Origin: Segetibacter sp.
GTDB lineage: Bacteria > Bacteroidota > Bacteroidia > Chitinophagales > Chitinophagaceae
Length of the DNA stretch: 46,148 nucleotides
NCBI GenBank assembly: GCA_028288485.1
Contig: JAQBNO010000176.1
Span: 1-46,148 of the forward strand
Direction of reading: 5' to 3'
The notes beneath the pieces were generated by a model. The model was not told the DNA's origin. It ran no database searches and saw only the letters and a program-made list of their open reading frames with translations. Positions within the stretch are counted from its first letter, which is position 1, and each line of letters starts with the position of its first letter. Both the position numbers and the translations under genes were made by a program. Positions 1 through 46,148 of the stretch are shown here, piece after piece.

Positions 1-21
1 TGGAGGTATGGGTGACCAACC

Positions 22-36
22 ATTTGAACGGGCAAC
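22..36 (+). repeat. 15-bp dispersed repeat, copy 1
   Basis: The 15-mer ATTTGAACGGGCAAC occurs here and again, exactly, at 6550-6564. Both copies are intergenic. The second copy runs on into the CAACGATG..GCCATGAA block that characterises the larger dispersed family described at 4019 and 14244, so this copy may be a diverged end of the same element. Confidence 0.5.
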
Positions 37-96
37 ATTGCTGCTGTAGATTCAATAGGTAGTATCGAAAAAATTGCTTGCTGAACTTCTTTTTCC

Positions 97-1134
97 CTAA
101 TACGATTCCTCGTGCTCTATCAGCGGCTTTTTCTCTGATTGCTTTTTAACGGGGGCTTTAGCTGGCGGAGGAGAAGGTTGTTGCTGCTTTCGGCTGTTTT
201 TTTCAGATTGCTGTATTAGTTTTTGTTCATCGCTTTTTCCGGTGCCATCTTTAAGCGGTAGCGGAATAGGTGCCTGGCCGTCTTCCAGTTTATAATCGAA
301 GACTTTGTCGACCTGCATCCATTTGCCGTTAGCCCATTTAAATCCCTGGTAGTCGCCATCAGGAACCATGGTGTAGGCCTTATCAGGTTCATTACTTTCA
401 CTTATGAGATGGTCGTACATGATCAGGTCCAGTTCCTTATCGTAGTTCATGCGTGCACGACCTTCTTTCTTATACTCCATGCAATAACGGGCAAGTGGAG
501 CTGAAGCTTTGGCATTACTACCAACTACAGAAAAGAACGGCCCGCCAAAAACTGGCTTTCCATTATCATCGAATGTCAACACCTCGATCCATTTCTTCGT
601 ACTCCTCATATTGTTGTCATCAAAACCAAGGAGGGTGTAATATTTTTTATTATTAAAAGTCTTTAAAACAATGCTGTAATAAATAGCCCCAATCCAGTTT
701 TGTCCCGTTCTGACTGAATCCTGTGGAGCAGTCGTGAAATCACTCATGTCGACCAAAGGATACAATTTTAATGACCCGTCGGCAGTTTTCATCTGAATTG
801 CTCCTCTCTGCCTGAAGTAATCTTCATCTCTCGAAAACTGCCATGAAAATATGCGAAAGGAACTGTCAGGTGGATAAATATGAGAAATGGTTTCAAGGGA
901 ATCGAAAGAATAATAAAATGAATTAGGCGTTTTTAGCGCCCTCACCAACATGCGAACGAAAACACTGTCAGCAGTAAATCGTTGTGAAGGAGTTTTATCC
1001 ATGATCATCTGCCGCCCATATGTCTTCAGCGTGTCTTCCAGCTTTGTCAATTGGGTAAAATCGGCGGAAGACAGCTTTTGTGCTGAAACTGAAATAGAAA
1101 CAATAGATGATAAAACGAATAAAAAGCGGCGCAT
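97..1134 (-). CDS. Secreted protein of unknown function, 345 aa
   Basis: I do not recognise a named family. The N-terminus (MRRFLFVLSSIVSISVSAQ) is a clear Sec signal peptide ending in the SxSAQ cleavage context common in Bacteroidota, so the product is exported to the periplasm or outer membrane. The body (about residues 20-290) is mixed alpha/beta, rich in Tyr, Phe and Trp (for example a KKYYTLLGFDDNN segment and GFKWANGKWMQVDKV), and resembles small secreted proteins of this phylum. The last ~50 residues are a Pro/Gln/Lys-rich low-complexity tail, probably disordered. It is the last gene of a minus-strand series, 73 bp after the HAD phosphatase, and may be separately transcribed. The coding call is strong; no function is proposed. 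Confidence 0.8.
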   Translation of the reverse strand: MRRFLFVLSSIVSISVSAQKLSSADFTQLTKLEDTLKTYGRQMIMDKTPSQRFTADSVFVRMLVRALKTPNSFYYSFDSLETISHIYPPDSSFRIFSWQFSRDEDYFRQRGAIQMKTADGSLKLYPLVDMSDFTTAPQDSVRTGQNWIGAIYYSIVLKTFNNKKYYTLLGFDDNNMRSTKKWIEVLTFDDNGKPVFGGPFFSVVGSNAKASAPLARYCMEYKKEGRARMNYDKELDLIMYDHLISESNEPDKAYTMVPDGDYQGFKWANGKWMQVDKVFDYKLEDGQAPIPLPLKDGTGKSDEQKLIQQSEKNSRKQQQPSPPPAKAPVKKQSEKKPLIEHEESY

Positions 1135-1207
1135 GTGTGTTCTTTGATAAACGAAAATAGACCAAGCCCTCTATAATAAATAGTGAATATAGAGCAGCAA
1201 AATTGTT

Positions 1208-1777
1208 TTAAGGTTTTGTTATAACAGATTGAAGGGTTTCAGCAAAAGTTATCAGGTCTTTAAAACGGAAATCAATGAGTGGGTTAGGGTCAGGAACTTC
1301 AGGATTGGTTGTATCAACATACACAGTAAGCATTCCGGCATTTTTACCAAATTTCATATCACTGAGCTTATTTCCAACCATAATGCTTTTCTTAAAGTCG
1401 ATGTGTTCAAAGTCTTTTTGGGCCTGGTAAGCCATCCCGGGGTTAGGCTTTCTCTCGTAACAATCGTTATCAGTACTACTGCAATAATAGATCTTATCTA
1501 ACCTTCCTGCATTCCGGGTGATTGTTGTGAGCATATTTGTATGAATAACAGCGAGGTCGTTCTCTGTCATTACGCCTTTGCCAACTCCACGCTGGTTGGT
1601 AACCATTACAATTGTTTGAAACAGGCCTGATAAAATTTTCAGCGCATCGGTCGCCCGATCATAAAAGCGGAATTCGTTCCAGTTGAGAACATAATCCTCT
1701 TTCTTTTCATGGTTGATCACGCCATCGCGGTCAAGGAATAAGGTCCAGCTGTGGTCGATTTGTGGAAGTTTGTTCAT
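1208..1777 (-). CDS. gmhB: HAD-IIIA phosphatase, probable D-glycero-D-manno-heptose-1,7-bisphosphate 7-phosphatase
   Basis: HAD-superfamily phosphatase of 189 aa, the normal size for GmhB. HAD motif I is LFLDRDGVIN, with nucleophile D16 and acid/base D18. Motif II is VTNQRGVGKG (T60). The motif III lysine lies in YERKPNPGM and motif IV in VGNKLSDMKFGKNAG, where the usual GD is GN. The zinc loop of classical GmhB (Cys-X-His with Cys-X-Cys) is only partly kept: I see CSSTDNDC, so metal binding may differ. In the GDP-heptose pathway this enzyme removes the 7-phosphate between the HddA and HddC steps. hddC, gmhA and hddA lie just upstream on the same strand, which supports the assignment over histidinol-phosphate phosphatase, the main alternative. 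Confidence 0.8.
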   Translation of the reverse strand: MNKLPQIDHSWTLFLDRDGVINHEKKEDYVLNWNEFRFYDRATDALKILSGLFQTIVMVTNQRGVGKGVMTENDLAVIHTNMLTTITRNAGRLDKIYYCSSTDNDCYERKPNPGMAYQAQKDFEHIDFKKSIMVGNKLSDMKFGKNAGMLTVYVDTTNPEVPDPNPLIDFRFKDLITFAETLQSVITKP

Positions 1778-2357
1778 GTGAATGGTGAATAGTGAATCAA
1801 TGTAGTTGACTTAAGCTAATCTTGTAAGAGACGCTATTTGTTTCGCGCCTTTCTTATGCAAGTTTTGTCACTTTCTTTTATCTCAGAGATATTTATGTTT
1901 TTATTGGTTTCGATGAATGCTCCGCATTTCCTTGATGAAAAGAAAGTAACCAAAGAAAAATCAAGAAAGGAACGAAACAGCCCGTTCCTTTCGTTGTTCC
2001 TTGATTAAGCAGTAGTGCTACGGTGGCTTCGGCATTTGTTTTTCACGCATATTCTGCTCTCTGAATTCTAATTCAAATGGCCAAAGTAGCAAGGCTGCAA
2101 CGCCAGACAGCATAACAAAAGTGGTTTTGAAAGACTATCTGATAATTTTTAGCCTTTTTTATGGAGTCTTGATTTTTTTGTTTCTGGGATCAAGAAAAAA
2201 AGAAAAACAAAACATGATCAGTAAAACATGAAGAACTCTAAGTACTTCGTCCTGGCAGGGCAGCAGGACAATAATTCCTTAAGTCAACGGCATTGAATAG
2301 TGAATGGGCAATAAGGTGGGGGTGTAAAGGATGCGTTTTAATTCGTCATCTAATCCC
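1778..2357 (-). other. Intergenic region with nested palindromes, no gene seen
   Basis: This 580-bp gap between hddC and the phosphatase gene has no convincing ORF. It holds an inverted repeat with arms at 1867-1879 (GTCACTTTCTTTT) and 1938-1950 (AAAAGAAAGTAAC), 12 of 13 bases complementary, and next to it a perfect 9-bp hairpin (AAAGGAACG 1966-1974, CGTTCCTTT 1983-1991). A TCTTGAT/ATCAAGA pair lies near 2170-2200 between poly-T and poly-A runs. This looks like a miniature, non-coding palindromic element rather than a decayed gene. Confidence 0.5.
1867..1991. repeat. Nested inverted repeats (MITE- or REP-like)
   Basis: Outer arms 1867-1879 and 1938-1950 pair at 12 of 13 positions. A separate 9-bp perfect hairpin with an 8-nt loop occupies 1966-1991. 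No transposase is present, so any mobility would have to be supplied in trans. Whether other copies exist in the genome cannot be seen from the window. Confidence 0.5.
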
Positions 2358-3053
2358 TCATCTCAACTCTGATTGTGCCCGGGCATAATCTTCGGGAATG
2401 CCAATATCTATAAAATATTCATCCTGCACTACACCCATTATTCTTCTTTTTCTATAGTATTGTTCCATGTAATCCTTTTCGAAGGAAAATTTCTCCGGCA
2501 GGTTTTCTTCAAGAAACCGGTGTTTATGTATAGCGTACACGCCACCGTTAATTAATCCATATTCATAGTGTTGCTTTTCCAGGAAGCTTTTTACAAGATG
2601 GTCCGTGTCAACTTCCACCACTCCGTAACGGTCAAAGTTTTTCATTGGCTTTAAACTTAGCGTGCATTCAGCGCCACTTAAAGCGTGAAAGCCTGCGAGT
2701 AAAGTAACATCTACTTTAAAAAGTGTATCTCCGTTGGTAACCAAAACAGATTTCTCTTTTGCCATACACAGCGCCTTTTTTATAGCGCCACCGGTTCCTA
2801 AAGGTTCATCTTCTATGCACGTTTTAAAAAGGAGGTGCGGGAAATCTTTTTCAATAAAGGCTACAATAGCCTCGCTTTTATAACCCAGAGAGAAGATGAA
2901 ATGTTTGATACCCTGTTTCTGCAGGTGATTTATGACGTAGCTTAAAAAAGGTGTATCATTAACAGGCGCCATGCATTTCGGCAGATCAGGAACTACCGAA
3001 CGCAGCCTTGTTCCTAAGCCCCCGGCCAGTATGATTGCTTCATTGATAACCAT
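2358..3053 (-). CDS. hddC: D-glycero-alpha-D-manno-heptose 1-phosphate guanylyltransferase
   Basis: Sugar-phosphate nucleotidyltransferase of 231 aa with a Rossmann-like fold. The nucleotide-binding loop ILAGGLGTRLR (residues 8-18) is followed by PKCMAPV, the substrate loop EDEPLGTGGAI and the metal-binding VTNGDTLF. In this context the likely reaction is GTP plus D-glycero-alpha-D-manno-heptose 1-phosphate to GDP-heptose, the final activation step in the cytoplasm. It starts 24 bp after gmhA ends, so the two are probably co-transcribed. By motif alone it could be another hexose-1-phosphate nucleotidyltransferase; the neighbouring gmhA, hddA and gmhB genes decide the call. Confidence 0.85.
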   Translation of the reverse strand: MVINEAIILAGGLGTRLRSVVPDLPKCMAPVNDTPFLSYVINHLQKQGIKHFIFSLGYKSEAIVAFIEKDFPHLLFKTCIEDEPLGTGGAIKKALCMAKEKSVLVTNGDTLFKVDVTLLAGFHALSGAECTLSLKPMKNFDRYGVVEVDTDHLVKSFLEKQHYEYGLINGGVYAIHKHRFLEENLPEKFSFEKDYMEQYYRKRRIMGVVQDEYFIDIGIPEDYARAQSELR

Positions 3054-3077
3054 AAATCAAATTACAATTAATTTTTG

Positions 3078-3653
3078 TTAGGCAGGAAAAAGGTTTTCTT
3101 CTACAAATTGACAAATGATATGCCCCAGTAAAATATGGCTTTCCTGTATTCTCGGCGTATCGAAGGAAGGGACATTTATTAATATATTGCTTGCTTCTTT
3201 CATTACACCGCCTGTTGCGCCGGTAAAACCTATTGTTGTCATTCCTTTGAGCTTTGCAGCTTCAAATGCTTTTACAACATTTCCCGAATTTCCTGATGTG
3301 CTTATGCCAACAACAACGTCACCACTGTTGCCCATGCCTTCGATCATTCTTGAATAAATTACATCATAACTGTAATCGTTGGCAACTGCAGTAAGGTAAG
3401 AGGTGTTGCAATGCATTGCTTCTGCCGGTAATGCGGGCCTGTCTTTATAAAACCTTCCTGAAAATTCTGCTGCCAGGTGTTGCGCGTCGGCGGCACTTCC
3501 GCCGTTACCGCAAAACAAAACTTTATTGCCGTTTTTAAACGCCGATGTTATCACTTCCACTGCCTTTTGAACGCTCGAAAGTAATTGCTCATCTTCCAAA
3601 ACCTGTTGTTTAACTTCAATAGATTTTATTATGATATCTTTTATGTTGTTCAT
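3078..3653 (-). CDS. gmhA: Sedoheptulose-7-phosphate isomerase (phosphoheptose isomerase)
   Basis: SIS-domain protein of 191 aa, matching the family's usual length. CGNGGSAADAQHLAAEF (residues 48-64) is the GmhA signature, with H59 and E63 at the positions of the catalytic/zinc residues. The phosphate-binding GISTSGNSGNVVKAF and the C-terminal ESHILLGHIICQF segment, which carries the second conserved His, are also present. It isomerises sedoheptulose 7-phosphate to D-glycero-D-manno-heptose 7-phosphate, the first committed step of heptose synthesis. It lies directly upstream of hddC on the minus strand and is separated from hddA by a 553-bp repeat-containing gap. Confidence 0.93.
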   Translation of the reverse strand: MNNIKDIIIKSIEVKQQVLEDEQLLSSVQKAVEVITSAFKNGNKVLFCGNGGSAADAQHLAAEFSGRFYKDRPALPAEAMHCNTSYLTAVANDYSYDVIYSRMIEGMGNSGDVVVGISTSGNSGNVVKAFEAAKLKGMTTIGFTGATGGVMKEASNILINVPSFDTPRIQESHILLGHIICQFVEENLFPA

Positions 3654-3716
3654 TATCGCGGGGGGTTTTTAAATGTTTTTGTTACTTTTTTGTTAGCCAG
3701 CTTTTCATCTTTATTT

Positions 3717-3744
3717 AGCATTGTTGCGTCGCACACTTGTACCG
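3717..3744 (-). repeat. Dispersed palindrome-core repeat, GCGTCGC variant
   Basis: The sequence from AGCATTGTTGCGTCGCACAC onward through CTTGTACCG aligns with 14254-14281 at about 21 of 26 positions. The core here is GCGTCGC where the 14-kb copy has GTGTCAC. Both are perfect odd palindromes, so the two differences compensate each other. Confidence 0.5.
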
Positions 3745-4018
3745 AAGGAAGGGAGGGGCCGGGTTTTATGTTACCGGTTGCCTGTTACAGGTTTTAGGGT
3801 TGCCGTTTCCATTTTCCATTTTCGGGTTTTGGTCTACAAGGTTAGGTATTAAGTAAAAGGTTTAAAGTTCCAAGAATATATATCAAATTCCATGTGCCGA
3901 ATCAATTCATTTGTATAGGTAGTACGTGCGGGTAGTCTGTTGCTGGTTCAACTTAAAAACTTTACAACGTAACTGTTTCCCGTTTCAAACTGGCCAACAG
4001 AGAATTACCCAAAGATGC

Positions 4019-4049
4019 AGTGAGTGACACAACGATGTTGCCATGAAAA
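4019..4049 (+). repeat. 31-bp dispersed repeat, 29/31 identical to the 14.2-kb copy
   Basis: The block begins AGTGAGTGACACAACGATG and continues through TTGCCATGAAAA. It matches the reverse complement of 14244-14274 at 29 of 31 bases. Similarity continues downstream into a GCCGGT..CCAAAAA segment also seen at 23676-23692. Confidence 0.7.
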
Positions 4050-4138
4050 TAGTTTGCCGGTCCCCAAAAAGATACTTTATTGATCCGTACATCATCAGTT
4101 ACCGCTTAGGCGCAACCAGCATCCTGAAAGTGGCAACC

Positions 4139-4203
4139 GCTGTAACCGGTAACGTGCCACGTGCAATTGGTACAGGCAATTGGTAACAGGCAACCTGCAA
4201 CTG
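4139..4203 (+). repeat. Degenerate tandem GGCAAYTGGTAACA-type units
   Basis: Several imperfect copies of a unit like GCAATTGGTAACAG follow one another (for example GCAATTGGTACAG then GCAATTGGTAACAG then GCAACCTGCAA). The reverse-oriented relative lies at 3771-3790. There is no coding potential. Confidence 0.45.
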
Positions 4204-4206
4204 CCT

Positions 4207-5229
4207 CTACACGGTCCAGGTATTTAAACCCGTCTGGGCAAATTGATAATGCCGCGTTTGTCCGCCAAATTTTCCGAGTGTTTCCATTACTTTGTACCTG
4301 CAGTTGCCCGGGCAGTAAAAGATCATAAAACCGCCGCCGCCTGCCCCGCTGATCTTTCCACCTGTTGCACCTGCTTTTTTAGCGGCTTCATACACTTCTT
4401 CAAGGCTGCTGTTACTAATGTTTGCAGCCATTTGCCTTTTTTGCTTAAAACCAAAATCTAAGATTTCTCCGATTTCGTGTAACCTTCCTTTCAGCATAGC
4501 TTCTTTCATCATTCGTGCCTGCTCTTTCAACTGGTGCATTGCTTCAATTGATTTCTCATTCCTGGCGTTCACATTCTTAACCTGCTCTTTAATAATGGTG
4601 GCACTTTCTCTGCTGGTTGATGTGAAATACAGCACAAGATTATTTTCAAGTTCGTTTAAGATCTGCTGTTTTATCCGCAACGGATTTACGATTACTTTAT
4701 CTCCTTCGTAAAACTCCATAAAGTTTACCCCGCCAAAGGTAGCTGCATATTGGTCTTGCTTACCGCCAGCCAACTTCAGGTCGCTTCTTTCTATATCGTA
4801 GGCATAGTGGGCGATGTCGTACTCGCCCAAAGGGAGCCGGAGCATTTCGTAAAAAGCGCCTATGATTGCCACAACAAGAGTAGAAGAAGTTCCAAGACCG
4901 CTACCGGCAGGAGCATCTACATAAGTAGATAGCCTGAAACCTGTTAATGGAACGCCATAATCCTGCTGAACGCGGTTATAAACGCCTTTCAACAGATCCA
5001 GTTTCCCATCTATTGGCAACTCGTTGCTCCATTCGAATCTTTGTTCTTCATGGCGGTCAAGTGCCTGAACGATAATTGCATTCTCTTCTATTGGTTCAAT
5101 ATTGGCGTGTGCAAATAAATTAATGGTTGCATTTAAAATGGCGCCTCCGTACAGGTCGCTATAGGGACTAACATCGGTACCGCCGCCGGCAAGACCAATT
5201 CTTAAAGGAGCTCTGCTACGATATATCAT
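4207..5229 (-). CDS. hddA: D-glycero-alpha-D-manno-heptose-7-phosphate kinase (GHMP kinase)
   Basis: GHMP-family kinase of 340 aa, the expected length for HddA. The N-terminal signature APLRIGLAGGGTDVSPY (residues 7-23) is typical of HddA and L-fucokinase-like GHMP kinases. The ATP loop is APAGSGLGTSSTLVVA (about 108-123) and the C-terminal motif 3 is GKISGAGGGGFMIFY. It phosphorylates C1 of D-glycero-D-manno-heptose 7-phosphate to give the alpha-1,7-bisphosphate, which commits the sugar to the GDP rather than the ADP branch. Only 15 bp separate it from the upstream glycosyltransferase, so they are likely one transcript. Together with gmhA, gmhB and hddC it completes the GDP-heptose route. 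Confidence 0.9.
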   Translation of the reverse strand: MIYRSRAPLRIGLAGGGTDVSPYSDLYGGAILNATINLFAHANIEPIEENAIIVQALDRHEEQRFEWSNELPIDGKLDLLKGVYNRVQQDYGVPLTGFRLSTYVDAPAGSGLGTSSTLVVAIIGAFYEMLRLPLGEYDIAHYAYDIERSDLKLAGGKQDQYAATFGGVNFMEFYEGDKVIVNPLRIKQQILNELENNLVLYFTSTSRESATIIKEQVKNVNARNEKSIEAMHQLKEQARMMKEAMLKGRLHEIGEILDFGFKQKRQMAANISNSSLEEVYEAAKKAGATGGKISGAGGGGFMIFYCPGNCRYKVMETLGKFGGQTRHYQFAQTGLNTWTV

Positions 5230-5244
5230 TTTTCGGAGATAGAA

Positions 5245-6369
5245 TTATTTGGATATTAAACGAATAATAGTACCGGTTAAATTGTTCCAGCTATATTTTT
5301 TCTTTTCAATGCGAAGATGTGGTAAAAAGTGGTTTTCACCTAATTCATACATTTTTAATATGTTAGCGGCTAACGATGCAGGTGTTGGTTCGCTAACTAA
5401 CCCCACTTGCCCATTTGGAACCAGGTCGGGTAATCCGCCAACATTTGTTACCAGCATAGGTTTTTCAAAATGGTAGGCGAGCGGTGTTACCCCACTTTGT
5501 GTTGCATTGCGATAAGGTTGAATAACAAAATCGGCAGCACTTAAATAATACCTTACTTCACTATCCGGTATAAAATCGGTTCGCAGGATAAGCTGGGATG
5601 ACAGATCGTTTTGAGCGATCAACTCATCGTAGATCTTCCGGTCTTCGTAAAATTCCCCGGCTATCAAAAGTTTGATTCCTGAAGAACGGAGATCAGGAAG
5701 GGCCATTGCTTTTAAGAGCAGGTCAAGCCCCTTGTATTGCCTTATAAACCCGAAGAAAAGGATGATCTTGTCATCTGCGTTTAATCCTAATTGTTTTCTT
5801 GCCTCGTTTTTTGGTAAAGCTTCTCCAAAATTATCATACAAAGGATGAACAACTTGCTGAGCAGGCTTTTGAGTAATGCTTTTGAGGTCTTTCATTACTT
5901 TTTCGCTCATTGTTACAAATGCATCAATTGGTTTAACGAAGTAAGCTGTAAATGCAGTATCTCCTGCCCGTTTTTCGTGTGGTTTAATGTTGTCTGCAAT
6001 ACAAACAACTTTTGTATGCCTGTTTTTTTTCACTATTCTTAATATCGTTCCCAGGCTAGGACCCATAAAAGGAAGCCAGTAGCGTACAACGATAAGATCG
6101 GGTTTAACTCGCTTCAATTCGTTGCCCACCGCTAACCAGTTTAGGGGATTAACCGAGTTTATACGAACTTTAATAGCAACATCTTTTGGAGCCGGCTCTG
6201 TAGAGTATTGGGTAGTTCCGGGGAAAAGGAAGCCTGGATATTGTAATGAAAAGGTATAAATGATCACTTCATTTCCTTCGGAAGTAAATTGTCGTGCAAG
6301 CCTTTCGTTAAAAGAAGCTAAGCCTCCGCGAAGCGGATGGGCAGGGCCAATAATAACCACTTTACTCAT
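5245..6369 (-). CDS. Glycosyltransferase family 4 (GT-B fold)
   Basis: A retaining GT-B glycosyltransferase of 374 aa when started at the ATG at 6369 (MSKVVIIGPAHPLRGGLASFNERL). The longer in-frame ORF to 6477 adds 36 residues that look non-coding, and a consensus promoter box sits just upstream of 6369, so I prefer the short form. The N-terminal Rossmann domain carries the glycine-rich PLRGG loop. The C-terminal domain has FFGFIRQYKGLDLLLKA and SAADFVIQPYRNATQSGVTPLAY, the donor-binding region, where the first Glu of the usual EX7E motif is not obvious. It probably adds a sugar to a lipid-linked glycan on the cytoplasmic face. Its position before hddA suggests the heptose-containing polymer is the product, but the donor is not shown by the sequence. 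Confidence 0.85.
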   Translation of the reverse strand: MSKVVIIGPAHPLRGGLASFNERLARQFTSEGNEVIIYTFSLQYPGFLFPGTTQYSTEPAPKDVAIKVRINSVNPLNWLAVGNELKRVKPDLIVVRYWLPFMGPSLGTILRIVKKNRHTKVVCIADNIKPHEKRAGDTAFTAYFVKPIDAFVTMSEKVMKDLKSITQKPAQQVVHPLYDNFGEALPKNEARKQLGLNADDKIILFFGFIRQYKGLDLLLKAMALPDLRSSGIKLLIAGEFYEDRKIYDELIAQNDLSSQLILRTDFIPDSEVRYYLSAADFVIQPYRNATQSGVTPLAYHFEKPMLVTNVGGLPDLVPNGQVGLVSEPTPASLAANILKMYELGENHFLPHLRIEKKKYSWNNLTGTIIRLISK

Positions 6370-6373
6370 GTTG

Positions 6374-6381
6374 CAAATATA
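6374..6381 (-). promoter_or_regulatory. Candidate Bacteroidota -7 promoter box (TATATTTG)
   Basis: On the minus strand TATATTTG, a perfect match to the Bacteroidota -7 consensus TAnnTTTG, ends four bases before the ATG at 6369. Transcription would begin at or very near the start codon, implying a leaderless message and supporting the shorter glycosyltransferase start. No good -33 TTTG is seen at the expected spacing, so this is tentative. Confidence 0.4.
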
Positions 6382-6549
6382 GGTCTTGTAATTTTCTTGG
6401 CTGACAGGCAGAAAAGAGAGGTTTGGGACATCAATATAAAGCCGGCGGAAATAAGGGGAGTTGGAAGGATTGGGCAACCAAGGAGATAAAAGCTCGAAGA
6501 TGATACACCGTTTGCAGATGAAGTGATTGCGATATTCGGCCTGGCATCA

Positions 6550-6578
6550 ATTTGAACGGGCAACGATGAAGCCATGAA
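6550..6578 (+). repeat. Dispersed repeat copy, ATTTGAACGGGCAAC then CAACGATG..GCCATGAA
   Basis: The first 15 bases match 22-36 exactly. The following CAACGATGAAGCCATGAACC resembles the CAACGATGTTGCCATGAAAA half of the copy at 4019. It lies in the 299-bp gap between the two glycosyltransferase genes, which otherwise shows no gene. Confidence 0.5.
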
Positions 6579-6668
6579 CCATAGTTGGTATTAAAGCACT
6601 TTAAGATTTCTAATAATTAAATGTTTACGACTTCTTGAAAGCTGCATAGCATGATGCAATTCATCATT

Positions 6669-7610
6669 CTATACGCCTATCTTCTTCTCGATAAGGTATA
6701 CATTTCTTTCGCTGGAATTCCTCGAAATTAACTCTGCAAGAAAACCTGCAAGGAACAACTGCATTCCAATAACCATAGTAGCAAGTGCGATATAAAATGA
6801 GGGGCGATTGGTAAGGCTGAAGTCGGCAGAAACAAATTTTGCAATCACCAGGTAAAAAATCATACAAAAGCCTACGAGGAAAAAAAGAGTACCATAGAGA
6901 CCGAAAAAGTGCATAGGCCGTTTACCGAACTTACTTACGAAAGTTATGGTTGCCAGGTCGAGAAAGCCGTTAACAAAACGTTCCCAGCCGAACTTCGTAG
7001 TCCCGTATTTTCGTGCCCGGTGTTCGACTACTTTTTCGCCGATTTTTTTAAAGCCTGCCCATTTTGCAAGTACAGGAATATAACGGTGCATTTCGCCATA
7101 TACTTCAATACTTTTAACCACCTTCTTTTTATATGCCTTTAAGCCACAATTAAAATCGTGTAAGTAAATACCACTGCTTTTTCTTGCGGCCGCATTATAA
7201 ATTTTGGAGGGAATATTTTTAGTAAGCGTATTGTCATATCGTTTCTTCTTCCATCCGCTTACCATATCGTAGTGATCTTCGGTAATCATTCTTCTTAATT
7301 CCGGTATCTCGTCGGGGGAGTCCTGCAGGTCTGCGTCCATCGTGATTACAACATCACCTTTAGCTGCTTTAAAACCTTCATTTAATGCTGCTGATTTACC
7401 ATAATTTCTTTGGAATTTGATTCCTTTTATATGGTTGTCGCTGGCCGCCAGCTGTTCAATTACGTTCCAGCTATCATCTGTACTTCCATCGTCAACTAAA
7501 ATTATTTCGTAAGAAAGGTTGTTCGTGTTTACCACTCTATCAATCCATGTGCACAGCTCGGGAAGTGATTCATCTTCGTTAAATAACGGAACTACAATAG
7601 ATACATCCAT
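6669..7610 (-). CDS. Family 2 glycosyltransferase, polyprenyl-phosphate sugar transferase type
   Basis: GT-A enzyme of 313 aa in the DPM1/GtrB/ArnC-like group. The nucleotide-sugar site is seen as VDDGSTDDSW, QRNYGKSAALNEGF and the DxD-type metal motif TMDADLQDSPDEI. Two hydrophobic segments near residues 233-255 and 268-292 (HFFGLYGTLFFLVGFCMIFYLV and FYIALATMVIGMQLFLAGFLAELI) anchor it in the inner membrane, as in GtrB. The family transfers a sugar from a nucleotide donor to undecaprenyl phosphate. It is the last gene of a compact operon with the DUF4199 protein (9-bp gap) and the dihydroorotase-like protein. The sugar is not determined. Confidence 0.9.
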   Translation of the reverse strand: MDVSIVVPLFNEDESLPELCTWIDRVVNTNNLSYEIILVDDGSTDDSWNVIEQLAASDNHIKGIKFQRNYGKSAALNEGFKAAKGDVVITMDADLQDSPDEIPELRRMITEDHYDMVSGWKKKRYDNTLTKNIPSKIYNAAARKSSGIYLHDFNCGLKAYKKKVVKSIEVYGEMHRYIPVLAKWAGFKKIGEKVVEHRARKYGTTKFGWERFVNGFLDLATITFVSKFGKRPMHFFGLYGTLFFLVGFCMIFYLVIAKFVSADFSLTNRPSFYIALATMVIGMQLFLAGFLAELISRNSSERNVYLIEKKIGV

Positions 7611-7619
7611 TCTTGATAA

Positions 7620-8135
7620 TTAACCTTGTTGTACAAACGGGGTCTCGGGATTCTTCTTGGCAACTGCAGCACCAATCAATGCGCCAATTAATCCTACCAC
7701 CATGTAAATAAATAAAACACCGCCGATAGCAAAGGGGAGAAAGAATTTCCTTGTAATACTCATTGCCTGGTCGATCTGGTCATCCGACATATTTTTCTCT
7801 TCCATGCCGGTACGTGCTTCGCGAAGAGCAACATCAATTTGTTCAGGACTGATAAATTTTATAGAAATAATAGTAAATATGGTCATGATTGCGGTTACAG
7901 CAGCAGCTACTTTAAAAGCATGAGCGAAGATGCTTCCGAATGTAATATTACCATGTAATTGGTTAGCATAAATAATCCCGCTCCATATAATCCCTGCAAA
8001 AAAAAGGAGTAAGCTAATCGAACCTAGTCCTTTGTTTGATGATAAATCTAAGAATTGGAGAATTAAAGAGAAGACAATTAGAATGAGCGATATAATTAAG
8101 CCTTTAATAGCAGGAGAAGTGGTTTTTTGTTCCAT
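7620..8135 (-). CDS. DUF4199 membrane protein
   Basis: Integral membrane protein of 171 aa with four predicted helices: residues about 10-27, 36-57, 67-92 and 130-158, the last ending in the small-residue stretch GLIGALIGAAVAKK. The fold, length and final KKNPETPF-type tail fit the Bacteroidota DUF4199 family, whose function is unknown. A charged segment (about 95-125, rich in Glu, Arg and Asp) separates helices 3 and 4. It sits 9 bp before the GT2 gene and 18 bp after the dihydroorotase-like gene, so it may assist a membrane step in glycan assembly; that role is inferred from neighbours only. Confidence 0.85.
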   Translation of the reverse strand: MEQKTTSPAIKGLIISLILIVFSLILQFLDLSSNKGLGSISLLLFFAGIIWSGIIYANQLHGNITFGSIFAHAFKVAAAVTAIMTIFTIISIKFISPEQIDVALREARTGMEEKNMSDDQIDQAMSITRKFFLPFAIGGVLFIYMVVGLIGALIGAAVAKKNPETPFVQQG

Positions 8136-8153
8136 TGAATTAGTATTTTAATT

Positions 8154-9419
8154 TTATTCGTTCAAATATACTCTGTCTTTATGTAGAATGCCAATCACCT
8201 TTCCTTTTAATGGCTTATTAATAAAAGGACTATTCCTGCATTTGCTTTTTATAGTAACGGCGTTATAGTTAAAGACTGTTTCTCTTTCAAAAAGGGTTAA
8301 GTCTGCTATCGACTTTTCCATAATAATATTTTGCGGAAGAGAAAAGATCGTCCTGGCGTTATTACCTAAGATGCCTGTTAAGCGATCTGTCGGGAGATTG
8401 GGAAATATAAGATTGATGACAGCAAAAGTGGTTTCCAGTCCAATCATTCCAGGTGCTGCATATTCAAATTCGCAAATTTTATTATCCCAGTTCTGTGGCA
8501 AATGATGAGTTGCAATGCAGTCAATGGTACCGTCTTCAATTCCTGCTCTTAACGCAAACATATCTTCCCTGGTTCGTAGCGGCGGATCTGTTTTTAAGTT
8601 AGTATCATATTCTACAAGATCCTCATCGCAGAAAAAAAGGTGATAAGGCGTTACACTGCACGTTATATTCAGTCCCTGTTCTTTAGCTTCTTTTATGATC
8701 TTTAAACTTTTAGCTGTTGAAATTCCTGTAAGGTGAAGCTTGCTTCCTGCATACTTTGCCAGTTCAATATCGCGTGTTACCATTAATTCTTCAGCAATGG
8801 AGGGTATGCCAGGCAATCCTAAACGGGTGCTCGTGATGCCTTCGTTTATTAAGCCGAATTTCGATATTGACTTGTCTACTGGCAATTGGATGAGTACAGC
8901 ATCAATAGCTTTCAGGTATTGCAAGGCCTTAAGTAATAGACCGGGCGTTTGAACAGGCAGCAATCCGTCGGAGAATGCCATCGCACCACTGTTATACATG
9001 TCATACATTTCGGCCAGCTCTTTGCCGTCGATATTCTTACTGACTGCACCAAGGGGATGAATGTTAACGAGTAACGACTTTGATTTTTGAACGATATATT
9101 CAACAGTGGATTTATTGCCTATTGTTGGTTGTGTATTTGGGAGAACAAAAACGTTTGTAAACCCTCCCGACGCAGCTGCGTTCGCCCCGCTTTCCAGTGT
9201 TTCTTTATATTCTAATCCCGGATCGTTAAAATGGGAAAAGATGTCGACCCAGCCAGGTGAAACAAACAGTCCTTTTCGTTCAACGATGGTGGCGCCGGGT
9301 GAAACAATTGAGTCTTCAATTGTTTCAATAAAACCATCGGTTACTAAAATATCTTTTATTAATCCGTGGTAAGGAGAGAGTTTGTCTGTAATGGTTACTT
9401 GCTTTAGTAAAAGCTTCAT
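8154..9419 (-). CDS. Dihydroorotase-like amidohydrolase, probably non-catalytic
   Basis: Amidohydrolase-fold protein of 421 aa when started at the ATG at 9419; the longer ORF to 9482 adds 21 non-conserved residues. The overall pattern is that of class I dihydroorotase (SPGWVDIFSHFNDPG, PLGAVSKNIDGKELAEM, NLKTDPPLRTREDM, GMIGLETTFA). However, metal and catalytic residues are replaced: the HxH of the first motif is F61-S-H63, the usual HxSxxS-type HVST is TGIST, and the ATDHAPH motif reads ATHHLPQ. On established family knowledge such proteins are inactive paralogues that may support pyrimidine synthesis structurally or do something else. It leads an operon with DUF4199 and GT2 genes rather than pyr genes. 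Confidence 0.85.
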   Translation of the reverse strand: MKLLLKQVTITDKLSPYHGLIKDILVTDGFIETIEDSIVSPGATIVERKGLFVSPGWVDIFSHFNDPGLEYKETLESGANAAASGGFTNVFVLPNTQPTIGNKSTVEYIVQKSKSLLVNIHPLGAVSKNIDGKELAEMYDMYNSGAMAFSDGLLPVQTPGLLLKALQYLKAIDAVLIQLPVDKSISKFGLINEGITSTRLGLPGIPSIAEELMVTRDIELAKYAGSKLHLTGISTAKSLKIIKEAKEQGLNITCSVTPYHLFFCDEDLVEYDTNLKTDPPLRTREDMFALRAGIEDGTIDCIATHHLPQNWDNKICEFEYAAPGMIGLETTFAVINLIFPNLPTDRLTGILGNNARTIFSLPQNIIMEKSIADLTLFERETVFNYNAVTIKSKCRNSPFINKPLKGKVIGILHKDRVYLNE

Positions 9420-9569
9420 GAAGTAAAAAGAAAATTTGGTGCAATATAGCCGATTTTTATAAAATCCTTTTACATTTGCCACCCGCAGAACAAATAGTGC
9501 GGGGAATTTCGCGGTGTGGTCCGGCTAATGGGGATGCACCTGAGACGAAAGGAAAATACACACAAAGTT

Positions 9570-9643
9570 CGGGATGTGGCGCAGTCCGGTAGCGTACACG
9601 TCTGGGGGGCGTGGGGTCGCAAGTTCGAATCTTGTCATCCCGA
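9570..9643 (+). tRNA. tRNA-Pro (anticodon GGG)
   Basis: A full cloverleaf can be folded: a 7-bp acceptor (CGGGATG 9570-9576 with CATCCCG 9636-9642, discriminator A 9643), a D stem 9579-9582/9592-9595, an anticodon stem 9597-9601/9609-9613 with loop CTGGGGG (anticodon GGG at 9604-9606), and a T arm containing GTTCGAATC. CCA is not encoded. It is followed directly by an intrinsic terminator. Confidence 0.93.
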
Positions 9644-9651
9644 CTTAATTT

Positions 9652-9689
9652 AAAATACAGCCATTCGCGAGAATGGCTGTATTTTTTTA
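9652..9689 (+). terminator. Intrinsic terminator after tRNA-Pro
   Basis: A 13-bp perfect stem (9654-9666 with 9671-9683), extendable by two A-T pairs, has a GCGA tetraloop and is followed by a run of T. It lies nine bases after the tRNA. Confidence 0.9.
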
Positions 9690-9700
9690 TACATTGAATA

Positions 9701-9771
9701 GACCGAGCTTACAATGGCCTTTTAGATTTTAGGAACCAGCTATGTTTTGGTTATACCAAAACTGCTCGGTC
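9701..9771 (+). other. Nested hairpin, possible oriT remnant
   Basis: Outer arms GACCGAGC (9701-9708) and GCTCGGTC (9764-9771) enclose an inner perfect hairpin, GTTTTGGT-TAT-ACCAAAAC (9744-9762). It is placed 70 bp upstream of a mobilization pseudogene, the usual location of oriT in Bacteroidota mobilizable elements. No nic site can be identified. Confidence 0.3.
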
Positions 9772-9840
9772 CACTCCTGCTTCACATTCGAGCACATTTC
9801 TCATGCCGCCGCATTCGTACTAACGAGAAAGATAAGTGAG

Positions 9841-10209
9841 ATGGAACAGTTACAAAATATAATTAAAATTCAAGGAGGCAGACCAGAGAAACCTGTTAAA
9901 AGAGATGAATTGGCTGGAGTTAAATGTACGAAATCGGAAGCCTTCATCATAAGAGCGCGAGCCGAAAAGCTACTATTAACTGTATCGGAATATCTAAGAG
10001 AAATCGCGTTAACGGGAAAAATTGACATGCGAAAAAAAGTACTTTCAAAAGTGGTCTTATTCCTTACTGCAACCCTAAATCGCCCGCCAGAACCTAAATC
10101 AGACAGCAAAAAAATGGGACAGTTTCCACGAATTAAATGCACTTGAAAGAGGGATGTTAAACATCTCGTCGTAGAGCTTAAACAGCTTGCTAAAGACATT
10201 AAAAGCTAG
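9841..10209 (+). pseudogene. Decayed MobC-like mobilization protein
   Basis: The intact start reads MEQLQNIIKIQGGRPEKPVK, then CTKSEAFIIRARAEKLLLTVSEYLREIALTGK in pieces. This is the ribbon-helix-helix pattern of plasmid/transposon MobC relaxosome proteins (GRP..K...V.....E...I...A...G.s.SeYlRe..l.G). Around 10085-10091 the frame shifts by one and the conserved middle continues as NLNQTAKKWDSFHELNAL. A second shift near 10165 is needed to reach the typical end ELKQLAKDIKS, stopping at 10209. Two frameshifts make it a pseudogene. An intact protein would bind oriT next to a relaxase. The in-frame extension upstream of 9841 is not conserved. Confidence 0.75.
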
Positions 10210-10210
10210 C

Positions 10211-10420
10211 TGGTATCATTGGAAAAATATCGTTGGAAGTCATTTAAAGGATGCACTGCATACTGTTTAAAAAATAAGCTGAAACAATCAAATCAGGGGC
10301 GGTTAAAAAAGCTCTCATTAAAATAAATTTTATAATCGAAGGCTTTGCATAAAAGTTAGACAATCAAAGACAACAATCTCCCGATCTTGACATACAACCA
10401 ATCATTCATATCATAGAAGG
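10211..10420 (+). pseudogene. Possible degraded relaxase start
   Basis: In intact elements a relaxase follows MobC directly. Here 10216 onward gives IGKISLEV in one frame and KSFKGCTAYCLKNK in another, resembling the MIGKI..G.SFKGC..Y.L.K start of Bacteroidota relaxases. Near 10389 a HTTNH string followed out of frame by HII recalls the HxDxxHPHIHI metal motif. Many stops intervene. This is suggestive only and is supported mainly by its position after the MobC remnant. Confidence 0.35.
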
Positions 10421-10923
10421 TAGTGTAATCCCAATCGAGCATAAAATAGAAGCTCGGTGAAATCTATAAAAAGAGAGTTTAGAGTATTATTATTTCCAGA
10501 ACCAGTGCACGAGATGACCGGGCTCCAATTATTCAATCCTGTTTTAAGAATAAAGCGAACTATTAAATGCTAAGAATCATATAGGAATGTTAGCAGATAA
10601 ATGAAGCTTAGATGATTTGCGTAAGAAAAAAATTAATGAAGAATCTAACTGGTAGTAGAAAAAAATCTTCTTAAAGCTTGCATATTCAAAATAGTTACAA
10701 TACTTTGTTTTAGAATTCAAATGTAAAGAATCTTGTTTTGTTGGACTAGTTAGTAGAAGTGAAAACAAGAGCTTCTATTTTCCCAAATTGCGTTTTTTGC
10801 TGACCTCATCGACCTGTTTCATTTCCAGGTGAAAAAACAGGTTTTGTTCGGTTGCAGCATGACGTTGATTTATAAGAAAATTAGTAGCCCTTTATCCTTG
10901 CCTTATCACTACAAAAATTCCAC
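10421..10923 (+). other. Gene-free leader region before the eCIS operon
   Basis: I see no coding gene. It contains AT-rich decayed sequence, then a weak hairpin (ACCTGTTT near 10811 with AAACAGGT near 10836, followed by TTTT) that could stop read-through from upstream. The eCIS promoter must lie in the last ~80 bp; TATCCTTG near 10896 is a one-mismatch -7 box, but no well-spaced -33 element accompanies it. Confidence 0.4.
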
Positions 10924-11538
10924 ATGATTCGTACTGCACTTGAGTTTATTAAGAAAGAACTTGAAACATATATAGTAGATAGGGAACAGGACCCCGCAAA
11001 CTACAGTGCAGGTAATGTAGTCGATCTTAAATCTATAATGCTTCCAAATGGCTCAATTAACATTACCGACACTACACATATAACAATAATGGTAGTGGGC
11101 GTAGATGAGGAACGCAGAGAAGGAAAGCGGCCTTATTATACTCCCACCGACGATAAACAATTCTTACGCCTTAATCCCCCGGTTGAACTTGATTTATATA
11201 TTCTCTTTGCAGCCCATAACAGCAGTTACGAGACTTCGCTGCGCGACTTATCCGATGTGGTAAGCTTCTTCCAGGCAAACACTATTTTCGATGAAAAGAA
11301 GTTTCCCGCACTTAATGCCGGCGTTGCAGATTCAATAATAAAACCGTGGCAATTAATTGAGCGCCTCACTTTCAGGCTGCACACTCTTTCATTCGAGCAG
11401 CAAAATAATCTTTGGGGAATGGTAGGTAGCAAATACTTACCCAACGTAGTATACAAGATGAATATGTTGACGGTATTCGACACAAAAGGCAAAGAAAAAG
11501 TTGCATCCGTTACTGAACTAAACTTTAATGAAAACTAA
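10924..11538 (+). CDS. eCIS cap/tube-terminator protein, DUF4255 (Pvc16-like)
   Basis: Protein of 204 aa opening MIRTALEFIKKELETYI, the hallmark start of the DUF4255/Pvc16 N-terminal family. It includes PPVELDLYILFAAHNSSYETSLRDLSDVVSFFQ in conserved register (about residues 88-120). In Afp/PVC particles the homologue caps the distal end of the sheath and tube after assembly. It is the first gene of the operon, as DUF4255 genes often are in Bacteroidota eCIS loci, and ends 6 bp before the next start codon. The C-terminal third (LHTLSFEQQNNLWGMVGSKYLP) is also typical, so the gene appears complete. Confidence 0.9.
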   Translation: MIRTALEFIKKELETYIVDREQDPANYSAGNVVDLKSIMLPNGSINITDTTHITIMVVGVDEERREGKRPYYTPTDDKQFLRLNPPVELDLYILFAAHNSSYETSLRDLSDVVSFFQANTIFDEKKFPALNAGVADSIIKPWQLIERLTFRLHTLSFEQQNNLWGMVGSKYLPNVVYKMNMLTVFDTKGKEKVASVTELNFNEN

Positions 11539-11544
11539 TTGGCT

Positions 11545-12729
11545 ATGGGTGGTTTGAAAGTAAAATATGCTGAATTGTTTTCACTCTCGCTCGAACAGCC
11601 CTTCTATGAGAATAATGTTTATCGTAAATCTGGTTTTGAACCTGACCTTGATTTCAAAATAATTCCTTCACTAGAATGTGAAAAGGTAATGAAAAGGATG
11701 GATCTCGTATTTAGAAATACAAATGCAAATGCGGGATTTGTTATTTTGGGAAGGGTACTTGGTGAGAATGGCTCAGGAGATGACCTTCTTAGGTTTCCGG
11801 CAAGAGCAGGTGATAAGCTGACTTTTCTTGTCTTATTAAAGAACCCGCAGGTTCTTTCATCTAACGAGCTGCCAGTTCAGCTTAGCAAAGATGTAGTTTA
11901 TTACTTCAGCAATAACATAGCGGATCTTGCTGCACCTCGTAATAGTCTACATCTAACTAAAGATAATGTCGGTGTAAAATGGCCTGATGATTCAATGAAG
12001 ATTGTTTCGGATACGTACAGGTACCAGCATAACTCGCAGGTAGTTGCTGGTACAGCACAAGTAAGACATCTTTTAACCGGAGTTGGAACACTGCCAAAGT
12101 CAATAATTAATGCGGCAGGTAAAGCTGATCTGATGTTTGACCTTTTCTCACTGCCATCCGGTCTATGCCAGTTGCTAGTCGCCGGCGTATTGAAAGATGA
12201 GTTTTATTACAAGGGACAAACAACTGGATTACCGGTGTTCGGTGTAATTGAGCTTCAGCTTTCCTCTATTACAAATGCCAATTACAGAATGATAGAACCG
12301 GACAGATCATTAACACCACAAAGACCTCTTTATAAAATCGTGTTTCCGAACCGAAAAACCCTATGGCGTTATACAGTTCAGTTCGGAATACACAGCCCGC
12401 TATACCTGGAGCTGGCAGCCTTAACACCCGCTGAAAAAGCAGATTTTTTAAACAGGATAAACATCGTAAGCAATGATACAAACATCATCTTTAACAAGAG
12501 TTCAGCTACCGATACAAGTTTCGAATTTGTATCGACAACCGAACTTGCTCTCAAGGAGAGAAATTTTTCCTCCTCCATGATCAGTGATCCGCTTAACCTT
12601 AAACTTAAAAAGTATATAGGCGAGCCAAATGAAGCGTCAGTTAAAACTGATCTTCCTTATGCATCAAACGGCACGCTCAATGCTATCGAGTTTCCAATCA
12701 TTTATTCTGACATCTTCATAACACTTTAA
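11545..12729 (+). CDS. Unassigned eCIS structural protein between cap and sheath genes
   Basis: Protein of 394 aa from the ATG at 11545; an in-frame TTG at 11539 would add two residues. I do not recognise a named domain. It has no signal peptide or membrane segment and is predicted to be mostly beta with Ig-like character: short hydrophobic strands separated by polar turns, for example KADLMFDLFSLPSGLCQLLV and PLYKIVFPNRKTLWRYTVQF. Its place between DUF4255 and sheath genes, tightly spaced (10 bp to the sheath gene), argues for a particle component. In Bacteroidota-type eCIS a cap-adaptor protein links the cap to the sheath/tube end, and this gene is a candidate for that role; this is inference from position. 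Confidence 0.85.
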   Translation: MGGLKVKYAELFSLSLEQPFYENNVYRKSGFEPDLDFKIIPSLECEKVMKRMDLVFRNTNANAGFVILGRVLGENGSGDDLLRFPARAGDKLTFLVLLKNPQVLSSNELPVQLSKDVVYYFSNNIADLAAPRNSLHLTKDNVGVKWPDDSMKIVSDTYRYQHNSQVVAGTAQVRHLLTGVGTLPKSIINAAGKADLMFDLFSLPSGLCQLLVAGVLKDEFYYKGQTTGLPVFGVIELQLSSITNANYRMIEPDRSLTPQRPLYKIVFPNRKTLWRYTVQFGIHSPLYLELAALTPAEKADFLNRINIVSNDTNIIFNKSSATDTSFEFVSTTELALKERNFSSSMISDPLNLKLKKYIGEPNEASVKTDLPYASNGTLNAIEFPIIYSDIFITL

Positions 12730-12739
12730 TATATAAAAA

Positions 12740-14212
12740 ATGCCTGTTTTAAAACTCTCCACACCCGGTGTGTATGTGCAGGAAATACCCTCGTTGCCAC
12801 CATCTGTTGCCGAAGTGGAAACGGCGATTCCAGCTTTTATAGGATATACCGAAAAAGCTGACCAGTTTGTTGCGGGCGATCTCAAAATGGTTCCAAATAA
12901 GATAAACAGCCTGGGCGAATATATTACTTTTTACGGGGGCGCTGCCGTCGAGATTAATGATAGTATAAATGTTACTTTGAAAAATTTGGGTAGCAACCAA
13001 TACGATGTATTATTTAGCCTCGATGCTGCCAAGCTGTCTAAACACAACCTTTATTATTCCATTAAGCATTTTTATGATAATGGAGGGGGTACAGCATTTA
13101 TAGTATCGGTAGACAATTATACACATGCTGCCGGAGTGGTATCGAAAGATGATCTAAAGGCTGGTTTAACTGCGGTTTATGACGTTGATGAAGTGACGCT
13201 TCTTTGCATACCCGAGGCCAATAAAAATGATTCAGGCGGATATAAGGAAGTTGTTCAGGCTATGATCACCCAGGCTTACGAGTTGAAAGACCGTTTTGCC
13301 ATTATTGATCCATTCAAGGTCACTCCTAAAAATTCGGCAGATCCCAATGGCGACATCGATGCTGACGTTTTAACAATTCGAAATTCAGCTTTGGGCGTTG
13401 ATGAAAATAAGTTTGCCGCGGCATACTACCCTAATATTGTTACTTCTTACAATTACCGGTTTAATTCAGATGTTGAGCCTAAAAACAATATCGATTTACT
13501 TAAGATTGATGCGTATACGTGGGCTGGCGCCGGAGTTGATCCTGCACCAACAGCGGTTGGTACGGTAGTCGGAACGCTTAAAGGATCTGTTATTTACAAT
13601 AAGATAGATTCTGAGATTAAAAAGCAATATGTTGTTTTACCTCCCTCGCCCGCAATGGTCGGCTTATATACCAGGGTCGATCTTAACAAAGGTGTCTGGA
13701 AGGCTCCCGCAAATGAAGCTCTTTTATCTGTCATCGGCCCTGATCTCGCCGTTTCGAGCAGGGAACAGGAAAGCCTTAATGTCGATTCGGCATCTGGTAA
13801 ATCTATTAATGTGATCCGCACTTTCCCCGGCTTTGGTACACTGGTATGGGGTGCAAGAACGCTCAATGGTAACGATAACGAATGGAGATATATCAGCGTT
13901 CGCAGGTTCTTTAATATGGTAGAAGAGTCGATAAAGAAGTCAAGTCAATGGGCTGTTTTTGAACCTAACACTGCCGGTACCTGGGTAAAAATGCAGGCTA
14001 TGATCGAGAATTATCTATACCTGAAATGGCGCGAAGGAGCCCTGGCAGGTGTAAAACCAGAGCAGGCTTTCTATGTTAAAGTAGGTTTAGGTACAACCAT
14101 GACTTCTCTGGATATTCTTGAAGGTCGTTTGAATATTGAAATTGGTTTGGCTGTGGCCCGCCCGGCTGAATTTATAGTATTGAAATTTACTCAATTACTG
14201 CAACAGTCTTAG
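12740..14212 (+). CDS. Contractile sheath protein (Pvc2/Afp2-like)
   Basis: Phage tail sheath-family protein of 490 aa. The N-terminus KLSTPGVYVQEIPSLPPSVA is the family signature, followed by VETAIPAFIGYTEKA. The C-terminal sheath core has the classic arrangement TLVWGARTLNGNDNEWRYIS, VRRFFNMVEESIKKSSQWAVFEPN and a final VARPAEFIVLKFTQ strand that donates to neighbouring subunits. It polymerises around the inner tube and contracts to drive it through a target membrane. PVC and Afp loci carry three sheath paralogues; only this one is present here. A 173-bp gap containing a dispersed repeat and a weak hairpin with a T run follows, separating it from the tube genes. Confidence 0.96.
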   Translation: MPVLKLSTPGVYVQEIPSLPPSVAEVETAIPAFIGYTEKADQFVAGDLKMVPNKINSLGEYITFYGGAAVEINDSINVTLKNLGSNQYDVLFSLDAAKLSKHNLYYSIKHFYDNGGGTAFIVSVDNYTHAAGVVSKDDLKAGLTAVYDVDEVTLLCIPEANKNDSGGYKEVVQAMITQAYELKDRFAIIDPFKVTPKNSADPNGDIDADVLTIRNSALGVDENKFAAAYYPNIVTSYNYRFNSDVEPKNNIDLLKIDAYTWAGAGVDPAPTAVGTVVGTLKGSVIYNKIDSEIKKQYVVLPPSPAMVGLYTRVDLNKGVWKAPANEALLSVIGPDLAVSSREQESLNVDSASGKSINVIRTFPGFGTLVWGARTLNGNDNEWRYISVRRFFNMVEESIKKSSQWAVFEPNTAGTWVKMQAMIENYLYLKWREGALAGVKPEQAFYVKVGLGTTMTSLDILEGRLNIEIGLAVARPAEFIVLKFTQLLQQS

Positions 14213-14227
14213 AAGACGTATTTTTTT
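14206..14227 (+). terminator. Weak hairpin plus T-run after the sheath gene
   Basis: A small GTCT-TAGA-AGAC hairpin overlapping the stop codon is followed by a run of seven T. It is too weak for a firm terminator but could act as an attenuator between sheath and tube genes. Confidence 0.25.
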
Positions 14228-14243
14228 GGGTGTCGCCTTCCGT

Positions 14244-14281
14244 TTTTCATAGCATCATCGTTGTGTCACTCACTTTTACCG
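14244..14281 (-). repeat. Dispersed 31-bp repeat inside the eCIS operon
   Basis: Reading the minus strand, 14274-14244 begins AGTGAGTGACACAACGATG and matches 4019-4049 at 29 of 31 bases. The plus-strand extension to 14281 (TTTTACCG) aligns with the copy at 3717. It sits in the sheath-tube gap. Confidence 0.7.
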
Positions 14282-14385
14282 TAAACCAGATTTCAACTTC
14301 GATGTTCCTTATATAACACCTAAATAATCAAACGCCTTGCAATTATAACAGGAACAAATTCAACAATTATTAAACAGAAAAAATA

Positions 14386-14820
14386 ATGGCCACTTATCCC
14401 ATTCCGGTTTTCCATTACAAAGTATCATGGAACAACCAGGACATAGGTTTTTCAGATGTTTCTGGACTAACACAGGAAACCCAGGTAATAGAATACCGTG
14501 ATGGTTTAATGTCTGGTACTACCGTTGCGTTAAAAAGGCCGGGGCTAAAAAAAGTAAATAACATTACCTTGAAAAGAGGCATTGTAGAAAAGAACAACGA
14601 TCTTTTTAACTGGTTCAATAACAACGGTGCACCAAATGTTGAACGACGCGACATCACCATAAGTCTCCTGAATGATGAAGGAAACCCGGTAATGTTTTGG
14701 GTAATTACACAGGCATGGCCTGTAAAATGTGAAGGCCCTGGTCTTAAAGCCACCGGCAACGAAATAGCAATAGAATCAATAGAACTGGCTCATGAAGGCT
14801 TGTCTATGAAAACTACTTAA
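14386..14820 (+). CDS. Inner tube protein (Pvc1/Pvc5-like), first copy
   Basis: Phage tail tube family protein (T4 gp19/Hcp-like fold) of 144 aa. Typical features are VFHYKVSWNNQDIGFSDVSG at the start, then GTTVALKRPGLKK, ITLKRGIVEKNNDLFNWFN and a C-terminal IAIESIELAHEGL strand. Hexameric rings of this protein stack to make the tube that carries cargo. It is two bases away from the second tube gene. One of the two is expected to form the bulk tube and the other the tube initiator at the baseplate; this one, shorter and first in order, is the better candidate for the bulk tube by size. Confidence 0.93.
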   Translation: MATYPIPVFHYKVSWNNQDIGFSDVSGLTQETQVIEYRDGLMSGTTVALKRPGLKKVNNITLKRGIVEKNNDLFNWFNNNGAPNVERRDITISLLNDEGNPVMFWVITQAWPVKCEGPGLKATGNEIAIESIELAHEGLSMKTT

Positions 14821-14822
14821 AA

Positions 14823-15290
14823 ATGGCTACATATATTCCTCCTGCCGGCTTTCATTTCAAAGTAGAATTCGTTGGTGTGGATGGTATGGGTTCAGATACC
14901 GAACAGCGTTTCCAGGAAGTTACCGGGCTTTCTTTCGAGGTTGAAACAGAAGATTTTAAAGAAGGAGGAGAAAACCGGTTTTCATACAAATTACCTAAAA
15001 GAATTCGCTATCCTAATCTCGTGCTGAAGAGAGGGCTTTTAAAAGGAACAGCGTTACTTAACTGGTTTAAGTCAGCCATCAGCACCTATTTCACGGTTGT
15101 TGTCTACGATTTTAAACCTGCCGATATTATGATAACTCTTTTGGATGAATCAGGTGAAGCTGCTGCAATATGGAATGTGGTACAGGCTTACCCGCTCAAA
15201 TGGTCAGTATCAGATTTCAGATCGACAGATAATTCAGTGGTGGTCGAAACGATAGAACTTGCTTACCAGTATTTCGAACGAAAAATGTAG
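14823..15290 (+). CDS. Inner tube protein, second copy (probable tube initiator)
   Basis: Tube-family paralogue of 155 aa, clearly related to the preceding protein (PPAGFHFKVEFVGVDG, FQEVTGLSFEVETEDFKEGG, KRIRYPNLVLKRGLLKGT, LLNWFK, VVETIELAYQYFER). The insertion after the first strand (GMGSDTEQR) and the acidic EDFKEGGEN loop differ from the first copy. In PVC and Afp a tube paralogue of this type forms the ring between spike hub and bulk tube, and I infer that role here. It is followed after 5 bp by the small DUF5908 gene. Confidence 0.92.
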   Translation: MATYIPPAGFHFKVEFVGVDGMGSDTEQRFQEVTGLSFEVETEDFKEGGENRFSYKLPKRIRYPNLVLKRGLLKGTALLNWFKSAISTYFTVVVYDFKPADIMITLLDESGEAAAIWNVVQAYPLKWSVSDFRSTDNSVVVETIELAYQYFERKM

Positions 15291-15295
15291 TAGCA

Positions 15296-15460
15296 ATGCC
15301 AGTACAAATTAATGAAGTAATCATAAGGGCGGTTGTCGACACCGGAACATCGGCAGGTCACAGCTCCGAAACAACAGAACCTCCTTCAGCAAATACCGGT
15401 ACCGAAGCAGAAATAGCTGAAAAAGTTATGGAAATTCTGAAAGAAAAAAAGGAAAGATAA
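15296..15460 (+). CDS. Small DUF5908 protein (Pvc6 position), 54 aa
   Basis: A 54-codon gene starting at the ATG at 15296 (MPVQINEVIIRAVVD) and ending EILKEKKER. The MP[VI][EQ]I.E..I...V start is typical of the DUF5908 family, small proteins found in eCIS operons at the Pvc6 position. The middle is Ser/Thr/Pro-rich (SSETTEPPSANTGTE), then a short amphipathic helix. Its stop codon overlaps the next start by one base (TAATG), so translation is probably coupled. Function is unknown. Confidence 0.8.
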   Translation: MPVQINEVIIRAVVDTGTSAGHSSETTEPPSANTGTEAEIAEKVMEILKEKKER

Positions 15461-16143
15461 TGGACACTCAAAGTGCTATTAAGTTGCCCTTCAACCTGAA
15501 GATCATCCCTATGAATAAGGATGGTATTCCCATGGGTCTGCCTTTCCTTGCTATGTTTAATCCCGAAAACATTACTATCAGGGAAGATTTGCAATGGGAT
15601 AATACTGCGGCATCAGGAAATGCAGGAACTAACCCGGTATATAACAAAACAAGGCCGCGGACCTTTTCACTTGAACTAACCCTCGACGGAACAGGTGTAA
15701 ATACAAACGGTGTAAAAATTCCGGTGACCGCGCAAGTGCTTCTTTTTAGATCCGCTACTACACACATTGCAGGTGTGTTGCACCGGCCCCCTTATTTGCT
15801 CGTTCAGTATGGTCTGTTCATTATGAACTGTATTATCAATTCTTCGAGTGTTACCTATACGATGTTTGACATGTTCGGTCTCCCAATAAGAGCAAAGATC
15901 AACGCAACTTTCACAGAGCGAATCGTAAAAGGACTAAGCGATGTGTTGAACATGCTTTCGTCGCCAGACCTTACTCATGAAATAGTCGTAAAAGAATGGG
16001 ACCTGTTGCCATTACTTACTTACCAGGTATATAATAACCAAAACTATTATTTACAGGTAGCTAAGGTGAACAAGCTAAAGAATTTCAGAAAATTGAAGGC
16101 AGGAACAACCCTTATTTTTCCTCCAATAGCTGAAAAAAAATAA
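15460..16143 (+). CDS. LysM-domain baseplate hub protein (Pvc7-like)
   Basis: Protein of 227 aa. The first ~180 residues resemble the CIS/phage hub-adaptor domain (GLPFLAMFNPENITIREDLQW, then RPRTFSLELTLDGTGV). The C-terminal ~40 residues (YQVYNNQNYYLQVAKVNKLK followed by NFRKLKAGTTLIFPP) form a LysM-type module. In Pvc7 and T4 gp53-like proteins this arrangement ties the baseplate wedges to the central hub and tube. Translational coupling to the upstream small gene is likely. The 153 bp after it contain no convincing gene. Confidence 0.9.
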   Translation: MDTQSAIKLPFNLKIIPMNKDGIPMGLPFLAMFNPENITIREDLQWDNTAASGNAGTNPVYNKTRPRTFSLELTLDGTGVNTNGVKIPVTAQVLLFRSATTHIAGVLHRPPYLLVQYGLFIMNCIINSSSVTYTMFDMFGLPIRAKINATFTERIVKGLSDVLNMLSSPDLTHEIVVKEWDLLPLLTYQVYNNQNYYLQVAKVNKLKNFRKLKAGTTLIFPPIAEKK

Positions 16144-16296
16144 GGGGTATTTGAAAAATATTTTGATATTAAAAAAGATCTGGTCAAAGTTATTTGACAA
16201 AGTAAGCAGGTGAGAGGATGATAATATCAAACGAAAAGCTGGTACAAGAACATAATAAAATGGTAAGGATCTACCTCTTAAATATTACGGTTAATA

Positions 16297-17925
16297 ATGC
16301 TTGATAGTTTACCACCTGGGTCACAACCTGCCACCGATGTAGTAACCTGCAAGGTCTTTATTGATGGTACTGTTTTAAGCAATGAAATATTGCTGATGCA
16401 AGTAACGGTTAACAAGACTTTTAACAAGGTGGCGTCAGCAAAAGTGGTATTCAGGGATGGTTCTCCGAGCGACCGCGACTTTGAGTTAAGCAATGACGAC
16501 AAATTCAAACCAGGAAATGAACTTAAAATTCAATTAGGTTATCATGGGGAGGTAGATACAGTATTTGAAGGAATTGTTGTAAAACATGGAATTAAAGTAA
16601 GACAGAATGGTTCGGTGTTGATGATTGAAGCAAAAGATAAAGCAATAAAGCTGACGACCGGACGCAAAAGTGCTTATTTCATTCAGAAAACAGACAGTGA
16701 CGCAATTACTGAATTGGCAGGTGAATTGGAAACAGAAATTGAGGCAACTCCACTTACACATAGCCAGTTGGTCAAGTACGATTCAACCGATTGGGATTTT
16801 ATAGTGATAAGGGCTGAGGCAAATGGAATGCTGGTTTTGACAGATGATGGAAAACTGGTAATTAAAAAGCCGGCAACCAGCGAAGAGCCGGTAATGGTTG
16901 CGGCCTACGGTGATAATATTCTGGAGTTTGAAGCAGAAATGGATGCACGAAGGCAGGTTGCAGAAGTAACCGGGAAATCGTGGGACTACACTCAACAACA
17001 GGATGAAGCTTCAGATAGTGGAACTGCTGATTTTGAAGAAAATGGCAACATTTCGTCGGACGATTTAGCGGCTGTCTTAAATGCTAATATCACATTAAAT
17101 CATTCAGGACACCTTACCCAGTCGCAGTTACAAAACTGGGCCGATGCTTATGCTTTACGCAATCATTTAGCAAAAATCGTTGGAAGGGTTCGTGTGGAAG
17201 GTAAAGCGGCGGTGAAACCAGGTACAATGATAACCCTGGAAGGCGTTGGAGATCGCTTTAACGGTAATGTATTTGTTACCGGCGTGTTGCATCATTATGA
17301 AGGATCCTGGATCAGCGACATTCAGTTTGGCTGGCAAGACGATTGGTTCTATAAAAAGGAAGATGTGATGAATAAGCCTGCTGCCGGCCTACGACCGGGA
17401 GTAAATGGTTTACAAATAGGAATTGTAAAAGATGTCGACGATACTGAAGGTGGAGGCCAATACAGGATAAAAGTTCATATCCCTGCATTTACAGGTGACG
17501 AAGGTATCTGGGCACGGATAGCAACACTTGATGCAGGTGCAAACCGCGGCTCGTATTTCCGCCCGGAAGTCGGGGATGAAGTAGTCGTTGGTTTTTTAAG
17601 CGATGATCCAAACGAGCCCGTTGCGCTTGGTTATTTGCACAGTAAAGACTCAAAACAGTCGCCAATACCGGAACAGAGTGGGGCATTGGAATCGGGTTTT
17701 GTGACCAAGGAAGGTATCAAGTTAATTTTTGATGATACTAACAAGAGAATGACTTTGTTGGTTCCCACAGCATCAGGTGAAAAATCAATTATTCTGAATA
17801 CAGACGCCAGTGCGCTGGAAATAAAAGACGAAAATCAGAATACAATCAAAATGGAAGCACAGGGTATAACCATTCAGTCAAACGGAATTGTAACAATAAA
17901 AGGTAGCCAGGTATTAATAAATTAA
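16297..17925 (+). CDS. Central spike protein, VgrG/Pvc8-like
   Basis: Protein of 542 aa with a gp27-like N-terminal hub domain (about 1-340; VVTCKVFIDGTVLSNEILLM, FEGIVVKHGIKVRQNG, GTMITLEGVGDRFNGNVFVTG), a gp5-type OB fold (about 370-455; LQIGIVKDVDDTEGGGQYRI followed by WARIATLDAGANRGSYFRPE and GDEVVVGFLSDDPNEPVALG), and a short beta-helical tip (about 490-542). It forms the trimeric spike below the tube and carries the PAAR tip encoded 29 bp downstream. No effector extension is fused to the C-terminus; the protein stops at the usual beta-helix end. Confidence 0.95.
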   Translation: MLDSLPPGSQPATDVVTCKVFIDGTVLSNEILLMQVTVNKTFNKVASAKVVFRDGSPSDRDFELSNDDKFKPGNELKIQLGYHGEVDTVFEGIVVKHGIKVRQNGSVLMIEAKDKAIKLTTGRKSAYFIQKTDSDAITELAGELETEIEATPLTHSQLVKYDSTDWDFIVIRAEANGMLVLTDDGKLVIKKPATSEEPVMVAAYGDNILEFEAEMDARRQVAEVTGKSWDYTQQQDEASDSGTADFEENGNISSDDLAAVLNANITLNHSGHLTQSQLQNWADAYALRNHLAKIVGRVRVEGKAAVKPGTMITLEGVGDRFNGNVFVTGVLHHYEGSWISDIQFGWQDDWFYKKEDVMNKPAAGLRPGVNGLQIGIVKDVDDTEGGGQYRIKVHIPAFTGDEGIWARIATLDAGANRGSYFRPEVGDEVVVGFLSDDPNEPVALGYLHSKDSKQSPIPEQSGALESGFVTKEGIKLIFDDTNKRMTLLVPTASGEKSIILNTDASALEIKDENQNTIKMEAQGITIQSNGIVTIKGSQVLIN

Positions 17926-17954
17926 AAAGTAATAACACTTTTACAAAATAGAGT

Positions 17955-18248
17955 ATGCCCCCTGCAGCACGTATTAATGACAATCATGTTTGTCCGATGG
18001 TAAACCCTAATGGTAGTCCACATTCCGGTGGTACTATTTTACCTCCTGGTGCACCTACGGTTATTATCGGCGGTCAGCCTGCAGCAACTGTTGGAAATAT
18101 GTGCACCTGTGCTGGTCCTCCTGATAGTATTATAGCAGGCTCCGGTACGGTGAAATTTGGAGGAATGCCGGCTGCGCGAACGGGAGATTCTACAGCACAT
18201 GGAGGCTCTATTGTAGTTGGTTTTCCGACAGTAATTATAGGTGGCTAA
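17955..18248 (+). CDS. PAAR spike-tip protein (Pvc10-like)
   Basis: PAAR-repeat protein of 97 aa: MPPAARINDNHVCPM, then APTVIIGGQPAATVGNMCTC, GTVKFGGMPAARTGDSTAHG and a closing PTVIIGG. The zinc-binding set of His and Cys (H11/C13, C-x-C near 53-55 and H in TAHGG) is present. It caps the VgrG spike to form the sharp membrane-piercing tip. There is no toxin extension. Confidence 0.95.
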   Translation: MPPAARINDNHVCPMVNPNGSPHSGGTILPPGAPTVIIGGQPAATVGNMCTCAGPPDSIIAGSGTVKFGGMPAARTGDSTAHGGSIVVGFPTVIIGG

Positions 18249-18356
18249 TTTCTTAAAACAGCTGTATCAGGGATTACGTTATGAAACCAGCAAATTGGAT
18301 TTGAAAATGGCTTTAATACATACCAGAGGAAACCGGCAAAAAATAAAATACAGAAT

Positions 18357-18773
18357 ATGGCAACTGTCGACCAGTCGTTCTTAGGCACGGGATGGGGATT
18401 CCCTCCGTCTTTTCGCCGGGAGTTTTACGGTGTTGAAATGCTAGTCGGGGAAGACGATGTAAGAAGCAGCTTACAGATCATACTGTTAACCATTACAGGT
18501 GAAAGGGTCATGTTACCGACTTTTGGCTGCAATCTTCAGCCTCATGTTTTCGACCAAATGAACCCTCCCAATATTGCCCTGATTGAAAAAATAGTAAAGG
18601 AAGCGCTGGTATTACATGAACCAAGAATTACAGTAGAAAACCTTGTATCAACGCCTGATGATTACCGGGGTGTTCTTGAGATCCATATTGAGTACAAGAT
18701 TATCGCAACTAATACGAGATACAATTATGTCTTCCCATTCTATATAAATGAAGCGACCAACATTGAAAAATAA
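18357..18773 (+). CDS. Baseplate wedge protein, gp25-like (Pvc9)
   Basis: GPW/gp25-family protein of 138 aa. The motif DDVRSSLQIILLTITGERVM, then LPTFGCNLQPHVFDQMNP and LVLHEPRITVEN, is diagnostic: the EPR and R-x-x-L-P-x-F-G-like core contacts the sheath at the baseplate. It nucleates sheath assembly. A 234-bp gap then precedes the Pvc11-like gene. A 57-codon ORF overlapping the end of this gene (18748-18921) is not convincing. Confidence 0.94.
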   Translation: MATVDQSFLGTGWGFPPSFRREFYGVEMLVGEDDVRSSLQIILLTITGERVMLPTFGCNLQPHVFDQMNPPNIALIEKIVKEALVLHEPRITVENLVSTPDDYRGVLEIHIEYKIIATNTRYNYVFPFYINEATNIEK

Positions 18774-19007
18774 CGATGGCAGAAAAGGCTCGAAAATTAA
18801 TAATGGAAAATTAAGCGGGATAGATTTGGAAAACGGAATTAAACATAGCGTTTTAGAATGTATAATGTTGGCAGAATCACAAGCATCCGTAGCAAGTCCC
18901 AAAATGCGTTGTGAAGTATAAAAGTAAAAGTGTAAGAACAGAACAAATAAAATTAGCTGTTACAAAGTTTGTTAAACCGGTAGACGGCGAATTTAAAATT
19001 TTTCTCA

Positions 19008-22000
19008 ATGGATAATTGTGAATGTCATAATGAAGTATTGCGTGATGGTTCGGGGCAGTTAGGCCGTTACTTAAAGGCTCTCGATCCTTCTTATGCTCCA
19101 ATTGACGGCAGAAGTATAGAGGATTTGCTGGTATTTGCAAAAAGGTATGCAGCACAAATAAGATTTTATGATTTACCGGAAAGTAACATTGATGACGAAC
19201 CGCCGCCTTCGAAGGTAAGCTGGAGAGAGTTTTTCAGGCGCGATATGGCGGTGATTGCTGCTTCTATTGCCATTATTGATTTGCACCAGATTCAAAAAGA
19301 TTACAGGGAATTACGCGACCAATTGGATTTGCATCCGGGAACAGAGATTTTTGCAGCGTTATTTAGCCCGATTCTAGGCATGGCGATAAGGATAGATCAT
19401 TGGTATTCTGTTGCTATTCCTGAAAATCCTTTGCGTAAAGATCTTGACCTTGGTATCAGTTCTTTGCTGCTGGAGCAAATGAAAAAGATTATTGCTTACG
19501 AAGAAGGGTTTAAATATGTAGATCCTAAAAAAAGTCTGAACCTTGATTATAAAGGCATAGAGAATGACTCACTCTGGGGTCTACAGGATGATATTGACCC
19601 GGACTATTCAATTTATAGCGGAATAGAAGTTGAAGAGAAGATCAGGTCAGGGGCTTTGTTCGTCGATGATATCTTTCACAGCTTTTATGGGTTCATGCGC
19701 GACGTGGTCGAAAAGTCTGAAACCTATTTACAATATGCCCTTGAGAAATACCCGGCACATCAGCCACACATGGCGCTCTTTATTGCTTTTTTGCAGGTGT
19801 TTAAGCTTGCCCAGAACCAGTTGAACGGTATTACTGAAAGGATGCTCGAATTTTATTATCGTGATGTTCTTCACTTAGCTGAAAAACCTTCAATACCAGA
19901 CAGGGTACATATAATATTTGAGTTGGCAAAAGATGTTGCAGAATATGACGTGGAAAAAGGTACAACTCTAAAAGCCGGAAAAGATTCCACAGGTAAAGAA
20001 CAAATATATGCTACAGAAAATGACCTGGTTGTAAACCAGGCGAAAGTAAAAGAATTAAAGACAATTTTTGTTGAAAAGCTGCCGCCCGACACTGAAGAAA
20101 ATAAGAGGAAGATCCATAAAATTTATGCTCGTCCTGTAGCTAATTCTCTTGATGGATTTGGGGGAAAATTTACTGACCCTAATCCCAGATGGAAAACAGT
20201 GGGTGAGGGGTCAGCCGATACGACTCCAACGAATAATCCGTGTGAAAGGATTAAAAAGATCAACGAGCTGTTAAACAGGAATGATGAGGCACAGGTGGGC
20301 TTTGCAATTGCTTCTCCCCAACTGGTTTTACAGGGAGGAAAGCGGCTGATCGGCTTGAAGATAGACGGTTCTGAGTTGCTGCTTGCAGCGGCATTAAAAG
20401 CAATTAAAAAAGGGACGCCTTTTTTTCAGATCTGGCTGACGGGGGAAAAGGATTGGCTCAAGATAGATAAGGCAATGAGCGATGATGACCAGGAAAAAGT
20501 AGGGAAGTATCTGAAAATGGGTTTGTTTAACCCCGAAGGCGACGATGTTGAGAGCTCTTATCTGATCGATGAGAAGGAAAATATGCTTTACGTGTATTTG
20601 TCAGTAGCAGAGGTTCCTGTAACACGATATGATTCGAAATTACACCCGGGTTATAATTTTGAAACCGAGTACCCTTTGATGATGATCATGCTAAATTCTA
20701 CTATTGACCTAAAATCTACTGATTATGAAAAGTTGAATATTTCAGGTTTGTCTTTAAGTGTCAAAGTTGGATCAATCAATCCTTCAGACAATTTTGACGA
20801 CAAGATTTCTCAAGCTACAGCCTTCCATTTCGATGGTTTAAAAACGCTTATTCTTCAAAATGACCAGGGCATTCAGCCGGTAAATAAAGCTTTTGACCCT
20901 TTTACAGCATTTCCCTCAAGGGGTAAATCTTTGTACATAGGAAGTGAAGAAGTTTTTAATAAGCCAATGGGAAGGTTAGCCGTTAATATGAAAAGAACAG
21001 CAGATGAAGACGCTGTTGAAGACGCCGACTTTAATGACGAGGTGCCCGGCTTTGCGTCTGCTGTTATTAATAATACAGGTAATTTCAGTGTGAGCGTTTT
21101 ACACGACAGAACATGGGATAAGCTGACCACAAAAACGGGGAACAATTTTAATCAATTCGAATTAACCAGGAACATTTTATTTCACTCCCCTGATAAAAAT
21201 CCTAATGGCGTTCCTATAAATGACAAACCGGTCTCTCTTTTAAGAAAGCCAATTTCATATTTTAATCAATGGGAATCTAATTCGGATAAAGGGTTTCTTC
21301 GTATTAGTATTTTATTGCCGGAACTTAAGGGAGATAATGTTATTCTGGCTAGTCAAAATCTTGCTCCCAGGCTCCAGGTAAAAGAGGTCTCCGTTAGTTA
21401 TGAGTCTACATTATCAGCGCTTGAGGCAGGAATAGACCAGTTCTTTCATGTGTATCCTTTTGGGGCGGTCGAAACCTACATCAATAGTAAGCAAGCTAAT
21501 GATTCAAAAAAATCGTTAAACAACCTGAATGTTCCGCAGCCAAAGTCTGAATTTTCTATCGTAGATAAAGCAAAAGGTAACTTGCTCGTAAATGCTCATA
21601 ATCATCTTCTTCCTCAATTCACTTTTTTAAGTCCATATGCCCCGGCTGCAGTTGCACCTGCTACAAAAATTAAACAGGCAATATTGCCCACTGGAAATAT
21701 TAATGAGGTAACCGGATATCAAACTCCAACAACTGTAGAAATAAAAAGCAGCAGGCAAAACGTAGTCAGCAGCTTGATGTACAAGGCAAGCGGGTTACAG
21801 GATAGAATATCAGGAAGTGCAAACCAATATTCTGCGAGGATACAGGAAGAAGGGATGCTTTTTATAGGCATTGAAAAACTTAAGCCGCTTCAAACGCTAT
21901 CGTTGTTGTTTCAGTTCGCCGAAGGAAGTGCAGAAGATGAAGACAACGACCCGCCGGCGATTAACTGGTCGTACCTGACCAATAATGAATGGCGACCGCT

Positions 22001-23585
22001 GAAAGGTGAGCACCTGGTTTCGGACGGAACATTCGGTTTTCAAACAACGGGCATTGTAAAAATTGATGTTCCGGCAGATGTTACCAGTCATAATACGATC
22101 ATAACGGATGGCCTGTATTGGTTTTGCGCAAGCGTAACCGATAGCTCAAATCGTATTCCCCGGTTAGTTGATGTGGTAACACAAGCTGTGCTGGCAACCT
22201 TCAAAGATGACAACAATGACCAGTCTCATTTCGATAAAGCACTTGCAGCAGGGAGTATTAGTAAACTCTCGGTTGCAGTTGCAGATGTTGGAAAAGTGGT
22301 TCAACCTTTTGCGTCGTTTGATGGAAAGCATAAGGAAGTTGGAAAAGAATATTACACCCGGGTAAGTGAACGTCTACGTCACAAGGCAAGGGCGATCACT
22401 GCATGGGATTATGAACATATTATACTCGACAGGTTTCCATCGATTTATAAAGTAAAATGCATTACTCATACTGATCCAAATTGTATTTGCAGGCATGCCG
22501 ATAATTCAGGTTCAAGACCAAAGGCTGACGATTGTTGTGGTCCCCAGGTGGCTCCCGGTCACATACTGATTGTGCCTGTTGCAAATTTAAAAAACAGGAA
22601 CGCAGCAGATCCGTTGCAACCCAAGACAAGCAGGCGAACTCTTTTGGAAATTCAGGAATATTTGAAGAAGCGTACAACTCCTTTTGTACATATTCATGCA
22701 AAAAATCCGGTATACGAACAGGTTATTGTTTCATTTAAGGTTAAGTTTTATACCGGAACTGATAAAGGCTTTTTTATGAAAAAGCTGAACGATGAAATAG
22801 TTCATTACCTGACCCCATGGGCTTTTGATGAAAATGCAGATGTCTCTTTCAATCAAAAAATATATGCTTCTTCCATTATAAATTTTATTGAAGAACGATC
22901 TTATGTCGACTTTATCACAGATTTTTTAATGGGTGTTTGCAGAAATGAGTGTTGCGAACACGAAGGTTATGCAGACAATAAGAATTCGGATGATAACCGG
23001 GATGAGGATGTAGTTACAGTGCCAGGAAGGATCAGCGGCTGCAACGACATGGAACACCTGTTGCAGGACCAGAGCGATTTCCAGGGCGATATTGTGGCAA
23101 AACCATCTACCTCAAGGTCTATTTTGGTCTCGGTTCCTAAGCATATTATTACTCCGTACGAAGAGCCTGAACACTTGTCAAGGTGCGAAGAACGTAAAAT
23201 TCAGAAGCCGGTACCTACACGGGGGGGAGGAACTCAAATACCTGCAGTAGATACAGTGCCGGCAGCCGGGGGTTTGGCTCCCACGGGTGCTACACCTGCT
23301 GTACCTGCGGACAAACGAAATGAGGAAACATTTGTAGAAGAAGCAAAAACTGTGGATGCAGCTATCGGTTCGGACGTGCCGGACACGAAAGTTACTGTTG
23401 TTCTGCCAGAGGTTAACAGTGAACAGGTCGAAAATGATCCTGCTACAGAAAGTGCAAAGCCGGCAGAGGTAACGGGAGAAACGACAAGTGAAAAGCCGCT
23501 GGAGATGCCAGCGCCGGGCCCGGTTGAAAAAAACGGGAAAAGGATCAGGAAAAGTGCTGTAAAAAAAGATAAGGGTACGCGGTAA
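19008..23585 (+). CDS. Giant baseplate wedge protein, baseplate-J/Pvc11-like
   Basis: Protein of 1525 aa, long for the family. The start MDNCECHNEVLRDGSGQLGR, the repeated beta-rich middle, and a C-terminal region with SVAVADVGKVVQPFASFDGK, RLRHKARAITAWDYEHIILD and ADVSFNQKIYASSIINFIEE (about 1085-1310) match Pvc11/Afp11-type baseplate-J proteins, which form the wedge ring. Two cysteine-rich patches (CICRH with DDCCG near 1160-1180, and CRNECCEHE near 1310) could bind metal. The last ~120 residues (from about 1404) are a Pro/Glu/Val-rich low-complexity tail ending in basic GKRIRKSAVKKDKGTR, probably disordered and unusual in this family. A dispersed repeat lies in the 143-bp gap before the next gene. 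Confidence 0.92.
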   Translation: MDNCECHNEVLRDGSGQLGRYLKALDPSYAPIDGRSIEDLLVFAKRYAAQIRFYDLPESNIDDEPPPSKVSWREFFRRDMAVIAASIAIIDLHQIQKDYRELRDQLDLHPGTEIFAALFSPILGMAIRIDHWYSVAIPENPLRKDLDLGISSLLLEQMKKIIAYEEGFKYVDPKKSLNLDYKGIENDSLWGLQDDIDPDYSIYSGIEVEEKIRSGALFVDDIFHSFYGFMRDVVEKSETYLQYALEKYPAHQPHMALFIAFLQVFKLAQNQLNGITERMLEFYYRDVLHLAEKPSIPDRVHIIFELAKDVAEYDVEKGTTLKAGKDSTGKEQIYATENDLVVNQAKVKELKTIFVEKLPPDTEENKRKIHKIYARPVANSLDGFGGKFTDPNPRWKTVGEGSADTTPTNNPCERIKKINELLNRNDEAQVGFAIASPQLVLQGGKRLIGLKIDGSELLLAAALKAIKKGTPFFQIWLTGEKDWLKIDKAMSDDDQEKVGKYLKMGLFNPEGDDVESSYLIDEKENMLYVYLSVAEVPVTRYDSKLHPGYNFETEYPLMMIMLNSTIDLKSTDYEKLNISGLSLSVKVGSINPSDNFDDKISQATAFHFDGLKTLILQNDQGIQPVNKAFDPFTAFPSRGKSLYIGSEEVFNKPMGRLAVNMKRTADEDAVEDADFNDEVPGFASAVINNTGNFSVSVLHDRTWDKLTTKTGNNFNQFELTRNILFHSPDKNPNGVPINDKPVSLLRKPISYFNQWESNSDKGFLRISILLPELKGDNVILASQNLAPRLQVKEVSVSYESTLSALEAGIDQFFHVYPFGAVETYINSKQANDSKKSLNNLNVPQPKSEFSIVDKAKGNLLVNAHNHLLPQFTFLSPYAPAAVAPATKIKQAILPTGNINEVTGYQTPTTVEIKSSRQNVVSSLMYKASGLQDRISGSANQYSARIQEEGMLFIGIEKLKPLQTLSLLFQFAEGSAEDEDNDPPAINWSYLTNNEWRPLKGEHLVSDGTFGFQTTGIVKIDVPADVTSHNTIITDGLYWFCASVTDSSNRIPRLVDVVTQAVLATFKDDNNDQSHFDKALAAGSISKLSVAVADVGKVVQPFASFDGKHKEVGKEYYTRVSERLRHKARAITAWDYEHIILDRFPSIYKVKCITHTDPNCICRHADNSGSRPKADDCCGPQVAPGHILIVPVANLKNRNAADPLQPKTSRRTLLEIQEYLKKRTTPFVHIHAKNPVYEQVIVSFKVKFYTGTDKGFFMKKLNDEIVHYLTPWAFDENADVSFNQKIYASSIINFIEERSYVDFITDFLMGVCRNECCEHEGYADNKNSDDNRDEDVVTVPGRISGCNDMEHLLQDQSDFQGDIVAKPSTSRSILVSVPKHIITPYEEPEHLSRCEERKIQKPVPTRGGGTQIPAVDTVPAAGGLAPTGATPAVPADKRNEETFVEEAKTVDAAIGSDVPDTKVTVVLPEVNSEQVENDPATESAKPAEVTGETTSEKPLEMPAPGPVEKNGKRIRKSAVKKDKGTR

Positions 23586-23626
23586 TATTTGGAGAGTTAC
23601 CAGGTAATCGTCAAAAAAGTTCCTAT

Positions 23627-23692
23627 TGGTTTGCCGATGAAAGGATTGCGTCGCAACGGTGATGCTATGAAAACCAACGCCGGTATCCAAAG
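23627..23692 (+). repeat. Composite dispersed repeat between the large baseplate genes
   Basis: The first half, 23627-23656 (TGGTTTGCCGA...GATTGCGTCGCAA), matches 45363-45392 at 25 of 30 positions. The second half (CAACGGTGATGCTATGAAAA, 23654-23673) matches the 4019 and 14244 copies. The join is the perfect palindrome TTGCGTCGCAA. The same family sits between sheath and tube genes. Confidence 0.65.
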
Positions 23693-23728
23693 AGAATTCT
23701 AACAAATGGTTAGATAAAATAAAAAAGT

Positions 23729-26700
23729 ATGTCAGAACAGATTGCATTAAGAAAGTCAAATCCCCTTCTTCCTGCTGAAGATTATGTCGCTATGAGAAAG
23801 CAGGGCTTCCAGGCAATAGAAAAATTGGGAAGCGCTGTGTGGACGGATTATAACAACTCGGACCCGGGGATAACAATACTTGAAGCGGTTTGCTATGCCA
23901 TCACTGATCTTGCTTATCGTACCGGTTTTGAAATTAAGGATCTGCTGACACCCGAAGAACTAGGCAAAGACACCTGGAAACAGATTTTTTATACAGCACG
24001 GCAGATCTTGCATAACAACCCGTTAACGATAAGTGATTATAGAAAAATTATTATCGATGTAAAAGGAGTGAGAAATGCATGGTTAACACCTAGTAAGGAT
24101 TATGAGGTACCGGTGTGGATAGACTATAATTATTATGAGAAAAGAAAGGATTATGATTGTTCGTGTGACGATAATAAATTGAAAACTTGTCACGGCAAAC
24201 TTGGATTAGAGCCGGTGTCAGAAGCGCAAACAAAAGAATGGATAGCAAAACGAATTGCAGACATCAACAAGAGAACTGCAGAGATCTCAAAAAGAATAAC
24301 CGATATAGATACCAGGGTTGCAGCCATCGATGCGGCAACTGCTGCATCTAAAGAGGGAGATGTAGGCGAATTAAAAATCGAAAAGGCGAAACTTTTAACA
24401 GAGAAGAAAGGGTTGCAAAGTGAAAATGCCGAGCTTGCCGTTGAGAGTAAAGAATTAGCTACTCCACACATTTTTCCGTCGAAAATTATTGAGTTTGAAG
24501 GGTTGTATAACGTGATGGTAGAATACGAAGAGGGGATAATTGAAGAAGAACGCAGGGAGGTTGTAAGGCAACAGGTAGTCGAAAAACTTGCTCACCGCCG
24601 AAATTTATGCGAAGATTTTCTTTCTATCAATGCTGTTGAATACCTTGACTTTGGCATCGGCGCTTCTATCGCTTTGTATGAATATGCAGACCCTGATGAA
24701 GTTCTGGCCCAGGTATTTTTTGCCATTTACAAATATTTTACTCCTTCCATTCCATTTTATACGATAGACCAGATGCTGCAAAAAGGTTACCTGGTGGATG
24801 AAATATTCGAAGGGCCTGCACTAAATCATGGTTTTGTTGATACTGCAGAACTTGAAAAAACCGATCTATTCAGAGATATCAGGTTATCAGATATTATTAA
24901 TGAAGTTTCAGATATTGAAGGGATTAAAGCCGTAACATACCTCCATTTGCCTTTCAAGGGTCTGAACGATGAGACCTCAGGTAAAAATTATTTTAACGAA
25001 TGGGTTGAATATCTGAAAAATGAAAACAAGATTGCAAGAATTCAACCTGCCATGTCGCAGGTTATGTTTTGCAAGGAGCGTGATTTTATTACTTATAATA
25101 CCGGGAGTGCTAAAGACAAAGCACCGGCAAGAATGCTTAAGCTATTTAAAGATCTTAAGTCAATAGAACGAAAATACAAGTTAAACGGGCATGAAACAGA
25201 TTTTGATGTACCTGTTGGCGAATACATGGAACTGGAAGATTATTACCCGGTCACCTACTCGTTGCCCATGGCATACGGCGTAAGCGAACGGGCAGGACTA
25301 CCTGTAGATGCTGATGATAAAAGAAAGGTGCAGGCTTTGCAACTAAAAGGGTACCTGCTTTTTTTTGAACAACTGTTAAAAGACCACCTTGTACAGCTTA
25401 ATCATCTCAGAGATCTTTTTTCTTTTGATACACATGTAAAGCATAGTTACTTTATAGAGGCACTAACAGAAATAGATGATTTGAAATCGTTGATCATCGA
25501 TCATGGAAATCATGGGGAAGGACACTATAAGGAAGTGTTGCAGGATTTTGTAAATTCAATTCAAAGTATTATAGAAACTCCGGACATTTTTCATAAGCGG
25601 CGAAATCGTTTTCTCGATCATATGCTCGGCAGGTTTGGTGAAGACATAAGCGAATACGAAGCGATCAGCAGGTGGTTAACTCCGGGAAAAGTAGACGAAC
25701 GATTAATCCATGATAAATGCGGGATCTTAAAAAATGGAGAATATTACCGCATCAGCAGCAACCGTGGCAAGGGATATGACTATTCAAGAATGGATTTTTG
25801 GGATACTGAAAATATATCTGGAGCCGAAAGAAGAATTGCGCGGTTATTGGGATTTGAAAAAATTGAACGACGTACACTTTATCCTCGTTCTGTAGTTATT
25901 GACGCGGTAATGGAGGTCGATCCAAAGACGAAAAATTCGGTTCAGAAAAAAGATAAGAAAGGAAACCCTCTCAATGTTATCCGTCTCACAGACCCGGACA
26001 ATAACAATGCAACGCTTATCACAAGTGTGGATGTGAAGGAAGGTTGCTGCACAGAAACGCTATTGAACGAGATGTTGAAGTATGCCGACTCCAGGAAGTA
26101 TTTTAAATTTCATGATGACCTGAAACAAAGGAGTCGTAAAACTGCAGGGCTTATCGGCACTTTCTGGTTTGAACTATGGGATGGAACTGATATGGAAACG
26201 GCTGTACTTTTAGCTTCGAGTGAACGATATGATAACAAGGATAACCGTGATAATGCGTTTAAAAGCCTGCAAAAGTTGATGTATGCTATTAACAGCAACG
26301 AAGGCCTGCATTTGATTGAGCATCTGCTGTTGCGACCAAAGTTTGACGAAGTGTTTGATGAAGTTGGAAAACCAGTAAATGTGAACTTTCTAAACATTTG
26401 TCTTGATAAATGCGATTTGGGAATAGGGCTTGGCGAGAATACTGATGTTCCCGGTTACAGAAAACGAATTCATCGAATTCCGGCAGATAAATGTTACGAT
26501 AAGTTGCCGTGGGTATTGGAATATTTAAAGTTCAACGACAAGACAAAAAAATACGATAAAGCTATCCTGGTGCAGGAAGCTTTTCCTGATGGGACCGCTG
26601 TAGTGCCGTTGAAGTTCCGGCGGTATGAAGCATTAGCAAAGCGGGTTAAAGATCTTCACGAATTTGGTTCCGAACGCATCAATTACGGTATTGTTTCAAA

Positions 26701-27241
26701 CCAGGAAGAACAGCCTGAAAAGATTAAATACAGTTTTATCATTCACGGTCATAAAGGCATTGTTCTTGCCCAAAGTCCTTTTATTTTCAATAAGCAAACA
26801 AAAATCCAGGCACAACAAAACATTTCCATTCCAGATGATATAGAATTGGAAATTGAGCAATTGATCACCTATTTTGAATTCCAGCTCGACCTATATTGTA
26901 CCGAAAATCCGTGTGACAATAATGAAGATCAGTATTCTTTCAGAACAACGGTAGTATTACCGTGTTGGCCAAAGCGCCTGCGTGATGCAACCTTTCGAAA
27001 CCTGGTTGAAAAGAAGATCGAAACAGAAACGCCGGCTCACGTACACACGAGGGTTGTATGGCTGGGAGTACAGGAAATGCAACGTTTTGAAAAGGTATAT
27101 GCAGAATGGTTGTTGGAGATGGCACAAACTGAAATGCCGGGCTATGAAAAAGTAAATCCGCTGGTTGATGTTTTAAATACTCTTAGGCCTTGCGGTGTTT
27201 GCGAGGACGATTGCAGTCATAACCCTGCTACCTATGGATAA
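23729..27241 (+). CDS. Giant baseplate wedge protein, Pvc12-like
   Basis: Protein of 1170 aa. The N-terminus has the baseplate motif DYNNSDPGITILEAVCYAIT then DLAYRTGF (about 40-68), shared with Pvc12/Afp12. The C-terminal region (about 1075-1150: TVVLPCWPKRLRDATFRNLV, TPAHVHTRVVWL, then MQRFEKVYAEWLLEM) is also characteristic. An insertion at about residues 165-247 is a heptad-like Glu/Lys/Ile coiled coil (RIADINKRTAEISKRITDID...) that I do not expect in the family. Cys pairs appear at DYDCSCDD..KTCHG (about 135-150) and in the C-terminal PCGVCEDDCSH. It partners the Pvc11-like protein in the wedge ring. Confidence 0.92.
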   Translation: MSEQIALRKSNPLLPAEDYVAMRKQGFQAIEKLGSAVWTDYNNSDPGITILEAVCYAITDLAYRTGFEIKDLLTPEELGKDTWKQIFYTARQILHNNPLTISDYRKIIIDVKGVRNAWLTPSKDYEVPVWIDYNYYEKRKDYDCSCDDNKLKTCHGKLGLEPVSEAQTKEWIAKRIADINKRTAEISKRITDIDTRVAAIDAATAASKEGDVGELKIEKAKLLTEKKGLQSENAELAVESKELATPHIFPSKIIEFEGLYNVMVEYEEGIIEEERREVVRQQVVEKLAHRRNLCEDFLSINAVEYLDFGIGASIALYEYADPDEVLAQVFFAIYKYFTPSIPFYTIDQMLQKGYLVDEIFEGPALNHGFVDTAELEKTDLFRDIRLSDIINEVSDIEGIKAVTYLHLPFKGLNDETSGKNYFNEWVEYLKNENKIARIQPAMSQVMFCKERDFITYNTGSAKDKAPARMLKLFKDLKSIERKYKLNGHETDFDVPVGEYMELEDYYPVTYSLPMAYGVSERAGLPVDADDKRKVQALQLKGYLLFFEQLLKDHLVQLNHLRDLFSFDTHVKHSYFIEALTEIDDLKSLIIDHGNHGEGHYKEVLQDFVNSIQSIIETPDIFHKRRNRFLDHMLGRFGEDISEYEAISRWLTPGKVDERLIHDKCGILKNGEYYRISSNRGKGYDYSRMDFWDTENISGAERRIARLLGFEKIERRTLYPRSVVIDAVMEVDPKTKNSVQKKDKKGNPLNVIRLTDPDNNNATLITSVDVKEGCCTETLLNEMLKYADSRKYFKFHDDLKQRSRKTAGLIGTFWFELWDGTDMETAVLLASSERYDNKDNRDNAFKSLQKLMYAINSNEGLHLIEHLLLRPKFDEVFDEVGKPVNVNFLNICLDKCDLGIGLGENTDVPGYRKRIHRIPADKCYDKLPWVLEYLKFNDKTKKYDKAILVQEAFPDGTAVVPLKFRRYEALAKRVKDLHEFGSERINYGIVSNQEEQPEKIKYSFIIHGHKGIVLAQSPFIFNKQTKIQAQQNISIPDDIELEIEQLITYFEFQLDLYCTENPCDNNEDQYSFRTTVVLPCWPKRLRDATFRNLVEKKIETETPAHVHTRVVWLGVQEMQRFEKVYAEWLLEMAQTEMPGYEKVNPLVDVLNTLRPCGVCEDDCSHNPATYG

Positions 27242-27386
27242 TGTGCTTTTTGTCTTTTTTAAACCGGCCCGCGTTCTTGTTCCTGAAAGTTTTTTTTGCC
27301 TTCGGCTACACAAAGTCCGGGCTGGCGAAAGGACTTGATAAGCGTTTCAAACAGGACAAAAAATGGAATTAAGTTGAATCTGAATC

Positions 27387-28790
27387 ATGACAAACCTGAT
27401 AAACCGTTTGCAATTAGATCTGAGCTTTTCGGACCAGGATCACGCCTTTAATATGCGCCACAATTTTGCCCAAACCTACCAGCAGCAAATTGAAGAAGTG
27501 GTTGATTACGTGTGTTCGAAATATGTAGGCGAGTCTGAATGGTTGAAAATCGATAAGCTCGAAATGGACCTGGGGCATTTCATGCCAAATGGCTTCAGGC
27601 ACAACTTTGCCGCGGTATTTTTATTTCATTTCGAAAAAGCATTGACAGCAAAACTTTCTGAAGTTACAACGCAGCAAAGAGAAACTTCACAGCTAATTTC
27701 GCAGGTTGAATTGGTTGAATATTTTTTACAAAACGGAACCTTGCCATGGTTTGCAAATGAAGATGAAATTAATTTAGAGGAATTAATTAATGCGATAGTT
27801 ACCAGGAGACCGGAAGTTTTACAAGTGTTTTTAGAAAGAAACAAGTCGAAGCCAAGTGTGTGGAAAAGGTTGTCGTACCAGGTGCCGGACGAAGTGAAGG
27901 CGACGATTGTGAACTTGTTTGAAGTGCTCAAAAATGCAGAAGATAGAAGCCGCGTTTTGGTACAGGAATTTTTTTATAGTATAGGTAGGATAGGTGGACT
28001 AAACGAAATGAGCGTTATTTATCAAAAGACCAGGAATGTTATTCTTGAAGATGCTCCTGTAATTTTTGAAGATCCTTTCAATGTTAATTTAATCAGGAAG
28101 GTTCTTAGGAAACGTGTTACACTGCTCTTCCCTGAAAATACAAGCGAGGCATCCCTATTTTTTAATAATGAAAATGGGCTGGTTGCAGAAACGCACCTGC
28201 AAAATCACGAACAGGAAGTGTTGGAGAAAGCGAAAGCAGAGGCTATTGAAATGTTGCTGGCACAGGCGACCAAAAACGTGCAACAAAAAGAAGAACGGTT
28301 TGTTGTAAAGCATGCAGGCGTCTTGTTGCTTGCTCCTTTTTTCAATCCCTTTTTTACCAGATTGCAACTACTGGCAGAAAGTGAATGGATAAATAAAGAG
28401 GCTCAGTACAAGGCTGTTCATTTATTAAAGTTCCTGGTTACGGGAAGGCGAAAGTTCCCGGAATTCACACTTATCCTTGAGAAAATTATTTGTGGTCTTG
28501 CAATTGAAGAGCCGGTGCCGTCGGAGATGGAGTTATTAGAAGATGATCTGGCTGAAGGGGTAGATCTGTTGAAGTCAGTAATTGAACATTGGAAAGTGCT
28601 CAAAAATACTTCTGTTGATGGCTTGCGCGAAGCATTTTTAAAACGGGAGGGAATTGTAACCCGAAATGAAAAAGCTTGGCTCGTGCAAGTAGAAAGAAGG
28701 ACGCATGACGTATTATTAGACAGCATTCCCTGGGGGTATTCAACAATTTTACTACCCTGGAACGATTACACGGTTAGTGTAGAATGGTAA
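27387..28790 (+). CDS. Contractile injection system tape measure protein (Pvc14-like)
   Basis: Protein of 467 aa. The N-terminal module (INRLQLDLSFSDQDHAFNMR, QQQIEEVVDYVCSKY, WLKIDKLEMDLGHF) followed by LVEYFLQNGTLPWFANEDEI matches the CIS tape-measure family, whose hallmarks are the I.KLE.DLG and FL..G.LPWWA segments. The rest is predicted largely helical. It is thought to set tube length before export or ejection; its modest length suggests a particle of ordinary size. It sits immediately before the ATPase gene (10-bp gap), as in other eCIS loci. Confidence 0.9.
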   Translation: MTNLINRLQLDLSFSDQDHAFNMRHNFAQTYQQQIEEVVDYVCSKYVGESEWLKIDKLEMDLGHFMPNGFRHNFAAVFLFHFEKALTAKLSEVTTQQRETSQLISQVELVEYFLQNGTLPWFANEDEINLEELINAIVTRRPEVLQVFLERNKSKPSVWKRLSYQVPDEVKATIVNLFEVLKNAEDRSRVLVQEFFYSIGRIGGLNEMSVIYQKTRNVILEDAPVIFEDPFNVNLIRKVLRKRVTLLFPENTSEASLFFNNENGLVAETHLQNHEQEVLEKAKAEAIEMLLAQATKNVQQKEERFVVKHAGVLLLAPFFNPFFTRLQLLAESEWINKEAQYKAVHLLKFLVTGRRKFPEFTLILEKIICGLAIEEPVPSEMELLEDDLAEGVDLLKSVIEHWKVLKNTSVDGLREAFLKREGIVTRNEKAWLVQVERRTHDVLLDSIPWGYSTILLPWNDYTVSVEW

Positions 28791-28800
28791 AATAATAACA

Positions 28801-30243
28801 ATGGTGGATCAAGCAGATATAAATGACATCGGTAGTGAAGATAGCCCCCTTCGCCGCAACGCTGACAGTCTTTCAAATGAGATCAACTGGTTTGCAAGAG
28901 TGGTAAACGCTCGCCTGCGGGATTATTTTCCGAAAGAAAGTTTTGGAATAAATGAAGATAAAGATCGAAGCGAGATTGTTACATTCAATGAGGCAACCAA
29001 TGATTCTTTGGTTGATACTACTGTTCCCGACCTTAGTCTTGATCACTCTGTTTATGCTGATTTTGTAAAATATTACAAACTTAACCGGGATGAAAGGCTG
29101 TTGCTCATGCTGGCTATCATCCCACATTTACAACCACATCTATTAGACGTATTTTTTTCAATCAATAAATCATTAGGGCGTGGATATACAGAGTTTGGCG
29201 GTATAAAAGGTAGCAGGCATAGTGGTTTTATTCCAACGATCGAAACAGCCCTTTTCTTGCTGGCTGGTGACAATTTTGCGCATCGTTTTAAATTATATAA
29301 ACTTTTCGAGCCTGATCATATTTTTATTGCTCATAACATCATCACCATAGATCATTCTTCCGGTAACAACGAACCCTATTACAGCAGCTCCATTGGCATT
29401 TCAGAAGAGTACGTCGATTTTTTTACTACCGGAAATCTCAGAAAGCCAAATTTTAGTATTGAGTTTCCTGCAAAGCGGTTGGAAAACCAAATGTCATGGA
29501 ACGACCTGGTAGTAGACGATTATACGACAAAGCAATTAGATGAGCTACGCATCTGGTTGCAACATGGCCGCACGCTATATGAAGACTGGGGGATGAGGAA
29601 AAAACTTAAACCGGGTTATAAGGCACTCTTTCATGGTCCTCCCGGGACCGGTAAAACCCTTACAGCTGCTCTCTTAGGCAAACTATACAATCTTGATGTT
29701 TACAGGATCGACCTTTCTATGGTCATCTCGAAATATATTGGAGAAACTGAAAAGAATCTTGAAAAAGTTTTTAAAAAAGCAGAGAATAAAAACTGGATCT
29801 TGTTTTTTGACGAAGCCGATGCGCTGTTTGGCAAGCGCACATCTATATCTGATTCGCACGATAAATATGCCAACCAGGAAATTGCTTATTTATTGCAAAG
29901 GTTAGAGGACTATCCCGGCCTGGTTATTCTGGCCAGCAATATGCGAAATAATGTTGACGAAGCTTTTACCCGCAGGCTTCAGTCTGTTATTCATTTTCAA
30001 AAGCCACAATCAAAAGAGCGTTACAAGATCTGGACCGGTGCATTCAGTTCGGGTTGCCTGCCTCCCGCTAAAGAAGAGGTAGAGCGAATAGCGCAGCAAT
30101 ACGAACTTTCAGGAGGTTCCATTATGAATGTTGTTCAATTCGCCTCTTTGATGGCTTTAAACAGAAATAATAATGAAATATTGGTCGACGATATTTTACA
30201 AGGAATAAAAAAGGAATATAAAAAAGAAGGAAAAATTGTTTGA
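28801..30243 (+). CDS. AAA+ ATPase of the eCIS (Pvc15-like)
   Basis: Protein of 480 aa with an N-terminal helical region (about 1-250) and a classical AAA+ domain. Walker A is GPPGTGKT (279-286), Walker B is WILFFDEADALFG (D337, E338), sensor 1 is VILASNMRNNVD and the arginine-finger region is AFTRRLQSVI. The insert KRTSISDSHDKYANQEIAYL is typical of Pvc15/Afp15-type and other CDC48-like ATPases in CIS loci. In PVC this ATPase is needed for assembly or for loading cargo, so its position directly upstream of the DUF4157 genes is meaningful. All catalytic residues are intact. Confidence 0.95.
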   Translation: MVDQADINDIGSEDSPLRRNADSLSNEINWFARVVNARLRDYFPKESFGINEDKDRSEIVTFNEATNDSLVDTTVPDLSLDHSVYADFVKYYKLNRDERLLLMLAIIPHLQPHLLDVFFSINKSLGRGYTEFGGIKGSRHSGFIPTIETALFLLAGDNFAHRFKLYKLFEPDHIFIAHNIITIDHSSGNNEPYYSSSIGISEEYVDFFTTGNLRKPNFSIEFPAKRLENQMSWNDLVVDDYTTKQLDELRIWLQHGRTLYEDWGMRKKLKPGYKALFHGPPGTGKTLTAALLGKLYNLDVYRIDLSMVISKYIGETEKNLEKVFKKAENKNWILFFDEADALFGKRTSISDSHDKYANQEIAYLLQRLEDYPGLVILASNMRNNVDEAFTRRLQSVIHFQKPQSKERYKIWTGAFSSGCLPPAKEEVERIAQQYELSGGSIMNVVQFASLMALNRNNNEILVDDILQGIKKEYKKEGKIV

Positions 30244-30333
30244 AAGGAAGATGTCGAAGGGTTCGGAGTACACAAAGATGTAGGAAAAGGAAGCGTTTAT
30301 CTCATGGTCTTTTAACGAGCAATAAAGAAGAAC

Positions 30334-31782
30334 ATGTTTGCACAAAAGTCTGTTTTCGATAACCAGGGGCGGTCGCAGCAAAGTTTTGCGTCTGCAGCAG
30401 TACCACAAATTGTGATACAGCCTAAGCTGGTCATTGGTGCAGTAAACGACCCTCTCGAGCAGGAAGCGGATACAATGGCGGATGTGGTGATGAAAATGCC
30501 GGAAATGCCTTCAGTTCGGCGTAAATGTGCTGATTGCGAACGGGAGGAAGAACAAATAAAAAGGAAGCCGTTAACATCGCTGGTAACCTCTTTCTTGCAG
30601 ACAAAAAGTGAAACGGGGTCAGTTGCAACTGATGCTGTTACCAATAAAATACTTGCAACCAAAGGGAGTGGGAGCAGTATGGATGATTCGACAAAATCAT
30701 TCATGGAAAGCAGGTTTGGAACTGATTTCTCTAGTGTAAGAATTCATAATAATGACGATGCAGCCCGCATGTCGACCGAGTTAAATGCAAAAGCATTTAC
30801 TGTCGGCAATGATATTTATTTTAACTCCGGCGCTTACGTATCTACATCTACGGAAGCGAGAAAACTGCTTGCCCACGAGTTAACGCACGTAGTACAACAA
30901 GGAGGAATAAACAGTACCCAAAAAGTTCAGCGGTTTTGTACTTCCCCAGCAGATTGCAGTGCCCCCATTCCAGGTTCTGCAGCCGGTTTCGGTGCAAGCG
31001 AAGCTTCGAATGAGGACGTTGCAAGGGGGCGACGGAAAAGATTGACTCCTGCCCTTGCCCTTGGTTCAGGACATGGCGGAAGTGCACGACAATTAGAATT
31101 ATTTTTTGAATCACAGTCGCCCGGGTTATTGAGCAATTTGCACGGAATATTTATTGACTGGGATTTATCTTCAGGCACCGGGGCACTCACTACCTCTTGT
31201 GCCGACTGGATCATCGATGGTTTACCGGCAGGAACTATTCCGACTGGAATGGCTGGAGCAGTAAAACCATGTGTTTTTGTTCATGCAAATTTAAACCAGG
31301 AAGCATTTGCCTTTAATACCACTGCTGACGTCACTATCGGAGGTGTACCCCGTGAAGATTGGAGAGTTGCTACCCTTCAGGTACTTACACATGAAGCGCA
31401 GCATGTTATTTTTGACACAGCGACTCATCCAGCATTTCCATTGTGCTCAAGAGCAGCAATCGAAGATGAACTTTCAGAACTGTCAGCAGAAATGAGTGAG
31501 TTCCCGGTGATGTTCAGAGCAATTCCTGCCGGTGCCCCTGCAGGCGATCCTGCCCGTGTAAATCTTGCCAATTGGTTTACTAATATCATTACTAATGATT
31601 CTGAAGGAATTGAAGGAATTTTAAAAACGATCGGATGCCGGTGTAAGTGCACTGAAGTCGATGCTTATGTAACAGATACTTTCAATTTTACTTCGTCTTC
31701 CTGGACCGCCGCTGAAAAAACAGCATTTAATACTGAGTTGAATAGGCCCGGCTGGAGTATTCGTTGGCCAATTGCTCCCTAA
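30334..31782 (+). CDS. DUF4157 (eCIS core) cargo candidate 1 with C-terminal metallopeptidase-like domain
   Basis: Protein of 482 aa. Residues 1-190 form the shared eCIS module: a PKLVIGAVNDPLEQEADTMA box, a RRKCADCEREEEQ CxxC patch, TKSFMESRFGTDFSSVRIH and the DUF4157 motif HELTH (181-185) with VVQQ. The C-terminal ~290 residues are unrelated to the other four proteins. They carry a second HExxH (HEAQH, 353-357) followed by acidic residues (AIEDELSELSAEMSE) that could supply the third zinc ligand. A pair of CxC motifs (CRCKC) lies near 435. It has no signal peptide, fitting cytoplasmic loading into the tube. I infer a metallopeptidase-type effector. Confidence 0.88.
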   Translation: MFAQKSVFDNQGRSQQSFASAAVPQIVIQPKLVIGAVNDPLEQEADTMADVVMKMPEMPSVRRKCADCEREEEQIKRKPLTSLVTSFLQTKSETGSVATDAVTNKILATKGSGSSMDDSTKSFMESRFGTDFSSVRIHNNDDAARMSTELNAKAFTVGNDIYFNSGAYVSTSTEARKLLAHELTHVVQQGGINSTQKVQRFCTSPADCSAPIPGSAAGFGASEASNEDVARGRRKRLTPALALGSGHGGSARQLELFFESQSPGLLSNLHGIFIDWDLSSGTGALTTSCADWIIDGLPAGTIPTGMAGAVKPCVFVHANLNQEAFAFNTTADVTIGGVPREDWRVATLQVLTHEAQHVIFDTATHPAFPLCSRAAIEDELSELSAEMSEFPVMFRAIPAGAPAGDPARVNLANWFTNIITNDSEGIEGILKTIGCRCKCTEVDAYVTDTFNFTSSSWTAAEKTAFNTELNRPGWSIRWPIAP

Positions 31783-31822
31783 CTTTCCTTAATGATAGAG
31801 AAACGATTAATATATAAATGAA

Positions 31823-33055
31823 ATGCAGATTAAAACATCGACCCTGCCAACAGCGGAAGGCGCTTCAGTTAGAGCTGCCGGAGAGGTAGAAAAAGCTCAT
31901 TCATTTCAGCCGCAGCTTAAAGAAAGTGGGAGCCCCATAGCCATTCAGTACAATCTATTAATTGGCGGAGCAAATGACTACCATGAACAGGAAGCTGATG
32001 CAATCTCTGAAACAGTCACGAGAATGCCCCTAATGCCGTTAGTTCAACGTACATGTGCTCAGTGCCGTGACCAGGACGAACAAGTAAATAGGAAGCCATT
32101 AGCATCCATTGTCACTCCCTTTATACATGCAAAAAGTGAAAATGGATTAGCAGCAAATAACGATGTTTCTAATAGGATTCTTGCGAGTAAGGGAGGTGGG
32201 AGCAGTTTGGATGATTCGACTAAATCTTTCATGGAAAGTAGGTTCGGAGCTGATTTTTCCGATGTGAGAATTCATAATAACAACGATGCGGCAAATATGT
32301 CTGCTGAATTGCAGGCAAAAGCATTTACTGTGGGCAGCGATATTTATTTTAATTCCGGCACATATTCATCAGAATCTTCTGAAGGTAGAAAACTACTTGC
32401 ACACGAATTAACTCATACGATTCAACAAGGTGCAGTGGGATCAACAAAGATTCAACCATTTGTTCAAAGACAAGCTGCAGCTGTTCCAAGAAGGACAATT
32501 TGGGTAAACGTTGGTTTCGACTCAAGTGCACAGGCAAATGAAGAGACCATGACAAAGCTTAGGGCTTCGATTTCAGTTGAGAAAGCCGCCATGCTCAGCT
32601 GTTGCAGCACCCATGCAACAGGCTGCAATATTGATGTAAAAACAAATTATGACTGGGTTCGCCACAATAAACCTGCTCCGGCAGATCGTGATTATGATAA
32701 TGATAACGCAGCTGACAGGACACTTCGCGACACCAACCTTGGTCGTATTGCTGGTCCGGCAGGAGGGTTAAAGGTGTTGGTTACAGAGTCAACACTTAGT
32801 CAAACCTGGCAGGGGGCACGTATTTTTCCTCGTGCAAATACAGGGGCGAGTGGCGTATTGTGGAATCGAGGCCTTGCAGCAAATGACACCATTGCTCACG
32901 AAGCAGGACATGCAGCAGGGTATGTGGGCGATGACGAAGGTGGAGCGCATAGCTCCGATGCTCATAACCTTATGAGTCCTGGTTCAATACGCCTAGCAGG
33001 TGCAGCACCTGACCAGAACTGGTGCACACAAATGGCAGCTACGGCCCAATCATAA
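31823..33055 (+). CDS. DUF4157 cargo candidate 2 with metzincin-like C-terminus
   Basis: Protein of 410 aa. The N-terminal eCIS module (about 1-205) has the NDYHEQEADAISE box, QRTCAQC, TKSFMESRFGADFSDVRIH and HELTH at 194-198. The C-terminus (about 215-410) starts TIWVNVGFDSSAQANEETMT and contains HEAGHAAGYVGDDEGGAH (from 359) followed by DAHNLMSPG. That is an extended HExxHxxG zinc motif with a possible Asp ligand and a Met-turn-like NLM, the pattern of metzincin peptidases, although the third ligand is one residue displaced from the standard HExxHxxGxxH/D spacing. Several Cys (CCSTHATGC) may form disulfides after delivery. It starts 40 bp after cargo candidate 1. Confidence 0.88.
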   Translation: MQIKTSTLPTAEGASVRAAGEVEKAHSFQPQLKESGSPIAIQYNLLIGGANDYHEQEADAISETVTRMPLMPLVQRTCAQCRDQDEQVNRKPLASIVTPFIHAKSENGLAANNDVSNRILASKGGGSSLDDSTKSFMESRFGADFSDVRIHNNNDAANMSAELQAKAFTVGSDIYFNSGTYSSESSEGRKLLAHELTHTIQQGAVGSTKIQPFVQRQAAAVPRRTIWVNVGFDSSAQANEETMTKLRASISVEKAAMLSCCSTHATGCNIDVKTNYDWVRHNKPAPADRDYDNDNAADRTLRDTNLGRIAGPAGGLKVLVTESTLSQTWQGARIFPRANTGASGVLWNRGLAANDTIAHEAGHAAGYVGDDEGGAHSSDAHNLMSPGSIRLAGAAPDQNWCTQMAATAQS

Positions 33056-33141
33056 ATAATTACCTATCGGCAGTTGCAGTTTAAATAGTTTTCAAATTTT
33101 TGCAGTTTGGCTGTCCGTAACATCAAACTTAAAATACCACG

Positions 33142-34275
33142 ATGCCGACTCATATTTCCAGGTCAGTTAAAAAAAAGAATTATTCAGAAGCATCTGCAAT
33201 TCTTAATCAGAATGACCATTCAGGTAGTCGTGACATGTTTTCCGCTCGAATGCAACCGGTTCCTATTCAAAGAAAGTGTAGCTATTGCGGGCATGACGAT
33301 ATCGTGCAAAGAGAGCGTTTGGCTTCATTCATTCAAAAAGAGCGTTCAGAAAATAGTGTAGCCGCTGAACAAATCGCGATTGGTATAGACTCTACAAAAG
33401 GAAGCGGTAAACCGTTAGAAAGCTCGGCTAAAAGTTTTATGGAAAGCAGGTTTGGAGCTTCGTTTTCTGATGTGCGAATCCATACAGGTGGTGCAGCTGA
33501 ACAATTGTCAGAAGCATTAAATGCTAATGCATTTACTACAGGAAACGATATCTACTTTAATACCGGTAAATATTCGCCCGAAACACGAAGTGGAAAGCAA
33601 TTGCTTGCTCACGAGCTAACACATACGATACAGCAGGGTGTGGCACCAGAATCGGTTCAAAAAGAAGAAAAAGACAAAACTTTTGCAGAAAAGGCAGACA
33701 TTGATTTTAAGGTTTTACCTCCTGATTTTCAATTGCGGTTATTTCATTTTCTGCTTGAAGCTGATACCAGCAAGGTGCACCTGGATTTTAATACGAGAAC
33801 CTTTATGACGGGGTTGTCGTACCAGTATGGAAGTGCCCTCTCATTTAATATGCGTTTCCGCGATTTCTCCAGCAAATTAGGATGGGAGCCGGGAAGTAAT
33901 AATCTTTCATTGGGAATGAATTACCGCGGCTTTAGCGGGAGTTTTGGTGTAAATCCGGAGCAGCAAAGGCTTGGTCTCGGGATTCATTATGGCGCTCCTT
34001 TATTGCCTTTCTCAGACCAGATGGGGAAAACGTTTACATCTGGCGTTGGTGCTTTCACTCATTTTGCGTCCGGTCTTCCAGCCGGGTTAAACAATCCTTT
34101 GGCATATTATGAACAAAATAAAGGGGACATAGAAAACATTTCCAAGACTGCTGACCTTGTAAAACAAATTACTGCTGCAGGCAAAAGTAAGATTCGGTTT
34201 GGGGGTGATTTTTCGTTGACGTACGACCCGGTGAGTAAGCTTGTGGTTACAGCTAAAGTTGGTGTCTTGTTTTAA
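33142..34275 (+). CDS. DUF4157 cargo candidate 3 with beta-rich C-terminus
   Basis: Protein of 377 aa. The shared N-terminal module is shorter and more diverged: the PL..EAD box is reduced, QRKCSYCGHDD is kept, then SAKSFMESRFGASFSDVRIH and HELTH at 157-161. The C-terminal ~205 residues are a series of amphipathic strands with alternating polar and hydrophobic residues and many Gly, Tyr and Phe (KVHLDFNTRTFMTGLSYQYG, LSLGMNYRGFSGSFGV, RLGLGIHYGAPLLPF). It ends SLTYDPVSKLVVTAKVGVLF with a terminal Phe, as outer-membrane barrels do. Without a signal peptide it is not a normal outer-membrane protein; a pore-forming or membrane-inserting cargo is a reasonable inference. Confidence 0.87.
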   Translation: MPTHISRSVKKKNYSEASAILNQNDHSGSRDMFSARMQPVPIQRKCSYCGHDDIVQRERLASFIQKERSENSVAAEQIAIGIDSTKGSGKPLESSAKSFMESRFGASFSDVRIHTGGAAEQLSEALNANAFTTGNDIYFNTGKYSPETRSGKQLLAHELTHTIQQGVAPESVQKEEKDKTFAEKADIDFKVLPPDFQLRLFHFLLEADTSKVHLDFNTRTFMTGLSYQYGSALSFNMRFRDFSSKLGWEPGSNNLSLGMNYRGFSGSFGVNPEQQRLGLGIHYGAPLLPFSDQMGKTFTSGVGAFTHFASGLPAGLNNPLAYYEQNKGDIENISKTADLVKQITAAGKSKIRFGGDFSLTYDPVSKLVVTAKVGVLF

Positions 34276-34335
34276 AATACATCAGTAAGTGTATTGAAAT
34301 TCAAGATTTCAAAGTATCTGCCAAATAAGAAATTA

Positions 34336-36327
34336 ATGCATGAACAGTTATCCATATCAAAGCAACACGAATCTGCTCCTGCCGTTGCGCTCGTATTGCC
34401 CGCAATGGATACAGTTGAACAAGATCTATATATAAAATCGCTGGAGCGTTTTCCCCTACAACCGAAGTTATCAATAGGCGCAGTTGACGATCCGCTTGAA
34501 GACGAAGCGGATGCAATGGCAGATAAAGTGATGAGAACGACTGAACCGTCTTTTATTCAACGCAAATGTGACCACTGTCAAGAGGAAGAGAAGCTGCAAA
34601 GAAAACCATCGATTTCGTTTATTAAACGAAAAGGAATAGAGGGCAGTCCAGTTGCAACTGGGTCAATAGAAAATAAGATCGAGTCTTCAAAAGGAGTAGG
34701 TTCTCCTTTACCAGCACCAACAAAAAGCTTTATGGAAAGCCGCTTCGACACTGACTTTTCTAATGTTCGCATTCATACCGGACCTTATGCTACAGAGATG
34801 TCGAAGGAATTGAATGCACAAGCCTTTACCGTTGCAAATGACATCTATTTTAACGCAGGGAAGTTTTCTCCTGGATCGTCGCACGGCAAACATTTACTTG
34901 CACATGAGTTGACTCATACAATACAGCAACGGTCAACTGATATTAGCCGCCGTATACAGCGGGTGTGTCCACCTCGACAGCATAATGAAACGGCACGTTC
35001 AGCTACTTTGCCTGGTATTTTGCCTGTAAATGTTATTTTGTCTACTGCTGATAATAGTCTTATTATTCAGGATTTTGCTGTTGGAAGCAGTGCCCTTCCT
35101 CCAAATGTTTTAAACAACCCTGATTGGCAAAGAACTATGTCGATTGTCGCAGGTACGCCATCGATGAATGTAGCGATGCAAGGTCATACTGATTGTGCTG
35201 GTTCAGCGGCGGAAAACTTATCATTACGTGAACAACGGGTTGCAACAGTTTTAAGTGTAATGCCGGTCGCAGCGAGGGCAAAAGTAGTTCCTTTCCTTTT
35301 GTATACTACTGCCCAGGTTTACTTGACCGCCAATGATACCGCTGAATCACGGGCAGGAAACCGGGCTGTTAGGATTATGTTTAGGGCAGCAGATCCTACC
35401 GGCGACTGTGATACTATCGGTCGCGCTGCGAATTTGGATCAATATATTTTTATGGTTACCTGCGTCCAAAACCGTTTACATCTAACTGCCAGTGCAGATA
35501 CTCGTAGGCTGATATCGGTTTTAAGGCAAATTTATTACGGAAATGCTCCCTGGAGTGGGTCGCGAAATTCTGTTTGGAATAATGTTATTACTGACCGTCC
35601 ATGGAATGCAGGTACTGATCCGTCTTCTCTGTTAGGTTCACATCTTTTTAATGCTTTGCAAACGAGCCAGGTGGTAGAGGGAGTTGATATCGGGCATCTA
35701 TTAACAGGAATTGATGCTATGTTCAATCCTCATAATGTTGAAATTCCTTTTGGACCTATTACTTCGGTCACAAATATAATTAATGAAGAATGGGCTACCT
35801 GGGCTGGTGATGTAGGATCATCTGTAGGTGAGTGGGCTATAGAGACTATGTATGCTGGTCGTGACCAGGACTTAGATACTTTTTTTTCCCGGTTTGCAGG
35901 AAATTCAGATCTGTGGGGAAATATAGAAAGCTTTGCAATACGGCTGGGAATTAATGGAGGGACGGCAGCCGGACAATTAGGACGAGCTTTTGTTCCCGGT
36001 CAAACCTTTTCAGAAATTTTAATGAATGCTTTTCGCATAACATCATCGGCGGCCGGCCGAAGGAATCAAAGCCGGGTAAGGGATTTTGTAGAAGCTTACG
36101 GAGGTATAACCAGTAGCAATGCAATTACAAATCAGCCGGCATTAGTCAATCGTTTAAAACCAGCTATTAGAGAATTTGCACAGCTATATAGTATGGATAG
36201 ACTTTTAAGGCGGGGTTATTTTGGTGGAGGATCCTCTCAGCCTACTGGTTCTTTTATTCCTTACTTAGATCGGGGAATAGATGAAATGACACAACGGTTT
36301 GTAAATTGGCTACAACAGCATTTGTAA
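34336..36327 (+). CDS. DUF4157 cargo candidate 4 with OmpA-like domain and large unknown C-terminus
   Basis: Protein of 663 aa from the ATG at 34336. A TTG at 34294 gives a longer frame, but the ATG start aligns (MHEQLSISKQ with MPEQIAIPKQ) with candidate 5 and places HELTH at residue 190 in both. Residues 1-205 are the eCIS module. About 225-365 resemble an OmpA-like fold (NVAMQGHTDCAGSAAENLSL then REQRVATVLS and AGNRAVRIMF). The last ~290 residues are unrecognised, with a DIGHLLTGIDA segment and later WATWAGDVGSSVGEW whose His/Asp residues could form an active site. The gene follows candidate 3 by 60 bp. Confidence 0.87.
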   Translation: MHEQLSISKQHESAPAVALVLPAMDTVEQDLYIKSLERFPLQPKLSIGAVDDPLEDEADAMADKVMRTTEPSFIQRKCDHCQEEEKLQRKPSISFIKRKGIEGSPVATGSIENKIESSKGVGSPLPAPTKSFMESRFDTDFSNVRIHTGPYATEMSKELNAQAFTVANDIYFNAGKFSPGSSHGKHLLAHELTHTIQQRSTDISRRIQRVCPPRQHNETARSATLPGILPVNVILSTADNSLIIQDFAVGSSALPPNVLNNPDWQRTMSIVAGTPSMNVAMQGHTDCAGSAAENLSLREQRVATVLSVMPVAARAKVVPFLLYTTAQVYLTANDTAESRAGNRAVRIMFRAADPTGDCDTIGRAANLDQYIFMVTCVQNRLHLTASADTRRLISVLRQIYYGNAPWSGSRNSVWNNVITDRPWNAGTDPSSLLGSHLFNALQTSQVVEGVDIGHLLTGIDAMFNPHNVEIPFGPITSVTNIINEEWATWAGDVGSSVGEWAIETMYAGRDQDLDTFFSRFAGNSDLWGNIESFAIRLGINGGTAAGQLGRAFVPGQTFSEILMNAFRITSSAAGRRNQSRVRDFVEAYGGITSSNAITNQPALVNRLKPAIREFAQLYSMDRLLRRGYFGGGSSQPTGSFIPYLDRGIDEMTQRFVNWLQQHL

Positions 36328-36360
36328 ACTGATGAAAAACGACACAAAAAGACAATATTA

Positions 36361-37884
36361 ATGCCGGAACAAATTGCAATACCAAAACAACTTGAAAATG
36401 CACAGGTAGCGGCATCTGTATTGCCAGTGGTGGAAACGCTTAGACAAGATTTGAATTTTGAATCGGTGCAAAGACTTCCAATTCAAAGGAGGTTATCTAT
36501 AGGCGCAACAGACGATCCTCTTGAAGATGAAGCTGATGCAATGGCAGACAAAGTAATGAGAATGCCCGAACAAACTCTGATCCAACGGAAATGTGAGCAT
36601 TGTGAAGAGGAAGAGAAACTGCAAAGAAAACCGTTGATTTCCTTTATTCAACGAAAAGGAACGGAGGTGGGTCCAGTCGTTAGTGAGTCAATAGAAAACA
36701 AGATCGGGGCTTCAAAAGGAGTAGGTTTTCCTTTACCGGGGCAGACAAAGAGCTTTATGGAAAGCAGGTTTGAAACTGACTTTTCCAATATTAGAATTCA
36801 TACCGGATCTGATGCTTCTGACATGTCAAAAGAATTGAATGCACAAGCGTTTACCCTTGCAAGTGACATCTATTTTAACTCAGGAAAATTTTCCCCCGAA
36901 TCATCGGACGGAAAACATTTACTGGCGCATGAACTGACGCATACAATACAACAAAGCCCCTTTGCGACAGCTAAGCTACAGCGGCAAACAGTAATGCACG
37001 GGGGAGCAAGCGCAGCGCCGGCTAACTGGGCAAGCCAGGTAACTGCAGCAACTACCCCGGCATTGAAAGCGGCGTTAATACAAAGTGTTGTTGGCCCTTC
37101 AGTTACAATAAGTGACAGAACAGCTCAAAGTAGTGGCGATAGTACTCCTGATCCTGCTCATTTATTGCCTTATACGTCCTCAAGTGCAACAGTTAATTTT
37201 GATAACGACCTTCAATCTAAGGCTGCGCGCCTAGGTGGACGTTCCCTGAGTTCTAATGCAGGTTATACTTTCACTCATAACAACAATAGCTATGTTGTTC
37301 TTAGCGCAATAGCTATTGATACAGGAAATTATTACAATATCATTTATACATTAAATCATGAGCTCGATCATGTGAGACAAGATATTGCTCATAGTACATT
37401 GACCGGAAATGCGTCTGAACTTGACGCATGGACAAGTTCCTTTATCAGGGAGTTTCATAGAGGTTATATTATACAGGAGAATTCCACCACGGGGAGTTGC
37501 CAGGTGCGTTTGTCACCGCAATATGCGCCATTACTGGGATATTATGAAGCCTCTGGTGTTCCTGCTGCTGAAAAAACAAGAGCTGTGCAGCGGATCAGCT
37601 CCTATTTCAATTCGATTATTCAACCTCACGCCGGGCACCTGGCAATGTTCAGGTATTGGCTGAGGCGTTCACTTAACCAGTCAACTCATGCTTTGGCTGA
37701 CGATTTAATTACCGCTTTAAGTTTGCAAATTGCTGCAACGGATGCGTTGGGAACCTATACCCGGTTTAGTTGCAGCGGTATTACTTCGCTAACTTTTCCG
37801 TCAGCTCCGTCAGCATCTTTGCCTACATTTCCTTCACCCGGCGGAGCTAGCTCAGGTTCTGTTGCTCCACCTTCACATCCATAA
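36361..37884 (+). CDS. DUF4157 cargo candidate 5 with second HExxH and Ser/Pro tail
   Basis: Protein of 507 aa. The N-terminal module (1-205) is very close to that of candidate 4 (ATDDPLEDEADAMADKVMR, QRKCEHCEEEEKLQRKP, HELTH 190-194). The C-terminal part is different: NHELDHVRQDIAHST gives a second zincin-type HExxH (333-337), followed by ASELDAWTSSFIREF, whose acidic residues could complete a metal site. The end is a Ser/Pro-rich linker (FPSAPSASLPTFPSPGGAS...). The frame stays open for 60 codons beyond the TAA at 37882, so a longer ancestral product is possible. Likely role: metallopeptidase-type cargo, by inference. Confidence 0.87.
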   Translation: MPEQIAIPKQLENAQVAASVLPVVETLRQDLNFESVQRLPIQRRLSIGATDDPLEDEADAMADKVMRMPEQTLIQRKCEHCEEEEKLQRKPLISFIQRKGTEVGPVVSESIENKIGASKGVGFPLPGQTKSFMESRFETDFSNIRIHTGSDASDMSKELNAQAFTLASDIYFNSGKFSPESSDGKHLLAHELTHTIQQSPFATAKLQRQTVMHGGASAAPANWASQVTAATTPALKAALIQSVVGPSVTISDRTAQSSGDSTPDPAHLLPYTSSSATVNFDNDLQSKAARLGGRSLSSNAGYTFTHNNNSYVVLSAIAIDTGNYYNIIYTLNHELDHVRQDIAHSTLTGNASELDAWTSSFIREFHRGYIIQENSTTGSCQVRLSPQYAPLLGYYEASGVPAAEKTRAVQRISSYFNSIIQPHAGHLAMFRYWLRRSLNQSTHALADDLITALSLQIAATDALGTYTRFSCSGITSLTFPSAPSASLPTFPSPGGASSGSVAPPSHP

Positions 37885-38570
37885 CAAGATGGAAAGAACA
37901 GTATAAATATCACCCCGACACATGCTCAACCTGCTTCTAAAGAGCCTGGTTCATCAGTATATGATACGGTTGCAAACAAAAGTGATGCACCGGGTTATAA
38001 TCGCCTGCTGCCTATAAAAGAAATTATTTATTGGTACTACTTATTTTACATAAGTCGCTCATTTTAATTCCATCGATACAAGAATATGCTGTAGTTACTT
38101 TTACTACATTTCTTTGACTTACAGCAGTGCCGGATGCGCAGGATTTTGAACGTTGTTACAACAGAATGAAAATTATCATAATCACCAGTAGCATAAACAG
38201 GGAGAAAACATCGTGAATATCTAATGTGCTTACCCATCTTTTGGGTCTTTTTACTAAATCTTCCAGTATAGGAGCAGGCATATATTTAAGTTGTCTGTCT
38301 AAAAATAAGTAGGAGATACTCTTATATCAAGAGATGTTGATATGTTATTTGTCATCTTCGTTTATCAACATTTATTTTAGCGGGTGAAGGAATAATGGTC
38401 AAAAAAGGCAGGAGAATATGATAAGAATAGGATAAAAGTACAGAGGAGAGCAGAATATATTCCTTTTAGTGTAATAGGAGATAAGGTAAGGAGTTGAAGT
38501 AACAGGTCTTTAGGTTACTTTCAATCGCCCGGACGTTTGGAAGATACAATTACAGGAAGTACTTCTCCTT
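37885..38570 (+). other. Gene-poor region after the cargo array
   Basis: The first 180 bases remain open in the frame of the preceding gene (translation begins QDGKNSINITPTHAQPASKE) up to a stop at 38065. After that the sequence is AT-rich, with only one small minus-strand ORF (38156-38281). I see no terminator, RNA gene or insertion sequence. Confidence 0.45.
38156..38281 (-). CDS. Possible 41-aa single-span membrane peptide
   Basis: The frame reads MPAPILEDLVKRPKRWVSTL followed by DIHDVFSLFMLLVIMIIFILL: a basic N-terminal segment and one strong hydrophobic helix to the end. The frame stays open for about 19 codons upstream of the ATG. It could be a real small membrane protein or the remnant of a longer one. 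No function is proposed. Confidence 0.3.
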   Translation of the reverse strand: MPAPILEDLVKRPKRWVSTLDIHDVFSLFMLLVIMIIFILL

Positions 38571-38825
38571 CTAGTTATTCACTGATTTAGCAGTAATGTG
38601 TGTACTAAAAAGAAGATAGGTGACAGGAATTTGACTTAACGCATAAGCTTTAATTTGCCTTCTAAACCTATTCAAATAACTTATTTTAACTTCAATAAAT
38701 ACGTTGTCGATCTTAAACAGTTCCTCCTTAAATAACTCACCGCTGTTTTCACAGATCTTATCAGCGTCACATAACAAAAACTTTTGTTGATCTTTTTCTA
38801 GACAGTTGAATTCTTCTGGTGTCAT
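38571..38825 (-). CDS. Small hypothetical cytoplasmic protein, 84 aa
   Basis: The start MTPEEFNCLEKDQQKFLLCD followed by ...ICENSGELFKEELFKIDNVFIEVKISYL resembles small orphan proteins common in Bacteroidota that begin with [ML]...EFN.L....k and contain a short beta-hairpin (Y.l..FfVEv.Y). There is no signal peptide or membrane segment. It stands alone on the minus strand between the eCIS operon and the surface-protein gene. Family membership is a soft impression; the coding call rests on composition and a plausible start. Confidence 0.55.
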   Translation of the reverse strand: MTPEEFNCLEKDQQKFLLCDADKICENSGELFKEELFKIDNVFIEVKISYLNRFRRQIKAYALSQIPVTYLLFSTHITAKSVNN

Positions 38826-39065
38826 ACTATGCCTTTTAATTATTCAATACTTAGAATTAGACGAGTTAAAATAGTTAAAGAATGCAAGTATTTAAATGTT
38901 CCCGGCTCAATTCGTTGTTTTATAAAATTCCGCTAATTATTTGATGATGTTAATCACATAAACATGTGAAATTTTTATTCTTGGTGTTACTGAAAAAGGC
39001 CGGCATTTGACTCAGATCTATTAAATCCAAATCCAACAAATAAAAGTATTCCTCACATTCTATGG

Positions 39066-39269
39066 ATGACAACAAGAGTTATTCTGTCTCTTCAGTTAAT
39101 AATAATAGAGCTACTACTACCGGAATTATTTCCTGCTGCAGGGAAACTGAAAGCTCAAGTGAGTGACACAACGAAAGTTGAACTACAATCTACTGCTGGT
39201 TCCACAAAATCGCAAACATCAACAATTAAGATCTCTCCAATCAGTCCTCAAAAGTTATTTGGGCAATAA
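39066..39269 (+). CDS. Short secreted-like ORF, 67 aa
   Basis: A hydrophobic N-terminus (VILSLQLIIIELLLPELF) precedes AAGKLKAQVSDTTKVELQST, which looks like a signal peptide cleaved before QVSDTTK, followed by a Ser/Thr-rich stretch. The 15-mer AGTGAGTGACACAAC, part of the dispersed repeat family, falls inside it (39158-39172). It could be the remnant of a longer secreted protein. It lies 81 bp before the large surface-protein gene. Confidence 0.35.
   Translation: MTTRVILSLQLIIIELLLPELFPAAGKLKAQVSDTTKVELQSTAGSTKSQTSTIKISPISPQKLFGQ
39158..39172 (+). repeat. 15-mer of the dispersed family (AGTGAGTGACACAAC)
   Basis: Exact match to the first 15 bases of the copy at 4019 and to the reverse complement of 14260-14274 and 45176-45190. 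Here similarity stops after this core (next bases GAAAG), so chance or coding constraint (QVSDTT) cannot be excluded. Confidence 0.4.
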
Positions 39270-39288
39270 CCTAAAACTTTTACCGTTC

Positions 39289-39320
39289 TTGACTTAATAC
39301 TACCCGGAATCTTTTCTTTG
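39289..39320 (+). promoter_or_regulatory. Candidate Bacteroidota promoter for the surface-protein gene
   Basis: A TTG (39289-39291) and TTTCTTTG (39313-39320, one mismatch to TAnnTTTG) are separated by 21 bases, within the 19-21 bp range used by Bacteroidota sigma-A. The start codon is 30 bp downstream, giving a short leader. Confidence 0.35.
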
Positions 39321-39349
39321 GGTGGGAGATATACTTAACTAATTGTACT

Positions 39350-42300
39350 ATGAAATTTTTTACCCTCGTTGTTTTTTTACTAACCGTAACCTTAAACGGG
39401 TTTGCGCAGTCGCCGACCATTTCGCAAAATAGCGGTGCCACCACCAGTAGTGTATGTAGTAATGGCACTGCTGTTTTAGCCGTTACAGCAAGCCCCGGCT
39501 TAGGAGGCTCGCTCAGTTATAGCTGGGAGGCGTCAACAGACGGGGGAAGTTCATGGAACGTAATAACAGAAGGGGGAAACTTTTCCGGAACAACTACTTC
39601 CAGCTTAAGTATAATTAACCCGGTCAATGGAGATAAGTACCGATCTACCGTAACTGAAACTCCTGGTGAGCTTTCTGCTACCAGTTCTGCTTTTACCCTG
39701 AGTGTTTCTCCGGTTTCTGTTGGTGGTACCATTGCCGGAAGCGCTGCAGTTTGCTCCGGTACAAACTCTACCACCTTAACCCTAAGTGACTATACAGGTA
39801 GTATTATACGGTGGGAACTTTCCAAGAATAATTTCTCTACTAAAACTAATATTGCAAATACAACAAACACTTTAACTGCAACCAATTTAACTGCTACTAC
39901 ACAGTACAGGGCAGTAATTCAAAGTGGTGTTTGTGCTGTTGAAAACAGTAGTGTTGGAACGGTAACCGTAAACGCCACAGCAGGTGGTTACGCCAGTGCT
40001 CCAACTTCAGTTTGTTACGGTAGTTCTTTTCCCGTAGTCTTAAAAAACAGTGTAGGAAGCGTTCTAAAATGGCAGTCGTCTACCGATGATTTTACAAGTG
40101 TTATTACTGACATTGCAAATACAACAACCAATTTAACGGTAACGAACCTAACAGTGGATTCAAAGTACAGGGCAGTTGTTCAGTTCGGCAGTTGTGCCGT
40201 TGTTATCAGCGTTTCTGCAACAGTAACAGTAAACCCGCCATCAGTTGGTGGAACTGTTTCGGGCAGTGCAACTGTTTGTTCCGGTACAAATTCTACCAGT
40301 TTTACGCTAAGTGGTTACGACGGAAGCGTAGTGCGGTGGGAATCGTCTACTAATAATTTTATCAGTAAGAGTAATATTGTCAATACTACCACGAGTTTAA
40401 TAGTAACTAATCTTACAGCTACGACCTATTACCGTGCCGTTGTAAAAAATGGCAGTTGCGCAAATGATTTTAGCACGAAGGGAATAGTAACAGTAACTCC
40501 GGTAAGCGTAGGCGGTACGATTGCAGGCAGCACCTCCGTTTGCTCGGGTACAAATTCTGCTACTTTAACCTTAAGCGGGCATACCGGCATTGTGGTGAAA
40601 TGGCAGGAATCTACTGATAATTTCAGTTCAGTTATTACAGATGTTGCTAACACAACAACCAGTTTAACTGCAACCAATCTTGCAGCTACTACTAAATATC
40701 GTGCTGTTGTTCAGAATGGTAGTTGTGCGAGTGTTAACAGCGCTATAGCAACAGTAACAGTAAGTCCGGTTAGTGTAGGTGGTAGTATTGCCGGAGCAAC
40801 AGTTTGTACCGGTACAAATTCAACTACGTTAACACTTACCGATCATACTGGTGCTGTGGTAAGGTGGCAGTCGTCTGTTAATAATTTCAGCACCGTTACT
40901 AATATAGTTAATACAACCACGAGTTTAACGGCAACCAATCTTACAGCTACTACCCAATATCGTGCAGTTGTTCAAAGTGGCAGTTGCACAAGTGTGAATA
41001 GCGCTGCAGCAACAGTAGCTGTTAGTCCCGTTAGTGTAGGCGGTACTATTGCAGGTAGTGCAACTGTATGTCCAGGTACAAATTCTACTACATTCACATT
41101 AAGTGGTTATACCGGCAGTATTGTAAAGTGGCAGTCATCGTTAGATAATTTCTCTACTGTTGACGATATAATTAATACAACTACCAGTTTAACTGCAACC
41201 AATCTTACCTCTACTACACAGTTTCGTGCGGTTATTGAAAGTGGCAGTTGTGCAAGTGTTAACAGTTCTTCAGCAACAGTAACAGTTACCCCGGTTAGTG
41301 TAGGTGGTATTGTTGCAGGTAGTGCAACGGCGTGTCCGGGTACAAATTCTACTACTTTAACTTTGAGTGGTCATACCGGCGCAGTGGTAAAATGGCAGTC
41401 GTCAACTGATGATTTCAGTGCAGTCGTTACTGATATTGCCAACACATCAACTAGTTTAACTGCAACCAATCTTGTTGTCGCTACTGGCTATCGCGCTGTG
41501 GTTTCAAATGGTGGTTGTACAAGTGCCAACAGTACAACAGCCACAGTAACTATTGCTCCTGTTAGCGTGGGTGGCACTATAGCGGGCAGCGCTACTGAGT
41601 GTTCCGGTACAAACTCTACTACTTTAACCTTAAGTGGTCAAACCGGGAGTGTTGTAAAATGGCAATCATCTTCAAATAATTTCTCTACTGTTACAGATAT
41701 TAATAATACAACAACCGTTTTAACTGCAACCAATCTTACAACTACTACGCAATATCGTGCAGTTGTCCAAAACGGTGGTTGTGCAAGTGCGAACAGTTCT
41801 ACAGCAACAATAACCATTACTCCTGCCAGTGCCGCTGGTACTATTGCAGGTGGTGCTACTGTATGTTCCGGCACAAATTCTACTAATTTAACCTTGAGTG
41901 GTTATACCGGCAGTATTGTGAAATGGCAGTTTTCTACTGATAATTTCGGCAGTACCATCTTAGATATTGCCAATACGACTACCACTTTAACTGTTACTAA
42001 CTTAACTACCACTACACAATACCGCGCTGTAGTTCAAAACGGCTCGTGCGCATCAGCAACTTCAGCCCCAACTTCTGTTACAGTCGTAACCGGGCAGTGG
42101 GTTGGTGGTTCCTCTGGCGATTGGAATAATCCTGCAAACTGGTGTGGTGGTATACCAACTTCTTCTACCGATATCAGCATCCCTGCAAATAGCACAGTTT
42201 ATCTTCAATCTGACAACGGGGTTGTAAATTCTGTAACAATAGCTGCAAATGCATCTGTAGTAATGACAGGAAGCTATAACCTTGCCATTGCAGCAGGAGG

Positions 42301-45001
42301 CACATTTACAAATTATGGAACATTTGATGCTTCCGGAAGTACAGGTGCAGTTTCCTTCCTCGGTAATGGCACGGTTATCGGCACCACTACATTTCAAAAT
42401 ATAGAAACCTTCGGAGCGCTTGATCCCGGCTCCTCCAGCACTATTGCAGGTGAGTTGACTTTGCAACCCGGAGGATCATTAACCGGAAATTCACCAACTT
42501 ACCAATGCCCTGGTTCTACATTAACTTATAATACAGGAGGTACTTATTCACGAGGGATGGAATGGACCTCTGCTTCTGCAGGACAAGGTCTCCCTTCGAA
42601 TGTAAAAGTAAAAAATAATACTACTATCGATTTCCCGGCTGCAGGCAATGGTTCTATCTGCAACGACCTTACGATTGAAACTGGTTCAGCCATCAGCCAG
42701 AATTTTGCTGGTGGAAGTGCGCCTTTAACTATTGGCCGTAACGTGACAATAAGCGGCGATCTTAGCCTGGGTAGTAGCAGCGGAGGAGATATTTCAGTTG
42801 GCGGTAACTGGACCAGGAATAGCGGGGGTACTTTTACTCCTAATAACCGCACAGTAACTTTTAATAGTGCCTATAACTCCGTTATTACTGCACCGGCTTC
42901 AGGCTCCAGAGATGCTAACGGCGCTTTTGGTGGTGAAACTTTTTACAACATCATGGTAAATAAAGCAGCTTCTACAAGCAGCGTTACTTTGGGATCTAAT
43001 ATTTCGGTAACAAATGAATTGAAATTGACCCAAGGAATATTTGATGTGGTCAATAGTGATGTCGCAATTGTTTCAACTGCTGCTTCAACTGCACATATTG
43101 CATCCATTCCGGCTTCTGGTGTAGAAGTTAGGTATGGCGGCGCTGGCGGAGCCGGAACAGGAAGGTTTAGTATTCAACGACAGTTGTCTATCGGTTCATC
43201 ATCAACTTCACGCAGGTGGAGGTTGTTAACTGCTCCTATTCAAGCGAGCGGCGCGCCAAGCATCAATGCGGCGTGGCAGGAAGGGGTTTCGAATTCAAAC
43301 AGGGCTGCTCCTGTTGATCCATGGCCTGGTTTCGGTACCACCATTACAAAAAGCGCCACTTATAATGCTGCTGACGGTTTCGACCAGGGAAGTACCGAGA
43401 GCCCTTCATTATATTATTATTCGGTAGCAACCGGTTGGACCCCAGTAACTTCTACTTTGTCAACCAAGGTTACCGACCAGGATGGATACATGATCTTTGC
43501 AAGAGGAAGCAGAAGTGTGCTTATTTCAGGTTCTTCTGTAATTCCAGGTCCGACAGTGTTAGAAGCTAAAGGAAAGATTAATACCGGAGATGTGCAGAAA
43601 ACTTTGGTAGCAGGGTATAAAACAATAGGCAATCCGTACGCATCTGCAATTAATTTTAGTACGGTAACTTTTGATAATTACACCAGCGGAGGTGTTACCT
43701 ATAATAATGTTACGCCCGGTTCAGCAGGTGGCGTCGGAATAAACTACTATATCTGGGATCCTAATACCGGCACCGGCGGAACAGGTAAGTTAATTCTTTG
43801 TTCCAGTAATGGCAACGGAACCTACGCGGTAGCTGGTAACGCAAGTGGATTACCTACTGATGGAACCATACAATCAGGAGTTGCATTTATGATTGCAGCA
43901 GACAACGCGGGGGGTACCATCACTTTCCATGAAACCAGTAAGTTAAGTTCAAGTGGCCAGGCGGGAATAGCCAGCCGCACTGCAAACATAACCGGTTCGA
44001 TTGCTTCATTAACTACCAATTTGCTCGCAGTAACAGCGGCAGGCCCTGTGATAACCGATGGCGTTATCAATGCATATCACCCGGCTTACTTAAACGAGGT
44101 GAATGGCCAGGATGCATTGAGACTCGCAACCTTTAATACGAAAGAGGGATTAAGCATAGTAAGGAAAAACAAGCTGATAGGTGTAGAAAGAAGAAACGTG
44201 ATCACAACAAATGATACCACCTTTTTGCACATACTGAATATGAATAAAACCAACTACCAGTTTCAGTTTATCGGTAAAAACCTTGATCCATCATTAACGG
44301 CTTTCCTTGAAGACCAATTCACGGGCCTGTCGAAACCGATTAAGATCGTGGATACTACTTACATTCCTTTTAGTATTACTTCCGATGTTAATTCAAGTGC
44401 TCTAAATCGCTTCCGCATTGTGTTTAAGCCGGCAGCGGTTGCAGCACGGGCGATAAACAGTACGGTAACAGCTACACGGCACAACAATAATGTGGCGGTA
44501 CAATGGAAGGTTGAAAATGAACTGAACATTAAAGCATATGAAGTAGAAAAATCAAGTAACGGCGCCGACTTTACTAAAGTATATGCGACCACGGCAACAG
44601 GTAATGCTTCAACTGCAACCTATTCCTGGATAGATGCAAATATTGCGGCCGTTAATAATTTTTACAGAATTAAAAACATTCGTACAGACGGTAGTATTGT
44701 TTTTGGTAAAATAGTAAATGTTGAATTTGAAAATGGTAAGTCAGGGTTTTCATTACTTTCAAATCCGGTTACTGATGGAAAAGTCGGTTTGAAATTAAAC
44801 AATGTGGCTGAAGGAACTTACCAGGTAAGAATTATAAATGGCTTTGGGCAGGTAATGGGTAAAAGCATTGTCACACATTTAGGTGGAAGTTCTACCCAGG
44901 TTATTCCTGCCAGGATATTAAGTAAGGGTATTTATAACATCGAAGTATCCGGACCTGGTAATATTACAAGTGTTTTAAAAGTAATGGTTCTTAAAAAATA
45001 A
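39350..45001 (+). CDS. Large type IX-secreted surface protein with nine Ig-like repeats
   Basis: Protein of 1883 aa. A signal peptide (MKFFTLVVFLLTVTLNGFAQ) is followed by one diverged Ig-like domain and then nine ~88-aa repeats (about residues 120-915). Each has the form VSVGGTIAGSATVCSGTNST, LSG.TGSIVKWQSS.., NTTTSLTATNLTATTQYRAV and V.NGSCAS, with two Cys per repeat that may form a disulfide. Next come a SSGDWNNPANWCGG domain and a glycine-rich beta-solenoid-like region (about 920-1290), then a WRLLTAP-containing domain. The last ~80 residues (SLLSNPVTDGKVGLKL to LKVMVLKK) are a type A sorting domain of the type IX secretion system. It is expected to be exported across the outer membrane and displayed as an adhesin- or matrix-like protein. 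Confidence 0.93.
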   Translation: MKFFTLVVFLLTVTLNGFAQSPTISQNSGATTSSVCSNGTAVLAVTASPGLGGSLSYSWEASTDGGSSWNVITEGGNFSGTTTSSLSIINPVNGDKYRSTVTETPGELSATSSAFTLSVSPVSVGGTIAGSAAVCSGTNSTTLTLSDYTGSIIRWELSKNNFSTKTNIANTTNTLTATNLTATTQYRAVIQSGVCAVENSSVGTVTVNATAGGYASAPTSVCYGSSFPVVLKNSVGSVLKWQSSTDDFTSVITDIANTTTNLTVTNLTVDSKYRAVVQFGSCAVVISVSATVTVNPPSVGGTVSGSATVCSGTNSTSFTLSGYDGSVVRWESSTNNFISKSNIVNTTTSLIVTNLTATTYYRAVVKNGSCANDFSTKGIVTVTPVSVGGTIAGSTSVCSGTNSATLTLSGHTGIVVKWQESTDNFSSVITDVANTTTSLTATNLAATTKYRAVVQNGSCASVNSAIATVTVSPVSVGGSIAGATVCTGTNSTTLTLTDHTGAVVRWQSSVNNFSTVTNIVNTTTSLTATNLTATTQYRAVVQSGSCTSVNSAAATVAVSPVSVGGTIAGSATVCPGTNSTTFTLSGYTGSIVKWQSSLDNFSTVDDIINTTTSLTATNLTSTTQFRAVIESGSCASVNSSSATVTVTPVSVGGIVAGSATACPGTNSTTLTLSGHTGAVVKWQSSTDDFSAVVTDIANTSTSLTATNLVVATGYRAVVSNGGCTSANSTTATVTIAPVSVGGTIAGSATECSGTNSTTLTLSGQTGSVVKWQSSSNNFSTVTDINNTTTVLTATNLTTTTQYRAVVQNGGCASANSSTATITITPASAAGTIAGGATVCSGTNSTNLTLSGYTGSIVKWQFSTDNFGSTILDIANTTTTLTVTNLTTTTQYRAVVQNGSCASATSAPTSVTVVTGQWVGGSSGDWNNPANWCGGIPTSSTDISIPANSTVYLQSDNGVVNSVTIAANASVVMTGSYNLAIAAGGTFTNYGTFDASGSTGAVSFLGNGTVIGTTTFQNIETFGALDPGSSSTIAGELTLQPGGSLTGNSPTYQCPGSTLTYNTGGTYSRGMEWTSASAGQGLPSNVKVKNNTTIDFPAAGNGSICNDLTIETGSAISQNFAGGSAPLTIGRNVTISGDLSLGSSSGGDISVGGNWTRNSGGTFTPNNRTVTFNSAYNSVITAPASGSRDANGAFGGETFYNIMVNKAASTSSVTLGSNISVTNELKLTQGIFDVVNSDVAIVSTAASTAHIASIPASGVEVRYGGAGGAGTGRFSIQRQLSIGSSSTSRRWRLLTAPIQASGAPSINAAWQEGVSNSNRAAPVDPWPGFGTTITKSATYNAADGFDQGSTESPSLYYYSVATGWTPVTSTLSTKVTDQDGYMIFARGSRSVLISGSSVIPGPTVLEAKGKINTGDVQKTLVAGYKTIGNPYASAINFSTVTFDNYTSGGVTYNNVTPGSAGGVGINYYIWDPNTGTGGTGKLILCSSNGNGTYAVAGNASGLPTDGTIQSGVAFMIAADNAGGTITFHETSKLSSSGQAGIASRTANITGSIASLTTNLLAVTAAGPVITDGVINAYHPAYLNEVNGQDALRLATFNTKEGLSIVRKNKLIGVERRNVITTNDTTFLHILNMNKTNYQFQFIGKNLDPSLTAFLEDQFTGLSKPIKIVDTTYIPFSITSDVNSSALNRFRIVFKPAAVAARAINSTVTATRHNNNVAVQWKVENELNIKAYEVEKSSNGADFTKVYATTATGNASTATYSWIDANIAAVNNFYRIKNIRTDGSIVFGKIVNVEFENGKSGFSLLSNPVTDGKVGLKLNNVAEGTYQVRIINGFGQVMGKSIVTHLGGSSTQVIPARILSKGIYNIEVSGPGNITSVLKVMVLKK
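39710..42094 (+). repeat. Nine-copy tandem repeat, ~264-bp unit, within the surface-protein gene
   Basis: The unit begins near GTTGGTGGTACCATTGCCGG-type sequence and recurs nine times with 60-90% visible similarity at protein level. Copies 4 to 9 are closest to each other; copy 2 (from about 39980) is the most diverged and has lost the VCSGTNS motif. Copy number is likely to vary by recombination. Confidence 0.8.
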
Positions 45002-45041
45002 GTTACCGGTATAGGTGAACTCGGGTTATCATAACAAAAGT

Positions 45042-45089
45042 GTTTAACTAAAAAGCCTGCAGCTTCAATTGCAGGCTTTTTAGTTAAAC
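45042..45089 (+). terminator. Strong bidirectional terminator after the surface-protein gene
   Basis: A perfect 20-bp stem (45042-45061 with 45070-45089) and an 8-nt loop. The stem contains AAAAAGCCTGCA and its complement, giving A- and T-rich flanks on both strands, so it can stop transcription in either direction. Confidence 0.9.
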
Positions 45090-45175
45090 GCGTTTACGTT
45101 AATGTTGATGTTACCTGAGTCGGTTGGTCTGCAATTTTTATGCTTTTTCCGGCACCTGTTCTTCCTGCAACCCCG

Positions 45176-45190
45176 GTTGTGTCACTCACT
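45176..45190 (-). repeat. 15-mer of the dispersed family (GTTGTGTCACTCACT)
   Basis: Exact reverse complement of the 15-mer at 4019-4033, identical to 14260-14274. The downstream CTTATACTG also resembles the CTTGTACCG and TTTTACCG of the other copies. Confidence 0.55.
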
Positions 45191-45362
45191 TATACTGCAT
45201 GTTTCCAGGCAACTGTAGGTTTTTACGGTAAAATGCTTCGTTCTTTTTACGGAAATGCTTTTGGTTTATTACGGCGAACTTTCTTTAATGTATAATTCAC
45301 CGAACCCGTTGAATGATGTTAAGCGTTTGATAACAACGTAAAAATGCAGGGGCATGGCTCAA

Positions 45363-45392
45363 TGGTTTGCCGAAAAACTGATTGCGACGCAA
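45363..45392 (+). repeat. Dispersed repeat half-element ending in TTGCGACGCAA
   Basis: Matches 23627-23656 at 25 of 30 positions, with the palindromic core TTGCGACGCAA differing from the 23.6-kb copy only at its central base. The CAACGRTG half seen in other copies is not obvious here. Confidence 0.6.
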
Positions 45393-45545
45393 GAAACTTT
45401 AGGGGGGCGGCGCCGAAACCATGCAAAATGAACTTTTAGTGCGACCATATATAGCTCAAGCCGCATGGCGTCAATAAAAAAGGCGTAAAATCTGGGCAAG
45501 AAAAAAGAGGTTAGTTACTTAATGAACTTTTTTCTGAATAATCTT

Positions 45546-45585
45546 CAAAAAGAGGCTGTCTTCCATGACAGCCTCTTTTTGTTAC
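45546..45585 (+). terminator. Intrinsic hairpin terminator
   Basis: A perfect 15-bp stem (45546-45560 with 45567-45581, core AGAGGCTGTC/GACAGCCTCT) with a 6-nt loop and T-rich 3' side. No gene is seen directly upstream on either strand, so it may serve an unrecognised transcript or be a second barrier after the surface-protein gene. Confidence 0.75.
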
Positions 45586-45933
45586 GTACTTTCGGCCAAA
45601 TAAAACTGGCGGTAAACCATGAATTAGTTAAAAATTGTGACATTAAAAGCAGCTTCTCTTACTATCACACTCGTCATAAGAAGTTGATCAAATAACGCCG
45701 GTCCCGGTAGTTGAGGAAGTATTTATTAAAGTGGCCTGATTATGATGGGCGTTAATATTATCGCAGGCCGAAACTTTTTTAAATATAACTTTTCGACGGT
45801 TAAGAACTTAAATGGAGATGTGCGGTCGACTAAAAATGGATACGGGTTGCTATTAGAAAACGGGAAGCCGGGGGGCGAGGCTAGTGAACAACGATCACAT
45901 CTGTGAACCTGCATAACTTTAAAGAATATGTTG

Positions 45934-46148
45934 ATGAAGAAATTAGTTTTTATTTTTTTGCTTTTCTTGTCTTTTGTTTCGGTTGCTCAACCCTTGAGAG
46001 TTTTCTTAGCCGGAGGGTTTTCCAATTATAGTGGAGATATTCAAAAAAAACAATTTACATTAAGTGGAGTTCATGGGGCACTGTCGGTAGGCGCAACCTA
46101 TAACATCATTGGTAAACTTGCTCTCAGGGCAAGTTACTCGTATACTAA
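45934..46148 (+). CDS. Outer-membrane beta-barrel protein, 5' part only
   Basis: The gene runs off the window. It starts at the ATG at 45934 (MKKLVFIFLLFLSFVSVAQ); an ATG two codons upstream (45928) is also possible. A signal peptide ending in VSVAQ is followed by PLRVFLAGGFSNYSGDIQKK and ALSVGATYNIIGKLALRASY, the alternating strand pattern of Bacteroidota porin-like/DUF6089-type outer-membrane barrels. The function of these barrels is generally unknown. Only about 71 residues are visible. Confidence 0.75.
   Translation, partial: MKKLVFIFLLFLSFVSVAQPLRVFLAGGFSNYSGDIQKKQFTLSGVHGALSVGATYNIIGKLALRASYSYT

Follow-up and report, generated by a model that had tools for sequence, protein, structure and literature searches.

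Five tandem genes on the plus strand at positions 30334 to 37884 of the window (the whole 46,148-nucleotide stretch analysed), here termed E1 to E5, very probably specify the cargo of the eCIS whose genes lie just upstream, with a common front end and exchangeable payloads. In each protein a leader precedes an eCIS_core domain whose last residues are HELTHxxQQ; a short linker rich in Q and R then leads to a payload of its own. The array is of a known kind, a constant front followed by a variable toxin: this layout was published for the PVC-metallopeptidase (DUF4157, PF13699) toxins by Zhang et al. in 2012 (PMC3482391), which, like the window genes, have a constant N-terminal HExxH domain and highly variable C-termini, adjoin a phage-tail-like system that includes an AAA ATPase, and are often described there without immunity genes. 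The border junctions and the relation between sequence boxes reported below go beyond the available text of the cited accounts of such cargo.

The array and the adjoining chassis

Comparison with Pfam places the products of E1 (30334-31782, 482 amino acids, E = 4e-31), E2 (31823-33055, 410 amino acids), E3 (33142-34275, 377 amino acids), E4 (34294-36327, 677 amino acids from a TTG codon, E = 4e-31) and E5 (36361-37884, 507 amino acids, E = 3.4e-31) in PF13699 (eCIS_core, formerly DUF4157), all five above the curated cut-off (107-111 bits versus 22, all E ≤ 4e-31) and all in open reading frames. The ATG at 34336 is the probable start of E4, since the start of E5 falls at residue 15 of E4 in the alignment. 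The gaps of 40, 86, 18 and 33 bp that follow E1 to E4 leave no room for immunity genes between the cargo genes. The missing immunity genes are odd for antibacterial cargo. Between E5 and position 39350 there are small open reading frames only, among them 38571-38825 (minus strand) and 39066-39269 (plus strand).

An AAA ATPase gene of the eCIS (28801-30243, plus strand, 480 amino acids, PF00004 E = 1.3e-26) lies 90 bp upstream of E1, so that both the tandem array of five DUF4157 genes and its position directly after an eCIS ATPase, as given in the initial annotation, are confirmed. Further upstream on the same strand are a tape measure gene (27387-28790, PF19268 (CIS_TMP), E = 4.5e-105) and the rest of the chassis (10924-27241), in which Pfam matches identify Pvc16_N (start 10924), sheath (start 12740, Phage_sheath_1C over its cut-off and Phage_sheath_1 just under), two tubes (starts 14386 and 14823), CIS_tube (start 15460), hub/spike (start 16297), PAAR (start 17955) and gp25 (start 18357), along with two probable baseplate proteins (starts 19008 and 23729, NCBIfam TIGR02243 below its cut-off at E = 4.8e-5 and 9.6e-5). 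One cluster thus holds the sheath, tube, spike/hub, PAAR, gp25, tape measure, AAA ATPase and Pvc16-type components of an eCIS locus. None of the chassis proteins searched against Pfam matched a tail fibre family; 19008-23582 lay outside this set, and one gene within it (11539-12726, plus strand) had no match.

The window ATPase is 70-76% identical to the ATPases beside arrays in six other loci (L009, L010, L015, L017, L018 and L026), and among the 13 loci compared C. rupis DSM 21039 has the closest one (76% identity). The first gene of the C. rupis array encodes eCIS_core, LysM and Transglut_prok domains, the same set as in EAT14, a protein of that strain toxic to E. coli and yeast (PMC11297309). 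The five window proteins have no transglutaminase or LysM match in Pfam, the comparison with the eCIS-associated toxins EAT1-17 (PMC8213781, PMC11297309) being by domain set only. Strong eCIS_core cargo is present in two of the nine other genomes of the genus, beside a chassis with an ATPase only 41-48% identical. An integrated element is not supported, because the window contains no second copy of the tRNA-Pro sequence.

The run of five, which had been thought notable, is not unusual, because seven other records of the 91 examined (two of them fetched twice, as L026/L084 and L043/L086) hold five to eight eCIS_core genes, with loci of seven and of eight both represented; L018 and L020, both among these seven, are close relatives.

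The constant front end and its possible permutation

The alignment proposed in the initial annotation shows the front ends of E1-E5 to be pairwise 46-72% identical (local BLASTP), with their invariants kept. The module of about 200 residues is not fully constant, because E3 has a shorter front (165 amino acids) without the PL.QEAD box, and in E2 the box reads YHEQEAD. The KSFMESRFG motif is present in the array with its G replaced by D in E4 and by E in E5. In E3, the only one of the five full proteins modelled, residues 1-69 mostly have pLDDT below 50 and the core (about 70-170) mostly above 90. A front-end profile has no relative in the PDB at E ≤ 1.

The constant module ends at the second Q of HELTHxxQQ (HELTHVVQQ in E1, 30874-30900, plus strand), the edge of payload exchange, after which conservation falls: Q at +8 after HExxH is 98% conserved among 202 representative cargo proteins, against 41% for the best residue at +9 and 13% at +13. 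The HExxH at the end of the core is kept in 218 of 222 proteins. DNA homology between E4 and E5 (80%) ends exactly at the last base of HELTHTIQQ, that between E1 and E2 (73%) ends 13 bp short of the border, and over the next 90 nucleotides both pairs have 20-33% ungapped identity.

The front end of eCIS cargo may, as a tentative reading to which we give somewhat less than an even chance, be a circularly permuted zincin whose third-ligand helix (LExEAD) now lies in the leader instead of behind HExxH. In the account of PMC3482391 the zinc-binding Glu lies on a third helix, behind HExxH, whereas in the window conservation stops at HExxHxxQQ and a box resembling the third-zinc-ligand helix of stand-alone relatives lies upstream in four of the five proteins: E1 (NDPLEQEAD, 30445-30471, E42 being the candidate third zinc ligand), E2 (31973-31999), E4 (34486-34512) and E5 (36511-36537), all on the plus strand. 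Stand-alone PF13699 proteins and VgrG2b have the gluzincin order HExxH...E, and cargo proteins do not, a downstream box being found in 5 of 195 one-domain proteins. The C-terminal metallopeptidase of VgrG2b is, like the window front ends, a DUF4157-annotated zincin with HExxH, but its third ligand (E983) follows the second His (H939) by 44 residues, and the domain itself is the toxin (PMC6899460).

One set of 203 proteins was scanned with three regular expressions. By E.[EDQ]A[DN], none of the 195 one-domain cargo proteins has both boxes (149 upstream only, 5 downstream only, 41 neither; Fisher P = 6e-4, its true weight being less because three of the five downstream cases come from one array, L087). 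By E.[ED]A[DRE], 145 of the 203 proteins have the upstream box only, 6 the downstream only, 3 both and 49 neither. The third, E..A[DNRE] (154, 5, 15 and 29 in the same order), was rejected as too loose, because shuffled sequences already yield 46 upstream and 14 downstream matches. Stand-alone proteins have the downstream box in 24 of 30 cases by the loose E..A[DNRE]; E.[EDQ]A[DN] finds it in 8 of 30, most of the others among the 24 having EAR in place of EAD; by either expression none of the 30 has the upstream box, only 12 of them having at least 30 residues there. When recounted in later loci, leaving out seven proteins already counted and five that had two core domains or duplicated another protein, the exclusion of one box by the other gave P = 2.4e-4 for proteins not in earlier sets and P = 0.011 for one set of loci alone; a prior figure of P = 1.4e-5 was not independent, including seven repeats, with the match places of G495 equal to those of G145 (window's family). 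Compared as profiles, the two boxes show only weak similarity, with 6 of 30 stand-alone proteins scoring above the best of 1500 decoys and, in reverse, 7 of 203 above decoys (five in the leader, two after QQ). The stand-alone relative L149 has no PDB match at E ≤ 5.

Two other positions were considered for the third ligand. A Glu at a set distance downstream was rejected for want of conservation, no residue exceeding 41% at +9 to +59 after HExxH in the 202 cargo proteins (ungapped reading). The His of VR[IV]H (99% conserved), the first to be considered, is another possible candidate. If the permutation is true, HELTHxxQQ is last in the domain and leaves a clean edge for payload attachment and exchange, and members without the box, such as E3, would keep the loading role and lose the zinc chemistry.

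The core domain could also be an autoprotease that frees the payload during or after export, an explanation compatible with a cargo set but rather unlikely. It was put forward on the basis of the N-terminal position and the HExxHxxQ-E signature (PMC3482391), and the permuted arrangement, if right, would supply all three ligands in four of the five front ends; but no downstream Glu is conserved in register, and E3 has an intact payload frame although it has no candidate box Glu and its modelled core ends at the HExxH helix.

Tail diversity and payload exchange among loci

The 219 tails of at least 60 amino acids (three shorter ones being left out, and 203 groups kept for a count of HExxH) fall into 121 families, and two tails of the same locus belong to the same family in only 4 of 262 pairs. 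Such diversity is too great for a common helper role, and argues against undelivered DUF4157 proteins that would serve other cargo inside the producer, whether as chaperones, as loaders or as maturation proteases. The near-universal HExxH at the end of the core (218 of 222 proteins) would suit such helpers, and PMC11297309 speculates that DUF4157 chaperones effectors, either in cis or in trans; the finding of Cgo1 and Cgo2 in the tube lumen of AlgoCIS and the independence of growth inhibition by Cgo1 from its metalloprotease motifs (PMC8894135) make this improbable.

Front ends group by array (28 label changes versus a shuffled mean of 62.5, with 0 of 200 shuffles as low) in a quick tree of 90 of the 222 proteins that has many weak and some long branches, and in which E1 with E2 (99%) and E4 with E5 (96%) are sister pairs. 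The similarity of front ends within a locus could partly mirror shared host ancestry. Tails need not follow: the neighbour E2 has the front end nearest to that of E1, while by front end the relative of the E1 tail (a single record, fetched twice) stands at 147-148 of 221. Relatives of the E2 tail rank 5, 7, 18, 37, 49 and 87 of 221; separate histories of front and tail are therefore not seen for every gene, because two of these relatives stay close. In the rank comparison the copies L084 and L086 were left out and 600 of 20,115 background pairs were sampled.

In related loci, the ends of syntenic homology that enter cargo genes fall between 13 bp before and 4 bp after the last base of HELTHxxQQ in nine of nine qualifying cases (pairs fetched twice being left out), or about seven independent ones, L011 and L016 being near-copies. 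An identity drop inside the front end is clear in two of six pairs, moderate in two and not evident in two: L017/L021 are 94-99% identical up to about 100 bp into the gene, then 63-80% and then 52%, and gene 5 of L018/L020 falls from 93-100% to 68-82% and then 54%. An early drop of this kind matches what a crossover inside the front end would leave. The payload in slot 2 of L020 is a 59%-identical relative of that in slot 7 of L018. Tails thus appear to have been swapped between cargo genes by recombination. The polymorphic cargo cassette suggested for the window stands as to its constant module and exchangeable payloads beside an eCIS chassis; replacement of the C-terminus behind a conserved N-terminal module, as in polymorphic toxins, is visible at the nine junctions in related loci and at none in the window's own lineage.

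CDI and Rhs systems combine a common delivery module with C-termini that are replaced at a defined border. The window array resembles them in both respects, but lacks immunity genes between its members, and what is donated appears to be another cargo gene's front end together with its tail.

The probable payloads of the array

None of the five tails has a Pfam match above cut-off, and the cargo matches PHROGs families of unknown function only and nothing in PADLOC at E ≤ 0.01. That the C-termini share nothing obvious, as first noted, holds in that no two match each other in BLASTP below E = 2, the exception being a second HExxH in E1, E2 and E5; aligned with hhalign, these three reach a probability of only 3-4% (E = 0.011-0.012), and the E1/E5 and E2/E5 matches consist of the HExxH stretch alone.

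The payload of E1 (tail 30901-31779, behind a front end at 30334-30900; HEAQH at residues 353-357) is likely a zincin-type protein and has a relative in L043_11311 (29% identity over 302 columns). PDB sequence searches with the E1 and E5 tails gave nothing useful. The E2 tail (32429-33052, HEAGH at residues 359-363) has weak snapalysin-type matches in the PDB by sequence (E = 0.1), and its model has a metzincin fold. The metzincin consensus is HExxHxxGxxH/D with exact spacing. The E2 motif, HEAGHAAGYVGDD, has G at the position after Gxx, and an HxSD further downstream is kept in E2 and its two closest relatives; because the consensus spacing is not matched, the E2 payload is termed only a likely metzincin-like protease, on the basis of the model.

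In its model the E3 tail (33637-34272) forms a porin-like beta sheet that carries a helical insert, likely a membrane-active beta-barrel-like domain; strand alternation was examined on seven of the eight tail strands, W and Y being counted by choice as lipid-facing, and Foldseek found no match at E ≤ 0.001 in the PDB or among viral models. The E4 tail (34930-36324) likely consists of an OmpA-like, perhaps peptidoglycan-binding, domain (about 35074-35379) and a distal part of about 315 amino acids without assigned kind; residues 261-362 match NF053611 at E = 1.1e-6 (28.5 bits against a curated 175, hence domain-level similarity only), OmpA-like PDB chains at E = 0.0084 and weaker, and PHROGs at E = 3.5e-4. 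The OmpA-like and structural assignments of tails are weak, below curated cut-offs and with middling Z. The E5 payload (36955-37881) is likely an orphan with an HExxH motif (HELDH, residues 333-337), matching only itself in 345 genomes of the class; searched without a positive control, it and the distal part of E4 have no match in 28 chosen genomes of the family with eCIS_core. Metallopeptidase and Tox-OmpA tails are listed in PMC3482391.

That the tails are structural or adaptor parts of the eCIS instead of payloads, as their place in the chassis cluster and the predicted sheet of E3 might suggest, is highly improbable: none convincingly matches any of eleven window proteins (ten of the chassis and one NikA-like; best E = 0.008, E4 versus the ATPase), and tails in other arrays are VanY, transglutaminase and M14-like. 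Decaying duplicates without function are the least probable explanation, since, although the E5 tail has no relatives in the searched genomes, all five frames are open, the front-end invariants are kept and the tails of E1-E4 have relatives in other eCIS_core proteins (24-62% identity).

For the cargo set, AlgoCIS provides a guide to function: its two DUF4157 proteins, Cgo1 and Cgo2, which have disordered N-termini, fill the tube and load independently, and, like the window proteins, combine similar front ends with different C-termini (that of Cgo1 a predicted metalloprotease) and are encoded in an eCIS cluster (PMC8894135). AlgoCIS has two cargo genes with proteins seen in particles, whereas the window has five genes, compared with Cgo1 and Cgo2 by published description. 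As a putative loading signal, the common front end would be recognised by the ATPase and the packing machinery; each of the five could then be loaded into the tube and, as in AlgoCIS, released on contraction, and one particle might carry several activities. From related loci outside the window's own lineage, the front end may double as a recombination arm, a crossover between two cargo front ends swapping everything downstream, payload included, while leaving the loading module unbroken. The five tails may be toxic; they comprise candidate proteases and a putative membrane-active domain. If true, the permuted zincin would explain why the domain ends where the payload starts, and would offer a direct test of what DUF4157 does. 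An injection particle could change what it delivers by keeping its loading module and exchanging the payload at one fixed border.

The eCIS gene cluster and its probable cargo array

The window encodes an extracellular contractile injection system (eCIS) on the forward strand, identified by profile matches, in a gene cluster that extends from Pvc16_N at 10924 to the end of an AAA ATPase gene at 30243 and includes genes for the sheath, two tube proteins, CIS_tube, the hub/spike, PAAR, gp25 and the tape measure (PF19268, E 4.5e-105), along with two large genes that are probably baseplate genes. The initial annotation of a tandem array of five DUF4157 proteins after the eCIS ATPase is borne out: five open reading frames on the same strand (E1 to E5, 30334-37884) begin 90 bp past the end of the ATPase gene, and all five match PF13699 (eCIS_core, formerly DUF4157; E <= 4e-31). 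The genes are 18-86 bp apart, with no interleaved immunity genes. PF13699 was matched in 44 of 147 sampled genomes of the family Chitinophagaceae.

A run of five had been considered notable, but five to eight eCIS_core genes are found in seven other records among 91 examined: eight in the Aureisphaera galaxeae locus, seven in two records and five in four others, not all of them adjacent in some multi-gene records. Because the 91 records were selected by likeness to the window's front end or by presence of the PF13699 domain, these frequencies are no population estimate.

Directly before the eCIS cluster are a tRNA-Pro gene (9570-9644) and a gene for a NikA-like mobilisation protein (9742-10146, PF21983, E 5.3e-11). 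Another genome of the genus has a partial tRNA copy ~0.9 kb from the full copy, the pattern of an integration scar; a search for an att repeat within the window found none. Past the E5 stop codon, 60 codons remain open in frame (37885-38064), with no start codon noted, and farther downstream (39350-45001) is a gene whose 1883-aa product carries eight Ig_7 (CHU_C-associated) stretches and matches Por_Secre_tail weakly.

Constant front ends and exchangeable tails

The front ends of E1 to E5, comprising the leader and the core up to HELTHxxQQ, are 46-72% identical and share one border. This bears out the constant N-terminus of the initial annotation, except that its PL.QEAD box is absent from the E3 leader. 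The five C-termini do differ: the tails are unrelated. E4 and E5 are 80% identical in DNA up to the final base of the QQ codons and no farther, and DNA homology between E1 and E2 stops 13 bp short of that base. Conservation of H, E, H, Q and Q is 98-100% in a representative set of 202 cargo proteins; the best residue after HExxHxxQQ reaches 41% at the next position, and none exceeds 22% from +12 on. A CxxC patch, mostly KCAxCE, is present in 146 of 203 cargo leaders, versus 7.3 expected by shuffling, and consists most often of two cysteines only. The leaders of E1 to E5 contain this patch (residues 65-68 in E1, for example).

Comparison of related loci makes apparent payload exchange visible at the border; among close relatives of the window, no such exchange was seen. 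Of all blastn matches of at least 72% identity among the 91 records, nine begin 200 bp or more ahead of a cargo gene and, on both sides, terminate within it. All nine terminations, about seven of them independent, fall between 13 bp before the final base of HELTHxxQQ and 4 bp past it. Since an end of homology at the border is forced wherever tails differ, the added information lies in the course of identity before it, which across six locus pairs drops clearly in two, moderately in two and not evidently in two. The two clear cases are loci L017 and L021, where identity stays at 94-99% as far as ~100 bp inside the gene before falling to 63-80% and finally 52%, and gene 5 of loci L018 and L020, where it goes from 93-100% to 68-82% and finally 54%. 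The clear drops are the pattern expected from crossover between diverged front ends, which may have been the cause. L018 and L020 also have unlike payloads in slot 2: the L020 payload is related (59% identical) to the one that L018 has in slot 7, and similarity between the loci returns near the beginning of the following gene.

The front-end tree groups by array (28 label changes versus 62.5 when shuffled, with 0 of 200 shuffles as low), and E1+E2 (99% support) and E4+E5 (96%) are sister pairs. Median front-end identity is 67.9% for the same locus with different tails (231 pairs), 61.2% for the same tail family at different loci (153 pairs) and 54.5% with neither in common (600 sampled pairs). 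From this grouping and these medians, front ends and tails have partly separate histories, clearly so for E1, E3 and E4 (tail relatives at front-end ranks 147-148 of 221, 45-144 and 181, respectively), not clearly for E2 (ranks 5 to 87).

The E3-type tail also occurs in two proteins of 256 and 258 aa (L109, 1363-2133; L110, 1348-2124) that have a short leader and lack HExxH; both come from genomes of another family in the same order. An E2-type tail in L013 (9890-11608) is followed by a glycine-rich extension resembling beta-barrel strands, and one protein of the Chitinophaga rupis array (L017, 9896-12472) joins eCIS_core to a tail that matches VanY D-Ala-D-Ala carboxypeptidase at E 6.6e-23.

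Position of the leader box

Stand-alone PF13699 proteins have an LExEAD (or FExEAR) box after HExxH (24 of 30 when a loose expression is used, 8 of 30 with a stricter one), in agreement with the third-helix glutamate described in the available text on the PF13699 family (PMC3482391) and on VgrG2b (PMC6899460). Cargo proteins have a similar consensus, a candidate third zinc ligand, in the leader (NDPLEQEAD and DDPLEDEAD in the window). Among 195 one-domain cargo proteins, the box is upstream only in 149, downstream only in five (three from one array), on both sides in none and on neither in 41 (P = 6e-4). In a second set, proteins of later loci absent from earlier sets and searched with the same expression, the box is upstream in 12, downstream in one and missing in one of 14 high-scoring proteins, and downstream in eight, upstream in one (which looks accidental) and missing in 12 of 21 low-scoring proteins, none having both (P = 2.4e-4). 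Within the phylum of a gammaproteobacterial record, the corresponding counts are eight, one and one of 10 high-scoring proteins, and five, one and 11 of 17 low-scoring proteins (P = 0.011).

The upstream box of cargo proteins versus the downstream box of stand-alone proteins, never both in the two sets, suggests that the cargo front end may be a circularly permuted zincin. Against permutation, the box is short, profile comparison of the boxes is weak, and the box is absent from the aforementioned 41 proteins and from E3. The accessible portions of the open-licence literature yielded no treatment of permutation in the PF13699 family.

Proposed function and known systems

The five genes of the array probably encode the cargo of the eCIS next to them. 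Two results on other systems support this: Cgo1 and Cgo2 fill the AlgoCIS tube, Cgo1 being missing and Cgo2 much reduced after contraction (PMC8894135, in part), and the eCIS-associated toxin EAT14, which shares its domain set with the first gene in the C. rupis array, is toxic (PMC11297309, in part). The ATPase beside the C. rupis array is 76% identical to that of the window, the most similar of 13 loci compared. Loading would be directed by the front end, and the tails may be delivered and may be toxic. The array's lack of interleaved immunity genes fits a remark in the available text of PMC3482391 that toxins of the PVC-metallopeptidase kind may target distant organisms.

This kind of arrangement has been known since 2012, and the window adds a five-gene member with three predicted zincin-type tails, one porin-like tail and one OmpA-like tail. 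A specialist might not anticipate two features: the border at which tails appear to be exchanged, and the leader position of the box, the second of which is possibly a new point.
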